Shown here one piece after another: positions 1 to 64,000 of a stretch of DNA of 64,000 nt (positions are counted from its first letter, which is position 1; every line of letters starts with the position of its first letter). The notes beneath the pieces are model-generated. The model made no database searches. It saw only the letters and a list, made by a program, of their open reading frames with translations, and was not told the DNA's origin. The translations under genes were made by a program, and so were the position numbers. Location: contig OX485805.1 in assembly GCA_950295325.1 (NCBI GenBank), forward strand, positions 22,433,501-22,497,500, read 5' to 3'. The stretch is from Polytrichum commune. Lineage: Eukaryota; Streptophyta; Polytrichopsida; Polytrichales; Polytrichaceae.

Positions 1-3000
1 AACAAACTTTCCGGATGCCAATTAAAGCGCCCTATATATCATTTGGGCCATTCTTCATTTTTTGGTCCATTAATCACCTTCACACGTGGCTGTGATCTTG
101 AAAAAGTAATACAATGTCATTTTGAAGGTAATATAGAAACAAGAACAAAAGTATTGAAGGTTTTGTGATAATTATCATTGTCATTATAACAGTCGTGTCA
201 GAAACAAGCATGATGTTCAAAACATATCAATGTAATGTCGATACAAATTCTATTTTACATTGACAATTACCTCCATTTTCTATTGAGACAATGCATTCCA
301 TTCTCTCACTACAAAATCCGGTTGACCATCTAACATCATCCGTACCACATTTCATATCACATTTCCGTATGCTCCGTGACATCGTTAATCTCACTCTTGG
401 TGACTCTTTATGGGACACGAAAAGGGGACCGGCCCATGTCTCCACCAATGAGAGAATTAAGAAGCCGGTGGTCACGGCCCTCGGTCACTAGCCGGTGGGG
501 GGGCTTTTTGGACTTGGATTTCGTTGTGGATGATTATGGGCTTCGAGTAAGTGCCAATCATCACCTCATCATTCCCTTGTCTGTGACCCCACACCTGTAC
601 TTCACTGACATTAGTCGTAGGGCCTTTAATTGCTTTGAGGACAAAAGGGTGGGTCACTAACAAGAAGAGCAAAGGAAAATTCAAGCATGCTGCTTCTTTC
701 AGAGATTTACGGGCACTTTGAGCATTCCACCATGTAAGTTAAGCTAATCGGTGTGTGTTTCTCTTGTTCTCTCTATCTTCCATTGATCGTGTTTATGTCT
801 TGATATTCATTGTGTTGCGTTAGCCAACTTATGAGAGATCATTAACAAAAATCAGATCGAAAATCGGACCTCCTCAAATTTAGTTATGGTCGTTGGAAGT
901 GCATGTGCGTTGATTTCTTGAATGATTGCATAAGCCCCCTCAATATTGCTGACTATTGAGTATAGAATAGTTGATTAAAACCTGAAGAAGTAGTCCACGC
1001 TCTTTTATGCACGTGTTGTTGTGTTGCACGTTCTTAGATCCACACCTAATCACTGGTGTATATCCCAAGTGGCGAGTCAAGTTTTGGTTCGGTGGATTCA
1101 AACAACTCAAACGATGTTAGAGCACAATCCCTTGTGTTAAGGTTTCACCCACCAAAATTAGACGTCGTGACTTCTGCCATGATCTTTGGATCTCCAAAAT
1201 CTACAACAATCTTCAGCTTCAAGGACGCTTTAATCCCTTCTTTGTTGACCAACCCTTCAACCGAGATCTACAAAACAAAATTTGCACGAAAGGCCCAAAT
1301 CGATTTGCCAAGTATAGTTTCATGAAGGCAAGTCATTTTGTTCCTGGACTATTTCAACCATTTGTTGTTGTGAAGCATTTCCGCAAGGTTGCATGTTGAC
1401 ATTTATGCATGTTGCTCGATAGTCATGTGCACAAAGCATGGGAAAGTATGTGATTAGCATTATCATTGCCACCTCACTCCATTGCCACCTCACCCATATT
1501 CACAAGTTGCACCCAATTATTTGGTATGTATATTGACATTCTGAAAACAAAGCATTTACCTTTAGATGGTTCTCGGGAATAATTGTCATGCACATGAACC
1601 CAAAATGGTTTTTGAGTACCATATCACTATCCATAATCCCCATTCCATAGGGTTCAAGTTCAATTGGACTATGAAGAAGAAAGCCCATGTTTTTCAAACA
1701 ATGTAAGTTGTTTGCATCAACAAGTTGATAGTGTAGTTTATGTATTGTGCAACATTTAGAATACAAATATGAGAGTATGCATTTTCTAGACTTTAGTCGC
1801 ACCTACTAGTCACACATAAAAACGCAATTTCATGTATATGTATTTCACCAATCAAAATGCAACACCTGATGGTAGGACATTCATTTCTTATAACCCATAC
1901 TAGATGTTGAACAAACACAAAACTTTGTTTTGGGTGGGGGTAAGGGGAGAGGGTTTGCCTGAAATCCCCCCCCTAGAGGATCGGAGGGTCTAAATGGGTT
2001 TTTGCAGCACATGGGGCCTTATTTCCCTAATGCTACGATCAAGGGGAGGAGGAAGGGCCAGAAGGGAGCAACTTGAGTTGTGGTGATTGCTCGGGGAGGT
2101 GAGCAAGAATTGTTGTTGCCTGAGCAGGCGGAGCAAGGGAGTGGGAGTTTTGGCTAGGTAAGATTGCCCAAACCTTCTTCCTTGAACAACTTAATTTCAC
2201 CCAATTTGAAGTTTTAATGTGACCCGAAGAGTTTGAACTTTGAGCTCCAAGCCCAATCCTAAAATGGACACCAACATTTGAGATTGATATGTGGCAATTC
2301 ACGTGTGTGTCTCTTGACCTCAAAACTAAGATTTGTGATTATTTGAATTCCACCCCATTTGAGGTTTTAATGTTACCTCAAGAGTCAAGAGTTTGGATTT
2401 TGATCTTTGAGCTTTGAGCTTAATTCTAAAATGGATCCCCCCCCCCCCAACACACACACACATTTGAGATTGATATGTGGCAATTTCAATTGGGTATTTT
2501 GACCTAAAAATGAATATTTGAGCTTCAAACTCAGTGATGAAATGAACCCTAATATTAGAGATTGATATTTGAGACTAAAATGGGTCTTTTGGACCTCAAG
2601 AATGAGATTCGTGACTTTTGAGCCCGAAAGTCAACTTCAAAACGGCCTCTTCATGATAAGCAAGCACACTATGGAATGTCATGTGTGTTTGTGTTGGGGG
2701 AAGAGGTTAAAATTACTTTTTGAATCAAAATCTTTCACATAGGAGAAACATTTTTTCAAATAATTATTCAACCTCCCCCCCCCTCCCCAACTAAATTATT
2801 TTTAAATGGTTTTGTTTGCCTATCTCCAAATTATGGTTGGGTAGGGTCATTTGAGGGTGCCTTAACATTTGAGATATACCAATAACTACTTATCATCCCT
2901 ACACCCATATAAATCATGTCATACATGATGCCCACACATCATACCCACCCAACAAAGACTCTACCACACCATCCTCGCTACATCCATTTGTAACAAACAA

Positions 3001-3997
3001 ACAACCAAAGTACGGTGATTTTTTTGACAAAAAAATGAATGTAAACCATATTTTGATAGTATCTCAAGGCTCAAAAGTTGGGATTTTGCCTCCATGTTGA
3101 GACCCGGGACTTGGGACTCCACGTGAAGCGCTTCTAAATACCACAACGATGTAGTACTTGGTGACACTTCCTAAGATGAAAATTAAACATAAGCACGTCC
3201 CATGACTAACTCCAAGCCCATGTAAAGTATAGGCAACCTTGGTTCTCACCGTCACATTAAAACAATGCTTGTCTTCTTCGTTTTTCTTATTCATTGTGAT
3301 AACCTTATCAAGCTCAACAAAGTTTAAACTCCATAGCACCATGCTCATGCCATAATTTCATCGTCAGCTCAATACCTAGCACATGACATTTACTTCTTTT
3401 TATAGCCGGATGTATGTTTTCTTCTATACTTGGAAACTCGGTAGTATGAATTTACTACGATTGTATGCACAAGTTACATTGGAGATGTACTTAAAATGTA
3501 TCATATTTCAAGCGAACTACAAAAAACTTAAGAGCCCTAGTTCTAGGTCAACGGACGATTTGTTACCATGATGCCAATCGAGAAGATCACATTTACAATA
3601 ACGTCGGAGGATTCCGTTACTAATCCACCCCTTGATTCAAGTCCCTAATCGGTTTGAAGGATCCGATTGTCCGTGCTTGGTAGATTGGGTGCCAAATCTC
3701 CATGCACATTAAGTGCATTTGAATCACATGACACCCCCAATCAAGTGCGCAACTATGAGTGCCTCCAATCTACACACTTTCATCTATCACAACAAACTAC
3801 ACATTTGTAATTACATCTTTCATCTAGTGAAACAATTACGATTATGAGATCATGTGCAAGTTAATAGCTTCCGATTATAACTTAATGAAAAATCCAAATG
3901 ATACATTGATTTCACAGAATATCATGGATTTACATTCATCTAAAATCTAAAACAAAATACTAAACACATATCATGAACCATATAAGAGAATTGCAGT

Positions 3998-4028
<31 letters not shown>

Positions 4029-4230
4029 GCTTTATGACATTGTCGATAGCGGTTGTTGTTGTGTTGCTAACATAACTTATAAGGTACGATAAACGTTCAT
4101 ATGTTGATGCATCATGCACACAAAAACCAAACCATTTAGGTAAATTTTTACTATAACTCATTGGGCATTTGTCCAACAACCTAGAAGGCAAGGGAACATA
4201 AGGTAGATGGGTCTTATATGGTTATTTATT
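1..4230. other. Gene-free AT-rich stretch
   Basis: I see no credible gene. Open frames are short, lack domain signatures and overlap on opposite strands. The segment contains C-rich homopolymer tracts (near 1967, 2438 and 2777) and a TA dinucleotide run at 4001-4028. It is probably decayed repeat sequence. Confidence 0.6.
4001..4028. repeat. (TA)n microsatellite
   Basis: An uninterrupted run of AT dinucleotides, 28 bp, is seen directly. Confidence 0.95.
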
Positions 4231-4565
4231 TCAACTAGCCCACTCCTCCTTGTGTGTGGAACATGCGATTAATACAAGGTGGTTAGCAATCCTAATTGAG
4301 ATTGTAAGCAAGCACTTTTCTCATATGAATGTTTTGTTTCATTATTGAAGTGAGTATAGCATACTAATATTATATTAGATGGTCGTATAGATAGGTCACT
4401 CAAGTTATGTTGACTATTAAACCTAGAATGATTATCATATTTTTTCAGCACTATTCCAATCTCTTTTAAACATGTGTCGTTTGTAAATTTGTTCTTGTAG
4501 CCACACCCATCAACATACTACTCAAATATAGGTGTATGAATAAGACAAGTAACCAAATTAGGCAC
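4231..4565 (+). repeat. Dispersed repeat R1, copy 1
   Basis: This segment shares a collinear series of words with 26055-26395 and 33595-33975 and, inverted, with 16385-16625 and 34085-34375. Shared landmarks are 'caactagcccac', 'gttgactattaaac', 'agaatgattatcat', 'ccaatctctttt' and 'aggtgt..gaataaga'. The copies are strongly diverged and hold no ORF, so this looks like an old non-autonomous element or an LTR fragment of a family I cannot name. Confidence 0.7.
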
Positions 4566-7500
4566 ATCTATCTTAATGACTAAATTGGGCTGAGCAATTT
4601 TGGCGTTCTTATAGATTTGACTACAATAACTTCCCTTTTAACAACTACACGCCAAAATGGCAACCTTCCTAGGATTCTACATCAATAAAGGATACTCGTA
4701 GAAACGCCACATCACTTTTGTCATAAATATTGTGTAATTACTCCGCCTTATAATTTTACACCTTTTATTCCTTACTAGGTGCTAAAGTAATAAATAAAAA
4801 TGAAAGAACTTATTTCTACCCACAAATTAATTGAAGTTATTGATGATAACTAAGTAACTTGCATCCCATATGATCAATATTGTATTATTGCACAAATCAA
4901 ATCATGGCATCATCAAACAAAGCCATGTGATTGGTTGAAGTGTTGATTAAACATTTACTATGTGCGTCAAGGCTTTAAGTCCAAGGACATCTTAGAGTTA
5001 AGTGAATGTGGGTGGCTAAATTAAGTGTGGTTTAAGTTAAGTAGCCGGTAGATTTTAAGCGCTTGATCTAATAATTACCTTACTTAGCGGTTCCACCTTA
5101 ACTTGCAAGTATCCAAACATCATTGTGAATGAAAGGCCTAGTTAGTGGGTTACCAAATCAACCACCGCGTGGATAATCCCGCACCATTTGGACGCCAAGG
5201 ACATGGTGAGATGATTGAAGGGCAACTATGTGGCCCAAGTACACTTGCCGGTGCCCTACTACCACTACCACCACACCCACTATATTTTTTTTACCCAAAT
5301 TTATAAGAGTGGGAAAAGTCATTTAAAAATTTGAACAATATTAAGTAACAATTGGACCATGTGGTACTTATGAAAATACTAATTACTCATTATTCTTTTG
5401 AAATGGGCCATAGATTTTGTGTTTGTTGGAGCCTATTGTTTTTATCTCCACTATTTGCCACTCTTTGAGCATATTGAAGCAAAATGATTGGCTGCAATGG
5501 CATGGGCCAAACGTACATTATACATAGGAACGTAGATCAACCAATCTACTAGACTTTGTTTGTCAACAACTTAGTTTATTACGCGCTTATTAGCATGAAA
5601 AAGCTTGCAAATCCTCCTGTGCATTGTAAACTTCCATAGGGTGGTCCATAGTGCAATCATCATATACATTCACACCTAGTGGTGATACAAGAAAACAAAT
5701 ACATGGAAAATGACTACTTCGTCAATTGGGACTATACAAGTTAATATTTCAACATTATGTTGTCAGATCAAGTGTTTTTATTGATTTATCTATTATTCTT
5801 TGAATACAAGAAGACACACTATCACATGCAAATGAGAAGTTGATTGTGACCTAGGTAATGGTCATGTGTCGCAAGGCCATCAAATGTAAGTAGGCACCCA
5901 ATATTTTCCCTACCGTAGTAGCAACAACATAGAAATGGATGTGTGTTATGGCATGTGGTAGGGCTCCTCACATCTATTATATAGTTCATCATTGTTATAC
6001 CTCCTGAAACTCACGTGGTATGATCTTATGAGAGGATGACATGATTTGCATGAACATCCAAACATGTTAGAAAAAAAATCAGCATGCCTCTTCACACAAA
6101 ATAAAATAAAATCATTGTGTGTGTTACATTCCACGGAAGGATTTCCTAGACATGTTATTAAGATTCCAACACACACCAATTTTGCAAGCCCTCATCAAAC
6201 ACCGATCTCATGTGTCATAAGTACATGTCTAGCACCTAATCGGATTGGATCATTATGTTTGGTATGATTTATTGCAAAGGAAGTTTCTTATAATTTGTGA
6301 TAGCAACGATCATAAGCACTACGAAAAGAGCTATTCGAAATAGCATCTCATAACTCGATCCAAATCTCTTTTCATTTATCGGATTAAGATACGAGCTCGT
6401 GGTGGTGATCTCTCTCTCTCTTATCGCGATTCGAAGACTTTGATGAGGACTTTGAACGAAGGTTGTGTATTGTCAAAGGAGCCCCCCCTTAGACCACATT
6501 GAAGAGTGGATTACTACTTAGTTGGGAGAAACCCTAAAAAACCGTGGAGCTTCTAGACGTTTGGAACGGTTGACCAAAAGGAGGGATATGGATGGATGAC
6601 GACGCCCTTGTGAGTGTTTTGAGGGCCTAAACTTGATAATCCATCGGACCTTCATGAAAATACGAAGCTTAATCAAGCATGAGTCGAAAAACGGGCACAC
6701 CCTAACGTAAGGCAAGCTCACCTTATTTGGGAGAGACATTTGAGCTTATTACAAGTAAGGAAGTTGGCTTAACTTTATAAGGGTACGTCCATGCCTAGGG
6801 CGCCAACTCCATGAGCTCGAGTGGTGTAATGTACCTATTTTACACATATAAATAATCATAGTTTAGTTTATAAGTTAGTTATGGGCCTCCCCACAAAAGA
6901 AGGGGAAAGACTCCTAGAGGGAACCACTCTTATATAGTCAATTACCCAAGCTCTTGGAGTTTAAGACAGGCTGAGCCAGTAGTCATGAACCAGAACAATT
7001 GGTGGTCACATCCCCCAACCTGCTAATCATCAACTAGGACATTTAAGGATAAAAAGGAACATAGGAACCCAATCAACTTAAATAACCTCTTATCAAATTT
7101 AGCACCACATAATGGCCATGGAATGATTAAGTAGCGGAGGAGGGTGTACACGAGTAGGCAATTAGCAGCATGCTTGATGGATTAAAATTAATGAGAATAG
7201 GTGGGGATTAGCAGCATGGCAGGTGGTTTAGTAGTGGATGATGCGCTAGGGCCACTTGAATGGACTAAGTATAGGTATGGGGGCACTAGTAATTTAGTTG
7301 GGGAATGTGAAAACAAGGGGATGATAGTTGGGGGGGGGTGGGAATTTAGTTGGGGCGAGTAAATTAACCTAGTTTGGCAGAAGAAAATGGGGCCCTCTGG
7401 ATAAGTAGTGAGAGGGAAGGTAATACTATATTTGGGGGTTTTTTCCTTACCCTTGGGGCGCATTGAATGTGGCTCCAAGTCGAGGCCAAAGAGCACTTGT

Positions 7501-7722
7501 CTTACCTTGCTAAATTGCTAATGTGTTGTTTTGGTGTGTGGGGGGGGGGGGAAGACTAATCTACTCCCTAATTCTTAATTAACAAGGCGGCTAAAAGTGT
7601 CTAGAGGCTACTTACGATTGGCCAAAATCCAACTAATCCTCATGTGGCCATGGGAATCAATTTCAATATGGCGTGTTGTTCACTTATTTCCAGCTTACCA
7701 TTAGTACACTTGAAAAGGACAT
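4566..7722. other. Gene-free stretch
   Basis: I see no gene or clear element. Stop codons occur in all frames, with a short CT microsatellite near 6411-6421 and G-tracts near 7331. Confidence 0.55.
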
Positions 7723-7937
7723 TTAGTGTCACTTACTACTTGGAATTACACAATGCTATAAATCTATTTATTGTGTACCTGGTATTTAATGTTAAACTGG
7801 ACGTTTTTTGGACGTTATAGAACATTACTAACTTTACTTAGTAAAGCATTACTTCAGCAGTAAAAAGGTAGAGCACTGTATAAATCAATTCCAAATAGAA
7901 GATGACACTGGACACCATATTTAGTGTGGTCACTACT
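7723..7937. mobile_element. MITE-like element, family C copy 1
   Basis: The segment aligns by eye with 27502-27693. Both begin TTAGTGTCACT, share 'ttggaat', 'ttataa', 'ggac.ttata.aacat' and 'ctttactt' in order, and end near an inverted form of the start. Size, terminal inversion and lack of coding capacity fit a miniature inverted-repeat element. The right terminus of this copy is poorly preserved. Confidence 0.55.
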
Positions 7938-10900
7938 GAACCCCGGCCCCCACTAACTTAGCCTAGAGGCTAGTTAGTTAGAGTAGGGCTAGACTCCAAG
8001 CGCTTACTCTTTTGGGAGCCATTATGTTCTCCTAAAAGGAGACTTGTTTTGCTAACATTCCACTCATTCGGCCAATGGGGAAGAGGACAGGGGCCAAAAG
8101 CATTAAATTATAATGATGGGGGGGGGGGGCATGCTTATTCTGGACTTCCATTTGATGTAACCCTTTTTTGAGCTAACTAAAAGCGGGGCAAAAGGAGGAG
8201 ATACACCCGCACACTCATCAACTAAGTTATGTGTTTCCTAAATAAGAGGCTTCCCTTTTGCCATGCTTTGATAATGATGAATGTAAGTTAAGTTATCATG
8301 GCTTCGAGCCGCTCAACTTCAATTCATCATACCCTAGCCTCAAACTCCCATCTTAAAGCAATGGTGCATATATAATCATAATTTGCTTTGCTTGCATTAG
8401 GTTTGGCGTGGTCGTTACCTTGCATTCCTTGTACATACATATCCCCGCTAGCTAGCTAGTTAGCTACCTAGCTAGCATGCCCCTCGCTTTATCATGAAAA
8501 AACCATTCGAAAGTCCATATCAACTAAACTTCATGGATGGGTGGATTACCTAGGAGGGTTACTTCGTTTACGAGCATGTACTTTCCTAGTTCTTTGGTGG
8601 TTCCATGATGGGATGATCATGTTCGGGAAATCTTGTTGTAAAAGGGATGGGAGGGGGGGGGGGGGGTAAGTACCGGAAAGGGTTTAGGGTGCCAATAATG
8701 GGAGATAATTGGGATGGGAGGGGTAAAGGCCGCAATTGATCCTAACGTCCTACAAGAGACGAAATAAGGACGAATTGTGCGAACCAAGGACATCCTTGAT
8801 CCCCCCCCCCTGCCTGGGCGCCACTCATACTTATGACTAGCCCAACTTACACTCGGCCTAGCTATGAGGGATCACCTAAGGCCTCCCCTACAACATTCAC
8901 ATGGAACCAAAATGTGTTTGTTGGGCTTATTACTCCTTTGGTAAGATGACTTCACAAAAGTGCAAACTCGATCTCGTGAAGGAGCCAAACTAGTTCGTGA
9001 ACTTTCCAACCAATGTTACTAGAGTGTTCTACCACTTTCCTGAACTTTTTAAATTACTTCGTGACTCTTCTAGACTGCCTTGACATGTGGCACACCTCAA
9101 TTTCGTGAAAGTAGAAGTTTATCTCTAGCAACCTCACGAGTCTTTGAAACCAATTTCATAATCTTTGCGAATTATGTGGTTTTCGGTTTTGTAAACTCCT
9201 GGTTTCGCATTCTTTACCCTTGTTGTTGTTTGTTGGCTCCTCTTAGTTTTGTGTGTACCTAGAAGCTTATGACCTTGATGTAGATTTTTCTTTGGCCTTT
9301 CATTACAGTACCTCAAAGCCAAAAGCAAGCAATGCCAATTCTTCCATGATCTTTGATTATTATAAGCAAAGCTTGATTATTCAAAACGATCACAAACCCA
9401 ATGAGGTTGCAGTGCAGAATCTCGTGGATTTGAGAGTGCAATGTGGCTGTGCATTTGATTACGGGAAGAGTGTGTTGACTGCGTGAATGATGTACCATTC
9501 TTTGTGAAACAAAATTACACAAACCATGAAATTGATTTTGTGAAGTTGTGAATTTGGGTACCAAACGATGAAATTGTTCACAACATGTAGTGGCATTGAC
9601 TGAAACTTCAAATTAAATTGGTTGTCTATATAGTGAACTTGGTTCATGATTCCAGTGAAATCGATAGACCCTATTGCTAAGTTGGTTTGTAAACTCATGA
9701 AATGGAGTTGGCACTTTTATGAATTCATCTTACCAAAGGAGTATGAAGTTAGTTGTCGCCAAGGAGGGAATGTGATGGGCCACACCTCATACCAGGGCCA
9801 CACCGGTAGGCCCAGCCAGAAACACCAACCCTACGTATCCTCCGGGAATACAGGACTGGGATTTCATATGGTTGGAGCTGTCTACTGGAGTTGTTGGGGT
9901 TTTTGGTGTGGCCCTGGTATCACTCACCCTCACCCCCCCCCCCTTCCTCCTCTTCCTCCTCCTCGGTGCATTCATTTGGGTGCCGATCCTATTCATGATA
10001 TCGTCTCCACTCTATGCAAAACGAAAGGCTCCTTTTGATCCTTCTTTTCCCGCATGGCTTTCGAGTTAGCGGCCGTGTTTGGGGTTTTTGTGCAATTTGC
10101 GACCGGAGGCACTCGAGTCACAATTCCGTCGCGGACGTGGTAATAAAGAGGAGTTTTCCTTGTAAAGGGGGGCTTTAAAGGTGCTTGGATGAAGTTGCCC
10201 ATTTTCCGTTTGGGGGAAATCATGGAACTTTGCAAGTGCTTTGAGTGGTACTTGAATGCCATGTTAGCATAATCACCAAAGCTAGTAATACGGACGAGGT
10301 AAAGTAGGTAGCAATAAGAGAGACCGTTGATGTGCAAAGCTTGGAATAAGACAGAAGCCAAGCAAGTTAAAAGGAAAGGGGGGGGCGTGCTTTTGATCAA
10401 ATTAGAGGACAAAATTACGGAGAGGGGGGGGGGGAGATGCTTGAAGTTGCAAAGAAGTAAAGACAAAGTGGCCGCCAATCACATGGACTACTTACCCTAC
10501 GCTAGTGACCATACACCCGTAGTGGATATGCCACCGAGGAGGATGAATGAGTAGCCAAAACATGTATGTGTTTCATCCATTTGCCCTTAATCCATTGCCT
10601 TTAGTCCATTTCCATCCATGTGTTGGTCATCCTCTATCCAACAAGGCATGTTTTGTGCATTGTTGATGCGCATTTGTGGAGATTCATGCACGACTCATCA
10701 TCATCATCATCTAAAGGGTGTCTCACCAATTTCTATGTCCTCCAATGTCCATCTCCCCACGTTAGGTTTCTTGTCATTCGATCCTCCTATTGATGAAAGA
10801 AGCATAGCGTAGACCAAGTATGCTAATTTGGTGTGGGCCACACTAATCCCCAAAACCCACACTAATTAAAAGAGGGATCGGAGTGTGGCTCGTACTACGC

Positions 10901-12354
10901 GCAAGTACATTATACTTACAAAGTGTGAATCTCTATTGAATGAATAGCCACTTTTAAATCATCGATTGCTTAATTATGTGTAGGCTTTCTCCCACTTTTT
11001 GAAAACTATGTTTTGGGAATAGTTTTCTTGGTGGCACTAATCATGCCATGCTTAATGACATGGGTAACATAGTTTGCGCACATCACCCTGGGTGGACTCT
11101 TCATTGAAACCTAAACGATGTGCATGGGTCACTATGAAATTAGACCTCCTAATGTATGTACGAGAAGTTTATAAAGAAAAACAAGTGTAAATATACTAAT
11201 GGCATGCTAGAAAATGGACACATGTAATTATACTAAGTTTTTCAATGTAATGTAATAAATGCCTGCACTACATATACAAAATATAGATACCAAATTAAAT
11301 AGTAATTTATTACATGTAAAATCCACTTTCACTTTTCAATGAGAAATTCATTGAAAATTTTCTCATCCATGGCATGTAACTCAACAAGTTCATGAAGCAA
11401 ACAAAGACAATAGCACATAACTTAGCCACAATCAAGAGAGGGAAAACTCAAGGGAGCCCATGAGCCTTCAATTTGTGAAAAACCCACAACCCAAATGCAA
11501 ACCCCAACGAAGAATGGATAAAGTAGTCATCGAGGACTATTACCGTATGACAACAATGGATGAAAACATGAGTTGGATGGAACTAAGACATCTATTGTCA
11601 AATTTTTTGATCAACCCTAAGGGCCCCCTTTCGTACATCTACCTTTACTTCAACATTCTTATTAGCCTTTTTAAAAGTATGTTCTAGAGAATAATAATAC
11701 CTCTCCCTTTATATATGCTATGTATACTAATGCCTCAAATAATATCCCTTTTTACACTCACGTTAGTTCGTACGTGCTATGGAGAGTCCACCCCCTGGGG
11801 TCCATTTGGTGTCCGTATTCTTTTGCCATATAGCACTAAAATACAAGTGCCCCACTAAGAAGAGCAGTCACATAGTTCACTTGTCATAAAATATGTATGT
11901 TTTTTTGACATACCCCATTCAACGTGTGTCCCATAGGACCCATTCACATTTTGTGTCGAAATGGTCTTAATGACATAAAAAAGAGGGTTTGTAGCGACAC
12001 ACTTCATGTAACTCTTGCCATTGTGACATCACGAACTTAACAACCAATTTCATTCCATTAGGAAGGTGTCATCTAACCCCTCTTTCCTTGGAGTGTTGCT
12101 GCACTAAATAATCCACATCTATTTTTCAACCCACTCCAAACTCCTTAACTTATGCTACTTTTGATGTAACGTGTTGGTCGAAAGTCTCAAGGAAGGCAGA
12201 GAAAAAGACCCAAGTCTCAACACCCATGTTATTTCCACCCCGACAATACGTTTAGAGTAGCCCACCTTATTTATTTCCATGCTAATATTCCACCCACACT
12301 AATAACCATACATAATTAGTGTAGGTGCGAGGCCCTAATCACCGTCTATCGTTA
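7938..12354. other. Gene-free stretch with homopolymers
   Basis: No recognised gene. It contains G-tracts near 8118, 8650 and 10421, a C-tract near 8800, and AGCT-rich sequence at 8447-8476. A minus-strand open frame of 161 codons at 9993-10478 has no recognisable domain and is not called. The interval reads as decayed repeat. Confidence 0.5.
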
Positions 12355-12575
12355 CCGGTGAGGCTAATCCATCATCTATGTCCGGGGAGATTTTTGGACA
12401 CTAACCGGCCAAGATCCTCTCGTGTTTCCAAGCCCATAACCGGTTTACATGCCTCACCTCTTTCGGTTTTCGAGATACATCCTCTAGATTCCTCTAGGAA
12501 GATGGGTGATCCTCCCGAAGTTGAACCATCCACCAGTTATTTCCCAAAACCCAACCGCTTCATCCGTACCCAACT
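12355..12575 (+). repeat. Dispersed repeat R2, copy 1
   Basis: It matches 33305-33515 and 38345-38600 in order and orientation. Shared landmarks include 'gattttTGG', 'agatCCT', 'tgtttccaag', 'tagattcctc', 'aagtt...aac' and paired 'caaCCGgTT' words followed by 'catc.gta'. Divergence is substantial and there is no coding content. The element class is unknown. Confidence 0.65.
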
Positions 12576-15500
12576 CCATACAAATCGACTCCCCCCCCCC
12601 CCCCCATTCATTTAGTTGTGCCACCATCATGTCAACAACTAAAACCAAATAAACCTAGTGGGTGAGAATAAATATACCTTAGCCACCTTGCAACCCCCAT
12701 TGACCACCACTGCACACACACATACACCCACACACATGTGCACAATTAGAGGGGTCTCCAAATACTTAGTGTGGGCCACACTAACTGCCATACTTGGTGG
12801 AGGTGTGGCATTCAGTGGTGGGTATTAGGTGATGACACACACATGTGTCTCCATCATGCCACAGTACTTAACCCCCCCCCCCCCCCCTCCCCTTCCCCAA
12901 CCCCACCCTACATGTTATTTATATCTGACCCATGATCTAAATGGCTATCCTGTTTGCCTATGCCCCCCTCATCCATCCATCATCACCCACATGCATGCAC
13001 ATATAATAAAAACATTTATATATAACCACCCTTCTCATGACGATGGTGGTGGTGGTGACATGGATGCCAAGTGACCATGCATGAGAGCATGATGCATACA
13101 TGGTTAGTTAGGCTTTTCCATGAATTAATTGGCGGCTCATCAGGATTTCAAGCCTACCTAGCTCCTAGCTCCCTATCTATAAGCTACGGCTCTGCCATTC
13201 ATTCGGAGGTTTGGCTGCGGCTGCAAATATATCATGTTTATTATCATTATAATACCCATTTATCCACGCCTGTCCAGCTGGCTCTTCCACATTTCTGGGG
13301 TGGGCCCCACCTGGGCTCCTGTTCCCGAGGGGCTGCCCGGAAAAAATGCACAAAGTGTTGAGGTCCCTGTTTGGGCTGAGATACGTATTATATATACGTG
13401 AGTGTACGCGTGTATATGTATATACGCCTACGGTAGTGTACTTGAAAGAGCCTTGTACACTTGTTAGTGAGGAAATTGTGGCAAGGTTGGGGACTCCACT
13501 ACGGTTCCTAATTAGTGTGGAAATGATTGGTGTGGGTCACTCTAATTTGTCACTATTGACTATCCTGATTATAGAGTGTGTGTGTTACTATTCGGAGTTA
13601 TATATGTAGTGCAAAAACGTCTTGCTTAGGAGTTCAATCTTTGCTACCAAAATGTATATTGGTTGTTCAAACATTATAGAATGTGGATGACTGTAATTGG
13701 TTTAGTCGAAGGTAGGAATAGCGTGGGTTCAAGACCCATGGGTCTTCCCCTCCATCTTCCTTGATATTGAGCCCAAACAACATGTCACATAAAATGAAAG
13801 AGTCACCTTACATCCACAGAAGCATACATTAAAATTGTTATCCATATCAATTGTTTAGTGTACTTCTTTTGAAGAAAATTTTGATTTTGAAATTAGCATT
13901 GAAGAAGACCTTGCATTAATACAATTACATCAAATTTGGGAAAAGTTAAGTATAAACCGTGTAGGAGGAATAGTTTTATTATTATTATTATTAAAATTGG
14001 AACTCCTCACATGCATGGGTGCCAACAAATCCTAAGCACGTTAGTCCTTTGTAAACCCACTTGTGGAACTCACATCTATAAACATTATATGGGTTTTTTA
14101 TAAACATTATATGGGTTTTTTTTAAACATGATATTAATATCACAATGTTGTCGCAATGAGAAATGTGTAGACTACAAACTCAACTTGACTCCTCAAATCT
14201 AGACATATGCACTAACACATTAAATTTAGCGTGGTTCACATAATTCATCATCAACCCACATTATTGTCTTGCCTTCACTCCGTGACAATTATAGAAGGTG
14301 TCATGTGATACTTGGTAGCCACATGGCACCACTCTAATTAACAAGGTGCACCAAATTTGATGCATGTTTATGGTTTAGGGTGTAACTTGCCTTAAGTTTG
14401 TCATTTGAGAACATTGCAAACAAGCTAAATTGTTGAAGTATTGCAAGTGGTTTTGTAGTGGCAGACATCGCTTGGTTTCCTCCTCAACTACAATAGGCAT
14501 GGAGTGTGGTGGGTTTGCAGGTCCAAGTTAAGTATCAAACACTTGGAGAATCAATCTTGGTTGTCGTTACTTGTCCCTCGGGCACTAGTAGGAAAAGGGA
14601 TTGGGTCTATTGGACACAACCCATGTAGCACTTGGGGAAGAAAAAAAAAATCACATTTTCTGTCAAATGGTTGATTGTGACACAACCTATGATCTTTTTG
14701 ATGGGTCCTAGCAACACATGTCAAATGGGTCATGTTTGAAAGACCTCATTTTCCTACTGGTGATTGCAACATGATCATAAAAACTTGGAAAAATATTGTC
14801 GTGGTTGATGACATTCCCATCGCAAAATATAATTTGTGAGTCACCATCAAAGCATCAACATGTACGTGGTTGGAAATACAAATGGAATAAAAAGTGGTCC
14901 TCCCACAATGACTACGGGATTCCATCATAATCACAAACTTCGTTGTCTTGATGAGAAACTCGTCAATTGAATTGGTTGCAATCACAAACTCTATAGATTT
15001 GTGGAATTTGCAAGAACAATATGGTCTTGCAGTGTTTGACATGTCAAAATCTCTTTTGAGATGCAAGAAAATCATGAGGTATAGAAGGATAGGGTTGCAT
15101 GACATTTTAAAGGCGAGCTTTTGGTAGTGGTAAACAATTCTTGATGCATTTGATGGAAAAAAAATATTGGCTCAAAAGTACTTGTCATTGAGTACAATCT
15201 AATCATTGGAAATTGAGAGTCCCATTTTGAGGACGTTTAGACCATTAAGATTTAACCTTGACAACTTGGCCTTAACCTAGTGATGATACCCCACACCTTC
15301 TATATACTACATCACTCACACCTATACTAGTTGAACAATTTCCGTTTACAAAAATCTATGTTGTCGTCTCAACCAACTCAACATCCTTCAATATTATAGT
15401 CTTTCACACTTGTAGAGTAAGCATGCCAATCTTGTAATTTCACTCACCATAGTCCAACTTCCCCTCCAATTAAAGATATTGCTCAATTTAAGTTGAAATG

Positions 15501-15795
15501 GAGCAAGGAACATCATGTGTAGTGCTAGATCTACACAATCAAGAAATATTTATTCTAGGATATTGAGAAGAGTTATCCCTACAAATAGCGAGTTGTACAA
15601 TGGTTGAAGAATGTTTCAAGTGACACATCAACAACATGCCAGAAGAACTATCACATTGTTTCGATGGAATCTTTAAGACATGAGAGAATCGGGTACCAAA
15701 GTCTCGCACGCGGTCGAGTGGACATCACTATGAGGAATGTGTTCCTCATTTGAAACGGTCGGTGTCACAACCTAGTTGACAAAAATAATGTGAAA
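12576..15795. other. Gene-free stretch with microsatellites
   Basis: C-tracts lie at about 12590-12604 and 12871-12886, with ACACAC-type sequence near 12713-12738 and an ATT run near 13977. A tandem duplication of about 14 bp lies at 14085-14120. A possible SINE-like A-box/B-box pair at 13690-13740 is reported separately. I see no protein-coding gene. Confidence 0.55.
13680..13760 (+). repeat. Possible tRNA-derived SINE head
   Basis: A word resembling an RNA polymerase III A box ('TTGGTTTAGTCGAAGG') is followed about 20 bp later by a B-box-like word ('GGGTTCAAGACCC'). The spacing is tRNA-like, but no acceptor stem closes, so it is not a tRNA gene. A diverged SINE head is possible; a chance match cannot be excluded. 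Confidence 0.25.
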
Positions 15796-15799
15796 ACTA

Positions 15800-16380
15800 T
15801 AACTATCATAGATTGTAATTGGCTCTTGTCAATACGGTCATGTGCTAATGACCATCCTATCAAACACGAAGTGTGTTATAGGACCATTATTCCTAGTAAG
15901 TAGTGCATATATTTAGAGAAAGAGGAGCAAGAAAATGAGTGGTGGCACAAGTGAACCGATGGTAGTGGTTTGCATCAACTCGAGTACATACATGCGTTAT
16001 GGTATGATCAACATGTCCAATGCCACATGTGAAATTTGTAGATTGGACTCAACTCTTGTCAATCAAGTCGATTTGTGCTGATGATTGTATGTGTCAAAAC
16101 AACAATGGGTTCTAGGACATTGTATTCCTGGTAATGCACGGGTGTCGAGAAAGAGGAGCAACAAAATCAATGGTGGTGGCAATCTGCATATGGACTCAAA
16201 TGAATACATACGGCAATATAGTCAAAACGTCTAGTGAAATCCATGAGCACTAGACATTTGGGCTCAACCCTTGTCAATTGGATCTCGTGCTAGTGACCAC
16301 ATGTATTACATGAGAGGTGGATTCTAGGACCATGTGATCCTAGTAAGGCATTTGGGCCTAATTGAGTTAATTGTCTTCAT
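15800..16380 (+). repeat. Diverged tandem repeat, ~220-bp period
   Basis: Three diverged units are recognisable by the phrase 'CTCAACYCTTGTCAAT' and its variants near 15820, 16046 and 16260. Each is followed by 'gtgct.atga', 'ggac.at' and 'TCCTxGTAA', and units 1 and 2 also by 'GAGAAAGAGGAGCAA'. Spacing is about 215-225 bp. No coding capacity is seen. Confidence 0.65.
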
Positions 16381-16384
16381 GGGA

Positions 16385-16625
16385 CACATATATTTGAGTG
16401 GTGGTGTGTGGTTAGGTGAGATCTAAGAACATAACCCAACAAGACGTATATTTAAAAGTTATTGGACTACATGCTCAAGAATTATCAACCATTCTAACAC
16501 AATATTAAACACAATTGAGAGACTTAGGTATTCATTCTTAAAGAATCAATATACGTGCACTTTTAATAAACATACCTAAATCAAGGGAAGTCCAATTTTC
16601 AAGTATGTTATTTTTGTTGTGATCT
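16385..16625 (-). repeat. Dispersed repeat R1, inverted copy
   Basis: Read on the minus strand this matches the R1 landmarks: the 'agaatggttgataatt' region, 'caata...ttt' and the 'ccacac' block. It is adjacent to the tandem arrays on both sides. Confidence 0.5.
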
Positions 16626-16734
16626 TCAACATAGATTTGCTAATGCAACACAAGTTTTGTTGTGTAGATATGATTGGTAGAAGTTGGAGAACATGAAATA
16701 TTGATTGAGTAACATCCACGTACCTTAAGCTTAG

Positions 16735-17430
16735 AGCATGGAAGAGGAGCAACAAAATCAACAATTGTAACAATTGTAACAGTGTATACAACCTCGAGCA
16801 AGTACACACTAGACACTACAATATGGTCAAGTGCCAATGCAAGGAAAGGGAGGGGGTCAAAGGTTTGAAAGAACAAAGTGATGCTCATGTGGCATCATTG
16901 TCCCGCCAACTCTAGGCAGTTCCAACTCGACAAAAGAAAACTCCTCTTAGTTCGAGAAACCAACCTTCAAGCTTGGATCCAATCTCGAGTACGAAAGTAA
17001 AGTCCATGAAGGGGGTGTTTCGAACCCCACATTTCTTGGACCCAAACCCTAATAATATAAACCCTAAACCCTAATCAACGCATAGAAGAGGAGCAACGAA
17101 ATCAACGATGATAGCAATACAAGTGTTTGAGAAACCGATCTTCAAGCTTGGGTCCAATCTCGAGCCCCGAAGTAAGACCCATCAAAGGGACTTTCGGACC
17201 CCATACTTCTTGAACCCAAACCCTAACAAATGCACAGGAGAGGAGCAACAAAATCAACGATGGTAGAGTGTGTACAAACACACGTGTTTGAGGAAGCGAT
17301 CTCCAAGCTTAGGTCCAATCTGGAGCCCCAAAAGAAGATCCATTAAAGGGAGGTTTCAGACCCCGAGCTTCTTCAACCAAAACTTAAAGATATGTGCACT
17401 AAACCCCACCCTTAATTAGTAGTGCATGGG
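16735..17430 (+). repeat. Satellite-like repeat, ~150-190 bp units
   Basis: The phrase 'GGAGCAACAAAATCAAC' (with small changes) recurs near 16745, 17090 and 17245, with a partial 'ggagaggagcca' near 17430. The linked phrases 'TTCAAGCTTGGGTCCAATCTCGAG', 'CGGACCCCATACTTCTTGAACC' and 'AAACCCTAA' recur in step. Three to four imperfect units are visible. The 'AAACCCTAA' words resemble plant telomere repeats but are too few to call one. Confidence 0.65.
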
Positions 17431-17438
17431 AGAGGAGC

Positions 17439-17476
17439 CACCACCACCACCACCACCACAACAACAACAACAACGG
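17439..17476 (+). repeat. (CCA)n(CAA)n microsatellite
   Basis: A short CCA run passes into a CAA run. It produces spurious poly-Val or poly-Gly open frames on the minus strand. Confidence 0.9.
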
Positions 17477-18873
17477 CGGTGGTGTGTATAGAGACTGAAG
17501 GAAGTAAGGAAGGAAGTACACAAGATATGTAATTTGCGTACACACTCCACTCCACTCCATACGGTATGAGGCAATGCAAGGAAAGGAGGGAGGTGGGCTG
17601 GGCTTGATGTTGGGCAGCCCCCTGCAGAGGAAGAGGCGGAGAAGTGTATGGAGGCTTGGGGGCTTGGCTTGGGGGGCTGGCCCACCAAATACTCAGCAGC
17701 AGTAGCTTCTGTGTGTTGGACAGTAGGCTCCCTGGCTGCCTTCCAACTTCCAGCCCTGCCCTGCCCTGCCTATATGTATATCTCTGGCCTGGCCCCACCC
17801 AGCAGCTCCCACCAGAAGAGAGACTCTTCTCCTCAACTACACACGCTCTCATCTCATCCCACCCCACCCCACCCCACCCCATCTCATATTCCAAGAGCCT
17901 GCATTCCATTCTCATTCCCATTCCCATTCCCAATCCCCACTTTCATTGCACTTCATTCCACTTCCCTTCCACTCATCCCTCTTTCATCAATCTCCTGCTG
18001 CTGCTGCTGCTGCTCCACTGTTTGTGTGTCTGTGACCATCATCTACTTGCTTGCCTGCCTGCCTGCTTGCTTACTTGTTATCATCATTCCACTACTCATT
18101 CAAGGTCAGGTTGTGGGAGCAGTAGGATGAGCAAGCATCATCCATCACAAGTGGGTGGGTGAGTGGAGAGGGGTTAACTGCTTAGAGAACTGGTGCAGTG
18201 GGAGTGGACAGAAGATTCATCAGCCTGCTGTGTGTAGCTGCTGAGAATATGTTGTAGGGAACTCCCCCTCCATCCCTTTCCATCAGGTGTTCATGTGACT
18301 GACACTGTTTGATGAATGAGCGAGGGAGGGGAGTGCAAGGGAGGTCGAAGGGAGAGAAGGCGAGGAAGTTGCTGAAGTGAGGAGGAGGAGGAGGTTGCAT
18401 AGATTGAGTACCACTGCGGGGAGTTGTAGGGAGTGATGTTGTTGTTGTTGGTGGTGGTGGTGTTTGTGTCTGGTCTGGGGTTGTAGAGGGCGAGAGAGAG
18501 ACAGAGACAGAGAGAGCGAATTTGTCTGTGAGAGTTTTTGGAGGGTGGTACCTTGGAGCTGGAGTCTAGGGATTGACGGAGTTTGCAGGTCGGTCGGCAT
18601 GCGGGGTTTTTGAGAATCGAGTTCACAGTAGATGCAAGACCTGGAAATATAGGGAGAATCTCGTGGTTCCAAATTCTGGAATCGGTGGCACAAGTGCATG
18701 ATCCTTCGGAGGTGAAGGAGAGCAGCAGGAAAATGCACTGGAAGGTCGTGCAACAGGAGTTGATTCCCGATCACCACCATCACTACCACCATCGCCATCA
18801 TCGTTCCGTCGTGTCCGAGGTGGAAATCGTGTAGAGAGAGGATTACTTTCTGATTCGGGGCTACTGCAACAAG
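17477..18873 (+). other. Pyrimidine-rich region upstream of YUCCA gene
   Basis: No domain-bearing gene is visible. The plus strand is rich in CCCCA pentamers (17855-17880), CTG repeats (17996-18012) and TGCC/TTGC repeats (18045-18070). Long open frames on both strands (up to 268 codons on the minus strand at 18283-19089) are low-complexity Ser/His/Leu/Pro sequence and are judged spurious. The region may contain distal promoter, or an upstream exon and leader intron; a TATA-like 'TATATGTATAT' lies near 17770. Confidence 0.5.
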
Positions 18874-18882
18874 TATAAATAG
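18874..18882 (+). promoter_or_regulatory. Probable TATA box of the YUCCA gene
   Basis: TATAAATAG matches the plant TATA consensus closely and lies about 525 bp upstream of the first ATG of the flavin monooxygenase. Transcription would start near 18905-18915 and give a leader of roughly 490 nt with several upstream ATGs, which could reduce translation. Confidence 0.55.
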
Positions 18883-19399
18883 AGGTGCCAGATTGATTGA
18901 GAGTACCAACATCATCATCATCATCACAAGTGGCCGCCCTCCTCCGAGGCAAGATCTCCAATTCCATCTTGTTGTGTCGATACAACTTGCGCACATGGAG
19001 CTTGATTGGAGGCTGGAGCGAAGAAGTATGGGAGTAGGGTCCTGGTGACCACCGGCCCATTGGCATCTATGTATGTGCTCCATCATCATGTTAGGTCGGC
19101 GCTATCATCAACTCAACATTGTTCCAGGAGCGAGATAGCAGCTTCTTAGCAATCTTACCCTAAGTGCCACTAACTATTCCCAGAAAACATCATATTTCCA
19201 GTAGATCAGTTATGAATTGAGTGAAGCAGCAACATCGACAACAAATATCGAGGGAGTTCATCAACCATTTACAGTAGGAGGTAGGGAGAGAGGTTTTGAC
19301 CCTATTTTAACCAGCTGCTGGCTTCAAAGGTTAGCCTCCGGAGGTTAGGGTGATTCAGCAGCTGGTGTTGTTGATTTTTTTATTTTTGTTGCATATAAA

Positions 19400-22025
19400 A
19401 TGCCACCACACGCAATGAGCAGCGACGAGTATTATTGCAAGGAGAAGCAGGACCATCTTCTCTTTCTACCCTCCTGCTGCAGCAACAAGCAAACATCATG
19501 TGTCGAGTTCTTCCCCGGTGCCATCATCGTAGGGGCAGGGCCATCAGGGCTAGCCACGGCCGCATGTCTGCAGCAGCAACACAATATCCCCAGCATGATC
19601 TTTGAGAAGTCGGAAGGCATTGCATCGTTGTGGAAGCAGAAGACCTACGACAGACTGCACTTGCACTTACCCAAACAGTTCTGCGAGCTCCCTCTCTTTC
19701 CCTTCAACGATGATCTGCCGACCTACCCCACCCGCGGCCAGTTCGTAGAGTACCTGGAATCCTATACAGCACATTTCAAGCTACAACCCAAGTTCTGCCA
19801 AAGTGTGGATCTTGCTGCCTTCGACGCCCGGTCTGGGCTGTGGAATGTGCAAACCTCTACTTCCTGCTGTGGAATCAAACAGGAGTATCGTGCAAGATGG
19901 CTGGTCGTGGCTTCTGGTGAGAACGCCGACCCTGTCATCCCCAACTTCAAAGGGACCAACGACTATCGTTCAAATGGGGGTGGTGCTCTCTTCCATTCAA
20001 GTCAGTACCGCAATGGGGCTGAGTATGCTGGCAAAAAGGTCCTGGTTGTTGGCTGCGGTAATACAGGCATGGAGATTGCCCTGGACCTCGTCAATTTTGG
20101 AGCCTCCCCCTCCCTCGTCGTTCGCAGTCCGGTGAGTAAGCTTTTCTTCCTTGGAAATGGAATGGCGGTAATGCACGCACGGCTAAAACTTGAATCTGGG
20201 AGAGAAGAAGGGTGGATTCCCATCGGTCCTGAATGAGAGGAAGTTTTGCAAGTCGTCTCATTAGACGTCATCGGTGTTGAGTGATTCAAGGTTTTCTACG
20301 ATTCCTCTCATGGGGGTCAATCGGTGTCGAATGATTTGAGGTCTTTGCAAGTCTTTTCGACAGGCGTCAATCGGTGTGAAAGGATGTTTAAAAAAAAAGT
20401 GTCTGCGAGTTTTCTCACAGGACGCCAATCGGCGCGGAAAGGTTGTGGAGGTCTTGCGAGTTTTTACACTCGGTGTTGAAGGTTGGTTTTTAAAAAAAAT
20501 TCTCATCAGGCGCTGATTGGATTGCTATTTGTGTTTGTTGTGTTGCAGACGCACATTCTGCCGCGGGAGATTCTAGGGAAGTCCACGTTTCTGGTAGCCA
20601 TGCAGCTGATGAAGACGTTGCCGGTTTGGTTGACGGACATGTTGCTGGTGAGCTACACGTACTTGACGTTGGGCGACACAGCCTGCCATGGCATCCCCCG
20701 ACCCGCCGAAGGCCCCATGATGCTTAAAGAGAGGTGTGGCAAGACACCTATCTTGGATGTCGGCACTTTCGCCAAGATCAAGAGCGGCCAAGTCAAGGTA
20801 ACTTAACACTAAACCTCACTTACTCAATCCCTCTCTCATCTCAACCTCCTGAATAATCATCATCATCATCATCAACTTGATTTTCTTGCCAGGTTCATCA
20901 TGTCTGTGATTGATGGTTACATCAACATGCCGTCTCTCCGGTCCACAGTGGCTTATTTTATCTTTTCTGCAGGTGGTGCCGGCGATTGAGTGCCTAACTA
21001 AAACTGGAGCGCTGTTTGAGGATGGACGAAGTGAAGATTTCGATGCAGTTATCTTGTCAACGGGCTACAGGAGCAATGTCCCCAGATGGCTCAAGGTAGC
21101 TAGCTACTTTTCTTAGTCCGATCCTTGAATTCTGCCAGAAACCTTTTAAAAATCCCTGCAACTTCGCAGATCTGGGTGATGTATTGCATTTGGTTTTCAG
21201 CATGATTATTTGCTGCGGGGTGCAAGCACGGTAAAGTGGACCAAAATAGTTCTCCGGTTTACTAAAACCATGCTTTTTCTGCCTAAAAGTACTAGCAAAT
21301 TGTTGTTTAAATTGGATTTTTTTCATGATTGACTTCTATTGTTGCGTTAAATACTCGTATGTAGATCATCAAGTTGAGCTCTTATCATTAAAGGTGGTGC
21401 TCAAAAGCACATGGTTGAACATGTAAATTTGTAGTTGATTTTTTTTCATATTCCTTGAATTCATTATATACTTCAGGTCATCATCACATAACTTTGTAGA
21501 AAACCATCAATTCACTGTAATTTATTTTATTTTAAACAATTTTCAAACAGTTACTTGTTCAATATCACCTACTTGCACACCACTTGCACCGATTTCTAAA
21601 CTATGTAGACTTTTTCTGAAATTGTTTGTCACCACAAATTGCTTGACCTTGTAGATCAATATGTTTCTTGAATGTCTATGAATTTTTTCTTCACAAAATT
21701 TGAAGATAGTGCATAGTTTTGAATCACTTTTACTGGAACCTAGGCAGTGGATCAAGTGCTTTCACCCTACGAAGTTAGTGATTTTGAACATTTGTGTGCG
21801 CGCGTGCAGGATGACAGCAAATTCTTCACAGAAGATGGGTTGCCGAGGACACCGTTCCCTCGAGGGTGGAAAGGGGAGTCAGGCCTCTACGTGGCGGGAC
21901 TGGGGCGGAAAGGGTTACTGGGAGCTTCCTTTGATGCCAAAAACATTGCTCAAGACATTGCTGCCAGCTTCAAGTTGTCCGAGGTGCAGAGCTTGAGGGT
22001 CGTCCCTTTCCAGCAAAGATGCTGA
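19400..22025 (+). CDS. YUC: YUCCA-type flavin monooxygenase (auxin biosynthesis)
   Basis: This gene encodes indole-3-pyruvate monooxygenase, which converts indole-3-pyruvate to indole-3-acetic acid with FAD, NADPH and O2, normally in the cytosol or on the ER face. I join exons 19400-20131, 20549-20797, 20973-21095 and 21810-22025. All introns are phase 0 with GT...AG ends, giving 439 residues, close to the usual 400-430. FAD-binding GAGPSG is at residues 45-50 and NADPH-binding GCGNTG at 218-223. LFHSSQY fits the FMO signature region. [13 protein letters not shown] matches the C-terminal ATGY box with A to S, and [15 protein letters not shown] is the typical YUCCA tail. M1 at 19400 is used; M6 (MSSDEYY) is an alternative, since the N-terminus before the FAD motif is not conserved. 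The reading frame is intact, and this is the only clearly functional ordinary plant gene in the window. Confidence 0.94.
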
Positions 22026-23100
22026 AATTATATCCTGCTGCTCATAGGCGATGGCGAAGAAAGTTCAGACAGTTTTGTAATTTTTTTCAAATTTCTTTTT
22101 GAGTATGGTGGAACGAAGCCTATCCATCTTGTACACGGCAACCCCCCAACCCCCCACCCTGTGATTATCGGTGGTCCAAGGCTTTTTTGAAGAAGTTCGC
22201 CCCAAAGCTAGCTTCCTAGAGAGAGAGAGAGCGAGAGCGAGAGAGAATGAAAATTAGTGGGCACACTAACACCATCAACTTCAAATGTGCCCCTTGTACC
22301 ATATAACCAAATTTTTCCATCAACATTAGGCTCAATAAATTCAGTTTCGCAACACACAATGCTCCTGTTTCTACTTGCTTCATCGGTTTCTCTGTGATGC
22401 TTACAAATTTACACAACGGTGCTCTTGACAATCAACAATCACACTCACTCTACCAGTTGCAATTAAGAGAACACTCTCTTTGCTTTCAATTTGGCCATCA
22501 AGAGAAGAATCTGTGAACCTGAGGCTGAATCTGCTACACACTCATCTCTCCATTTAATTGGGTTGCCTTTGTCCTTGCAATAAAAAGGTCTTTGACTAAA
22601 TGAAGATTGGCTACTGCATGCTATTGATTTCAAGATTCCTGCATTCCTGCCCTTCATCATTGGTCGACGAAACCCCATCAGATCAAATCATATGCCGATC
22701 ATATTCTCAAGCCGGCAGAGACAGATGAATTGATTCATGTGGTATGTGTCCACACCAAATCATATACCACATGAAGAAACGTTGTGACACTGATCATGCA
22801 GATCAGATGACATAATAGTGCAACGAATTCCTGACAGCCGATTCTCAACCTTGGGACCATACTGTAGATTCACTAACTGACTCCTCCAGTCTTGATCGTG
22901 AATTGTGAAGAAATTACATCTTGAACAACACGTATATCCAGTTTGCATGATGTTGTGTTTTGTTGCTTGTTGGCTGTTAAATGCTGATGAGAGGGATGGT
23001 GTGGAGCCAAAATTGTTAAGTCAGCTTGGAAACTGACTACAAGCCAAAATGGCACACATCTCGAGTAAATACGGCCAGGTACAGATTTTTTACATTCTTT
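22026..23100. other. 3' flank of YUCCA gene
   Basis: A C-rich patch (22142-22160), a GA microsatellite (22219-22245) and a possible AATAAA signal near 22334 follow the stop codon. No further gene is seen. Confidence 0.5.
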
Positions 23101-23379
23101 AGAAGTTGAGCCACCCACGAATTTTAAACCTACACATGTCAGAGAATGTTTTTTTCGTTTCCCGAGCCTCAAGAAACCATTCGAATTTCGTACTGGCTGC
23201 ATATTTATACAGGGCCGAGTCATCGACTAGTACTGGTCCCCATGGCAACTTCCAAACATTCATGGTTGATTTGGACGCGACAGAGAGTCTATGTAACAAA
23301 CACGAGTTTGATGCCAAAGAGATCACGAGGATTGACCACCATTCGATGTCCAAATCGCCACACGATTAAGGATGAGGGA

Positions 23380-23935
23380 GGGATAAAATGTAAGGGAGAA
23401 CCGGCTAGAGAAGGAAAAGATAATATTGTAGGAGCCGGACTTTTCAATGGACCACTACAAGTCAATATTGTTGCTCGTCTACTCGGGTACCCCAGTGTTC
23501 TCATAGTAGAATTATATGCACTCCTGATCATCGCGGAACACACCAATAACATTGGTGATTGCACACCTAATAACACCATACCCTCATGGCTACTCTCATG
23601 CACATGCTATCTTCCAAAATGCAAATGCCTAGGTTAACTTAGACCCAATAAATTATGCATCTTAGGAGCTCCACCTACAGATAACCACCCTTCACAACCA
23701 ACCCAAACTTCAAAGTACAAATATTTGAATTCACTTACTGCAACGATAAAAGCCACCAACCGAAAACTTCATGAATACGCCATTGTCCTCCCACTCGTAT
23801 CCCAACTAGGGTGGATTGTACTACCACCCATTATAATTAGGGTAGGAATAATGGGCACTATACATACAACAATTTTTAAACTCCTCCAAGACCTACAAAT
23901 CCCCAACTCCAAAATCCATAAACTAATGTAATCCT
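23380..23935 (+). pseudogene. Possible retroelement RNase H fossil
   Basis: The frame around 23430-23590 reads GAGLFNGPLQ...ARLLGYPSVL.VELYALLIIAEHTNNI. This resembles the part of an RNase H domain where a Gly-Ala-Gly strand is followed by an acidic residue in an 'ELYAL' helix, as in RNase H domains of some non-LTR retrotransposons. The following sequence (to about 23935) is open but unrecognised. The frame is broken and no reverse transcriptase is adjacent. The identification is weak. Confidence 0.35.
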
Positions 23936-23999
23936 TCTCCCGAGTTGCTATAAGGTATCCAACACACATAATCCTCAACAAAAGGAAATTAGAAAAGAA

Positions 24000-26054
24000 A
24001 CAAGCCTTGGTCCCACTTGATTAAACACACTTACTAACACTAAAACCCAAAACTAACATAGACCACATAACCCTAACAATAACCACACGGTCCACCTATG
24101 AAAATAGGCACTAAGCCGCCCCCACTCTCATGTTCACATAGACATGAGAGGGAGGCAATGAACGGACATCGCATGTCAAGGTAAAAGACTACGATGTTCC
24201 TTTTTCTTTTCTAAAGGAGAATTGGCAACTACACCAATTCGCCCAACTAGTGTGGGTTACCATTTGAAGTTACATATTGCTAGACACTTTTTATTTATTT
24301 AGAAGACCCTTTTTCTTTTTTTCTTTTTGCTTTTAACGCCGAATGGTAGTCTACACAATATATTGATAGGACATATCGGTCCGCGTTATTATATCCACAC
24401 TAAACTCTCACGCACACGAGTAGGACTACACCATTTATGATATTTAATGTCACTTACCCTATTTTGAGGCATATGCTAGGTTACAATGATGATTAACAAC
24501 TTCATCATAAGTGCCACCTCATGACACTTGGCGTTCAAGTGCGCTTACTAATATCTTGGCATGAGTATGTTTCAATACTCGTTATGAGGTGCATGTTCAT
24601 GTTACACAATGGTTTACAAGTTGACTAAAGTGTACACAAATGGCTCTTGCCGTTAGTATGCTCAAGAATATCTTCCTCTCACATAAAAAAATGCAAACAC
24701 ATGACACTCGTCATTAGAACGCTACGAAATATCTTTCCCTTGCATACTAAAACACAGGACCATCATCTAACGTATCCCATTGTCCTACTCCAAATGTAGA
24801 TATTTTTCCACTTAAAAGAACGTTACTTATGTTAATGAATGAATGAAATCATATTGGCAGATAGCGGACGTGACTCTTTGAAACCTCTAGGCATCTAGTT
24901 TAGGCCCTCCCCAAATAGTGTACGTGACACAAATACCCCAAACGGTGGAGCTAGTGTAGGTGTCCAAATCCTCCCGGTTTGTTGAGGAAGAAGACACCCG
25001 GGAGGGCAAACTTCACGACACATCATGGTTTGTGGTTACTTTGTGCATTATGGAGGCCCATCAATGGAGGTCCTTTAGGCCACTACGAATGCCACTTATT
25101 AATCATGAGACCACCACGGGACCAGGCCTTTGTTTGTTTCTCCCTTGTTAATAAACTCGTGGGTAGCGGGGCCTGATGCAATGCATAGATATATAGGGCT
25201 TCCCCCCCCCCCCCCCCACCCAAAGAAAAAGGAAGGGGGGGGGGGGGGGTAATATAATACGGCCGGATTTGTTGTATTATGGGCCTATGAAAACCTCATC
25301 ATGAGCGGGTGCGGAGAATTATCTTTTGGGGCTACACCATTACTACACCCACCCATCCACACGAGAGGCTATGCCTGCGCATTAACTTACTCTATGCATC
25401 CACCCCTACTTATGTCCAAGGGCAACACGATTATAGCATTTGTTTCATCATTGTGAGTCTCCACAATATCAAAGTTGTTTATAAGTCCCATGCCACTTGC
25501 AATGCATGTGGCATGGGGGTTATGTGGGCGTCAGGGTAAACTATGTGGGCCTTCAGGTGGATGGGTGTTACACCTTAAACTCTGTAATATCAACCCCCAT
25601 AATGTCACATACTCTCTCATGTCCCCAAACCCTAGGGAACAAATGTTTGTAGTTCAAATCTCACTTCTTATTGTCACATTTCTCTCCCTTATATCATGAA
25701 ATTTGTCATTAATGCAAACTAACTAAGAAGTTAACCCACACCCTCACATTGTGCCATGTGTCAACATGTGGAGTGTCACCTTCTTTTTTCTTCTTCTAAT
25801 GCCACTTGTTGAATGTTAGTGCATGCGTCTGCCACATCGCGTGGGAAGGCCAAGTGGAGTGGACCACATTAGTGTAGATGACGGGAGAACGAATTCAAAT
25901 TGTCCTCACATCTCCTTCGTGTTATTTCATAATGTCACATGCTACACTAATTCTATGGTTTCAAGCATCCATGTTAACACTACAAAACTCTGTAATATCA
26001 CATGCGCTTTGGTTGCCATAGGTGTGATACTACGGAGTTTAGAGTGTAAATTGT
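24000..26054. other. Gene-free stretch
   Basis: No recognised gene. The region contains the paired homopolymers described at 25202-25249. Short open frames have no signature. Confidence 0.5.
25202..25249. repeat. C16 ... G15 paired homopolymers
   Basis: A run of 16 C (25202-25217) and a run of 15 G (25235-25249) are separated by 17 bp, so the two tracts are complementary and could fold on one strand. Lengths of such tracts are often unreliable in assemblies. Confidence 0.9.
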
Positions 26055-26395
26055 TACTTTTCCAACTAGCCCACTTCTCGTAGGATATGAAACACGAGGT
26101 TAGTAGTTAGCAAATCCAAAATTGAGGTTGGGGCCACTTTCCCCACAATTTTCGGAGCTTGTAAGAGTATCTTATTTAGTTTCAAATTGAAGATCTGAGG
26201 CATGCTCGTTAAATGATCATATAGTTTTTTCTCAATTATGTCGACTGTTGAGTTTAGAATGATTATCATCTATATTGAGCACACAATCCAATCTCTTTTA
26301 AACATGTGTCATTTTGGTATCCATTCTTGGAGCCAAACTAAACCACATTTCATTTGAAAAATGAAGGTGTCCTAATAAGAAAAGTAATTGAACAA
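26055..26395 (+). repeat. Dispersed repeat R1, copy
   Basis: This copy is collinear with 4231-4565 through 'caactagcccac', 'gttagcaaatcc', 'tgatcatat', 'agaatgattatcat', 'ccaatctcttttaaacatgtgtc' and the 'aggtgtcctaataaga' tail. It is the best-matching pair with copy 1. Confidence 0.75.
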
Positions 26396-27501
26396 AGGGT
26401 TGTCTATTTGTGGTCATTTTTTCAATGGGACGCTTACATCTGAGTGATGTATGGCAAGCCTCGTACTTAAGAGGGGGCACCAAATACATACATGTTACAA
26501 TGGGATTGGAGTATGTGTTCAAATACGTTATCCATTCTAGGTGCACTATTCAAACACTATTGGGAGAGCCTATGCGATTATTTGAAGAAAATGGGAATCT
26601 TCACCTTGAATTCTTATTGTTTTTTGCATCTCAATTCCAATTATGAAAGTCGACTTGAGAATCTTTGTGATTTGCAATTATACACTGAATCAGACGAGTC
26701 CCAATTGATCCAATACATGTGAAGTTGGACGTGCGCATCATTGGGCCACATACCTTGCAACACATTGATACTCTAGCAAAGGAGGCCCACAACCCAACAA
26801 TACGAAATTTCGGAGGTGAGGTTTCCATGAGCTATCCTGATTTGGGCGAACCAACCCATACACTTGTTCCTTGTTGGATGCCTAAACCCTTGCCTCCAAG
26901 GAACCAGTGTACGTGTTGTTTCGCCCAGTCGGCCTATCCCTTAGTGGTTGGACGACGCAACTAGTTTAGGTCAGAACTTAGGTAAGAAATAAGGAAGGCA
27001 ACGCCTATGATTGCCAACTCTAGCATGAATTGTAGAGTCACTCCACTTGCATGCTTTTGCCTCAATCAAGCAAATGGACTCTCTCTCCAACCATAATCGG
27101 GGTAACTTGCTTGTTCATTGCTCCTCTCCTACTAGGCTCATTGAGCTCCCAACAACCACAACTTACAATCGTGACCTACAATGATTGGACTAACCATAGT
27201 GGGTTACACTAGCATGGCTTGGTGGAAAATGCCTTTCATAGTCACCGTATATTTTAACTTCCCCCTCCCATAGTCATTGGTTGACATGTGTATAATTCTC
27301 GAAATTGCAATGGGAGTGGTGGAGTTTGTTTGTGGCTTTTGCCTCTCTTGAAAACAACCATCTCCCATGAACCTCAATAAGTCTATGCAACAAATTAGAA
27401 ACTTGAACATGATTGGTTGCATGGGCATTTCAATTTTGCGGTCAACGTAATGTAGCAACTTGATCACATAGGCCTTGACGCCCACTACACCGTTTTGGTA
27501 A
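26396..27501. other. Gene-free stretch
   Basis: No recognised gene or element. Several short open frames lie on both strands without domains. Confidence 0.5.
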
Positions 27502-27693
27502 TTAGTGTCACTCATTATTTGGAATCATGCAACGTTATAATTTCTTATTGTGGATCTATGTTTTAGCAAGAAGGATCTTACACTGTATGGACATTATACA
27601 ACATAACAAAACTTTACTTGGTGTAAACATGCATTTTTAGCAGAAATAAAATAAAAATTAGCATTGCGTAACCCCGTGCATAAGTGGCACTAA
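27502..27693. mobile_element. MITE-like element, family C copy 2
   Basis: Terminal inverted repeats TTAGTGTCACT (27502-27512) and AGTGGCACTAA (27683-27693) match at 10 of 11 positions. The interior aligns with 7723-7937. The size is 192 bp and there is no ORF. A nearby 'tgccacttatg' at 27711 suggests the true right end may extend slightly further. Confidence 0.6.
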
Positions 27694-29942
27694 ATACTGT
27701 AAACGGTGTGGTGCCACTTATGGACATCTACAGTAGTAAAATCCAGGTTTTGCAACCACCTTTGAGACCTTACGCATTATGGACTATATATTAGACACGA
27801 GGAACCTTGCTGCATGCTTCTAGCAAGGCGTCCTCGTGATACCTAATGAATCACAGAAGCAATGAGACAGGTAGCATGAGGAACCATGTTACAACCTGTG
27901 GCATGATGACACGTGTACAATATCAGACATAACGACAATCATGTTGCAAAAAGAAAGCGCTACAGTTTATAATCACCGTGCTCGCTCTGTGTCAAACATT
28001 TAGACTTTCTAGCAACTTGTTTATGCCAAAAGCATTGGATCAACTGGACACATATTAATGTGTTGAGAATTTACTATACAGAGGAAACCTATGATTGTTT
28101 TTAAAGTCATTACATAAGATGCACAAAGTGACCGTTACATTGAGCAAAGGATTTTTTTATTTTTTTTGGGGCGGGGGGTTCTATCTTAACCAATGGACAG
28201 TTGTTTTCTTACTCAGAATGATATTATAAGTGTTAGTCCAATGAGAAAGGTTACACATTTACCACTCAAACATAGGTGTTGAATTCTGTCTGCTATTCAT
28301 ACTTGGCTTGTCAATTCTAAGAGTGGAATTAAAGGATTACTACAAAGTCGTATGCACAACCATTTTTCTAACACCGGTTCACTCTTCAAACTGTTTTCAC
28401 CTTCAAAGTGCAAAGTCCTCCCCATAATAAGCCACTTCAAGTAGAGTAGACTGACCTAGGTCTCTTTAACGTAAGCAATTTCTCAAAGGTGTAGTACAAG
28501 TGTGATATTGGGGTGATGTTTCACATGCCTGAAAATTGATATCACAACGTTTAACCAAAAAAAATCATAATTTATTGTCAAGTTTTGAAATTACGATGAA
28601 TTTTCAAAGGCAAAATTCTCTCCCAACCCATATTCATGGTATGGGTCGACCTATTTCTGATAACTAGGAGATGAAAACATGAGTATAATTAGTGTTCTTT
28701 TCAAGGAACCCAAATTTGTGCCCTTTAAGTTACTTTTTCCATCATACCAAATAACAAGGCGATATAGTAGAGGTGCCTATTCCCGATTAGGACCCCAATG
28801 GGAATCTATAAGTTACTGGAATTTTGATTGGGTTGGGACCAAATTTCGATCAAGGTGGGACTGAATTTTGATCAGGCTAGAACCAATAGTGCCATGACAC
28901 ATTTCATGGTTTCGATTGCTAAAGTAAGGAGGAACGACCAGTTAAAATGAACGAATATGGTAGATTCTAGACAGTAATAATATATTCATGCCAAATATTA
29001 GCTTCAAAAATTTACAAAAAATTCACATTAAGGAATAATATTACCCAAAAAAATTGCACTCCTCTTGATTTTTGTCTTCCTACATGGGAAAAACTTGCAC
29101 TGCCTCATACTTCTCCAGATCTAGCGCACAATCTCTTAAGTGATCGGTGGTATTGGAAATGAGTTTGTCTACTCTATATGCGTTCTGGACAATTGTCATA
29201 CATCACTAGAATCTTGTACTACATCATTGAAAAAATATGTAAATCTACCACAGTAACAGATGTGCATTGTTCTTCACCGGTGCACGTCAATTGCCCAAGG
29301 CTCATATGTTGGCAGTGTCTTGACACATAAGTTGATGAATCAAGATGTCACGTGCCAAAACAACCCATCATTTGACTTTAACACGTCCATTACTTGGTTC
29401 TCAAGCTGAAACCTTGAACTTGAATCTCACGTTTTAGAGCAACTCCAAAAGATTTGAAAGAGGTGTGGGGTTGCCTACATAGAGAGTCCTTTAGATGCTT
29501 CCTTTCATGTGGTGTGGAGGGAGCTTATAAGGAACTCGTAGGTCTCATGCAACCGTAAGTTGCCATGTCACTTCTAGGTCCTCATGCACCTCTAGTTAAG
29601 GAACAATAGTTCCTTTCCAAATCTCGGAGGGTTTGCTCCATGAACCCCACTCAAGAAGACTACTCTTTGTTGTTTAAAGAAAGGTTCTACATCATGCAAA
29701 TCCTCCACTGTCTACAACGATAACAGGTCATTGCCACTGGTTCTTTGTCACTACAAGGTAGATTTCACATATCCAAATCAATCAGGGTCTTAAACTCAAA
29801 TACTATTTGTAATGGCAAATAAATTAAGAAAATCAAAAACTAAGTGGCAACAACCTGTATCTGATTCTTGAAGTAACCCGCCATGATAATTTGTGTGTAC
29901 TCATTGATGTGGGAGTTTGTCAATGATATAGAATCCGGGTAG
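27694..29942. other. Gene-free stretch
   Basis: No gene or clear element is visible. Confidence 0.5.
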
Positions 29943-30304
29943 GGTAAGTGCGCCATTGACCGAACACGGCCCACGGACCGCACAGCCACCGCACAGTTTT
30001 CAATCCTGAGAACTCTCGCGGGAACTTTGGGAACGTTCAGGGAATTTCGGAGAGAACGTGAATGTACAGGTACCGCACACTGTGCGGTGAAGGGCTCACT
30101 AAGCTCTTGAGATCCACCTGTGTATGTTTGGATTCAATTTGTAATATAGCTTTCACAAATCAAAATATCTTTCAATTTTATTTTTTTGTAAGAGAATCCT
30201 CACTTCACAATTAACAATCCTTCAAAATTTGAAACAATTTAAGCTTATAAATTTGTACTTACAAGGATTTGAAGGTTGATCGTGCGGTCATTGGCGCACT
30301 TACC
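29943..30304. mobile_element. Short DNA transposon (MITE) with 20-bp TIRs
   Basis: The left end GGTAAGTGCGCCATTGACCG (29943-29962) is matched at 19 of 20 positions by the reverse complement of the right end (30285-30304). The element is 362 bp without coding capacity. The interior has a small palindrome 'CCGCACACTGTGCGGT' near 30073-30090. Target-site duplications are not clear (TAG left, TTAG right), so the superfamily is not assigned; GG-starting termini with 3-bp targets would be compatible with PIF/Harbinger. Confidence 0.75.
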
Positions 30305-33304
30305 TTAGCTTATCGTGAAGAGATTAGATGCGACATTTATTTATCCACTTACGTGTTAATGTAATTGCCAACAACGTGGCGACAATAATAATGTCTCCTT
30401 TTGGCAACACATGCAAACGACAAGACGTTATAACAACGGGTGAAGTCAATCTCCCGGCCGCACTGACCTAACATCATTGCGAGTGCCAGAAATGATCCCA
30501 ACAATATTTGACCCCCACATCAATTGGGCTTCATAAGCTCTAGAATCTTTCATAAAAGGTGGATGTTCACACATTATACCAGTGCAAGTGGGCAACGAAG
30601 CTTGGGAATAAACTTATGTAACATAGTCCGCACCAAACCGCACCAAGAAGAAACCAACAACGCTCCCGGAAAAAGGGGTCTGTGAGCACCAAGGTAGGTG
30701 TGACATGCCACCGTACAATGCAAACGGAATCTTAAATTCCTATGAGAAAATAATAAAAATAAAGTAAAATACGGAGATAGAATGTCCGTATGAAGCCGCA
30801 CACACTAATTCCACACTCACTTACATATGACAACTTTGGCCCTAAGGGCCACTTCACCCATGAGCCAAGAGCCGCGACCTTGTAATGGTGAGGAGGGCCC
30901 TTGACTCTCATCCAAAGGCCGTACCATGGGTGTTGGGAAAGCCGTTTTATGTAGTCACGGGCCCTCTAGCATAGTGTGAAGTGAGAAGGGAGCATGTTGC
31001 GGGATCATTGCATATTTTGTTGGCGGAGAAAAAGGGGAGGGTTTTGTGTAATATAATATGTCTTAAACTCTATCAATTTAAGAGAAGTAGTTGGTGGTGT
31101 TTGTCTGTCCTGGAATCTGTCATGAAATCTGTCTTGTTGGAAAATTTATAAAAAGAAGAAGTCATGGTCTTCCGGAATTAGTGTCAAGCCCACCTCTTGA
31201 AGGACAAAAAAATCCGGTAGACCATGAAACCTTATCTGGAGTCCGCCATGTAGGACTCCATGTAGACTTTTCATCCATGAAGTCTTCTTTGGGCCTGTAG
31301 GCCTTCACCTTTGTGTGTGAAGTGAACTTGGATGGTCTCCGCCCTTTTGACCAATGAGAGCTCTTAGATTGCAATAGACATGGGCCTTCAGTCTCGTGTG
31401 TAAAGTGGCCCTAAGGCACTACACTTCCTCACTTAACCCATACATATTATCTAATAGTTGATTTGGATTAACAATTACATTATGAGCACAACACCATTAA
31501 GATCACATGAAGCATGTACAAACCTCATCTGACCCTTCCGAGTCGTATAGGCCCTCTCTCTCTCAAAGTGGAAAATGTTGATCATTGACATTTTTATCTC
31601 CTTCAACCAATGAGCTAGTTTCTAAGTCCTTGAAATAACATAGTTAGTGTTCATGTTGAAGTACGTAGTTTCTCACATTTATATACATGCAATCAAACGG
31701 AGCTATTGGAAGCAAAGAGGCTTAATAATAAATGAGTTGGATGATAAATGTTGAGATTATACTTATTTCGCACCAAAAGGTGTTTTAGGCCTAGGTTGAG
31801 TTTCCATGTAGGCGGCTCGCCCACCATATTCTAATGGGAATAAGGACAAACCCACCTGATTGTAGATAGAATTTGGTGGGGTAGGGTTCATATGTGCCAA
31901 CTAGCTACTCTCATCTTCACAAATCCAGGTGAAGCTACTAAACCTCCTCCTCTAGATTAAAGCTTCCTCCTCCTCCTAAAACCGGTTTTCGATCCTTCAG
32001 TGACTAGTACTTGTAGGTTAAAAAATACTTCAATGGGGCGCATGGAAGTTTAGCGGCCCATGTCCACAACCATCTACATTCTAGTAGGCCACCAAAATGT
32101 GGTTGGTTGGTGGCTTGTGCTTATCTACATGCAAATGCCTCCAACCCATTATTGCCTAGAATCTAGTGGGTGAGTGGCCTTAGTAAAGTCTTCATGTTGA
32201 TGTGTAACTTCATCCATTATGTGGATGAAGAGATCCTGATAAAATCTTATCCACTATAGGGTTGTGATTAGTTCATTCCATTTGAAAAGTCTTATTACAT
32301 AAGGGCTTAGTTAGGGTTTGGGTCCTAGTCCAAGAAACGCAGGGTCCCAAACACCCCTAAATGGACCTTACTTTTGGACTCAAGGTTAGACCCAAGCTTG
32401 AATCTTGGTTCCTATGCTTGGGTACAATATTTTCAAGAGTTGAAACCAACGAGATTTGGCAAAAAAAAAAAATGGTGTCACATAAGCACCACTTCATTTT
32501 CTCATACTTCGGACTCGGGCCCCTAGTGTAAACTCCTTGGGTCCAAACTTTTACTCTCAACCAATAGAATTGTTTGATTTTAGAGTTTCTTTGGTCCTGA
32601 ACCCTAGTGTAAACGCACCCTAAATTTGGATCTTTCATACAACTAGTTCCAAGGTCAAATCAATTGTGTATGGTGATCCAAGGCTAGGGCTAGACACCCA
32701 CCTCTTTTGAGTCCCCCCCCCCAACACCTATTACCAAGGTAAAGGGGGTCTAAGGAAAATGTGACCCCCGTAGATTTGTAGTGAATCCATCTCAAGCAAC
32801 TACCTCTAGACTAATTTGAGACCTCTGATGCTAATTCCTAGATCAAAATATTTAAAAAAAAGACAAAACATAAACTATAATATAATTGATTGCGTTTTCA
32901 CCTTGGGTGATGTCGATGGGGACCCAACTCAAAGAGGTGGATGTCTAGCCCTAATGTGATTTAGTGGCTATCAATATGACCATAGTGGATATCATCGCAT
33001 AGTGGATATCATCCAAAAAATGAGTGTCGTAGGCCCTCTCTTTTAGTTCTATTATTTGTAATTAGGTGTTCAAAGTGAGTTGGTTTCCAAACATCCATAT
33101 TGATCATAGCAGTTGCTTGCGAAAGTTTTATTAGCCTTATGGTTATTTCCATCGCACACGAGGCACTCATTTCTTGTCTTCAAAGGTAGGCACCAACTTT
33201 GACCACATCAGATAGGATTTAAGTATTTACATTGCAAAAGCATAGTAGAATGCACTTCCTCTTCCCATGAGGCTATATATGCATGATTCACGTGAGAAGT
33301 GAGC
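30305..33304. other. Gene-free stretch
   Basis: No gene recognised. Short C-tracts and A-tracts occur (for example 32459-32471 and 32705-32713). The interval is likely decayed repeat. Confidence 0.5.
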
Positions 33305-33515
33305 TTGAAAGCAGTGTCCCGAGGAGATTTTTGGGCATAATCAGTCAAGATCCTAGTGTTTCCAAGTGCAACTGATTACACATTGACATTTTTATTTTCT
33401 TTATTAATTTGAGGTATCTTTATAGATTCCTCCAAAATGATTGGTAATTTTCATGAAGTCTTGAACTTCCAACCGGTTATTTCTCAAACCCAACCGGTTC
33501 ATCTGTAACTATTGT
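33305..33515 (+). repeat. Dispersed repeat R2, copy 2
   Basis: It is collinear with 38345-38600 and 12355-12575: 'TTTTGGGCATA.TC.GTC', 'CCTAGTG', 'TATAGATTCCTC', 'GGTAATT', 'AACCGGTTATT' and 'AACCGGTTCATCTGTAAC' occur in the same order. Confidence 0.75.
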
Positions 33516-33594
33516 AGTGGTTTGTTCTACCCGTTCATTGACTTGAAAGAGCTCATGCTATCTGAATATGACAAGCTATGTAAGGGTAGCAGGT

Positions 33595-33975
33595 CTTGAA
33601 TGGATACTTTTAGCTTTGCACCCACTTCTTGTGGGTTACGAATGACCTGGTTAGTGTCGGATAGTTGACAATTTAAAATTTTGGCCATAGCTATTTTCCT
33701 TGTAGTTTTTTGAGCTTGTATTAATATCTTAAACATTGTCAAAGTGAGCATTCTTGTGCTCATTAAATGGTCATATAGGTCCCTCCCTACCCTCCCCTCC
33801 CCTCCCCTAATATATTGACTATTGAAACCCAAAATAGGTGAGAAATTTTGAGCTCATTTACCAATCTCTTTTGAACACATTTTTTTGTGGAGTCCGTTCT
33901 TTCACCACACTTAAAACACACACCATCCAAATTTAGGTGTCTGATTAAAAAAAAACTAAGTAAGGCCAAATACCT
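33595..33975 (+). repeat. Dispersed repeat R1, copy
   Basis: R1 landmarks 'gagcttgtattaatatctta', 'taaatggtcatatagg', 'attgactattgaaac', 'ccaatctcttttgaacaca' and 'aggtgtctgatta' appear in order. An internal CCCTCCCCTCC tract at 33782-33808 is specific to this copy. Confidence 0.7.
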
Positions 33976-34084
33976 TAGTCATGAAGTCATGATATAAGGG
34001 GGAGAGGCCCGTATTATGGACATCCTTCATGAAGTGCATAGCATTGTACAATTGTCTCAAGGTAGACATGCCTAATTCAGTGAC

Positions 34085-34375
34085 TACTCTTAATCACACA
34101 CCTATATTTGAGTGCTATGTGGTTCGGTGTGGCTCTAAGAACAAATACCAAAAAATCTTGTCTTGTAGGAGATTGAATTACGTGCTCAAATCATTATAAC
34201 CATTCTAAGCTTAGTAATCAACACAATTAGGAGGACGTGTATGACTATTTAATGAGCACAAAATCCTCACTTTGATAATGAACACGGTATTCATACAAGC
34301 TCCGAAAACTATGAGGAAAGTGGCTATGGCCTTGATTTGGATTTGCTAACCATCTCAAACTAGCTTTGCATCTAA
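34085..34375 (-). repeat. Dispersed repeat R1, inverted copy
   Basis: Read on the minus strand it matches the neighbouring R1 copy at 33595-33975. The two lie head to head about 110 bp apart, forming a large imperfect inverted repeat. Confidence 0.65.
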
Positions 34376-34585
34376 AGGTTGACCACCAATACTCTAATGG
34401 TACTTATTAATCTAAAATATCTTTTTGATATTGCATTCTTTTAGGAGTTGCTTGGTGCCATTCACCCCAAAAATTTGCATTACATCTAATAAAATTTTCC
34501 GGTGGCAAGCCAACAAGAGTGTCTCTCCAAGTTTGTACCTAGCCTTGTCTACCTACGCCTCTTACAAAGTGGGTGTTTAGGGCCG

Positions 34586-34800
34586 CTTCACACTATGGTT
34601 GTCTAAGTCGAGAGGGTGTAGGGTTGAATGGCCAATTTTTGTTGAGACTCCAAAGAAATAAGCTTAAAATAGCCAATAAAATATAAGAATTGGAGCCTTT
34701 GGCTGAGCATAGTGTGAAGCCTTCAAAGGCCAAGTCCAAAGTCCAAACCTTTGGCCAAGAACTCCTACGGCCTCTCGACTTAGACAACCATAGTGTGAAG
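34586..34800. mobile_element. Element or segment with perfect 30-bp inverted repeats
   Basis: Bases 34586-34615 and 34771-34800 are exact reverse complements over 30 bp. Related words 'catagtgtgaagcc' recur at 34709 and 34789, and 'catagtatgaagcc' at 35138, so several partial copies of the same terminus are nested here. No transposase is present; this fits a MITE or foldback cluster. Confidence 0.65.
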
Positions 34801-36483
34801 CCTCCAAAGGCCAACCCCAAAGTCCAAAGGAAGAAGGAGCATCCAACTTTATTCCTTGCCCAAAACAACCCCTCCAATCTAACAGCCGAGATCTTGTCAA
34901 ATTTATGTTTTTTTATGAAAAAAAATCGACGGAATCTCGACCATAATTTGGGTTTCCAATCCTGTCCGATCCAAACTTCCTTCAAGAGTCCGTCACCTTG
35001 GTCAAAAAATACTGCCATGTAGGCATTTTGAAAAGCGACGACCTTTGAATTTTGGCCTCTAGTGTGAAAGGTCGAGAGACCGAATTCTTGGTTTCTTGCA
35101 ATATGATTGATGGAAATCGACGGCCTTTCAACCTTTGGCCATAGTATGAAGCCCCCCCCCCCCCCCCTAGTATTCTTAGAATTACACTTGAAGAACAATA
35201 TGTGAACAATCTCAATATTTTATATTCTTGTGTTCATTTTACTGTTATTTTGCTAGATGGCAGTACTAGATGATGTCATCAAGGAAATTTGGAGCTTGAT
35301 TTCGATTAAACAACTTGGTGGGTTTTATTTCTATTATTTTTAATTTTTATTTTTTAATTTTTTAATTTTTTTTAAAATTTCCCCTCCGATCGGGAAGTAA
35401 TTTCGTCGACAATGAAATCAGAGTATGATGATTTATGAGAAGGTTTTGAGAAGAAACACATGGTCATGGGGTTTTGGAACCTTCGTAGCCCCAAAAAGTT
35501 ATACAAAAATGAATGAGAGTGAATAAAAGTAACAGATTTGTGGTGGTTAGCCATTACTTGTGTACCCCAAAAAACTGCTAATCGGTGTCAATATATGTGT
35601 GCTAAATAGGTGTGGAAAGATGTGAAAGGCAAAAGGGGTGATTGGCGTTCCACTAGAAAATGTGGTGCAATAAAATTCATGATCTCATTTGAAATTATAG
35701 AGTAATTTCTCAAATATAAAATTGATATTGTGAAATCACTTTGAGAATATAATAGATTTGATCTAAGAATACTCGTCACATGTGCAAAATATCCCATAAC
35801 TGTGCAAATTACTTGATAGCCTCCTTAAGAATTGAAGCCCCCCTTAAATTACATATCAGTTACAACCCCCCCCCCCCCTCCAAATATTGAATTCATCCTC
35901 AAACTTTGATAAATTTCAACACAAGTATCAAAATCTCCTCCATAATAACACTCTTAAATTCTCCTCAACTAATGGCAAGTGTGGATGCACCTTCTTCATG
36001 TAGATTATCACGACCTATCCATGATGAATTTTGCAAGGTGTATCCTTCAACATGTGGGTGGATAAACTCCAATGATAGGGTGAGGGGATGACACATAATG
36101 CTATAACTCAGCCAAAAAAAAAAAGGATGACCTACAACGTGGATGAATGATGGGCTTCAAACAATCATCACAATTACTACGAGAATTGTGTGGCCTTACC
36201 ATTGAATTGCTTCCATTTTATATGGGTATAAAAAACTCCCTAACATAGTTTCCATGCTTAGTCTTGAATGCACGAGGAAATTATGGTCGTGTAAGGTTGT
36301 GCAAAAGTCACCGCCTAGGGAAGTGCAATGGGTACTTCACTTGTTGTAATTTCAATGTTTCAATGTTACATGGTAGTAATATTTTAGTGTTATAATATTA
36401 CATTGCCCAAATGTTTCATAATTAGGATAAGTGTACATGGTACATCAATGTCCCCATTATGTTCCCTAGAGGGTCTCATTAAT
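34801..36483. other. Gene-free stretch
   Basis: It contains C-tracts at 35153-35167 and 35867-35878 and T-rich sequence near 35330-35380. No gene is recognised. Confidence 0.5.
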
Positions 36484-36572
36484 AAAGAACATGATGGGAG
36501 TGGATTTTGATGTTCTCCACATTGTTCCCTGGAGGTGAACATCAAAATCCACTCCCACCTTGCTCTTTCTAT
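36484..36572. repeat. Long hairpin, MITE or pre-miRNA-like
   Basis: Perfect 21-bp arms lie at 36495-36515 and 36537-36557 around a 21-nt loop that itself partly pairs. Flanks pair for about 17 further bases with four mismatches, giving a foldback of roughly 89 nt. A plant microRNA precursor or a tiny MITE are both possible from sequence alone. Confidence 0.6.
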
Positions 36573-37127
36573 CATAGAAAGGTGTGAAATTTCCATCATC
36601 TTCAGGATATGTGGATATCATAGTTGGAATAAATTTTGGGAGGAGAAAGATGCAATTTCGAATCTTGCCGCCCACACTTGAAATTTTGTAGAATAAAATC
36701 ATGATTTTCACACACATGTGTTATTTTAAAGCATCCTAAATTGATACAAGAATCAAGTCCTTTGAGTTTCTACTCAACTCTAGAACACCTAAACATTGAA
36801 TTTGTGTATATAATGATGAAATGTGATATATTGACCTGTATGTGGTGCCCAAGGTGATACGCTTTGCCATTTCTAATAGGGCCATAATTAGCTTGTGCAT
36901 TCAAGATTACTAACAAAAACTATGTTGAGCGATAAAATCTATGACTTTGGGTTTAGAATTCTACCATCTACATATACCATACAACCACCTAGTGGTAGAG
37001 AACTACACGTAGTGATAAAGTCCACATGATCCTTACTATAGTGAACTAACAATTAGATCCACAAATCTATGCGTGTTGATTCTTCTATACTTTCATCAAG
37101 GCACGGCATAACATTATTAAGCAATAT

Positions 37128-37268
37128 GCGTTCATTCATGTGGGCCCTGAGAATATAACCATGGGATACCCCAACCTAATCCAAGGAGACTCAAATTAAG
37201 TTTGGATCTGCACTAGATTGGGGCATCCCATGGTTATATTCTAAAGCCCACATGAATGAACGAACGCA
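37128..37268. mobile_element. Foldback MITE with ~50-bp arms
   Basis: The left arm 37128-37182 and right arm 37213-37268 are imperfect reverse complements (GCGTTC, CATTCATGTGGGC, GAATATAACCATGGGAT.CCCCAA). A second, half-length copy lies at 39853-39967. Confidence 0.75.
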
Positions 37269-37280
37269 CAGTGCTTACTA

Positions 37281-37600
37281 AGGGCCGGTTTACACTATGG
37301 ACCATGAAGTTGGACCAGGGCTCTGCAAGGCAACTAATTGGTTGTTGAAGTTCTCCCGGGACAACTTCGGTTTACACTAAGGAAAAAATGGCAGAGGGAC
37401 CATGGAGGTCGAGGTCCCCAAAACATAAATTTTAAGGCCTAATAAATGCACTGACATGGTCCAACGGGTTTTGCGGTGAGAGAGGCAAGAGAGGTGGTCT
37501 GGTAGGAAAAGGCAAGAGCCCATGTCAGAGAAATACCATTTCAATAAAATTTTAATGAATCTACCTTTTATGTGCCTTAATTTTACCATAGCCCATGAGA
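37281..37600 (+). repeat. Dispersed repeat F, copy 1
   Basis: It is collinear with 51701-52090. Shared words in order are 'GTTTACA', 'CATGAAGT', 'CTCCCGGGACAACTT.GGTTTACACTAAG' (TCCCGAGACCACTTTGGTTAACACCAAG in the other), 'GACCATG', 'CATGGTCCAA.GGGTTT', 'GTGAGAG' and 'AGAAATRCCATTTC'. It is non-coding. Confidence 0.65.
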
Positions 37601-37741
37601 CATACCAGCACTACCTTGCCCTACCCCTTAAACCGGCTCACACGTGTTTCACCAAACAACGTGGGACATCTAGAACTCAAGAATTCAAGTGCAGATTTGT
37701 TTTTTTGGTCTACCAAATTCCATGTGTGGAATTTTGGGGCT

Positions 37742-37794
37742 TGTAATATACCGTTGGAAAGGTCTTGAAAATACCTTTCCAACGGTATATTACA
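37742..37794. repeat. Perfect 22-bp-arm hairpin
   Basis: Bases 37742-37763 and 37773-37794 are exact reverse complements with a 9-nt loop. The whole unit is 53 bp. It may be a small foldback element or a structured RNA stem. Confidence 0.75.
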
Positions 37795-38075
37795 CACCCC
37801 AATATGCTTACAAAATGAAGTTGCAAAACAAAAAAAGAAAAATCTGTAGTGGTTTAGTGACTGTAGATCAGGGTAGTCAAAAGAAGTGCAATGGGAAATC
37901 TTCTAACATTAATTATCAAAGAATTGAAAATTAGTGTTGAGCAAGGTAGGGTGGTAACAACATTAAATATAATAAAACACTAAATATCCTATTTAGTGTA
38001 GTGACAACACAAGGTACATGTCACATGTAAATTACATTGAGCATGTACAAGTTAAATTTGCTCAATTTATTTATT

Positions 38076-38275
38076 NNNNNNNNNNNNNNNNNNNNNNNNN
38101 NNNNNNNNNNNNNNNNNNNNNNNNNNNNNNNNNNNNNNNNNNNNNNNNNNNNNNNNNNNNNNNNNNNNNNNNNNNNNNNNNNNNNNNNNNNNNNNNNNNN
38201 NNNNNNNNNNNNNNNNNNNNNNNNNNNNNNNNNNNNNNNNNNNNNNNNNNNNNNNNNNNNNNNNNNNNNNNNNNN
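38076..38275. other. Assembly gap (200 N)
   Basis: Exactly 200 N characters, probably a fixed-size placeholder. Open frames crossing it are meaningless. Confidence 0.99.
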
Positions 38276-38344
38276 TAAATTAGGGTAGAATGTGCTGGCC
38301 TGTTTCGATCATGAAATTTATGAAGACCCGGACCATAATGAATG

Positions 38345-38600
38345 GGGAGAACCGATTGCTAGTTACAGATCAGTGCCCAGGAAGCTTTTGGGCATAGTCG
38401 GTCGAGTTCCTAGTGATTCTAAGTCCAACTGGTTACATGTTGACATCTTCCGGTTTGGCTTTATTCATTGGAGGTATATTCTTCTATAGATTCCTCTTAA
38501 ATGATGGGTAATTCTCCTGAAGTCTCCAACTTCAACCGGTTATTCCTCAAACTCAACCGGTTCATTTGTAACTAACCACCGGTTCTTCCTGAGCAATGTT
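38345..38600 (+). repeat. Dispersed repeat R2, copy 3
   Basis: It matches 33305-33515 closely, including 'TTTTGGGCATAGTCGGTCGAG', 'TATAGATTCCTC' and twin 'AACCGGTT' words. It is followed by a G18 tract at 38612-38629. Confidence 0.75.
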
Positions 38601-38644
38601 ACAGATGAACCGGGGGGGGGGGGGGGGGGCGTGCAAGTGCCAAT

Positions 38645-39690
38645 CTAGGGTGAGGAATGGCTCTTGGAGCGTTTCACAAGGATGTCATTGGGACTAGTAG
38701 GCCTCTTTGAAGAGGAACCCAAGTGCATGGGGATTGGAGGGTTTGTGGGGGAGATGTTGCTAGTATCGGCATCATATTGTAGTGCCCAACCAGGGGCGTC
38801 GGTCGTGGGGTAGGGTTTGGGGGCGGAGGTGGGTTCCATGGTGGTGCCCTACTTGTTGCCTCTGCTCTAAATGGTGTTGGAAGAAGTCCGAGGAGATTGA
38901 GCTGCCATTCTCTTGTGGGCTCGGCATGTTTATGTGCGTGGTGGCTATTGGGCTTGAGTGTTGAGGTGAAATGCGCCTATGTTGTGGGTGTTTGAATCTC
39001 CAAGCACAATGATGATAAAAGTGTTAGAATAAATTTTGAGGCGATGGTGGCGACCATAAATGTGTGGGTAGGACTTGGTAGTGGGAGCTTACGATTTGGG
39101 TTTGTGGATTGTAGTCGGAAGGATGGGGTGGGGAGAGTGGGGTGTTCATGTTAGTCATTAGAGGGTAATAGGGTGGAATCAACTTCATGATGAGTGTGGA
39201 GGGTAGAGAGTAGTTGTTGAAGGGTAGGGAGTGCATGTATTTAATGAGTGGAGCTTATGATGCTCATCATAAATGCATTTGTGGTAGGAAATATGGGTTG
39301 GCAGGTTTTTGTTGGTGAGGGAAAGAGTTTTGAGGTGAGATTGATGGGTTTGAGGGTGCGTTGCTAAAATAGGGAGGTGTTGGCGCAAGGAGCGGAAGAA
39401 GGCGTTGGAGAGGAATGGAGAAAGACACAAAGCATATGAAGGTTGGAGCTTGGGAATAAGGAGCGAAAGAGGGTGTTGGATTAGTGGTGGCTGAAGATTG
39501 GTAGCGATGGGCGGAGGAGGGTGCATTGGGGGGGAACCCATTGAGAGAGGAGTGTGTGTAGATAGTGATGTTGTGTGTACATAGGAGGAAGGCAATAATG
39601 GTTGTGACCCAAAGGCAGCAAAGTAGGAGAACTTAGGTGAACTATCTTGGCATGGCCATAGGATCCTCCTCACATCCTCCTCCTCTTTGT
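38645..39690 (-). pseudogene. Pro/Ser/His-rich broken coding-like region
   Basis: Minus-strand frames at 39185-39673, 39024-39236 and 38645-38839 run one after another. They read as Pro/Ser/Thr/His-rich protein ending in a basic patch (SSSKRPTSPNDILVKRSK). Such composition is seen in nucleic-acid-binding ORF1 or gag-like retroelement proteins, but no motif (zinc knuckle, RRM) is visible and the frame is broken. I do not recognise the product. Confidence 0.25.
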
Positions 39691-39852
39691 TCCTTGTGTT
39701 TTCATGCGTGTTATGTGGTAGATTATATTAAACATAAAAGGCTATATGTGTAGGTTTACAATAGGCAAAACCCCACAAATAATGCTAGAAGAACAACGAA
39801 CATGGAGAACCAACTACCCGTTACAAATGAAATGGTTGAGTATGAGAAACAC

Positions 39853-39967
39853 CAATTGCATAACATTATTAAGCAGTGTGCGTTCATTCATGTGGGCCCT
39901 AAGAATATAACCATGGGATGCCCCAACCTAGTGCAAGGAGAATTAAATTAAGTTTGAATTTGCACTT
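39853..39967 (+). mobile_element. Half copy of the 37128-37268 MITE
   Basis: It repeats the left arm and loop of the foldback MITE, including the preceding 'GCATAACATTATTAAGCA'. It then diverges where the right arm should begin, so it cannot fold. Confidence 0.7.
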
Positions 39968-40059
39968 AATCTAACGCATCAAATTAAGGAATGCGGTGAC
40001 TGCAAATGGAAACAACAAGAAAATGGAAACCTAGATGGACAAAACCAAAAAAAAAACCT

Positions 40060-41225
40060 TGATCCAACAGGTGAGGAAGAAGGATTTATTAGAGTAGAAC
40101 GGCAAGCTTTTAGAAGGAAATATTATCAACAATATAAGTATCATCCCTCATGGAGGAATGAGATGCCTATCACTACACCAAAGAGTAAAGTAGATGTTGC
40201 TCAGGAAATCCCATAATATCAAGTACACCAAGAATTAGCACCAAAATCACCAAGACCTTAGCAACATGGATCAAATGATCAGATTGGCATGTTGAGGTGA
40301 GCAAGTGTACTCAATCAAGATATTTGTCCAAGGCGGGATGGGCAACCACTAAGGTATTTTGGTAGTCCACACAAACATCTTACACGTTCATTCCAATGGT
40401 TGTGCTACCTAAACTCGGGTGCCTCTGTGCACAGAGGAAATCAATGGATGTGGAACAAGTCTTGATCACTCCAATGCATGCAATAACTCTGAATGGCCCA
40501 TAGTTGCAGCAAGGAGTGGCGGGGCAAACACTGGCTGCAGCAGCCACGCCTATAGAGGAACAAATGCTTGCGAATGGCAATCCCAACGAGCAAACAAACT
40601 TCAAACTAGGACCAAGCAATGGTGACAGTTGAGGCGATACATGGCAGACTCATGCGGCTAACACTGATGCATTAAGCTCACAAAAGGATATTGTTGGAGA
40701 AAGGTGTACAAATGACAACACCTCACTAAGCAACAAACTTTTACGAGAGGCGAGCCACAACTCCAATAAAATATTGGTGACAAATGCAACAAGTAGGAAT
40801 GAGCGGAGAAAACCAAATTATGCCAAAGGTGTCTAGGTGGGAATGCAAGGAGCCGATGGCAAGCCAAGGGAAGGAGCCATTGGAAACATGTGGCAACTAG
40901 TCCACAATCAAGGTAGAACATGACAAGCTAACCACGAGACTTTATCAACAAATGTTGCCCATGAAGTGCTCCTCTTCCCACAACCAAAGAAGATTTAAAA
41001 ACCGATTAATTGTGAATATTTATTAGCAAATGATGAAACTCTACAAAGTGATTGGGTTGAGGTAGAAATGGCCATAGAGGACAATTTTTTAGTAGAGGAA
41101 TGCATCAAGGAAGAGTAGTTACCAAATAAATGGTGGAGGTTCACCTCGCTGGCAAATAAACCATTAGCTTCAACTAAGTTCAAAGGAAAGGCCAAAAAGA
41201 ATGTTTCCTTTTTTACCACTGTGAG
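40060..41225 (+). pseudogene. Possible LINE ORF1 remnants
   Basis: Interrupted plus-strand frames read GEEEGFIRVERQAFRRKYYQ (near 40070) and later ANDETLQSDWVEVEMAIEDN...KEE and FKGKAKKNVSFF (near 41020-41200). The basic and acidic mix, many stops, and position upstream of a LINE endonuclease suggest a decayed ORF1. No diagnostic domain is visible. Confidence 0.35.
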
Positions 41226-41830
41226 CCCAAAATGGTGCCCACATGTGGTGATTAACTCTTCGAAACCAATTTTAGTTTGACTTTGATGTGTTATGATTAT
41301 TCACAAAACATAAAAAGAGTGAAGTGTGGTGTGGATTTAACTTTAGGCATTAGGTGGTGTTGTGTGATTATTTCAAGGTTTGATTTCAATAAGAGAATGC
41401 CTTGATTATGTGAGTAGGGGGTAAGGTGAGGCAAGGTGAGCTCCGCGGGTTAAATGCCCACTTTTGGATCCACCTTGTTGGTTTAGGAATGAGAAGGTTT
41501 TGTGGATGGGGATTAGTCCCTACTTTGGAGGAGAGGGTTAAAGGATTGTGATTGGAGGTGCTAATCCTCTCACCCTATCCTCACCTCTCTCCCTCTCTCT
41601 CCCTCTCTCCCTCTTTGCTACTTAAGGTGTTTTTCTCTCATTTTACCTCTCTCTCTCTCAAGTTCTCCCACGGGAGTGAGCTTTTATAGCTTGAAAGCCA
41701 CGTGTGTGGATTAGTTAGCCCTTAGTGATGTTAGAGAGTTAGTTTAGTTAATTAGTTCAAATCATGAAAACCAAGTAGTAAAGTATCTAATTAGAGGCTT
41801 AGGGTCACCAAATTAGCTTGTAGTTTAAAA
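41226..41830. other. Non-coding segment, CT-rich
   Basis: CTCTCC repeats occur at about 41580-41670. The segment resembles a leader or LTR-like promoter region but has no terminal repeats that I can see. Confidence 0.35.
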
Positions 41831-41840
41831 GCTCCAGCAG

Positions 41841-42095
41841 ACTAAGGAGCTACTGTCCTCGGACCAGCATACTAAGGAGCTACTGGCCTCGGTCCAGCAT
41901 ACTAAAGAGCTACTGTCCTCGGACCGGTAGACTGAGGAGCTACTGGCCTCGGTCCAGCATACTAAGGAGCTACTGTCCTCGGACCGGCAGACTAAGGAGC
42001 TACTGGCCTCGGTCCAGCAGACTGAGGAGCTACTGGCCTCGGTCCAACAAACTAAGGAGCTACTGTCCTCGGACCAGCAGACTAAGGAGCTACTA
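41841..42095 (+). repeat. 30-bp minisatellite in 60-bp dimers
   Basis: Eight full 30-bp units plus a partial one start 'ACTAAGGAGCTACT'. Two variants largely alternate ('gtcctcggacc' and 'ggcctcggtcc'), making a 60-bp higher-order unit. The plus strand stays open and would encode a 10-residue repeat TKELL(A/S)S(V/D)QQ, which has helical, coiled-coil-like composition. The minus-strand Ser/Cys repeat is judged spurious. Confidence 0.9.
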
Positions 42096-42393
42096 AGCCG
42101 AAGTTGCCACCAGATCAAGGGTAAACTAAGCCGAGCTGAGATTGGGAGACCTGATAATTAATTGGAGATTAAGTTAGTGAAACCATCACCTAATGAGTGG
42201 TGTGGGTGACTTTAGAATTAGGACTTAGGGAGATGGCTTAATTAGATCAGTCAATGTGTGAGTTGTGTGATTAGATAGCTAGGAGGGTGTGTGGTTTTTA
42301 CAAGCAATTGTATTTGAGGTTAACCAATAACCATTGAGGGAGTATTTTTCAACACTTACATCTTTTTGGTAAAAATCAATCACTTATATAACA

Positions 42394-42567
42394 ATGAAGA
42401 AAGAGGAAAACTCTAGCAATGGCAAGGTGAAGGAGAGGATGATCAAGGGTGCAAGGAGAATATCCTTGAAAGCTTGTGTTGCCAAGGCCGCTGGTTGGAC
42501 CCTTGAGAAGGCCAATTCATGCACAAGCCAAGAGGCTACTACTAATAAACAAAGTGATTCAAAATGA
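42394..42567 (+). CDS. Small basic ORF, 57 aa, unknown
   Basis: An ATG at 42394 opens 57 codons rich in Lys, Ala and Ser (KKEENSSNGKVKERMIKG...). It lies between the 30-bp repeat and the LINE endonuclease. It may be a fragment of a retroelement ORF1; no domain is recognised. Confidence 0.2.
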   Translation: MKKEENSSNGKVKERMIKGARRISLKACVAKAAGWTLEKANSCTSQEATTNKQSDSK

Positions 42568-42752
42568 CTTAAATGCCTTGGGAGGTGAAGAGAGCATTTT
42601 TCAAGATACATACAATACATGTGATTCTCAAAACCATCACCCAGACTAGGACGCTTAAGGGTGGTGGAATTGGGCAAAAAGGCATACAAAGCATAAAAGA
42701 AAATGGAAAACCAAGCACTCAAAGCACATGCCTCCCTTTCACTTCATCCTCA

Positions 42753-43900
42753 ATGAAAATTAGTTTTATCTCATACAATGTTAAAGGGTAAAATGATAGA
42801 CTCTCAACCATATCTCTAGGAAGGTACATTAGGAGTATTGAACTAAGTATCAATGTGTTTTTCATTCAACAACATAAATTGTGCCTTATCAAGGCAAAGA
42901 AAGTTAGAACTTTGCTACATGAACATTTTATATGTAAAATCTTGGACATGGAAGCCGAGGTAGAATCCATTCCTAGTGTTGGCAAAGGGGGGGGGGTTAT
43001 GCACACTTATGAGAGCCTCCATGGCCAAAAATGTTACAGAAGAAGGTAGCATGTGGGATAACCAACTCCAATGCTTCAAACTCTTTAGCATTTCGAGGGT
43101 CGGGGGTGGGGGGGGGGGGTGGTATTTTTATTGCAAACATATATGCCTCGAACAAAATGCATGAGCAAATCCAAATGTGAGAGGCCATGGTTACGTATTA
43201 ACTAAGAAGAGTAGGTGGATTATTGGCGGGGATTGGAATGTGGTTGAGAACAACAATAGGTCAATCCACAACAACAACATGTTTAAGGAGCGAGAGGAAA
43301 ATGCTTGGGCACAAGTCAAGATGATATTTGGGATTATGAACTCATTTCAATATATTAAAGGCCCCGTATTTACTTGGGATTTTTGTAGACTAGGTCAAGG
43401 TAGACTCTCTAGGCTAGACTACTTCTACATATATGCCAACCATAATGGGTTCAAATGCAAAGACTATTTTAATATAGGATGAGCTACCAGTTTGGACCAC
43501 ATACCAGTGTACCTATCTACTGAAGTAGGGGCCCCACCAACAACCTAGCATCTATAAGATGAACAATAGGTGTCTAGGAGACCCCAAGGTAGAAGAGGCA
43601 ATTACACGGATTTGGAATAGTGAATGCCAAGGGTGGCCATTCTTTCACAAGTACCATCAAGTCCAACAGTTGTATAGGAAATATTGCAAAGATAAGGCAT
43701 AGAGTGAAAAGAAAAGGAAAATGGGTTAAGGGGTATGCTTAGTAGAGCCACCATGATTTTACACATTTAGATGAGGAGGCACAAAGAAAGGTAAAGGAAA
43801 GCAAAGAAACCCCGGGGGGTTCACTGGGCGTTCGAAGTAGAGATATAGGTGAGAACAAACGTAGGGTGCTCTAAAATCCTTTAGAGTAAAAATTAGAAAA
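42753..43900 (+). pseudogene. L1-like LINE endonuclease, decayed
   Basis: The segment starts MKISFISYNVKG, the N-terminal strand of an L1-type APE-like endonuclease. It continues (across stops, frameshifts and G-tracts near 42987 and 43107) to IIGGDWN near 43222, GPVFTW, LSRLDYFY and LDHIP, in the normal order of the fold. The conserved QETK motif reads QQHK (near 42865), so the metal-binding Glu is lost. The frame then enters an interdomain linker (WNSECQGWPFFHKYHQVQQLYRKY, near 43610). It cannot encode an active enzyme. Its continuation is at 50170-51705. Confidence 0.8.
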
Positions 43901-44096
43901 TTATTACTCATACCATAGAGGGCATAGAATGTGTTGTGAGGGATTATAAGTAACATAGTATTATCCTTATGTAGTCATATTTGGATTTAGGTATTCATAA
44001 GATACCCCCCTTCATATTATTATTTTTTGCCAAAATTTTGGGGCCCGGTACAAGTACCATGCCACGTCAACATCATACTGGGTGATGTGAGGGGCC

Positions 44097-44104
44097 TATA
44101 AAAT
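44097..44104 (+). promoter_or_regulatory. TATA-like box before the transposase-like gene
   Basis: TATAAAAT lies about 510 bp upstream of the ATG, within the inserted segment. A plausible core promoter; no other element is diagnosed. Confidence 0.4.
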
Positions 44105-44609
44105 CTGGCGAAACAACCACATCACCCGCCACATCATGAAGGTGACCGGTGGTTTAGATTTAGGGTGCGTGGCTAAACTTGGACCATAGATCTTCTTTTC
44201 AGATCAATGGTTGGGGTCTTCAAGCTCATCTCCTTGTTTTTTTGCTGAAGCTCCAACGTTAGGGTTGTTTGTTTCTCCTACATGCGGCTAAGTGTTGCTA
44301 GTGTCCGCACACAACATTTTTTGGAGCTTCAGCGGGGGTGTGCGCAGATACATGTTTGAGGGTCTCCCTCTTTCTACTGCATTCCGACTGTCTGTAGGGT
44401 TGTGTGTGCATACGGTTTAGGGTCTGTTTCAGAGTTTGATTGGGGTTTCATTAGGGTTTGAGGTACGCAGGGTTTTAGTTTAGAGTTTAGGTGTTTTCAG
44501 GAGGTGCAAGTGGCCGTGTGGTTGTGCTTGCCAACGTTGGATTTTTTTTGTCTACATTTGTTTTTGTTTGTTGTTTTCTTAACATATCATACTGTTCTAG
44601 GGTTTTGGG

Positions 44610-47600
44610 ATGGGTTCAAATTACAAGGTGAAGTTGTATTCTGTGGCTAATGAAAACTCACGACCAGAATTGGTTAGTCCTTTTGTGTGTCAGACAAGTG
44701 ATACATACCATGATCTTCGACAGAGGTTGGAGAGTTTAGGATGTCTAGACTGGGCGTTTGAGTTTTGGGATTTTGACGACCAATGTCGAATTCGCCAAAA
44801 ATTTGAGGTTATGAACCCCGTTACTGAACGCGTGTACGTGATTCCAAAGGAGGACGACAATGGTGGTGGTGCCTTTAAGCGACGGCGACTTGACGTGGTA
44901 GAAGAGAATGCCAGCAATGATGTAGATCAGCAACCATCTGGAGAAATTTCAGATTGGAACATGGATTTCAGATGCGAGGCTGAACCAATGCCCGAAGACG
45001 CCACTGCAGTAGAACTAGAAGATGTGGTTGAAGTACCAAATTACCTAATGTCGACCCTCTTATCCGATGAGGTCATGGAAAAGTACAATGGGGCAGTGTT
45101 GAAGTTGAAGAAGGAACTGGCAAACATGGACTTCGCCGATCACTTGTGGAACTTGAAGACATACGATCTCAATGGTGTTGGGGTTGTGAAAATTCACTGT
45201 GGAGAATGCAACAAAGAGTTTGGTGGGGCAATAGGAGATCATTCCAAATCAATCGTTGCAAATTTGTTTACAAACTTCAAGAAATCTCATCTTCACTCGA
45301 CCTTGCACATTAAACAATGGTGTTTGAGGAAGAAAATTCAATACAATGATCATCCCAAGGAGGGGAAGAAGGGAAAACCGGTGATTTATACCGCTGCAGA
45401 CCATAAGAAATTGGTGGAAGAGAGCCTCAGCATTTTGAAGGCTGTGAATGATGAAGTTTCTGAGCTGGATCCGCCGTTTGTAGTGGTTGGGGATGTGGGA
45501 GTAACTGAACTCAAATCATTTTGGTACAAGGTGCGGTGTAAGATTGATGGGGAGTTATTACTACTGTGCCCTCCAAAAAAAAACCTAAGGGTGAATTTGG
45601 AGAATCATTTACATGGATTCACTCACACCAAATGCTTGGAGGCAAAATGTAGTGTGAACAAAACATCATCCCCTTCAGCTACTCTCAGTGGCAAAAGAGG
45701 GAGACCCTCAACACGATCTAGGGCGACTGTTGGCAATCAACCTGACCTCCATGGCTGGTTCAAGACAGGATCTTCGCAGTCATCAGGATCAATAAACAAT
45801 GACCAAGCAGGTAAGTCTGATTCTATCTTGTCTTTGCTTTGCTGGGGGTATTGGAAGAGAACAACTCAATATGGGGGTAAATACTATAAGGTTGACGATA
45901 TGTTGGGGGATCCTAAGCCAGGATCTTGTTGGACAGCTGAACCAACAACTTCAGGCCAATTTAGCTACGGTAATGTGGATTTCAATGTCACTGGATGTTT
46001 CAGACATGTGTTATGTAACCGGCTATCGAAAACTGGTGAGCCTTTTTGTGATTTCACATGCTCTTATTGTTCAAGTATTATAAATGAAACTGATTTCAGA
46101 TTGAGAGTGCTTAGAGAAGGGCGGGCATTCGTGAAACGAGGATTGCGGGATACTAGATTGGGCTGCCGGATAGATTATTTGTCCCCGCAAGAGTTAGGGG
46201 GACATAGTCGGCTATTAGCTAGGCAGCTTAGAGAAGAGAGGGCGCTGCATTGGCAGATGAAGTCAAAGGTTGCTCAGCTGAAAATGTCTCAACGTGGCTT
46301 GAAACTTAGTGTTGTAGAAAATTTTAATCGAAAAGATGTACTTTCGTTCTGTAACAATATTTTGGCTGCCCACAGAACCAATGCCTTTGGTGGAAAACCA
46401 GCGTTGTGGGACTTCCTTAGGGACATTGCCACAAACTTGAATCGGGTGAGGCAGGGTCACAAATTTTCCCAAAATTCCAAGTCTTTCGCACAAGCCATGA
46501 AGATCTACGGTGGCAGACGTATGTGTGACCTTTTTGCACTTAATTTTGCAGGTCCCTCATATTCTAGTATTAAACGTGAGAATAAAAAGGGGGTTCACTT
46601 CATTGCAGGCGAACATTTTTCTATTTTTGCATCTATTGCTAATATTTACAGGGAGGCGAAAGAAGCGCACGGAATCATTGGACTTGTTCCTGTGATCTTG
46701 GCTGAAGACGAAACTAAGGTAAAGACGAGAATTGCGTGGGAAGCAAAAACGGACAGGTTGGTAGGATTTTGTGGGCCAAAAGAAGGTCATTGCTGCGTGT
46801 CTTCGTTCAAGCCAGTGGTGGGGGATGGTCCTGCAGGTTATGATTCCATCGTAGATGCTTTTCGTTTCAACAGGAAGGGAAGTTTTGCTCGTGTTATAAT
46901 GGTGAATCCCTTGCACACGTTACTGCCTAGACTTGTGCTAGTTGTATCGTGTACTTGTAATTGCTTTGACTCGGGTTGGGTTAAGAGACAATGGAATTGT
47001 ATCGATAGCTTGTGGGAAGAGTGTTGTGCAACAACAGTTGGACCCATCATTGGACATGCATCTGACGGTGATTCTAGGAGACGGCAACTGATGTTGCAAG
47101 ACTACTCCAGCAAGGTAGGGACGAGGTATGCAATTCCATGGGAGGGTTGGGGCCTAACTGTTGAGTGGTTAGGGGAGAACAAGGTAAGAGGCTTGCACGA
47201 CCAAGATTTTATTCACAATGCAAAAAAACTGATCAACCCGTTGGATAGTGCGGTTAAAAATTTACAATTGGGGGCTGATGTATGTTTTCTAGATCACTTG
47301 GGTCAAGTTTATCATAAATTCACTATAGATCAACATGGACTTAGGAAAGAGGACATCCAACGAACTGATCGTCAAAACTGGGCTAGTGCTCAAAGAATAT
47401 GTGCTGCCAAGGCTAGAAATTGCCTTCAGTTGTTGAGGACCAATAGAGATGCCCATCAAGAAAGAACTCTTGGCACGGAAATGTATTTGCAAATATGTGC
47501 AGACTACGTTGACATCTTCTTGTCTCTCTCATTAACACTTAGAGAACGGGTTGTGCTTGCCGGGAAAGTTTCTTTTTTCTTCCGCTTATGGAAACTTTGG

Positions 47601-49082
47601 TTTAAACACGGAGATCATTCTGTCGGTGGTAACACCAAGACCTTGACGGTTCAGGAGTGCGCTGTATCTAACCAATGTTTTTTAGACGTGCAACTCTCTT
47701 GTCACTTTGTGGTGTTATTAATCAAATACTTCAAAGATGTTTTTTCTCATCTGCCCGTTCCTTTCCATTTAACCGGTTCTGACTCTTGTGAGATTTTTTT
47801 TAGTAAGGTTGGGGGGATGCAGGGAATGGAAAGAGCCTATGATTTTCACGAGCTAGTCGGGTGCGCTAATACCGTGAACCAATTGGCAGCCATTGAGTAT
47901 GGGCATAACGGGTTACAGTTTGATAGAGCGCACAACAAACAATGCAATGTCTGGAGTGATCTTCACCCGCTTCAGCCCGGGGAAGAAGAAGCGGATCTTT
48001 CAGACTATACTGCCCTAGGATCAGATGAGGATTTTGTGACCGCATTGAAAGAGGGATTAAAGGCGGCACAAAGCATGTTGAATAGTCTCAACATGGCCCC
48101 ATCTACTTATGCACGAAATAAAACTTGGTTTCAACAGCCTTGGTTGATGGAGGTTACTGATCCAAACCATTGGTCTTATGTTGCACCCTTGAAGCCTACC
48201 CCGGGAGAAGATGGTGATGTTGAGGTCCTAAGGGAGAGTATGATGGCAGCAGAAGTTGCAGACCCTGAATCATGTGAAGAAACGTATCAGGGTGGGCTCG
48301 TCTTGGAAGACGAAATGTTTGAGGATGGCCTGGATCCGGTGGAGGTTGCCGAGAACGAATGTAGAGATGTCATTTCGGAAATGCTCGATTGTGTGGAGGA
48401 ATACCCTGAAGAGGTGGCAACAAAAGATTCTCGAGGTGGCACTATCTTGCCTATCGTAGAGTACATGGGAAGAACAATCTTCAAGTCTACACTGGTTTCT
48501 GAATTGAATGGAAACCCGTTCCTTTCCAAGGACCGTTTGACCCGAATTAAAAATTCTGTCTACTTCAACAATGCCGAAGAGTACATGTCAGCTGCTAATT
48601 CTAGTAGTACATGTCTACTGGGGTTGGGCAGTGATTGTGGAGTTCTATTCTTGCAATCAACAAATTTGAATGTGTCCTCAACGGTAAAGGCTGTGCAAAA
48701 GAGGAGAAGATGTGGTGGTCAACGGCTTGGAAACCCAAGTGTTGTGACCGGGGGTGCAGATGTGGGGTCTTGGTGGTTAGGCCGGGTCCAAAAAATACGA
48801 AGAAAGGTGGGGAGCAAGTGGGGCCTATGTCGTTATCCAATTGACTTATTGGATCGGACGACAACAGGTAAGAAGGTAAGTTCTGGCCCAACTGTAGAAA
48901 TTTTATTAAATTGGTTCAAAAGAGCACCGGGAAGGAACAAATTTAAGTATGATGCTACCGACACACAATGGATAGATGTTGACAGTGTCATTTCTACCAT
49001 TGTTTTGTCATTTAATAATAGAACTAATATTTATAGTTTAGAAGACAATGACAAAAATGTACTAGATGATTTTGTAGCATGA
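44610..49082 (+). CDS. P-element/THAP9-like DDE transposase, intronless
   Basis: An uninterrupted 1,490-codon frame. Visible parts: a mixed N-terminal domain (1-80), possibly ubiquitin-like; a zinc-finger-like cluster C197, C200, H227, H229, H233; a second C310, C320, H335, H339; an AT-hook GKRGRPS (361-367); a Cys cluster 463-487; a charged helical stretch 534-566. The core then reads LAED700ETK, SD819GDSRRR and SDSCE1061IFF. This order (D, then D in an 'SDG..RR' turn, a long insertion, then E before FF) resembles the RNase H-like core of P-element/THAP9 transposases, where 'DE', 'DG..xNR' and 'ENFF' words hold the triad. An acidic segment (1197-1262) and a Trp-containing basic domain (1387-1465, WWLGRV...WIDVDS) follow. 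No THAP domain is seen. A chromatin-associated domesticated protein is the alternative. Family assignment is my inference from motifs; a homology search is needed. Confidence 0.7.
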   Translation: MGSNYKVKLYSVANENSRPELVSPFVCQTSDTYHDLRQRLESLGCLDWAFEFWDFDDQCRIRQKFEVMNPVTERVYVIPKEDDNGGGAFKRRRLDVVEENASNDVDQQPSGEISDWNMDFRCEAEPMPEDATAVELEDVVEVPNYLMSTLLSDEVMEKYNGAVLKLKKELANMDFADHLWNLKTYDLNGVGVVKIHCGECNKEFGGAIGDHSKSIVANLFTNFKKSHLHSTLHIKQWCLRKKIQYNDHPKEGKKGKPVIYTAADHKKLVEESLSILKAVNDEVSELDPPFVVVGDVGVTELKSFWYKVRCKIDGELLLLCPPKKNLRVNLENHLHGFTHTKCLEAKCSVNKTSSPSATLSGKRGRPSTRSRATVGNQPDLHGWFKTGSSQSSGSINNDQAGKSDSILSLLCWGYWKRTTQYGGKYYKVDDMLGDPKPGSCWTAEPTTSGQFSYGNVDFNVTGCFRHVLCNRLSKTGEPFCDFTCSYCSSIINETDFRLRVLREGRAFVKRGLRDTRLGCRIDYLSPQELGGHSRLLARQLREERALHWQMKSKVAQLKMSQRGLKLSVVENFNRKDVLSFCNNILAAHRTNAFGGKPALWDFLRDIATNLNRVRQGHKFSQNSKSFAQAMKIYGGRRMCDLFALNFAGPSYSSIKRENKKGVHFIAGEHFSIFASIANIYREAKEAHGIIGLVPVILAEDETKVKTRIAWEAKTDRLVGFCGPKEGHCCVSSFKPVVGDGPAGYDSIVDAFRFNRKGSFARVIMVNPLHTLLPRLVLVVSCTCNCFDSGWVKRQWNCIDSLWEECCATTVGPIIGHASDGDSRRRQLMLQDYSSKVGTRYAIPWEGWGLTVEWLGENKVRGLHDQDFIHNAKKLINPLDSAVKNLQLGADVCFLDHLGQVYHKFTIDQHGLRKEDIQRTDRQNWASAQRICAAKARNCLQLLRTNRDAHQERTLGTEMYLQICADYVDIFLSLSLTLRERVVLAGKVSFFFRLWKLWFKHGDHSVGGNTKTLTVQECAVSNQCFLDVQLSCHFVVLLIKYFKDVFSHLPVPFHLTGSDSCEIFFSKVGGMQGMERAYDFHELVGCANTVNQLAAIEYGHNGLQFDRAHNKQCNVWSDLHPLQPGEEEADLSDYTALGSDEDFVTALKEGLKAAQSMLNSLNMAPSTYARNKTWFQQPWLMEVTDPNHWSYVAPLKPTPGEDGDVEVLRESMMAAEVADPESCEETYQGGLVLEDEMFEDGLDPVEVAENECRDVISEMLDCVEEYPEEVATKDSRGGTILPIVEYMGRTIFKSTLVSELNGNPFLSKDRLTRIKNSVYFNNAEEYMSAANSSSTCLLGLGSDCGVLFLQSTNLNVSSTVKAVQKRRRCGGQRLGNPSVVTGGADVGSWWLGRVQKIRRKVGSKWGLCRYPIDLLDRTTTGKKVSSGPTVEILLNWFKRAPGRNKFKYDATDTQWIDVDSVISTIVLSFNNRTNIYSLEDNDKNVLDDFVA

Positions 49083-50169
49083 GTGTAATGGTATGAGTTC
49101 ATTGGTTTATTTATGTTTTATGATTTTGGATGAAGTGGCCAAAAGCCTAGATCTGTAGAGTAGAAATGATGACTGCATCTTGGGCGTGTTGCTAAGCGGA
49201 TTGTCATGATTGCATGCGGTCATCTTTGCCCCACACATGTGACAGTGGGCTTGCTGAGTAGTGGTTGGAATGCGGAATTGAAGGTTTCACCAGGAGATGG
49301 CCAAGAGCTGATTCCAACCGTCTGGGTTACTCCAACACAACGCGCATAATACCAAGAGGTAACCTGCTGCTATATCCAATCTCTGATTTCTTTGGGGTGG
49401 TTGTGGATGTTTTAAGTTTTTCCTTCAGTTTGCCATGAAGTTAAGTAGGATCTATTATATGATCATCTTTACAGGTTCAGGGTGCATCCAGGACGGGGCA
49501 ATGAGGATCATGAACTCAAGGACTAAAAGAGAAATAGCACAAAACAAAACACACACACACTCTCCAAGGCAAAGGAGTCAATCATACCGGCCACTTCTGA
49601 CACCATCTGTTAGCATCTCCAACTGTAATAGTGTGAAAAGTGGTGGGCCAACATCTATTTCACTACCTAGGGTTTTCTGAGGGATGTGTTTGTGAACACA
49701 TATCATTTTATTTTTTGGCATGTGTTGTTTGCTTTGCCAACTTCACTAGGTTGAAGTACACTTGGCATTAGTTTTGTAATCTAAACACTAATCCTTTGTG
49801 ATTCATAAACTGTTGTATTTGTGTGTTATCTAATGTATGTTGCTTGATGTTTGATTGTTGTCTTAGATATGTCATTGTTGTGATTTAGTGATCATGTGAT
49901 ATTGTTGTTGTTGCCTGTGTGTACTACGAGGAATACGGGGAAAAAAATTTCCAGCTACTCATTATAAGTAATATAGGGTACTAAAAAACAACTTGACCCA
50001 AAATTTAAATTACAGAAAGCCCCCACTGTAATAACGCATATTATAAAATTATGTAATATTAGCCCCTCAAAAAAACATTGAAGACAAAGTAATAGCCCCC
50101 CATAAAATACCTCTTGTTCGCACCTATCCCCTTATTTTTTATGAAGACTGACCCCCCCGAGAAAGAAAC
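49083..50169. other. 3' flank of the transposase-like gene
   Basis: No TIR is recognised. A 3' splice-like 'ATCATCTTTACAG' at 49460-49472 precedes an open 69-codon stretch to 49680, so a spliced alternative C-terminus is possible. C-tracts lie near 50096 and 50152. Confidence 0.35.
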
Positions 50170-51705
50170 ATCAAACCGGTTTGCACAAGTCAAATCCAAA
50201 GGACAACATGTTAGGGCGAGAGTGCAGTAGAGGAATAAAGGCAATACAATGACGGCTAAATTTTAAATGTGGTCAAGGAAATGTCACAAGCACCTCTCCT
50301 TTAAGAGCTTGAGAGGGAAGATGGGGTTAAAGTCTTGGACTCTGAAGGGTTGAGTAAAGTTTGTTCTAACTTTTACAATAAACTCTACACGCAATCTAGG
50401 TATACCGAGGAGGTAAAAGAAAATAGGAGGCATGCATTGAATGGGTTGGGCAACATGGTTATGCAAGAACCGAACTCAATACTAGGAGAAGAGTTGATTG
50501 AAAAAAGAACTACATGCCGTAGCTATGTCAAAGGCAAAAAGAAGCCATCAGGGCCAGATGGTGTACTTATTAAGTTTTTAAACCAAATTTTGGGGCATTA
50601 TGGGCACAAACTTTTCCTAGTGATTCAAGAGGCCTTACATGTAGGTAAACTCCCCTTATAATGACCAAAGGGCTAATCACCTTGCTATTCAAACAAGTAG
50701 AAACTACCAAGCTTGCGAATTAGAGAGCAATTATTGTATTGAAAGTTACTTACAAAATTTACACAAAGGCCTTACAACTTTGGCCACAACTCGTTCTTAG
50801 GGAGGTTATTAGTTTGGATCAAACTACGATTTTTCCTTTTTGATGCATTTCTAGACAATGCTCTTCTTACCCACGAGACTTTGGCATGGGCAAAGCATAG
50901 TAGGCATGAGGTAATTTTCATGAAGTTAGACTTTACAAAGGCATACAACACAATTGCGTGGGAATTCATGTTTCAAGCCATGAACATCATTGGGGTTCAC
51001 CCTAGTTTGTTAGTATGACTTAACTACTTTTCCAAGATGTATGCGCGGTGGTTAAGTAGTCCTTACCTTTTTCTAATTGTGGGGGAGGTACTTAACCACA
51101 TTTACAACAAACAATAAAAAAAAATCAAGAGTTCTAGGGAATTACTATGCTAGGACTAGCTCAACAACATTCCATCACCCAATATGCAGGTGATGCTTTG
51201 TTCACAATTGAAGGAGAATAGAATGCAATAAGAAATGTAGTTAGATTATTACATAGGTTTAGCTTAGCCATTGGCCTTAACATTCATTGAATTAAGTGTA
51301 TAGCTTACTAGCAAAGCTCCATGCAAGCCAAACCAACATGGCTAGACAACTTCCAATAGCAGTGGGCACATGAAGGTGTATTGTCTAAAGTACAACGGAC
51401 AACATTTAGGTTATCCCTTGAGGTTTAGGATGTTGATAATTCTTTTATTAACAAAATAAGGGAGACAATTATGTTTTGGGGCTCAAGGCTTCTATCACTA
51501 GTAGTCAAAAGACTTATTGTGAACTAGGTCCTTGCATGCACCTTATAATACTTTTTAACGGTTTGGGCAAGGTCTTGGAAAGCCACTAGGAAAATCAAAG
51601 GGCTACTAAGGGGCTATGTATGGGGTGGACAACTTGGGCATGTGCAAGCTAGGATTGCATGGAATGATTGTTGTTCAAAACTCAAGAATGGAGGCCTTTA
51701 GAGGT
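50170..51705 (+). pseudogene. L1-like LINE reverse transcriptase, decayed
   Basis: Interrupted frames give LCNFYNKLYT-like sequence, KKKPSGPDG (50551), a QTT.FPFDAFLDNALLTHETL block, FMKLDFTKAY (50919-50946, catalytic Asp kept), YAGDALFTIEGE (51183), LLHRFSLAIGLNI and WARSWKATRKIKG...WNDCC...NGGL near the end. These are reverse transcriptase blocks in canonical order. The YADD box is YAGD (51183-51194), so a catalytic Asp is lost, and stops and frameshifts are frequent. It is the 3' half of the LINE begun at 42753. Confidence 0.85.
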
Positions 51706-52090
51706 TGTTTACATCATGAATCATGAAGTCATCCATTGCTACTCTAAAATATGTGATTGGCCATTGAATTTGTCCCGAGACCACTTTGGTTAACACCAAG
51801 AAAAAAAAGTGAGAGTGACCATGAAACTTGAGGTTCCAAAAGGCCTATTTTCATGCCTACATTACCCATTTTCATGGTCCAATGGGTTTATGGTGTGAGA
51901 GGGAAAAGAGATTCTCTCGCTACAAATGCCAGGGGACCATGGCTAAGAAATGCCATTTTCATTTTTTAATTTATTTTTTAATTTTGCCAAACATTATTAT
52001 AGTTACAAGGAAAGAAAGGGACAATGTCAAACATGCAGAAAAAAATCCCAAAATAGCCCTTTTTGGACACATAATGTTTTTTAAAAAATC
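51701..52090 (+). repeat. Dispersed repeat F, copy 2
   Basis: It abuts the end of LINE reverse transcriptase sequence and is collinear with 37281-37600. It is AT-rich and non-coding. Confidence 0.6.
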
Positions 52091-52537
52091 AACACATCCA
52101 CTTTTTAGCACATGGTCACTTCTCTTAGTCCATGTACAATTTACACCTAACACTATATTCGGTATTTGGAGACTTTTTGTTGATTATGAGACTATATAAG
52201 GATGCACCTTTCAAAATTGGACCAGTAATGACGACTAAAAATCCCATATGTATAATGGTATGCTACTATTATTATACATAAAGGCATGGAAGTGAACAAA
52301 AATGTGAGGCATACATGAAAATAGTTGCGTATGAAATGACAACTCGTTATGAATGGAAGGGAAGATGCGAAGAATGAATGGAAGTTGAATGAATTAATTG
52401 GGATTGAAATACAATTATAATGGAAATACCATCAATGTCTTGAGTAACTTGGAATAGCATAGGAAGTAAGCACTTAAATATGTTCTACACCTAAGCCCAT
52501 TTAGGGAGTCCGTCCCACTCGTACGCTTCTAGTCACA
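52091..52537. other. Gene-free spacer
   Basis: AT-rich spacer between the LINE-associated repeat and the GC-rich locus; nothing recognised. Confidence 0.5.
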
Positions 52538-52547
52538 CTAGTCCGAC

Positions 52548-53480
52548 CCACTATTTTTTTTTGGCGGCCTCCATGGCTCTAAAAATCTCAGGCCCACGAC
52601 TGTATCCTTGTGTGTTGCCTGGACAGGAATATGTGTTGTTCTTGCATGTTTCAGGACGCGCTCCCGAATTGTACGAGGTGGTATTATAAGTAGAATGCGA
52701 GGGTGTTTGCGAAAGGGAACGTCTTGCGCTTCTCCGGAGGGCCAGACAACGATCGGACTCGGAAGATGCGGCCTTGAGGGCGTGCCTATCCAAGGAGGAC
52801 GTGGAGGAGGGCCGGGCACCAAGCGAGCAGGTAGCCACCTGCGAAACAACGTCATAGGAAGATAAGAATAGGAATGGAGTGGGGAAAATAATGAGGGCGG
52901 TTTGGGATGGGCGCTCGTAAAGAGAACGGCACGCAAACGGAAGACAAGGGAAGCAAAAGCGCGAAAGGGGTTTACGGTTGAGGAGGGCACCTTGGCTTTG
53001 GGGACGTCCATGCGGGGAACGGTGGGAACGAGGGGGGCGTCGACGGGAGCATCCGGAGCCGATGGAAATATTGCACTGTTGGATGGCGGGGGGGAGTCGA
53101 GGCGTGGAGGGCCCACGATCACGGAGGACGTTGCGGGGGGAGGAACGGAGTCGGCGGGGGAGGTGTGGCAACGGGGGCCTTCCATGCGGAGACGCCGGCT
53201 TGGCCCGCGATGAGCGACGCCGTCGTCCTTAGAGGGCGAGAGGTGCCCCAAACGAACGAGCGTCCGTTTCTCCTTGGAGAGGGGGGAGGGCGACAAGTGC
53301 GGGGGGCGGGCTGTTGACGACACCATCGTCGATGCCGACGTCGCGGGAGTAATCCACTGCGGAGGCCGCGTCCACCGCCGAGAACTGGTAGAGGGATGGC
53401 ATTTGGAAGCCCGTGACGTCGCGGGAAGGGGAGGCAGGGGGCGAGAGGGGACGGGAAGGGACGTCGACCACAGGGGCGTC
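52548..53480 (-). pseudogene. GC-rich Pro/Ser/Arg-rich coding-like region
   Basis: A sharp rise in GC marks this block. Minus-strand frames are open but the most protein-like reading shifts: VDVPSRPLSPP...GIDDGVVNS (53471-53290), then KDDGVAHRGPSRRL...VNPFRAFASLV (53250-52950), then DRHALKAASSESDRCLALRRSARRS (52790-52700). A splice acceptor-like 'CTTGCCCATAG' precedes it near 53500. It lies downstream of the phosphatase-like exon on the same strand. No domain is recognised; it is either frame-disrupted or a multi-exon disordered protein. Confidence 0.3.
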
Positions 53481-53607
53481 GCATATGGGGGCAGACTATG
53501 GGCAAGAACAAGAACAACAACAATCACAACAACAAAAAACATCCAAAAACGAAGCAAGCATTAGTAAATGTGAACCACATGATACAAAGCAAAGACATGG
53601 AGGCATT

Positions 53608-54393
53608 TCAAATCAATTTATTGAGTTTGGCGAGCCTCATGATGCTCTTGAATACATTATCGCGGGGGCTTAGTGCCGCATTGCCGATGGGGTTGGACCT
53701 AACAAAAAATGGGATGCTACCGGCGTGGAGCACGAGCCTTCTAAGGTAGGGGGCTAGCCTATCGACCAAAAATGTGTCTTGCCTATCGCCGGTCCAAGTG
53801 TCCGGGAAGATGACGTTGCCCGGGGGGTTCAAGACGCTCTTGGTGGGGCTGTCGTCGATGAGGACGGTGTTCTCTGGAGTCAGCCACCACCCGTGCGGCG
53901 TCCCTTGCAGACGGGGGACGCCTCGCCAGAGTCTCGAGCGGAGGACCTTGAGGAACTGTTGTCCTCCGCCCCGACCGCCAAACTTGGGCACCGGTTGATC
54001 TTTCTCGTCGAGCAGCTCGTCGCAGTCCTCTTGGCCGAGGACGAGGCAAGGGCTCGGGAGATCGCGGAACAAGAAGTGGACGATGGGCTCGGTGTTCTCC
54101 ATGACCATGGAGCTCCACACAATGACGTGAGCGAACTCGACCACCTCGCGAAGGAAGTCACGCAAGCCGGGACGGGCGCGGACAGCCTTGCGGTTAATGA
54201 GGGTGTCGAGCTTGCCGTCGTAGTCCCTTTCGTTGGGGTGACGGAAGGGACGCGTGGGGACCCTTGGGATGTGTTGGGTGTGACACAACACCCCGTTGAG
54301 GTCAAAAACGATGAAAGGTTTGATCCGGGTGGGAGGTCCACTGGTCGAGGGGTTGCGACCAATCTCCGGGGGGTCATGTGATGAACAACTCGA
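53608..54393 (-). CDS. FCP1/NIF-type HAD phosphatase-like exon
   Basis: This exon encodes 261 residues to a stop at 53608. It has the FCP1-homology HAD layout: motif I IVFDLNGVLCHT, then RPGLRDFL, motif II-like VIVWSSM, motif III Lys in PVPKFGG, and motif IV IDDSP. The usual catalytic DxDxT reads DxNxV, so the general-acid Asp is Asn; plant FCP1-related proteins with 'DLNG/DVNG' are known, so this need not mean decay. The frame is open upstream of any Met to an in-frame TAG at 54394-54396, so it needs a 5' exon; an acceptor ...ACTAG fits phase 0 and would join it to the exon ending at 54994. A separate gene with a distant first exon is the alternative. Confidence 0.75.
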   Translation of the reverse strand, partial: SSCSSHDPPEIGRNPSTSGPPTRIKPFIVFDLNGVLCHTQHIPRVPTRPFRHPNERDYDGKLDTLINRKAVRARPGLRDFLREVVEFAHVIVWSSMVMENTEPIVHFLFRDLPSPCLVLGQEDCDELLDEKDQPVPKFGGRGGGQQFLKVLRSRLWRGVPRLQGTPHGWWLTPENTVLIDDSPTKSVLNPPGNVIFPDTWTGDRQDTFLVDRLAPYLRRLVLHAGSIPFFVRSNPIGNAALSPRDNVFKSIMRLAKLNKLI

Positions 54394-54507
54394 CTAGTTT
54401 AATTCTATGATCCAATAATGAAATTTTGCGTAGAAAATGAAGACGGTGCATTATGGGGAAAGACGAGGAAGTGAGGAGAGTGCAAGAAAAATGTGCTCAA
54501 GGGCACA

Positions 54508-54663
54508 CTTGCGAACGAGCGTTCGTGAATGAAGGCTGCGGGGGCGGTGCGCATCATTTACGAGCGCTCGTTCGTGAGCGCGGCTACACGTACATTTACG
54601 AGCGGTCGTTCGCAAATGAGGTGGACAGTGGGTCGCATCCTTTCACGAACGAGCGTTCGCGAA
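54508..54663. repeat. Four palindrome variants in intron 3
   Basis: Diverged copies of the 22-bp palindrome lie at 54508-54529, 54557-54578, 54595-54616 and 54642-54663. They carry A-to-G type changes such as GAGCG and TTCACG not seen in the 59-kb cluster. They lie between the phosphatase-like exon and the coiled-coil exon. Confidence 0.85.
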
Positions 54664-54944
54664 TGAGGTGGGTATGCAAGAATGAACATAATCTCATCAA
54701 CATATACAATATACGAGAAGGGGTCGAGGGCAGAGAATTTGAAGCAACGCGATGCAGATAACATAGGCTCATATATTAATCCGTTGAATATTTACATTTC
54801 TCACGTGATAGTCTATCACATTTTCCTAAGGCAAAATGATGCCGTGTCCTACAAAACTGTTCGGCCCTAAGGGGGACCGCTGAAGAGGGCTCTCGCAAGG
54901 CCACTGGATGTCCATGAAGAGAAAAACATCGCGATGTTAGAGAG

Positions 54945-54966
54945 GTTACGAACGCGCGTTCGTAAA
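54945..54966. repeat. 22-bp palindrome, intron 3
   Basis: GTTACGAACG, centre CG, CGTTCGTAAA; 28 bp into the intron from the donor at 54993. Confidence 0.95.
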
Positions 54967-54993
54967 AAAATGGTATTCTCAGAGGAGAGTTAC

Positions 54994-56424
54994 CTCGTCA
55001 TCGGGGGGAGGGGCAGCGGCGCTGGACCGAGCAGCAGGTCCCTCTTCAACGATTAACGAACGCGCGTTCGTAACCTCCACAGCTGCAGCTGCCTCTGTCT
55101 CCATGGCCTCTGCCTCATGCTCCGGTTGAGACGCATGTGTCGCCTGGATGCGCAGCGCGTCTTCTTCCTCGGCGCCCAGGTCGAGCGCGTCCATCCTGAC
55201 ATCCTCCATCCACGCCGCATGGGTTTCTTCCACGTCCATCCCATGCACTCCTGGTGCGTCATTGGGGTTCCCCTGCGTGTCCTCCACAATGACCATGTCA
55301 GTGTGTCGTGCAGAGTCATCGCCATGTCTGTCTACTACCCTGGGGACGACGGTGAAAGACGACGCATCGGTGTATGAGGGCAGTCCTACCCTTGAATGGG
55401 GAGGGGTGAGGACTGGAAGACCTGAAGATTCACGAACGCGCGTTCGTAAATCCTCGTCCTCATGGATGGCCACCGCCACAGCATCGTGGGAGGTGGTCGA
55501 GGGAACCTCTGGGGGCGGAGGAGTGCCAACAGGCGTAGGGTGGGGCGCCTGCTGGCGGGAAGGCCCTCCGGTGAACATGCCTGGTGGAGGGGATTGGGAG
55601 GGGTATCCTCCAGGGAAGGGGTAGGCCGGCTGGGGGGGCGCCGTAAAGCTCTGCATACGCTGGAGCATGGCGAAGATGGCGTCCGTCTTCTCGTTGGACT
55701 GCCTCAACTCCTCCTGAATTTCGAACATTTTCTTGGCATTCTCCTCTGCCGCCTTCGCCATGTCCTCCTTCTTCTGCTCGAGCTTGGCGTTAAGCTCGGC
55801 GACGGACAACGCCTCCTCTTTGACCCTCTTGTTTTTGTCAAAGTCTACCCCCAGCTCGACCATGATCTCCATGTCGCCCTCGTCCTCATCGGAGACCTCG
55901 ATGATTGCCCCCGGAGGCAGCTCCACGTAGGGGGTCTTCTTCATCCTCCGCCTCGTGTTGCGGTAGTGGTCCAACGTCGGTCGGGACCGTTGGTCCAGAA
56001 GGTCGAGGTTCTCCATCTTGGGAACAACGATCGGCCTGGGCGACACGGATGTCGAGCATCCCCCGGGAGTGTCGAATGCCTCCGCTCTAGACGTTCTCGC
56101 GGGGAGGACATCTTGGGTTGTCCCCGCCGACGACCCCGTGTATCCACCCGGAGTCCCCTGCACGTCAGATGGGTTTCCCGACGGCCCCAAAATTCGCAGA
56201 GGAGTGACGTCCAAGGATCGGAGGATCGCCTCGACGTTGTAGGAGGGCGCGGGCTCGTCGTCGTCCGTCTCCATGGCGGGCATGCCTTCGTCGACGGGCA
56301 TGTTGATGTCCGTCCTTGGGAGGGACATGTCCTCCAGGTCCATCGTGGACGCCTTCGCCCTGTGCACGTGGAAGTCCTCCTCGTCCACGGCGTCAACGAA
56401 GCTATTGACGACCAGCCCCAACAT
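54994..56424 (-). CDS. Acidic, coiled-coil exon of the ParB-like gene
   Basis: This exon encodes 477 residues between acceptor CTCAG|ATG and donor GAG|GTAACT, both phase 0. The start MLGLVVNSFVDAVDEEDF continues the methyltransferase-like tail of the preceding exon. Then come an acidic disordered part, a basic patch (RNTRRRMKKTPY), a predicted coiled coil (VAELNAKLEQKKEDMAKAAE...MLQRMQS) and Pro/Gly-rich sequence. Two 22-bp palindromes lie inside the coding sequence (55429-55450 and 55053-55074) and are translated as LRTRVRE and TNARSL. Without splicing the frame ends five codons after the donor (TGA at 54979-54981), so this could also be a terminal exon. Confidence 0.65.
55053..55074. repeat. 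22-bp palindrome inside coding exon (a)
   Basis: TTAACGAACG, centre CG, CGTTCGTAAC. On the coding minus strand it is read in the frame where the consensus would give TAA; here the codon is TTA (Leu). Confidence 0.95.
55429..55450. repeat. 22-bp palindrome inside coding exon (b)
   Basis: TTCACGAACG, centre CG, CGTTCGTAAA. On the coding strand it is read in another frame, as LRTRVRE, and causes no stop. Confidence 0.95.
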
Positions 56425-56450
56425 CTGAGATCCAAGCAAATACGTTAGAA

Positions 56451-56551
56451 TATACGAACGTGCGTTCGTAAACATCAACGACGAGAAACAATTCAAGTTC
56501 TAATGAAACCAAAACAAGTTGAGGTGAACTTTACGAACGAGCGTTCGTAAA
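56451..56551. repeat. Two palindromes in intron 2
   Basis: Copies at 56451-56472 and 56530-56551 (the second perfect, centre AG) lie within the 146-bp intron 56570-56425. Confidence 0.95.
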
Positions 56552-56570
56552 TATTAGTTGGAGAGCTTAC

Positions 56571-57895
56571 CATTGCAGCGTACATGAATTTGCTGCCTCC
56601 ACAGACGTTGTATACAGTCTCTCCGCTTATTGCCACGCTTTGCAACACGGAGACGTAGAACTCCAACCTGAGTTCCAGCACCGGGAAGATAGTGTACAAG
56701 GTCTCCTGCAACAGATCCTTGGGAGGGGGATGGGGGATGTTGTAGATCTTCTTGAACGTAGTATTCGCCCTGACAGGGGCTCGCCCATTCCGCAGCGCGT
56801 TGTACGTCAAGAAGACGAGGCTGACCGCCCCCACCTGTTTGTTCCCCCTGGCCTCGTTGATGGCCACGATCCCTTCCGTCTTGGCGGGCACGTAAGTGCT
56901 GTGGAAGATACTGTACTCGAATTTGATCGTCTTCTCGTACAGGTCGACTACAGCAGAGAGCTTCTCCTGCTCCACTATCCACAGCCAAACGTGAGGCTCC
57001 CTCATGTCCGGAGACTTGTGCTCCTTGAACTTGGTCATGAAGGGGTTGTAGAACGGCATGTCCTTCCCCCCCTGCCTCGACGCACCCGGGATCCCCCTGA
57101 AATCGATCAGGGCAAATGGGCACCCCCGTCGATCCTCCCTCACCTCGGCCCTGTTGAGGGTCCCGTCCCACCTGGAAAATGTGACCCTTTCCACTCCGGT
57201 TGTCACCACACAAAATCGGGCCACTCCTTCGAATGTGGCCATCCTCTTCCGCGCCAAAAACCTTTTGTATTGCTCCACCTCCTGGGGATCTGTCTCGGTC
57301 TTCTTTGTCCTCTTGTTCCCCTTCTGCTTCAAAATGGAGGCGTGCTCCTTGACAAGGCAACGCATTGAGGAGCCGAAGATGTTGTAGTCGACCTTGAACA
57401 TCTTCCAACTGGCCCAATTCACGTCCCCGTCGGCCAGGAAGAGGACGTACTCGGGTATTAGGGCGTTCAATTCCCTCATTGCCGCCGTCTTCATCTTGCG
57501 GTGGTCGCACCATTCCTTTATGGAATACGTGCCGGGCTTGTGCCTTGGCCTCCTCAAAAATATCTTGGGGTAGGGTATGGTTCTACCCACTGTGTTCCCA
57601 AGAAGATGCACCGCGCACCTCTGCAACTCGGACTCCGTCAACCCTTGAAGGGACCTAAAGAACTCCCTCAGCAGTGGAGGGGCCTCCCCGGTCTTTTCCG
57701 CGCTATATTTTCCTCGGTGTCGGGGTTGACAAGATCTCCCGAGCTGTGTGCATCAAAAAACTGGGTCCACAAGTCCCAAGTGTCCCTGTTGCAGCAGATG
57801 AGGCGGAACTCACCCTTGAGCTCCAAGACAGACTTGGTTGTTGTGGACTTCATGTCGATGGACGAAAACTTGTCCACCATTGCGTCGCAGAATGC
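56571..57895 (-). CDS. Degenerate DNA-methyltransferase-like exon (frameshift)
   Basis: The exon runs from acceptor CTGCAG|GCA to donor ATG|GTAAGC. It is 1,325 nt, one short of a multiple of three. The frame breaks at an A4 run (plus-strand T4, 57708-57711), from DTEE.. to ..YSAEKTGEAPP; one missing base explains it. The long part (from 57641) holds CPFALIDFRGIPG, at the place of a methylase motif IV, and ends LRLEFYVSVLQSVAISGETVYNVCGGSKF, reminiscent of the 'GE.VlD.F.GSGT' motif that closes beta-class N6/N4 adenine or cytosine methylases. The catalytic DPPY is not preserved, so methylation activity is unlikely. The frameshift may be real or a homopolymer sequencing error. Confidence 0.6.
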
Positions 57896-57928
57896 CTGCA
57901 GTAAAAGTGAAATGTCAGTTATGCACAA

Positions 57929-58006
57929 AATACGAACACACATTCGTGAATTTGGAAGTCAATAAAATAGAAATGCACCAGGCCTTTACAAACGAACGTT
58001 CGTAAA
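57929..58006. repeat. Two palindromes in intron 1
   Basis: A degenerate copy is at 57929-57950 and a near-perfect one at 57985-58006. Read on the transcript, the second starts five bases after the 5' splice site (GTGAG then TTTACGAACG). Confidence 0.9.
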
Positions 58007-58011
58007 CTCAC

Positions 58012-59307
58012 CTTCCATTGTGGAGACGGGGTCTTGGCGTTCTCCCGCTCCTTTGGGGGACACCCGTGAGCAACCCAGACTTCTCTCGCCGCCACGATGT
58101 TGGTTGCCCAGGATGCCTCGAAGGCTTTTATCTTGTTGCCGGAGTTGAGGAAGGTGGAAATCTTCCGCAGCTTGTCCCAGTCGTCCGACCACACCAGGAA
58201 CGCCTTCCAGTAGCGCAAATCTGCCTTCAACTCGTGCTGGAAGTTGTCGTCCTTGAGGATTATCTGGGACGCCTCCAAGCTGTGTTGGCCGTCTATGATC
58301 CAGAACTCTCCATTCTGGATCCGTGGCCAGTCCTTCTCCGTCGGACGGGATGTCAGCCCCTTCGGCATGACGCAAACGGTCTGCCTATCCCACTTTACGT
58401 TGTTCATGAGATTGTTGATCTGCCACTTCACACCACCGCTCTCGCGAGACCGAACCACCCACTTGTTGGGGGACTTCTCGCACTTGAAGCAGTCCACATT
58501 GAATGTAAAGTGGCGTCCCATGGGCCAGCAATCCTTCGAGTAGTTGTTGAAGTCTCGAAGGATTCTGGTGGCCTTCACAATGTCTGGGTTCTCGCCCTTT
58601 TTCAAGGGGGTAGGCATCAATACCAGCGAGCTCACCTCCGCGGTATCTGTTACTACGGATTTCTCCATCTCTTCCCTTGTCCTCTTCGATGGCGTGGAGT
58701 TTCTGTTGGGGCCCTCCGTCGCCCTACTCGCGGAAGGCACAGGCTTGGGTGCACTTCTTGATCCTCCTGCCCCCGATGTGGATGGTTTCCTGGGGCTCTT
58801 CTTTTTCTTGTTGGCCTCGGTGACCACACTGTTGTACTTCGAGATGTTCAAGGCGAGGGCTGTCAATTTCCTTGCCGTCCAGTATGGGCTCAAGGCATAC
58901 TTCGAGAAGAGTGCGTCCAGGTCGAAGTGTTTGGCATCTTCCACTACGTTATTGGTGGCGTATGTGTAGGAGAAGGTATGCTTTTGGAAATGCAACAAAA
59001 GGTTGATATGATCCTTCTTGTTCTTCATGTCAAGAATTACATACTCCCCCTGAGCCTCTATGGACTCTATCTCCCACGTCTTCATTTGAACCCACTGTTC
59101 AGGCTGGTCCACTTTGGTCTCCAACTCGTAGGTGAAGCGCATGCAAAAGAGGCCGTCCCCGATCTTCTCTGGCAGTGCCGTCCACTCCCCCATGAAGTCC
59201 TCCTTGGGGACATAGTTGTCGTTGCCGTTGTCGTCTAACACCGACTCTGGGAGGCAATCGACCTTCACCGCGAACATCTCAATGGCGCTTCTGCTTGATC
59301 TTGCCAT
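58012..59307 (-). CDS. ParB/DGQHR-like domain exon (first coding exon)
   Basis: This exon encodes 432 residues from ATG (59307, directly after an acceptor-like TTGCAG) to donor AAG|GTGAGT. Residues 1-165 are unrecognised. A basic Ser/Pro linker (166-215) follows. Residues 240-415 contain VKWDRQTVCVMPKG and then EFWIIDGQHSLEASQII, with DGQHS at 339-343. This matches the 'DGQHR' or ParB N-terminal-type motif (iiDGqHRleA) of ParB/DndB-like proteins, with Arg replaced by Ser. In phages and bacteria ParB-like domains are often fused to DNA methylases, which matches the next exon. Expected role is DNA or nucleotide binding; not demonstrated. Longer upstream open frame to 59376 is palindrome-derived intron sequence and is not used. 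Confidence 0.65.
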
Positions 59308-59335
59308 CTGCAACAGAATATAAACAATTAGTGAC

Positions 59336-59631
59336 TTTACGAACGAACGTTCGTAAATGACATGCATATCCCGCATACTACGCAGTCTTAATGCGTCTTT
59401 GCAATTGATGTAATTATATTTACGAACGTTCGTTCGTAAATGAGGGGTTGCGAGATAATATGAATTTTTAGTATTGAATTTACGAACGAGCGTTCGTAAA
59501 AGATATGAAGATCAAAGAGACTACTCGTCATGAATGTATTTGCAATATATTTGGTTATTTTTATGAACGATCGTTCGTAAAAGATATAGGTTTTCTAGAT
59601 TTGGTTTTGTTTACGAATGTGCGTTCGTAAG
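59336..59631. repeat. Five palindromes upstream of the ParB-like exon
   Basis: Copies lie at 59336-59357, 59419-59440, 59479-59500, 59560-59581 and 59610-59631 with centres AA, TT, AG, AT and TG. Half-sites (TTCGTAA) occur near 59677 and 59709. Confidence 0.95.
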
Positions 59632-59790
59632 TATGTCCATTTGGTCTATCTTTTCGGACATTTGGTTGATTTAGTTTTCGTAAGTACATGTGAGTTGTTT
59701 TATTGGTGTTCGTAAATTTATATTTGTTCTTTAGATATTCGGATAGGTTCATATTAAAGTTAAGGTTCCATCTGAGTGATATTTGGCGTA

Positions 59791-60022
59791 TATTTACGAA
59801 CGTGCGTTCGTAAATATAGACCATTCCAAAGAACGTGGAGTGCGTATTTACGAACGTGCGTTCGTAAATATAGAGCATTCCAAAGAACGTGGAGTGCGTA
59901 TTTACGAACGCACGTTCGTAAATGGAGGTTCAGTATGCAGTGTATGTCCATTTACGAACGAGCGTTCGTAAATGGAGGTTGGGTATGCAGTGTATGTCCA
60001 TTTACGAACGAGCGTTCGTAAA
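59791..60022. repeat. Tandem palindrome array
   Basis: Two 54-bp units (59791-59844 and 59845-59898) differ at one or two bases. Two further units (59899-59950 and 59951-60000) share 'ATGGAGGTT.(G)GTATGCAGTGTATGTCCA', and a fifth palindrome follows at 60001-60022. Open frames here (YERxFVN, LRTCVRKY) are by-products of the palindrome. Confidence 0.95.
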
Positions 60023-60439
60023 TGTTAAGGTTTTGGAAGCCCCTGTCCATACATATACGATTTCGTATATATACAAATACGTATATAACACTCTTATTAG
60101 CAACTCTGCTTGCAGCCGTGCCTGCAAATCTTGGTTAGAATGATGCAAATCTTGAATCAGAACGCAATTGAGAATGAAACATGAAGAAGAAAGTGATAAT
60201 TTACATTGCATGTAACAAAATTGAATTCAAGAAGCAACATTTTCAGAATGTGAGAGGAGTTGGAAATGACAACTAATTACATTGAAATGCTGCACACTTC
60301 AAACCCTGCTTCTTCTCTTTCTGAAAATCCCAGAAATTCTCACAACTGCACACTCAATTGCCTTTCAAATGCACACTCAGTTAACTCTCTAATGCAGACC
60401 TCAAGCCTTCACAGCTTATATACAAACCCTAGCATACTC

Positions 60440-60760
60440 CCATGTACACAAAACTCACAAGCTTGTATCTCTCAAGCTTCTGAACTCTCAAGCTTCCCTA
60501 AACTCTCAAGCTTCACCTCTGAAGCTTCCCTAAACTCTGAAGCTTCAACTCTGAAACTTCCTTAAACTCTCAAGCTTCTAAAAATCACCCTCAAGCTCTC
60601 AATCTGAAACTCTGAAGCTTTGCTACTCAAGCTCTCAAGCTTTTGAAACTCACAAACTCTCACACTTAAAGCTTTCACAAACTCACAAGCTTTCACACTC
60701 TCAAGCTTGTAGAACTCTCAAGCTTTCACACTTAAGCTTCTCAATCTGAAATCTCTCAAA
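60440..60760. repeat. AAGCTT-rich short-period repeat
   Basis: 'CTCTCAAGCTT' and 'CTCTGAAGCTT' recur irregularly every 12-25 bp, around twenty times. A Ser-rich plus-strand frame at 60260-60565 overlaps part of it but is not recognised. Confidence 0.85.
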
Positions 60761-60955
60761 ACTTGCAACAAAACTAATTTAAAACTTCAAGACTAAAAAA
60801 AGCAAGAGCTTCGCTCTCTAAGCGCTCCGCTCCTCCTCTCCTCGAAATGACAAATGAGAAGAAGAGGAAGGGGTGCGGGGAGGTAGGTGCGCCGCTAGGG
60901 TTTCCCAGCACCTGCCACGTGGCACAACTCCACTGGCTAGGGCTGGGAGGGAGAT

Positions 60956-61032
60956 AGGATGGGATGGTATGGGAGGTGATGGGAAGGCATGGGATGGGAT
61001 GGGATGGGATGCGATGGGAGATGGGAGATGGT
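60956..61032. repeat. GGGAT minisatellite
   Basis: GGGAT and GGGAGAT words repeat in tandem; seen directly. Confidence 0.9.
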
Positions 61033-62640
61033 TGTATATTGGAACCCTTCATGTTATACTCATGCTTTGACATATTTATATGTAATGACGCTTTTAGGGC
61101 ATTAACTTGAAAAGCTTAGTTCAAATACATAAATTTTACTCATTTTATTTCCTTAGTACCTCTACATTTGGATTCCTTGTAAACATATTTTAGAAAAGTA
61201 TGCTCAGTTAATTCGCACTGAACAATGCATGTCATTTACTAGGTTGTCAATGTAGAATCCACCCCCAAAGATATGTATATGGTGTTTTAAAATATAGTTT
61301 ATGTAAGAGCGAGATATCTTCCAATTTGTTTGATGGTTCCTCAAATAAATACTACATGCAAAAAGGACTTCATAATATGAGATTGCGGAGAGTTGCTATA
61401 CGATACGATGTCAATTCAAGTTCCAAAAGGTGTTAGCTTGAAGTAATGCATTTCAGCCGTGTGGTCGATTATTTTGCTAGCATCAACTACGAGCTTGCGA
61501 TAAATAAAGTTAGTGCAATACGGGTTTTTGAGGAGTCAATATTGTTTGTGTGTGTAATGTACACTAGTAACAATCTAAACCCTAAACCCAAATACCACAT
61601 ACACAACTTTCACAAACCCTAAACCCCTAAACCCTACCCCCAAACCCTAACCGTAAACCCTAACCGCAAACCCTAAACCCTACATCCCTGCATCTTTTTA
61701 TCTTACCAACCTTTCTTATATGTGGCCATGTTGTTGTCTGAGGGCAGGTCAAATTGGTCTACCAATGTTGGTTGGATGGAGAATGCTTAATTCCGTTCAT
61801 AACAACTATAATAATTGATAATGATGCCAATTGTCATTTTCACATTCAAAATTAATAGATTTGAGATAAAACTTTGGTTTAGGTGATAAGTGAAATTTCA
61901 AATATTCCCTTTTTCACCTTAATAGTTATGAGTGAAATTTCATCACACAATCCACGATCTTATTATAATAACACGCATGTCTTAAGATTTCAATTTATAT
62001 CAACACTTTAAGCTATGATGATGCACATCCTTCTCATAGGATGCAAAACATATATTAATTGTAAGTACATACTATTGTATGCACCATTCCAACTTAATGG
62101 TGCATTTCCCCAAACCCTAAAAGTCTATTTCCAATAGGACCTCAACTCATTTAATCAGATGTCAACTTAAACTAACAATCGAACAATGCATTCAACTATA
62201 AATATCACCAATGATCTAATAAACGTTTAACCAATGTGTATCCGTACCCTTACAACAAGTGGAGGAAAATTCAATTTCCAATAGGACGTCAAACACATAA
62301 TAATTGTAACTATGATTCAACGTTACGGTAGCTATGGTTTCAAGTCTCAATGATCATTACGCTATCATACTATGCAGCATTACAAATTGATTAATCCTTC
62401 CTACTCATGCCATTTTAATTCCTTATTTTTACACCTAGATACCATTTGAAAGAAGACCTAACTTACATATATTATTAGGTATAATTAGTTCATAATGTCC
62501 TCAATCTACCCTAGTACAAGCCATTATGGATTAACCCAATTTTTTAGTTGTATTCATGCACTTGGTGACCATATTACGGTCATTTTTTGATGTGAAACAT
62601 ATGATACCTATAATTTTAGGGGCGTCCGCAACATGTTCTT
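61033..62640. other. Gene-free AT-rich stretch with telomere-like tract
   Basis: No gene is recognised. It includes the degenerate telomeric tract listed at 61574-61683. Confidence 0.5.
61574..61683 (+). repeat. Interstitial plant-type telomeric tract
   Basis: Degenerate CCCTAAA heptamers (about ten, with AACCGTA and AACCGCA variants) are interrupted by other sequence. The form is the plant telomere heptamer; being short and degenerate it is interstitial, not a chromosome end. Confidence 0.8.
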
Positions 62641-62663
62641 AGCCACTCTTACCTCATTGTGTG

Positions 62664-62671
62664 TGTGTGTA

Positions 62672-62710
<39 letters not shown>
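62664..62710. repeat. (TG)n(TA)n microsatellite
   Basis: A TG run passes into a long TA run; a second TA-rich palindromic tract lies at 62830-62860. Confidence 0.95.
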
Positions 62711-62712
<2 letters not shown>

Positions 62713-62976
62713 CTTCAACATTCATAACTTTATTAGGCATCAATTGTCAATTAACTTGGACTTCATACCTTAGTCGCAAATCATTAAATATTCAATGTTA
62801 ACCATCTCCATATTTAGACATTATGTGTATACATATATATATATGTATATACATATATTTCGATGAGACCTTGGTCACAACTAAGGTGTGCAACAGATTT
62901 ATATATTTTCAATATGTTGGCGTGCATGCAAGGCATGTTCCATACATGACAGTGCTATTTATATAATTCCGCATGG

Positions 62977-63234
62977 ATGGAATGGGAGATTGTTAGGTCA
63001 AAGAAGGCGGTGGGAATCCGCTTTTTAAAGAGCATCCAAGGGATTTTGAACCAGCGGGGTGAAGTACTTAAAGCTCTTCCCCCCACAACAAAGCTCTTTT
63101 CAGCGGCACATGCAAGTGTGCGCTCTTCAGACCACACCGAACGCGCTCAAGCCATTTCGGTACAGGTCACCACCCAGGCACAGTACATCACCCAGGTAGA
63201 GTACAGGCTGTACCAACCGCATATACCGCCGTAA
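62977..63234 (+). CDS. Unrecognised 85-codon open frame
   Basis: The frame MEWEIVRSKKAVGIRFLKSIQ...YQPHIPP is the only coding-like sequence between 60.6 and 64 kb. It has ordinary composition but no motif. It could be an exon or retroelement fragment. Confidence 0.2.
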   Translation: MEWEIVRSKKAVGIRFLKSIQGILNQRGEVLKALPPTTKLFSAAHASVRSSDHTERAQAISVQVTTQAQYITQVEYRLYQPHIPP

Positions 63235-63244
63235 ATACCGGAAC

Positions 63245-63266
63245 TTTACGAACGCACGTTTGTAAA
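63245..63266. repeat. 22-bp palindrome
   Basis: One substitution (CGTTTGTAAA), centre CA. Confidence 0.95.
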
Positions 63267-63318
63267 GACGAGGAGCTTCATGTTTAGACAAATGATTCGG
63301 ACCTGAACATGGCAAGGA

Positions 63319-63694
63319 TTTACGAACGTGCGTTCGTAAATCTCACATGAGAGCATGTTCTGGATTGAGCTACTCATAGATATTCACATGCACGTAATCC
63401 ATGGCAGTTATTTACGAACGTGTGTTCGTAAATATGCCTTCGAGGACCATACAGACATATTTGACCCGTATGTATTGGTACCTGATGGTCAATAATTTAC
63501 GAACATGCGTTCGTAAATCCCACATGAGAGCATGTTTTGGATTAACCTACTCCTGGATAGTCACATGCACATAATCCATGGCAATTATTTACGAACGTGC
63601 GTTCGTAAATATGCCTTCCAAGATCATACATATATATTTGACCCGTATCTATTGGTACCTGATGGTCGGTAATTTACGAACGTGCGTTCGTAAA
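63319..63694. repeat. Tandem 177-bp repeat with palindromes
   Basis: Two 177-bp units (63319-63495 and 63496-63672) and the start of a third. Each has a palindrome at its start and another about 92 bp in (63319, 63411, 63496, 63588, 63673), separated by conserved text such as 'CACATGAGAGCATGTT' and 'ATTGGTACCTGATGGTC'. Confidence 0.95.
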
Positions 63695-63779
63695 TACATC
63701 TCATTGTTTTCTACGCATCCAGCAACACATCTTCATTCATACACATCGGTATGGCAGTGATATACGAACACATAATACC

Positions 63780-63965
63780 AAGAAAAATATGCTCATCGCA
63801 AACTTACGAACGAGCGATCATTGCTGAGGGAGGCGATGGTCATCATTAACGGACGCTCGTCCGTGAAGGATGTGAATACGGGGCGCACCCATTTACGAAC
63901 GTCCGTTCGTGAATGGGTAGGTACGCAAAAGTCAACAAAATCAAATTCACAATATGAAGGGGCTC
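63780..63965 (+). repeat. Second copy of the intron-3 palindrome block
   Basis: It aligns with 54486-54735 in the same orientation ('AGAAAAATRTGCTCA', 'ACGAACGAGCG', 'CATCATT.ACG', 'GAATG.GT.GGTAYGCAA', 'GAAGGGG') with one palindrome unit fewer. Palindrome variants lie at 63803-63824, 63846-63867 and 63892-63913. Confidence 0.75.
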
Positions 63966-64000
63966 AGTGGACAGAATATTGTTGTAGTTGATTCATGCAT

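Follow-up and report, generated by a model that had tools for sequence, protein, structure and literature searches.

The transposon-encoded protein TnpA of Spm/En binds many short repeats of its element, and sequence-specific escape of plant transposons from silencing is, to our knowledge, known mainly from VANC in Arabidopsis. The portions of the VANC literature drawn on here (PMC5735166, PMC10398659) describe an accessory gene of the VANDAL DNA transposons whose product has DUF1985/DUF287 together with highly variable regions, and family-specific short motifs that are clustered in tandem repeats of non-coding DNA; the motif of VANC21 is a 9-mer, YAGTATTAY, in a single orientation. In bacteria DndB, a DGQHR-motif regulator of dnd operons, binds TACG-N10-CGTA in its own promoter, and its palindromes consist of 4-bp half-sites 10 bp apart, as set out in the excerpt of its description consulted (PMC4507180).

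The gene examined here lies in a 64,000-nucleotide stretch of the moss Polytrichum commune (contig OX485805.1, positions 22,433,501 to 22,497,500; the window), and is probably an accessory gene of a high-copy TIR transposon, with a product that would bind palindromes in the element and regulate it. As with VANC, this is a plant DNA transposon accessory gene accompanied by clustered, family-specific short motifs, but in the moss element these are 22-bp palindromes, exons 1-2 are strongly conserved, and sites also occur in introns and in exon 3. There was no Pfam match to DUF1985 or DUF287 in family A, whether with exons 1-4 (E up to 1) or exons 1-2 (E up to 10). The accessory protein has DGQH in common with DndB, reading DGQHS for DGQHR, and every perfect family-A site includes TACG-N10-CGTA, a match noticed after the fact; in contrast to bacterial DndB, however, it is a large eukaryotic transposon protein with no HMM match, and the half-sites of families B and D differ. 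A transposon protein paired with multiple short repeats, as in Spm/En, resembles the system proposed for the moss, although TnpA sites are subterminal whereas the ends of the family-A element have none.

The original prediction of a plant-type gene captured the exons but missed both their transposon setting and the palindromic sites, and the meaning of the gene changes because it is carried by a transposon with palindromes of its own. The four-exon gene is housed in a TIR DNA transposon with ends reading AACACTATATTCG..., 4-bp target duplications and, on the opposite strand, an open reading frame matching DUF7869. Comparison of copies and the TIR place the right part of this family-A element at 52149..64000 (minus strand); its right TIR end lies at 52149 (plus-strand reading AACACTATATTCGGTATTTGGAGACTTTT), and its left end is beyond the window, the element extending past 64000. 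A full family-A copy elsewhere in the genome measures 16,063 bp. Exon 1 as query matched at least 97 genomic places and the DUF7869 frame at least 80, and the TIR pattern occurs 480 times (reversed control, none). Exact 4-bp target duplications flank 12 of 15 TIR end pairs, chosen among the first 100 of the 480 listed places, as well as two of three further copies separate from these and the single family-B copy for which both ends were read. Copies of the transposon number about a hundred or more, and it has apparently been active recently. The 540-aa frame, divergent to the accessory gene, matches DUF7869 with an E of 4e-40 in a profile search; we read it as the transposase, and DUF7869 as a DDE transposase domain, and no paper in the literature collection searched mentioned DUF7869. 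Just outside the window, at C3:22501131-22502747, lies a transposase match with two stops. Target duplications of 4 bp are a trait of Sola transposons, for which we know of no accessory gene or palindromes; the moss element shares this trait, and its transposase matches DUF7869 only. Sola1 is listed for Physcomitrella in the part of the survey used here (PMC9033089). A virus-derived origin, prompted by higher GC, was rejected: the TIRs, target duplications and copy structure indicate a transposon, and no relative turned up among viruses. No relative from outside this genome was confirmed in viral and prokaryotic contig collections, which hold no plants.

All four minus-strand exons lie where they had been predicted: exon 1 at 58012..59307 (1,296 nt, 432 aa, supported by copy comparison, with DGQHS at residues 339-343), exon 2 at 56571..57895 (1,325 nt in the window copy), exon 3 at 54994..56424 (1,431 nt) and the exon 4 ORF at 53608..54393, for a product of about 1,600 aa by the gene model. 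The length first given for exon 2, "1,325+1", proved to be a true 1-bp deletion in the window copy, the exon being unbroken in copies C4b and C1c at 1,326 nt (442 aa). The predicted GT-AG introns, both on the minus strand, were borne out: intron 1 (57896..58011) has GT...AG in 10/10 aligned copies, and intron 2 (56425..56570) has a GTAAG donor in 10/10 and an AG acceptor in all seven copies with the acceptor region in view, although its interior has diverged between copies. The joining of exon 3 to exon 4 is plausible, yet unproven. Exon 3 ends in GAG/GTAA (the slash marking the junction) in 5/5 aligned family-A rows and in the single family-C copy inspected, with an in-frame stop 9-12 nt after it, and a phase-0 acceptor, CACAG/GA, stands before exon 4 in 4/4 other A copies; its conserved position, at about 54375, is mutated in the window copy, which reads CACATGA. 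The NIF exon might instead be a separate third gene, but two observations favour splicing: the phases match, and in both the window copy (A) and C the ORF has no in-frame ATG ahead of its catalytic motif. The deletion in exon 2 and the mutated exon-4 acceptor make the window copy a defective representative of a transposon gene that exists in many copies. The four predicted exons are thus real for the most part, yet this is no ordinary plant gene.

Family-A elements carry about 30 copies each of a 22-bp palindrome, TTTACGAACG-NN-CGTTCGTAAA, placed ahead of genes, within introns and inside exon 3. A full copy has 30 where a first-order model expects 0.1, the 52 kb of the window outside the element have none, and exact palindromes number 2,909 genome-wide against 0 for the reversed control. 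In the window, with no strand assigned, ten sites (at least 15/20) form a cluster upstream of the accessory gene (59336..60022), eight lie upstream of the transposase gene (63245..63913, placed via the full-copy comparison), five lie between exons 3 and 4 (54508..54966), two are inside the coding sequence of exon 3 (55053..55450, at 55053-55074 and 55429-55450) and four are intronic (56451..58006, with starts at 56451 and 56530 in intron 2 and at 57929 and 57985 in intron 1). The arms of the intronic palindromes are 0.95-0.97 identical between four lineages, as against 0.25-0.55 for the 20-bp flanks in seven of eight cases; the eighth flank, at 0.88, spans an exon end and splice donor. Locus L018, with its dense palindromes, was considered as a divergent accessory-gene candidate and rejected, tblastn with exons 1-4 having found no such gene there and only a 46-aa transposase-like remnant; for that reason we take L018 to be a non-autonomous derivative.

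Purifying selection on exons 1-2 is strong, with dN/dS of about 0.05-0.15. Of the 16 exon-1 rows found, C4b was compared with 11 of the other 15 (near-identical C3a, L006 and L058 were left out, as was L056): eight lineage comparisons with computable dS gave 0.045-0.11, those with L051 and L052 had saturated dS, and the one with near-identical C1c came out at 0. For exon 2, with C4b set against 10 of 14 others (C3a, L058, L054 and L056 left out), nine lineage comparisons gave 0.07-0.15, and C1c, with dN/dS of 1.1 on a dS of 0.003, is kept outside the quoted range. Exon 3, which is coiled-coil-like and of low complexity as judged by reading, evolves faster, at about 0.26 between lineages (reference against five others); five copies were covered for exon 4. 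Residues 231-432 of exon 1 are nearly invariant, and DGQHS sits in the most invariant portion; one of seven aligned rows has DGQYS in its place, and in the family-B copy L063 a stop stands where the motif has its Q.

The two related families, B and C, whose accessory protein is 34-38% identical to that of A, carry GTTTGGGTCG-NN-CGACCCAAAC instead, with the same geometry and placement. Counts at 16/20 or better for motifs A/B/D were 30/0/0 and 27/0/0 in two A elements, 0/33/0 in the B element, 0/22/0 in the C element and 0/0/7 in the D element, so that at this cut neither the A nor the B motif was found in elements of the other group; at the looser 15/20 cut there was one B-type match in the A copy. 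Because related families have related proteins, and strongly different proteins go with a different palindrome, this pattern suggests that each element encodes a protein recognising its own DNA. Three palindrome types were seen, the contrast of A with B/C being the only test of the link between protein and site, and the covariation is not specific to the accessory protein, since the transposase and the NIF exon likewise differ between A and B. For family D we make no claim of a homologous accessory gene (hhalign of A/B/C against D, P 0.57), although it was at first taken for one.

The difference in transposase between A and B underlies another assignment of the palindromes, in which the transposase or a host factor binds them for transposition and the accessory protein has another role. 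The transposase parts of A and B are 56-65% identical, and four weak matches (15-16/20) stand close to the right end of B; but a transposase must work at the ends, and the outer 3.8 kb (left) and 2.4 kb (right) of the full A copy contain no palindrome. Moreover A and B share their TIR start (13 bp at B's right end, with one change at its left end), yet their palindromes are wholly different, and a host factor would leave family-specific sites unexplained, so that we regard this assignment as unlikely. Partition or replication sites of an extrachromosomal stage, parS-like and served by a ParB-like clamp in the DGQHS domain, would accord with the ParB-like motif, the numerous palindromic sites and the strong conservation, but are highly improbable given the concentration of sites ahead of genes and within introns and the lack of any match to a ParA-type ATPase in those ORFs of the element that were scanned with Pfam. 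More improbable still is an action in RNA, as hairpins or through pairing of intronic copies that aids splicing. Introns 1 and 2 of C4b each have one site by the donor and one by the acceptor, as such pairing might predict, but the same motif is clustered upstream of genes, and the imperfect sites include 25 arm pairs altered on one side and two on both, one of the two still complementary; with 25 one-sided changes against one compensated, the palindrome is conserved as sequence rather than as pairing.

The remaining alternative takes up the ParB-methylase-FCP1 fusion of the original prediction as an enzyme acting on DNA by methylation or cleavage, perhaps at the palindromes. The spliced eukaryotic gene does end, as proposed, in an FCP1/NIF-type domain (PF03031 in exon 4, E 3.6e-16, 59.7 bits, cut-off 21.8). 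The catalytic motif of NIF/FCP1-like phosphatases is DxDx(T/V); the moss domain reads DLNGVL, with the first D retained and the second replaced by N, and its phosphatase activity is uncertain. ParB-like followed by methylase-like parts is also the order in phage and bacterial ParB-methylase fusions such as L061 (phage matches include OP947158), and a different element family, L065, has a PF01555 methylase (E 1.1e-7). The accessory protein resembles ParB/DGQHR proteins at motif level only. Of the hallmarks given for the DGQHR family in the text consulted (PMC4619093), namely the DGQHR pentapeptide, a QR pair and FxxxN, it has DGQHS, with S for R, an upstream DRQT (RQ, not QR) and FxxxN in B and C but LxxxN in A. 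With hhalign it aligned exactly at DGQHS to a set of four ParB N-terminal parts (P 0.088) and exactly at motif I to the methylase set (P 0.062), values at the level of controls that were few (transposase, NIF and reversed sequences), the transposase giving P 0.075 against methylases; exon 2 met the ParB set at an unrelated place (P 0.027). With E allowed up to 10, families A and C had no ParB or methylase match in Pfam, NCBIfam or PADLOC, and family A had none in PHROGs; the few weak matches pointed to unrelated families (at best PADLOC CARF2, E 0.0014, in one A copy). The beta-class methylase claim, which concerns degenerate motifs in exon 2, was likewise not borne out: neither A nor C matched PF01555, and motif I has a degenerate form (GGSK/GGTK). 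The catalytic motif of the class is (D/N/S)PP(Y/F/W); DPPY is absent, and an invariant DFR-IPG takes its place in each of the five rows aligned from A, B and C. Lacking DPPY, this part is unlikely to encode an active methylase. AlphaFold2 models from shallow alignments (mean pLDDT 34 for exon 1 and 33 for exon 2) were of no use for judging the predicted folds, and a PDB sequence search returned nothing for exon 1 (E up to 5) or exon 4 (E up to 0.001). A fusion enzyme of this kind is accordingly improbable.

Returning to the accessory protein as a regulator, we infer from the sequences that it, or another protein of the element, may bind the palindromes and regulate or de-silence the element. 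The product of about 1,600 aa would sit as a dimer on the 22-bp palindromes through the DGQHS-containing region of exon 1. Since sites stand ahead of the transposase gene, of the accessory gene itself and of the NIF exon, with others in introns and exon 3, binding would regulate the element's genes. Such regulation would most likely consist in keeping these genes free of CpG methylation and silencing, an anti-silencing step proposed by analogy with VANC, and/or in autoregulation, as in bacterial DndB. If the methylase-like part is indeed one, it probably lacks catalytic activity. The FCP1-like end may act, at the bound element, on chromatin or on the tail of RNA polymerase II.

We put forward more tentatively, as a possibility just short of an even chance, that this is an undescribed self-recognition system of plant DNA transposons, in which a fusion of DGQHR/ParB-derived, methylase-derived and FCP1-like parts binds family-specific 22-bp palindromes in the promoters, introns and one exon of its element, site and protein evolving in step as families diverge, and so keeps the element expressed. 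It would bring VANC-like logic to an apparently unrelated protein architecture, with a cleaner code of 22-bp palindromes that share one geometry and are each limited to their own element group, and that stay nearly unchanged in introns otherwise diverged almost to randomness. The specificity of protein for site in A versus B is directly testable through swaps. For plant annotation the locus is also a warning that gene models of this type are transposon genes.

The accessory gene, on the minus strand at 53608-59307, belongs to a transposon with terminal inverted repeats (TIRs). Across the 407.8-Mb assembly of 64 contigs, in which the window lies at C3:22433501-22497500, exon 1 was found at no fewer than 97 places (86-100% protein identity, nearly all covering the whole exon, many stop-free and several tied in score), and exon 4 gave at least 146 matches. 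The assembly also has 16 matches to SBP-box domains, which are not known outside green plants. Similarity between copies is lost sharply at the right end in all five copies compared, and at the left end in all three with that end in view; copy C3a is truncated at the left. The terminal sequence is AACACTATATTCG..., inverted at the opposite end; a genome-wide search for the 29-bp end pattern gave 480 occurrences, and one for its reversed control gave none. Identical 4-bp duplications flank 12 of 15 facing-end pairs that we chose and read, one further pair showing a 1-bp match and two none; target duplications (TSDs) were also seen in two of three further copies (AGTG and AAAG), while the copy C4b has none. 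C4b is complete at 16,063 bp (C4:4663324-4679386) and carries in its left half, on the strand opposite to the accessory gene, a 540-aa open frame with a DUF7869 domain (E 4e-40), matched at least 80 times in the genome, which is taken as the transposase. The window copy has its right end at 52149 and its left end beyond 64000; a transposase match with two stops lies past the window end, at C3:22501131-22502747. CCCTAAA telomere-like repeats occur inside this copy at 61573-61689, between its two upstream palindrome clusters, and a short way outside it is a weak reverse-transcriptase fragment (50743-51018, plus strand; PF00078, E 0.0015, under the family cut-off). Elsewhere, the plus strand of the window holds a 1,493-aa open frame (44601-49079) with no Pfam match at E 0.01, and a flavin-containing monooxygenase-like exon (19349-20233; PF00743, E 5e-21) that we take to be YUCCA-like.

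The positions originally predicted for the four exons were confirmed, and the length of 1,325+1 nt proposed for exon 2 reflects one base lost in the window copy: the exon is open at 1,326 nt in copies C4b and C1c, and in C3a has its own stop and its own deletion. Against C4b, dN/dS was 0.045-0.11 for exon 1 in the eight lineage comparisons with computable dS (0.28-1.5; two further comparisons were saturated), 0.07-0.15 for exon 2 in nine comparisons, and for exon 3 about 0.26 between lineages and 0.24 with the window copy. For exon 4 it was 0.11-0.17 between C4b and the family-A copies L050 and L057, up to 0.27 in other pairs, and 0.53, on few changes, between C4b and the window copy. Between C4b and L050, dS is 0.18 in exon 4 and 1.1 in exon 1, so the shared history of the right part is the more recent, which suggests from sequence that the right end has been exchanged between lineages within family A. 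The exon 3 donor, GAG/GTAA, is present in all five aligned family-A rows (C4b, window, L050, L057 and L051) and in the family-C copy. A stop follows 9-12 nt downstream of it, and the alternative product would be a shorter protein terminating just past exon 3. The NIF exon, mostly a frame of 257, 261, 281 or 283 aa across families, has in A and C no in-frame start ahead of the catalytic motif, and phase-0 acceptors for it exist in both, that of A being mutated in the window copy. The four-exon gene model is accepted as likely.

The predicted FCP1-like end is clear, with a PF03031 match and a motif reading DLNGV. What speaks for the ParB/DGQHR reading is a set of short motifs: DGQHS does lie in the most conserved stretch, preceded by DRQT and followed by FxxxN (families B and C) or LxxxN (family A), and these resemble the three DGQHR-domain motifs described in PMC4619093. 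HMM searches returned nothing relevant to ParB/DGQHR or to methylases. With hhalign, the alignment of DGQHS with the motif of ParB had P 0.088, but exon 2 gave P 0.027 against the ParB set at an unrelated place. For the methylase assignment, the join of exons 2 and 3 aligned on methylase motif I at P 0.062, as against 0.075 for a control of the transposase versus methylases, and the usual methylase DPPY is absent. We regard neither homology as established.

The element also carries a dense set of 22-bp palindromes, each of two 10-bp arms around NN. A full family-A copy has 30 sites scoring at least 15/20 against TTTACGAACG-NN-CGTTCGTAAA, where a first-order model predicts 0.1; the window has 29, the first at 54508, and none at this threshold in the 52 kb outside the element. 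They cluster before the transposase gene, the accessory gene and the NIF exon, and occur also in introns 1 and 2 and exon 3; in the full copy none lies in the outermost 3.8 kb on the left or 2.4 kb on the right. All ten copies examined have the two sites of intron 1 and the first of intron 2, and nine have the second site of intron 2, the stretch of copy L002 ending ahead of it. Among four lineages the intronic arms are 0.95-0.97 identical, as against 0.25-0.55 for seven of the eight 20-bp flanks; the eighth, at 0.88, spans an exon end and donor. Arm pairs in C4b are altered on one side in 25 cases and on both in two, one of these two still complementary, and this predominance of one-sided changes indicates that the palindrome is kept as sequence rather than for pairing. 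Exact sites number 2,909 in the genome (reversed control, 0). Dense tandem arrays of family-A palindromes without the accessory gene, at C1:639500-647500, are probably non-autonomous derivatives that retain the sites.

In the related family B (contig C1; L063, L070 and L012) the layout is the same, with 36-38% protein identity to A in exons 1 and 2 and 56-65% in transposase parts. The first 13 bp of the right end are common to A and B, and the left end of B differs by one base. The single B copy read has a TSD, AAAT, and a stop at the Q position of DGQHS. Family C (L067) is 81% identical to B and 34-37% to A, with DGQHS open. The palindrome of B is GTTTGGGTCG-NN-CGACCCAAAC, identical in C, with 9,231 exact genomic sites (reversed control, 0); in B it sits before the transposase, accessory gene and NIF exon and in introns 1 and 2, with four weak matches (15-16/20) near the right end. 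A third palindrome, GTTTGTGCGC-NN-GCGCACAAAC, accompanies D, a multicopy gene whose product contains a methylase domain (PF01555, E 1.1e-7). At 16/20 or better, motifs A, B and D gave 30, 0 and 0 sites in the A element, 27, 0 and 0 in a second family-A element (A2), 0, 33 and 0 in B, 0, 22 and 0 in C, and 0, 0 and 7 in D; at 15/20 a single B-type match appears in the A element. By reading, each A site has four CpGs, and B and D sites have two.

Copies of the D gene, whose N6/N4 methylase domain (PF01555) has DIPY or DIPD and VGTGAS, lie at C1:9661259-9662956 (L065), C4:44111581-44113278 and C5:16865163-16866860. The exact D palindrome occurs six times in the genome, at five loci, each 5-6 kb upstream of a D copy, and is absent at the other D copies found. 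Profile comparison of D with A-C gave no demonstrable homology. Between D palindrome and D gene lies an ORF that looks kinase-like by eye (L068), with no Pfam hit in the part scanned. Among the matches to the L065 search, 42 of 85 belong to a further repeat family of high-copy ORFs, mostly of about 150 aa (L069, C2:10878000-10881000, and kin), which resemble L065 around methylase motif I at 34-37% identity. Contigs C10 and C12 are probably contaminants, since their methylase genes (L060-L062) lack introns and look bacterial or phage-like; one of these (L061) is a ParB-methylase fusion by reading.

Searches of literature mostly outside subscription journals found no paper on DUF7869; with Repbase likewise outside their scope, they found nothing similar on moss transposons, Sola1/Sola, ParB-methyltransferase or anti-silencing accessory proteins, and the DGQHR literature within the same journals was bacterial by its titles, with nothing like a moss transposon system. 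Bacterial DndB, a DGQHR-motif protein, binds palindromes of the form TACG-N10-CGTA within its own promoter and regulates the operon to which it belongs (PMC4507180). The Arabidopsis protein VANC21 binds to clusters of motifs in the non-coding DNA of VANDAL21 (PMC5735166), and VANCs counteract silencing (PMC10398659). All perfect A sites have the form TT-TACG-N10-CGTA-AA, and their 4-10-4 geometry recurs in the sites of B/C and D, likenesses to DndB that were noticed after the fact. Because the palindromes are family-specific, their reader should be so too, and is most simply an element-encoded factor; because the start of the TIR is shared, the transposase would still read the same ends, which makes the accessory protein the better candidate. 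The accessory protein, encoded by the element, would then read the palindromes of its own family, and we infer that it may serve as a regulator or anti-silencing protein.
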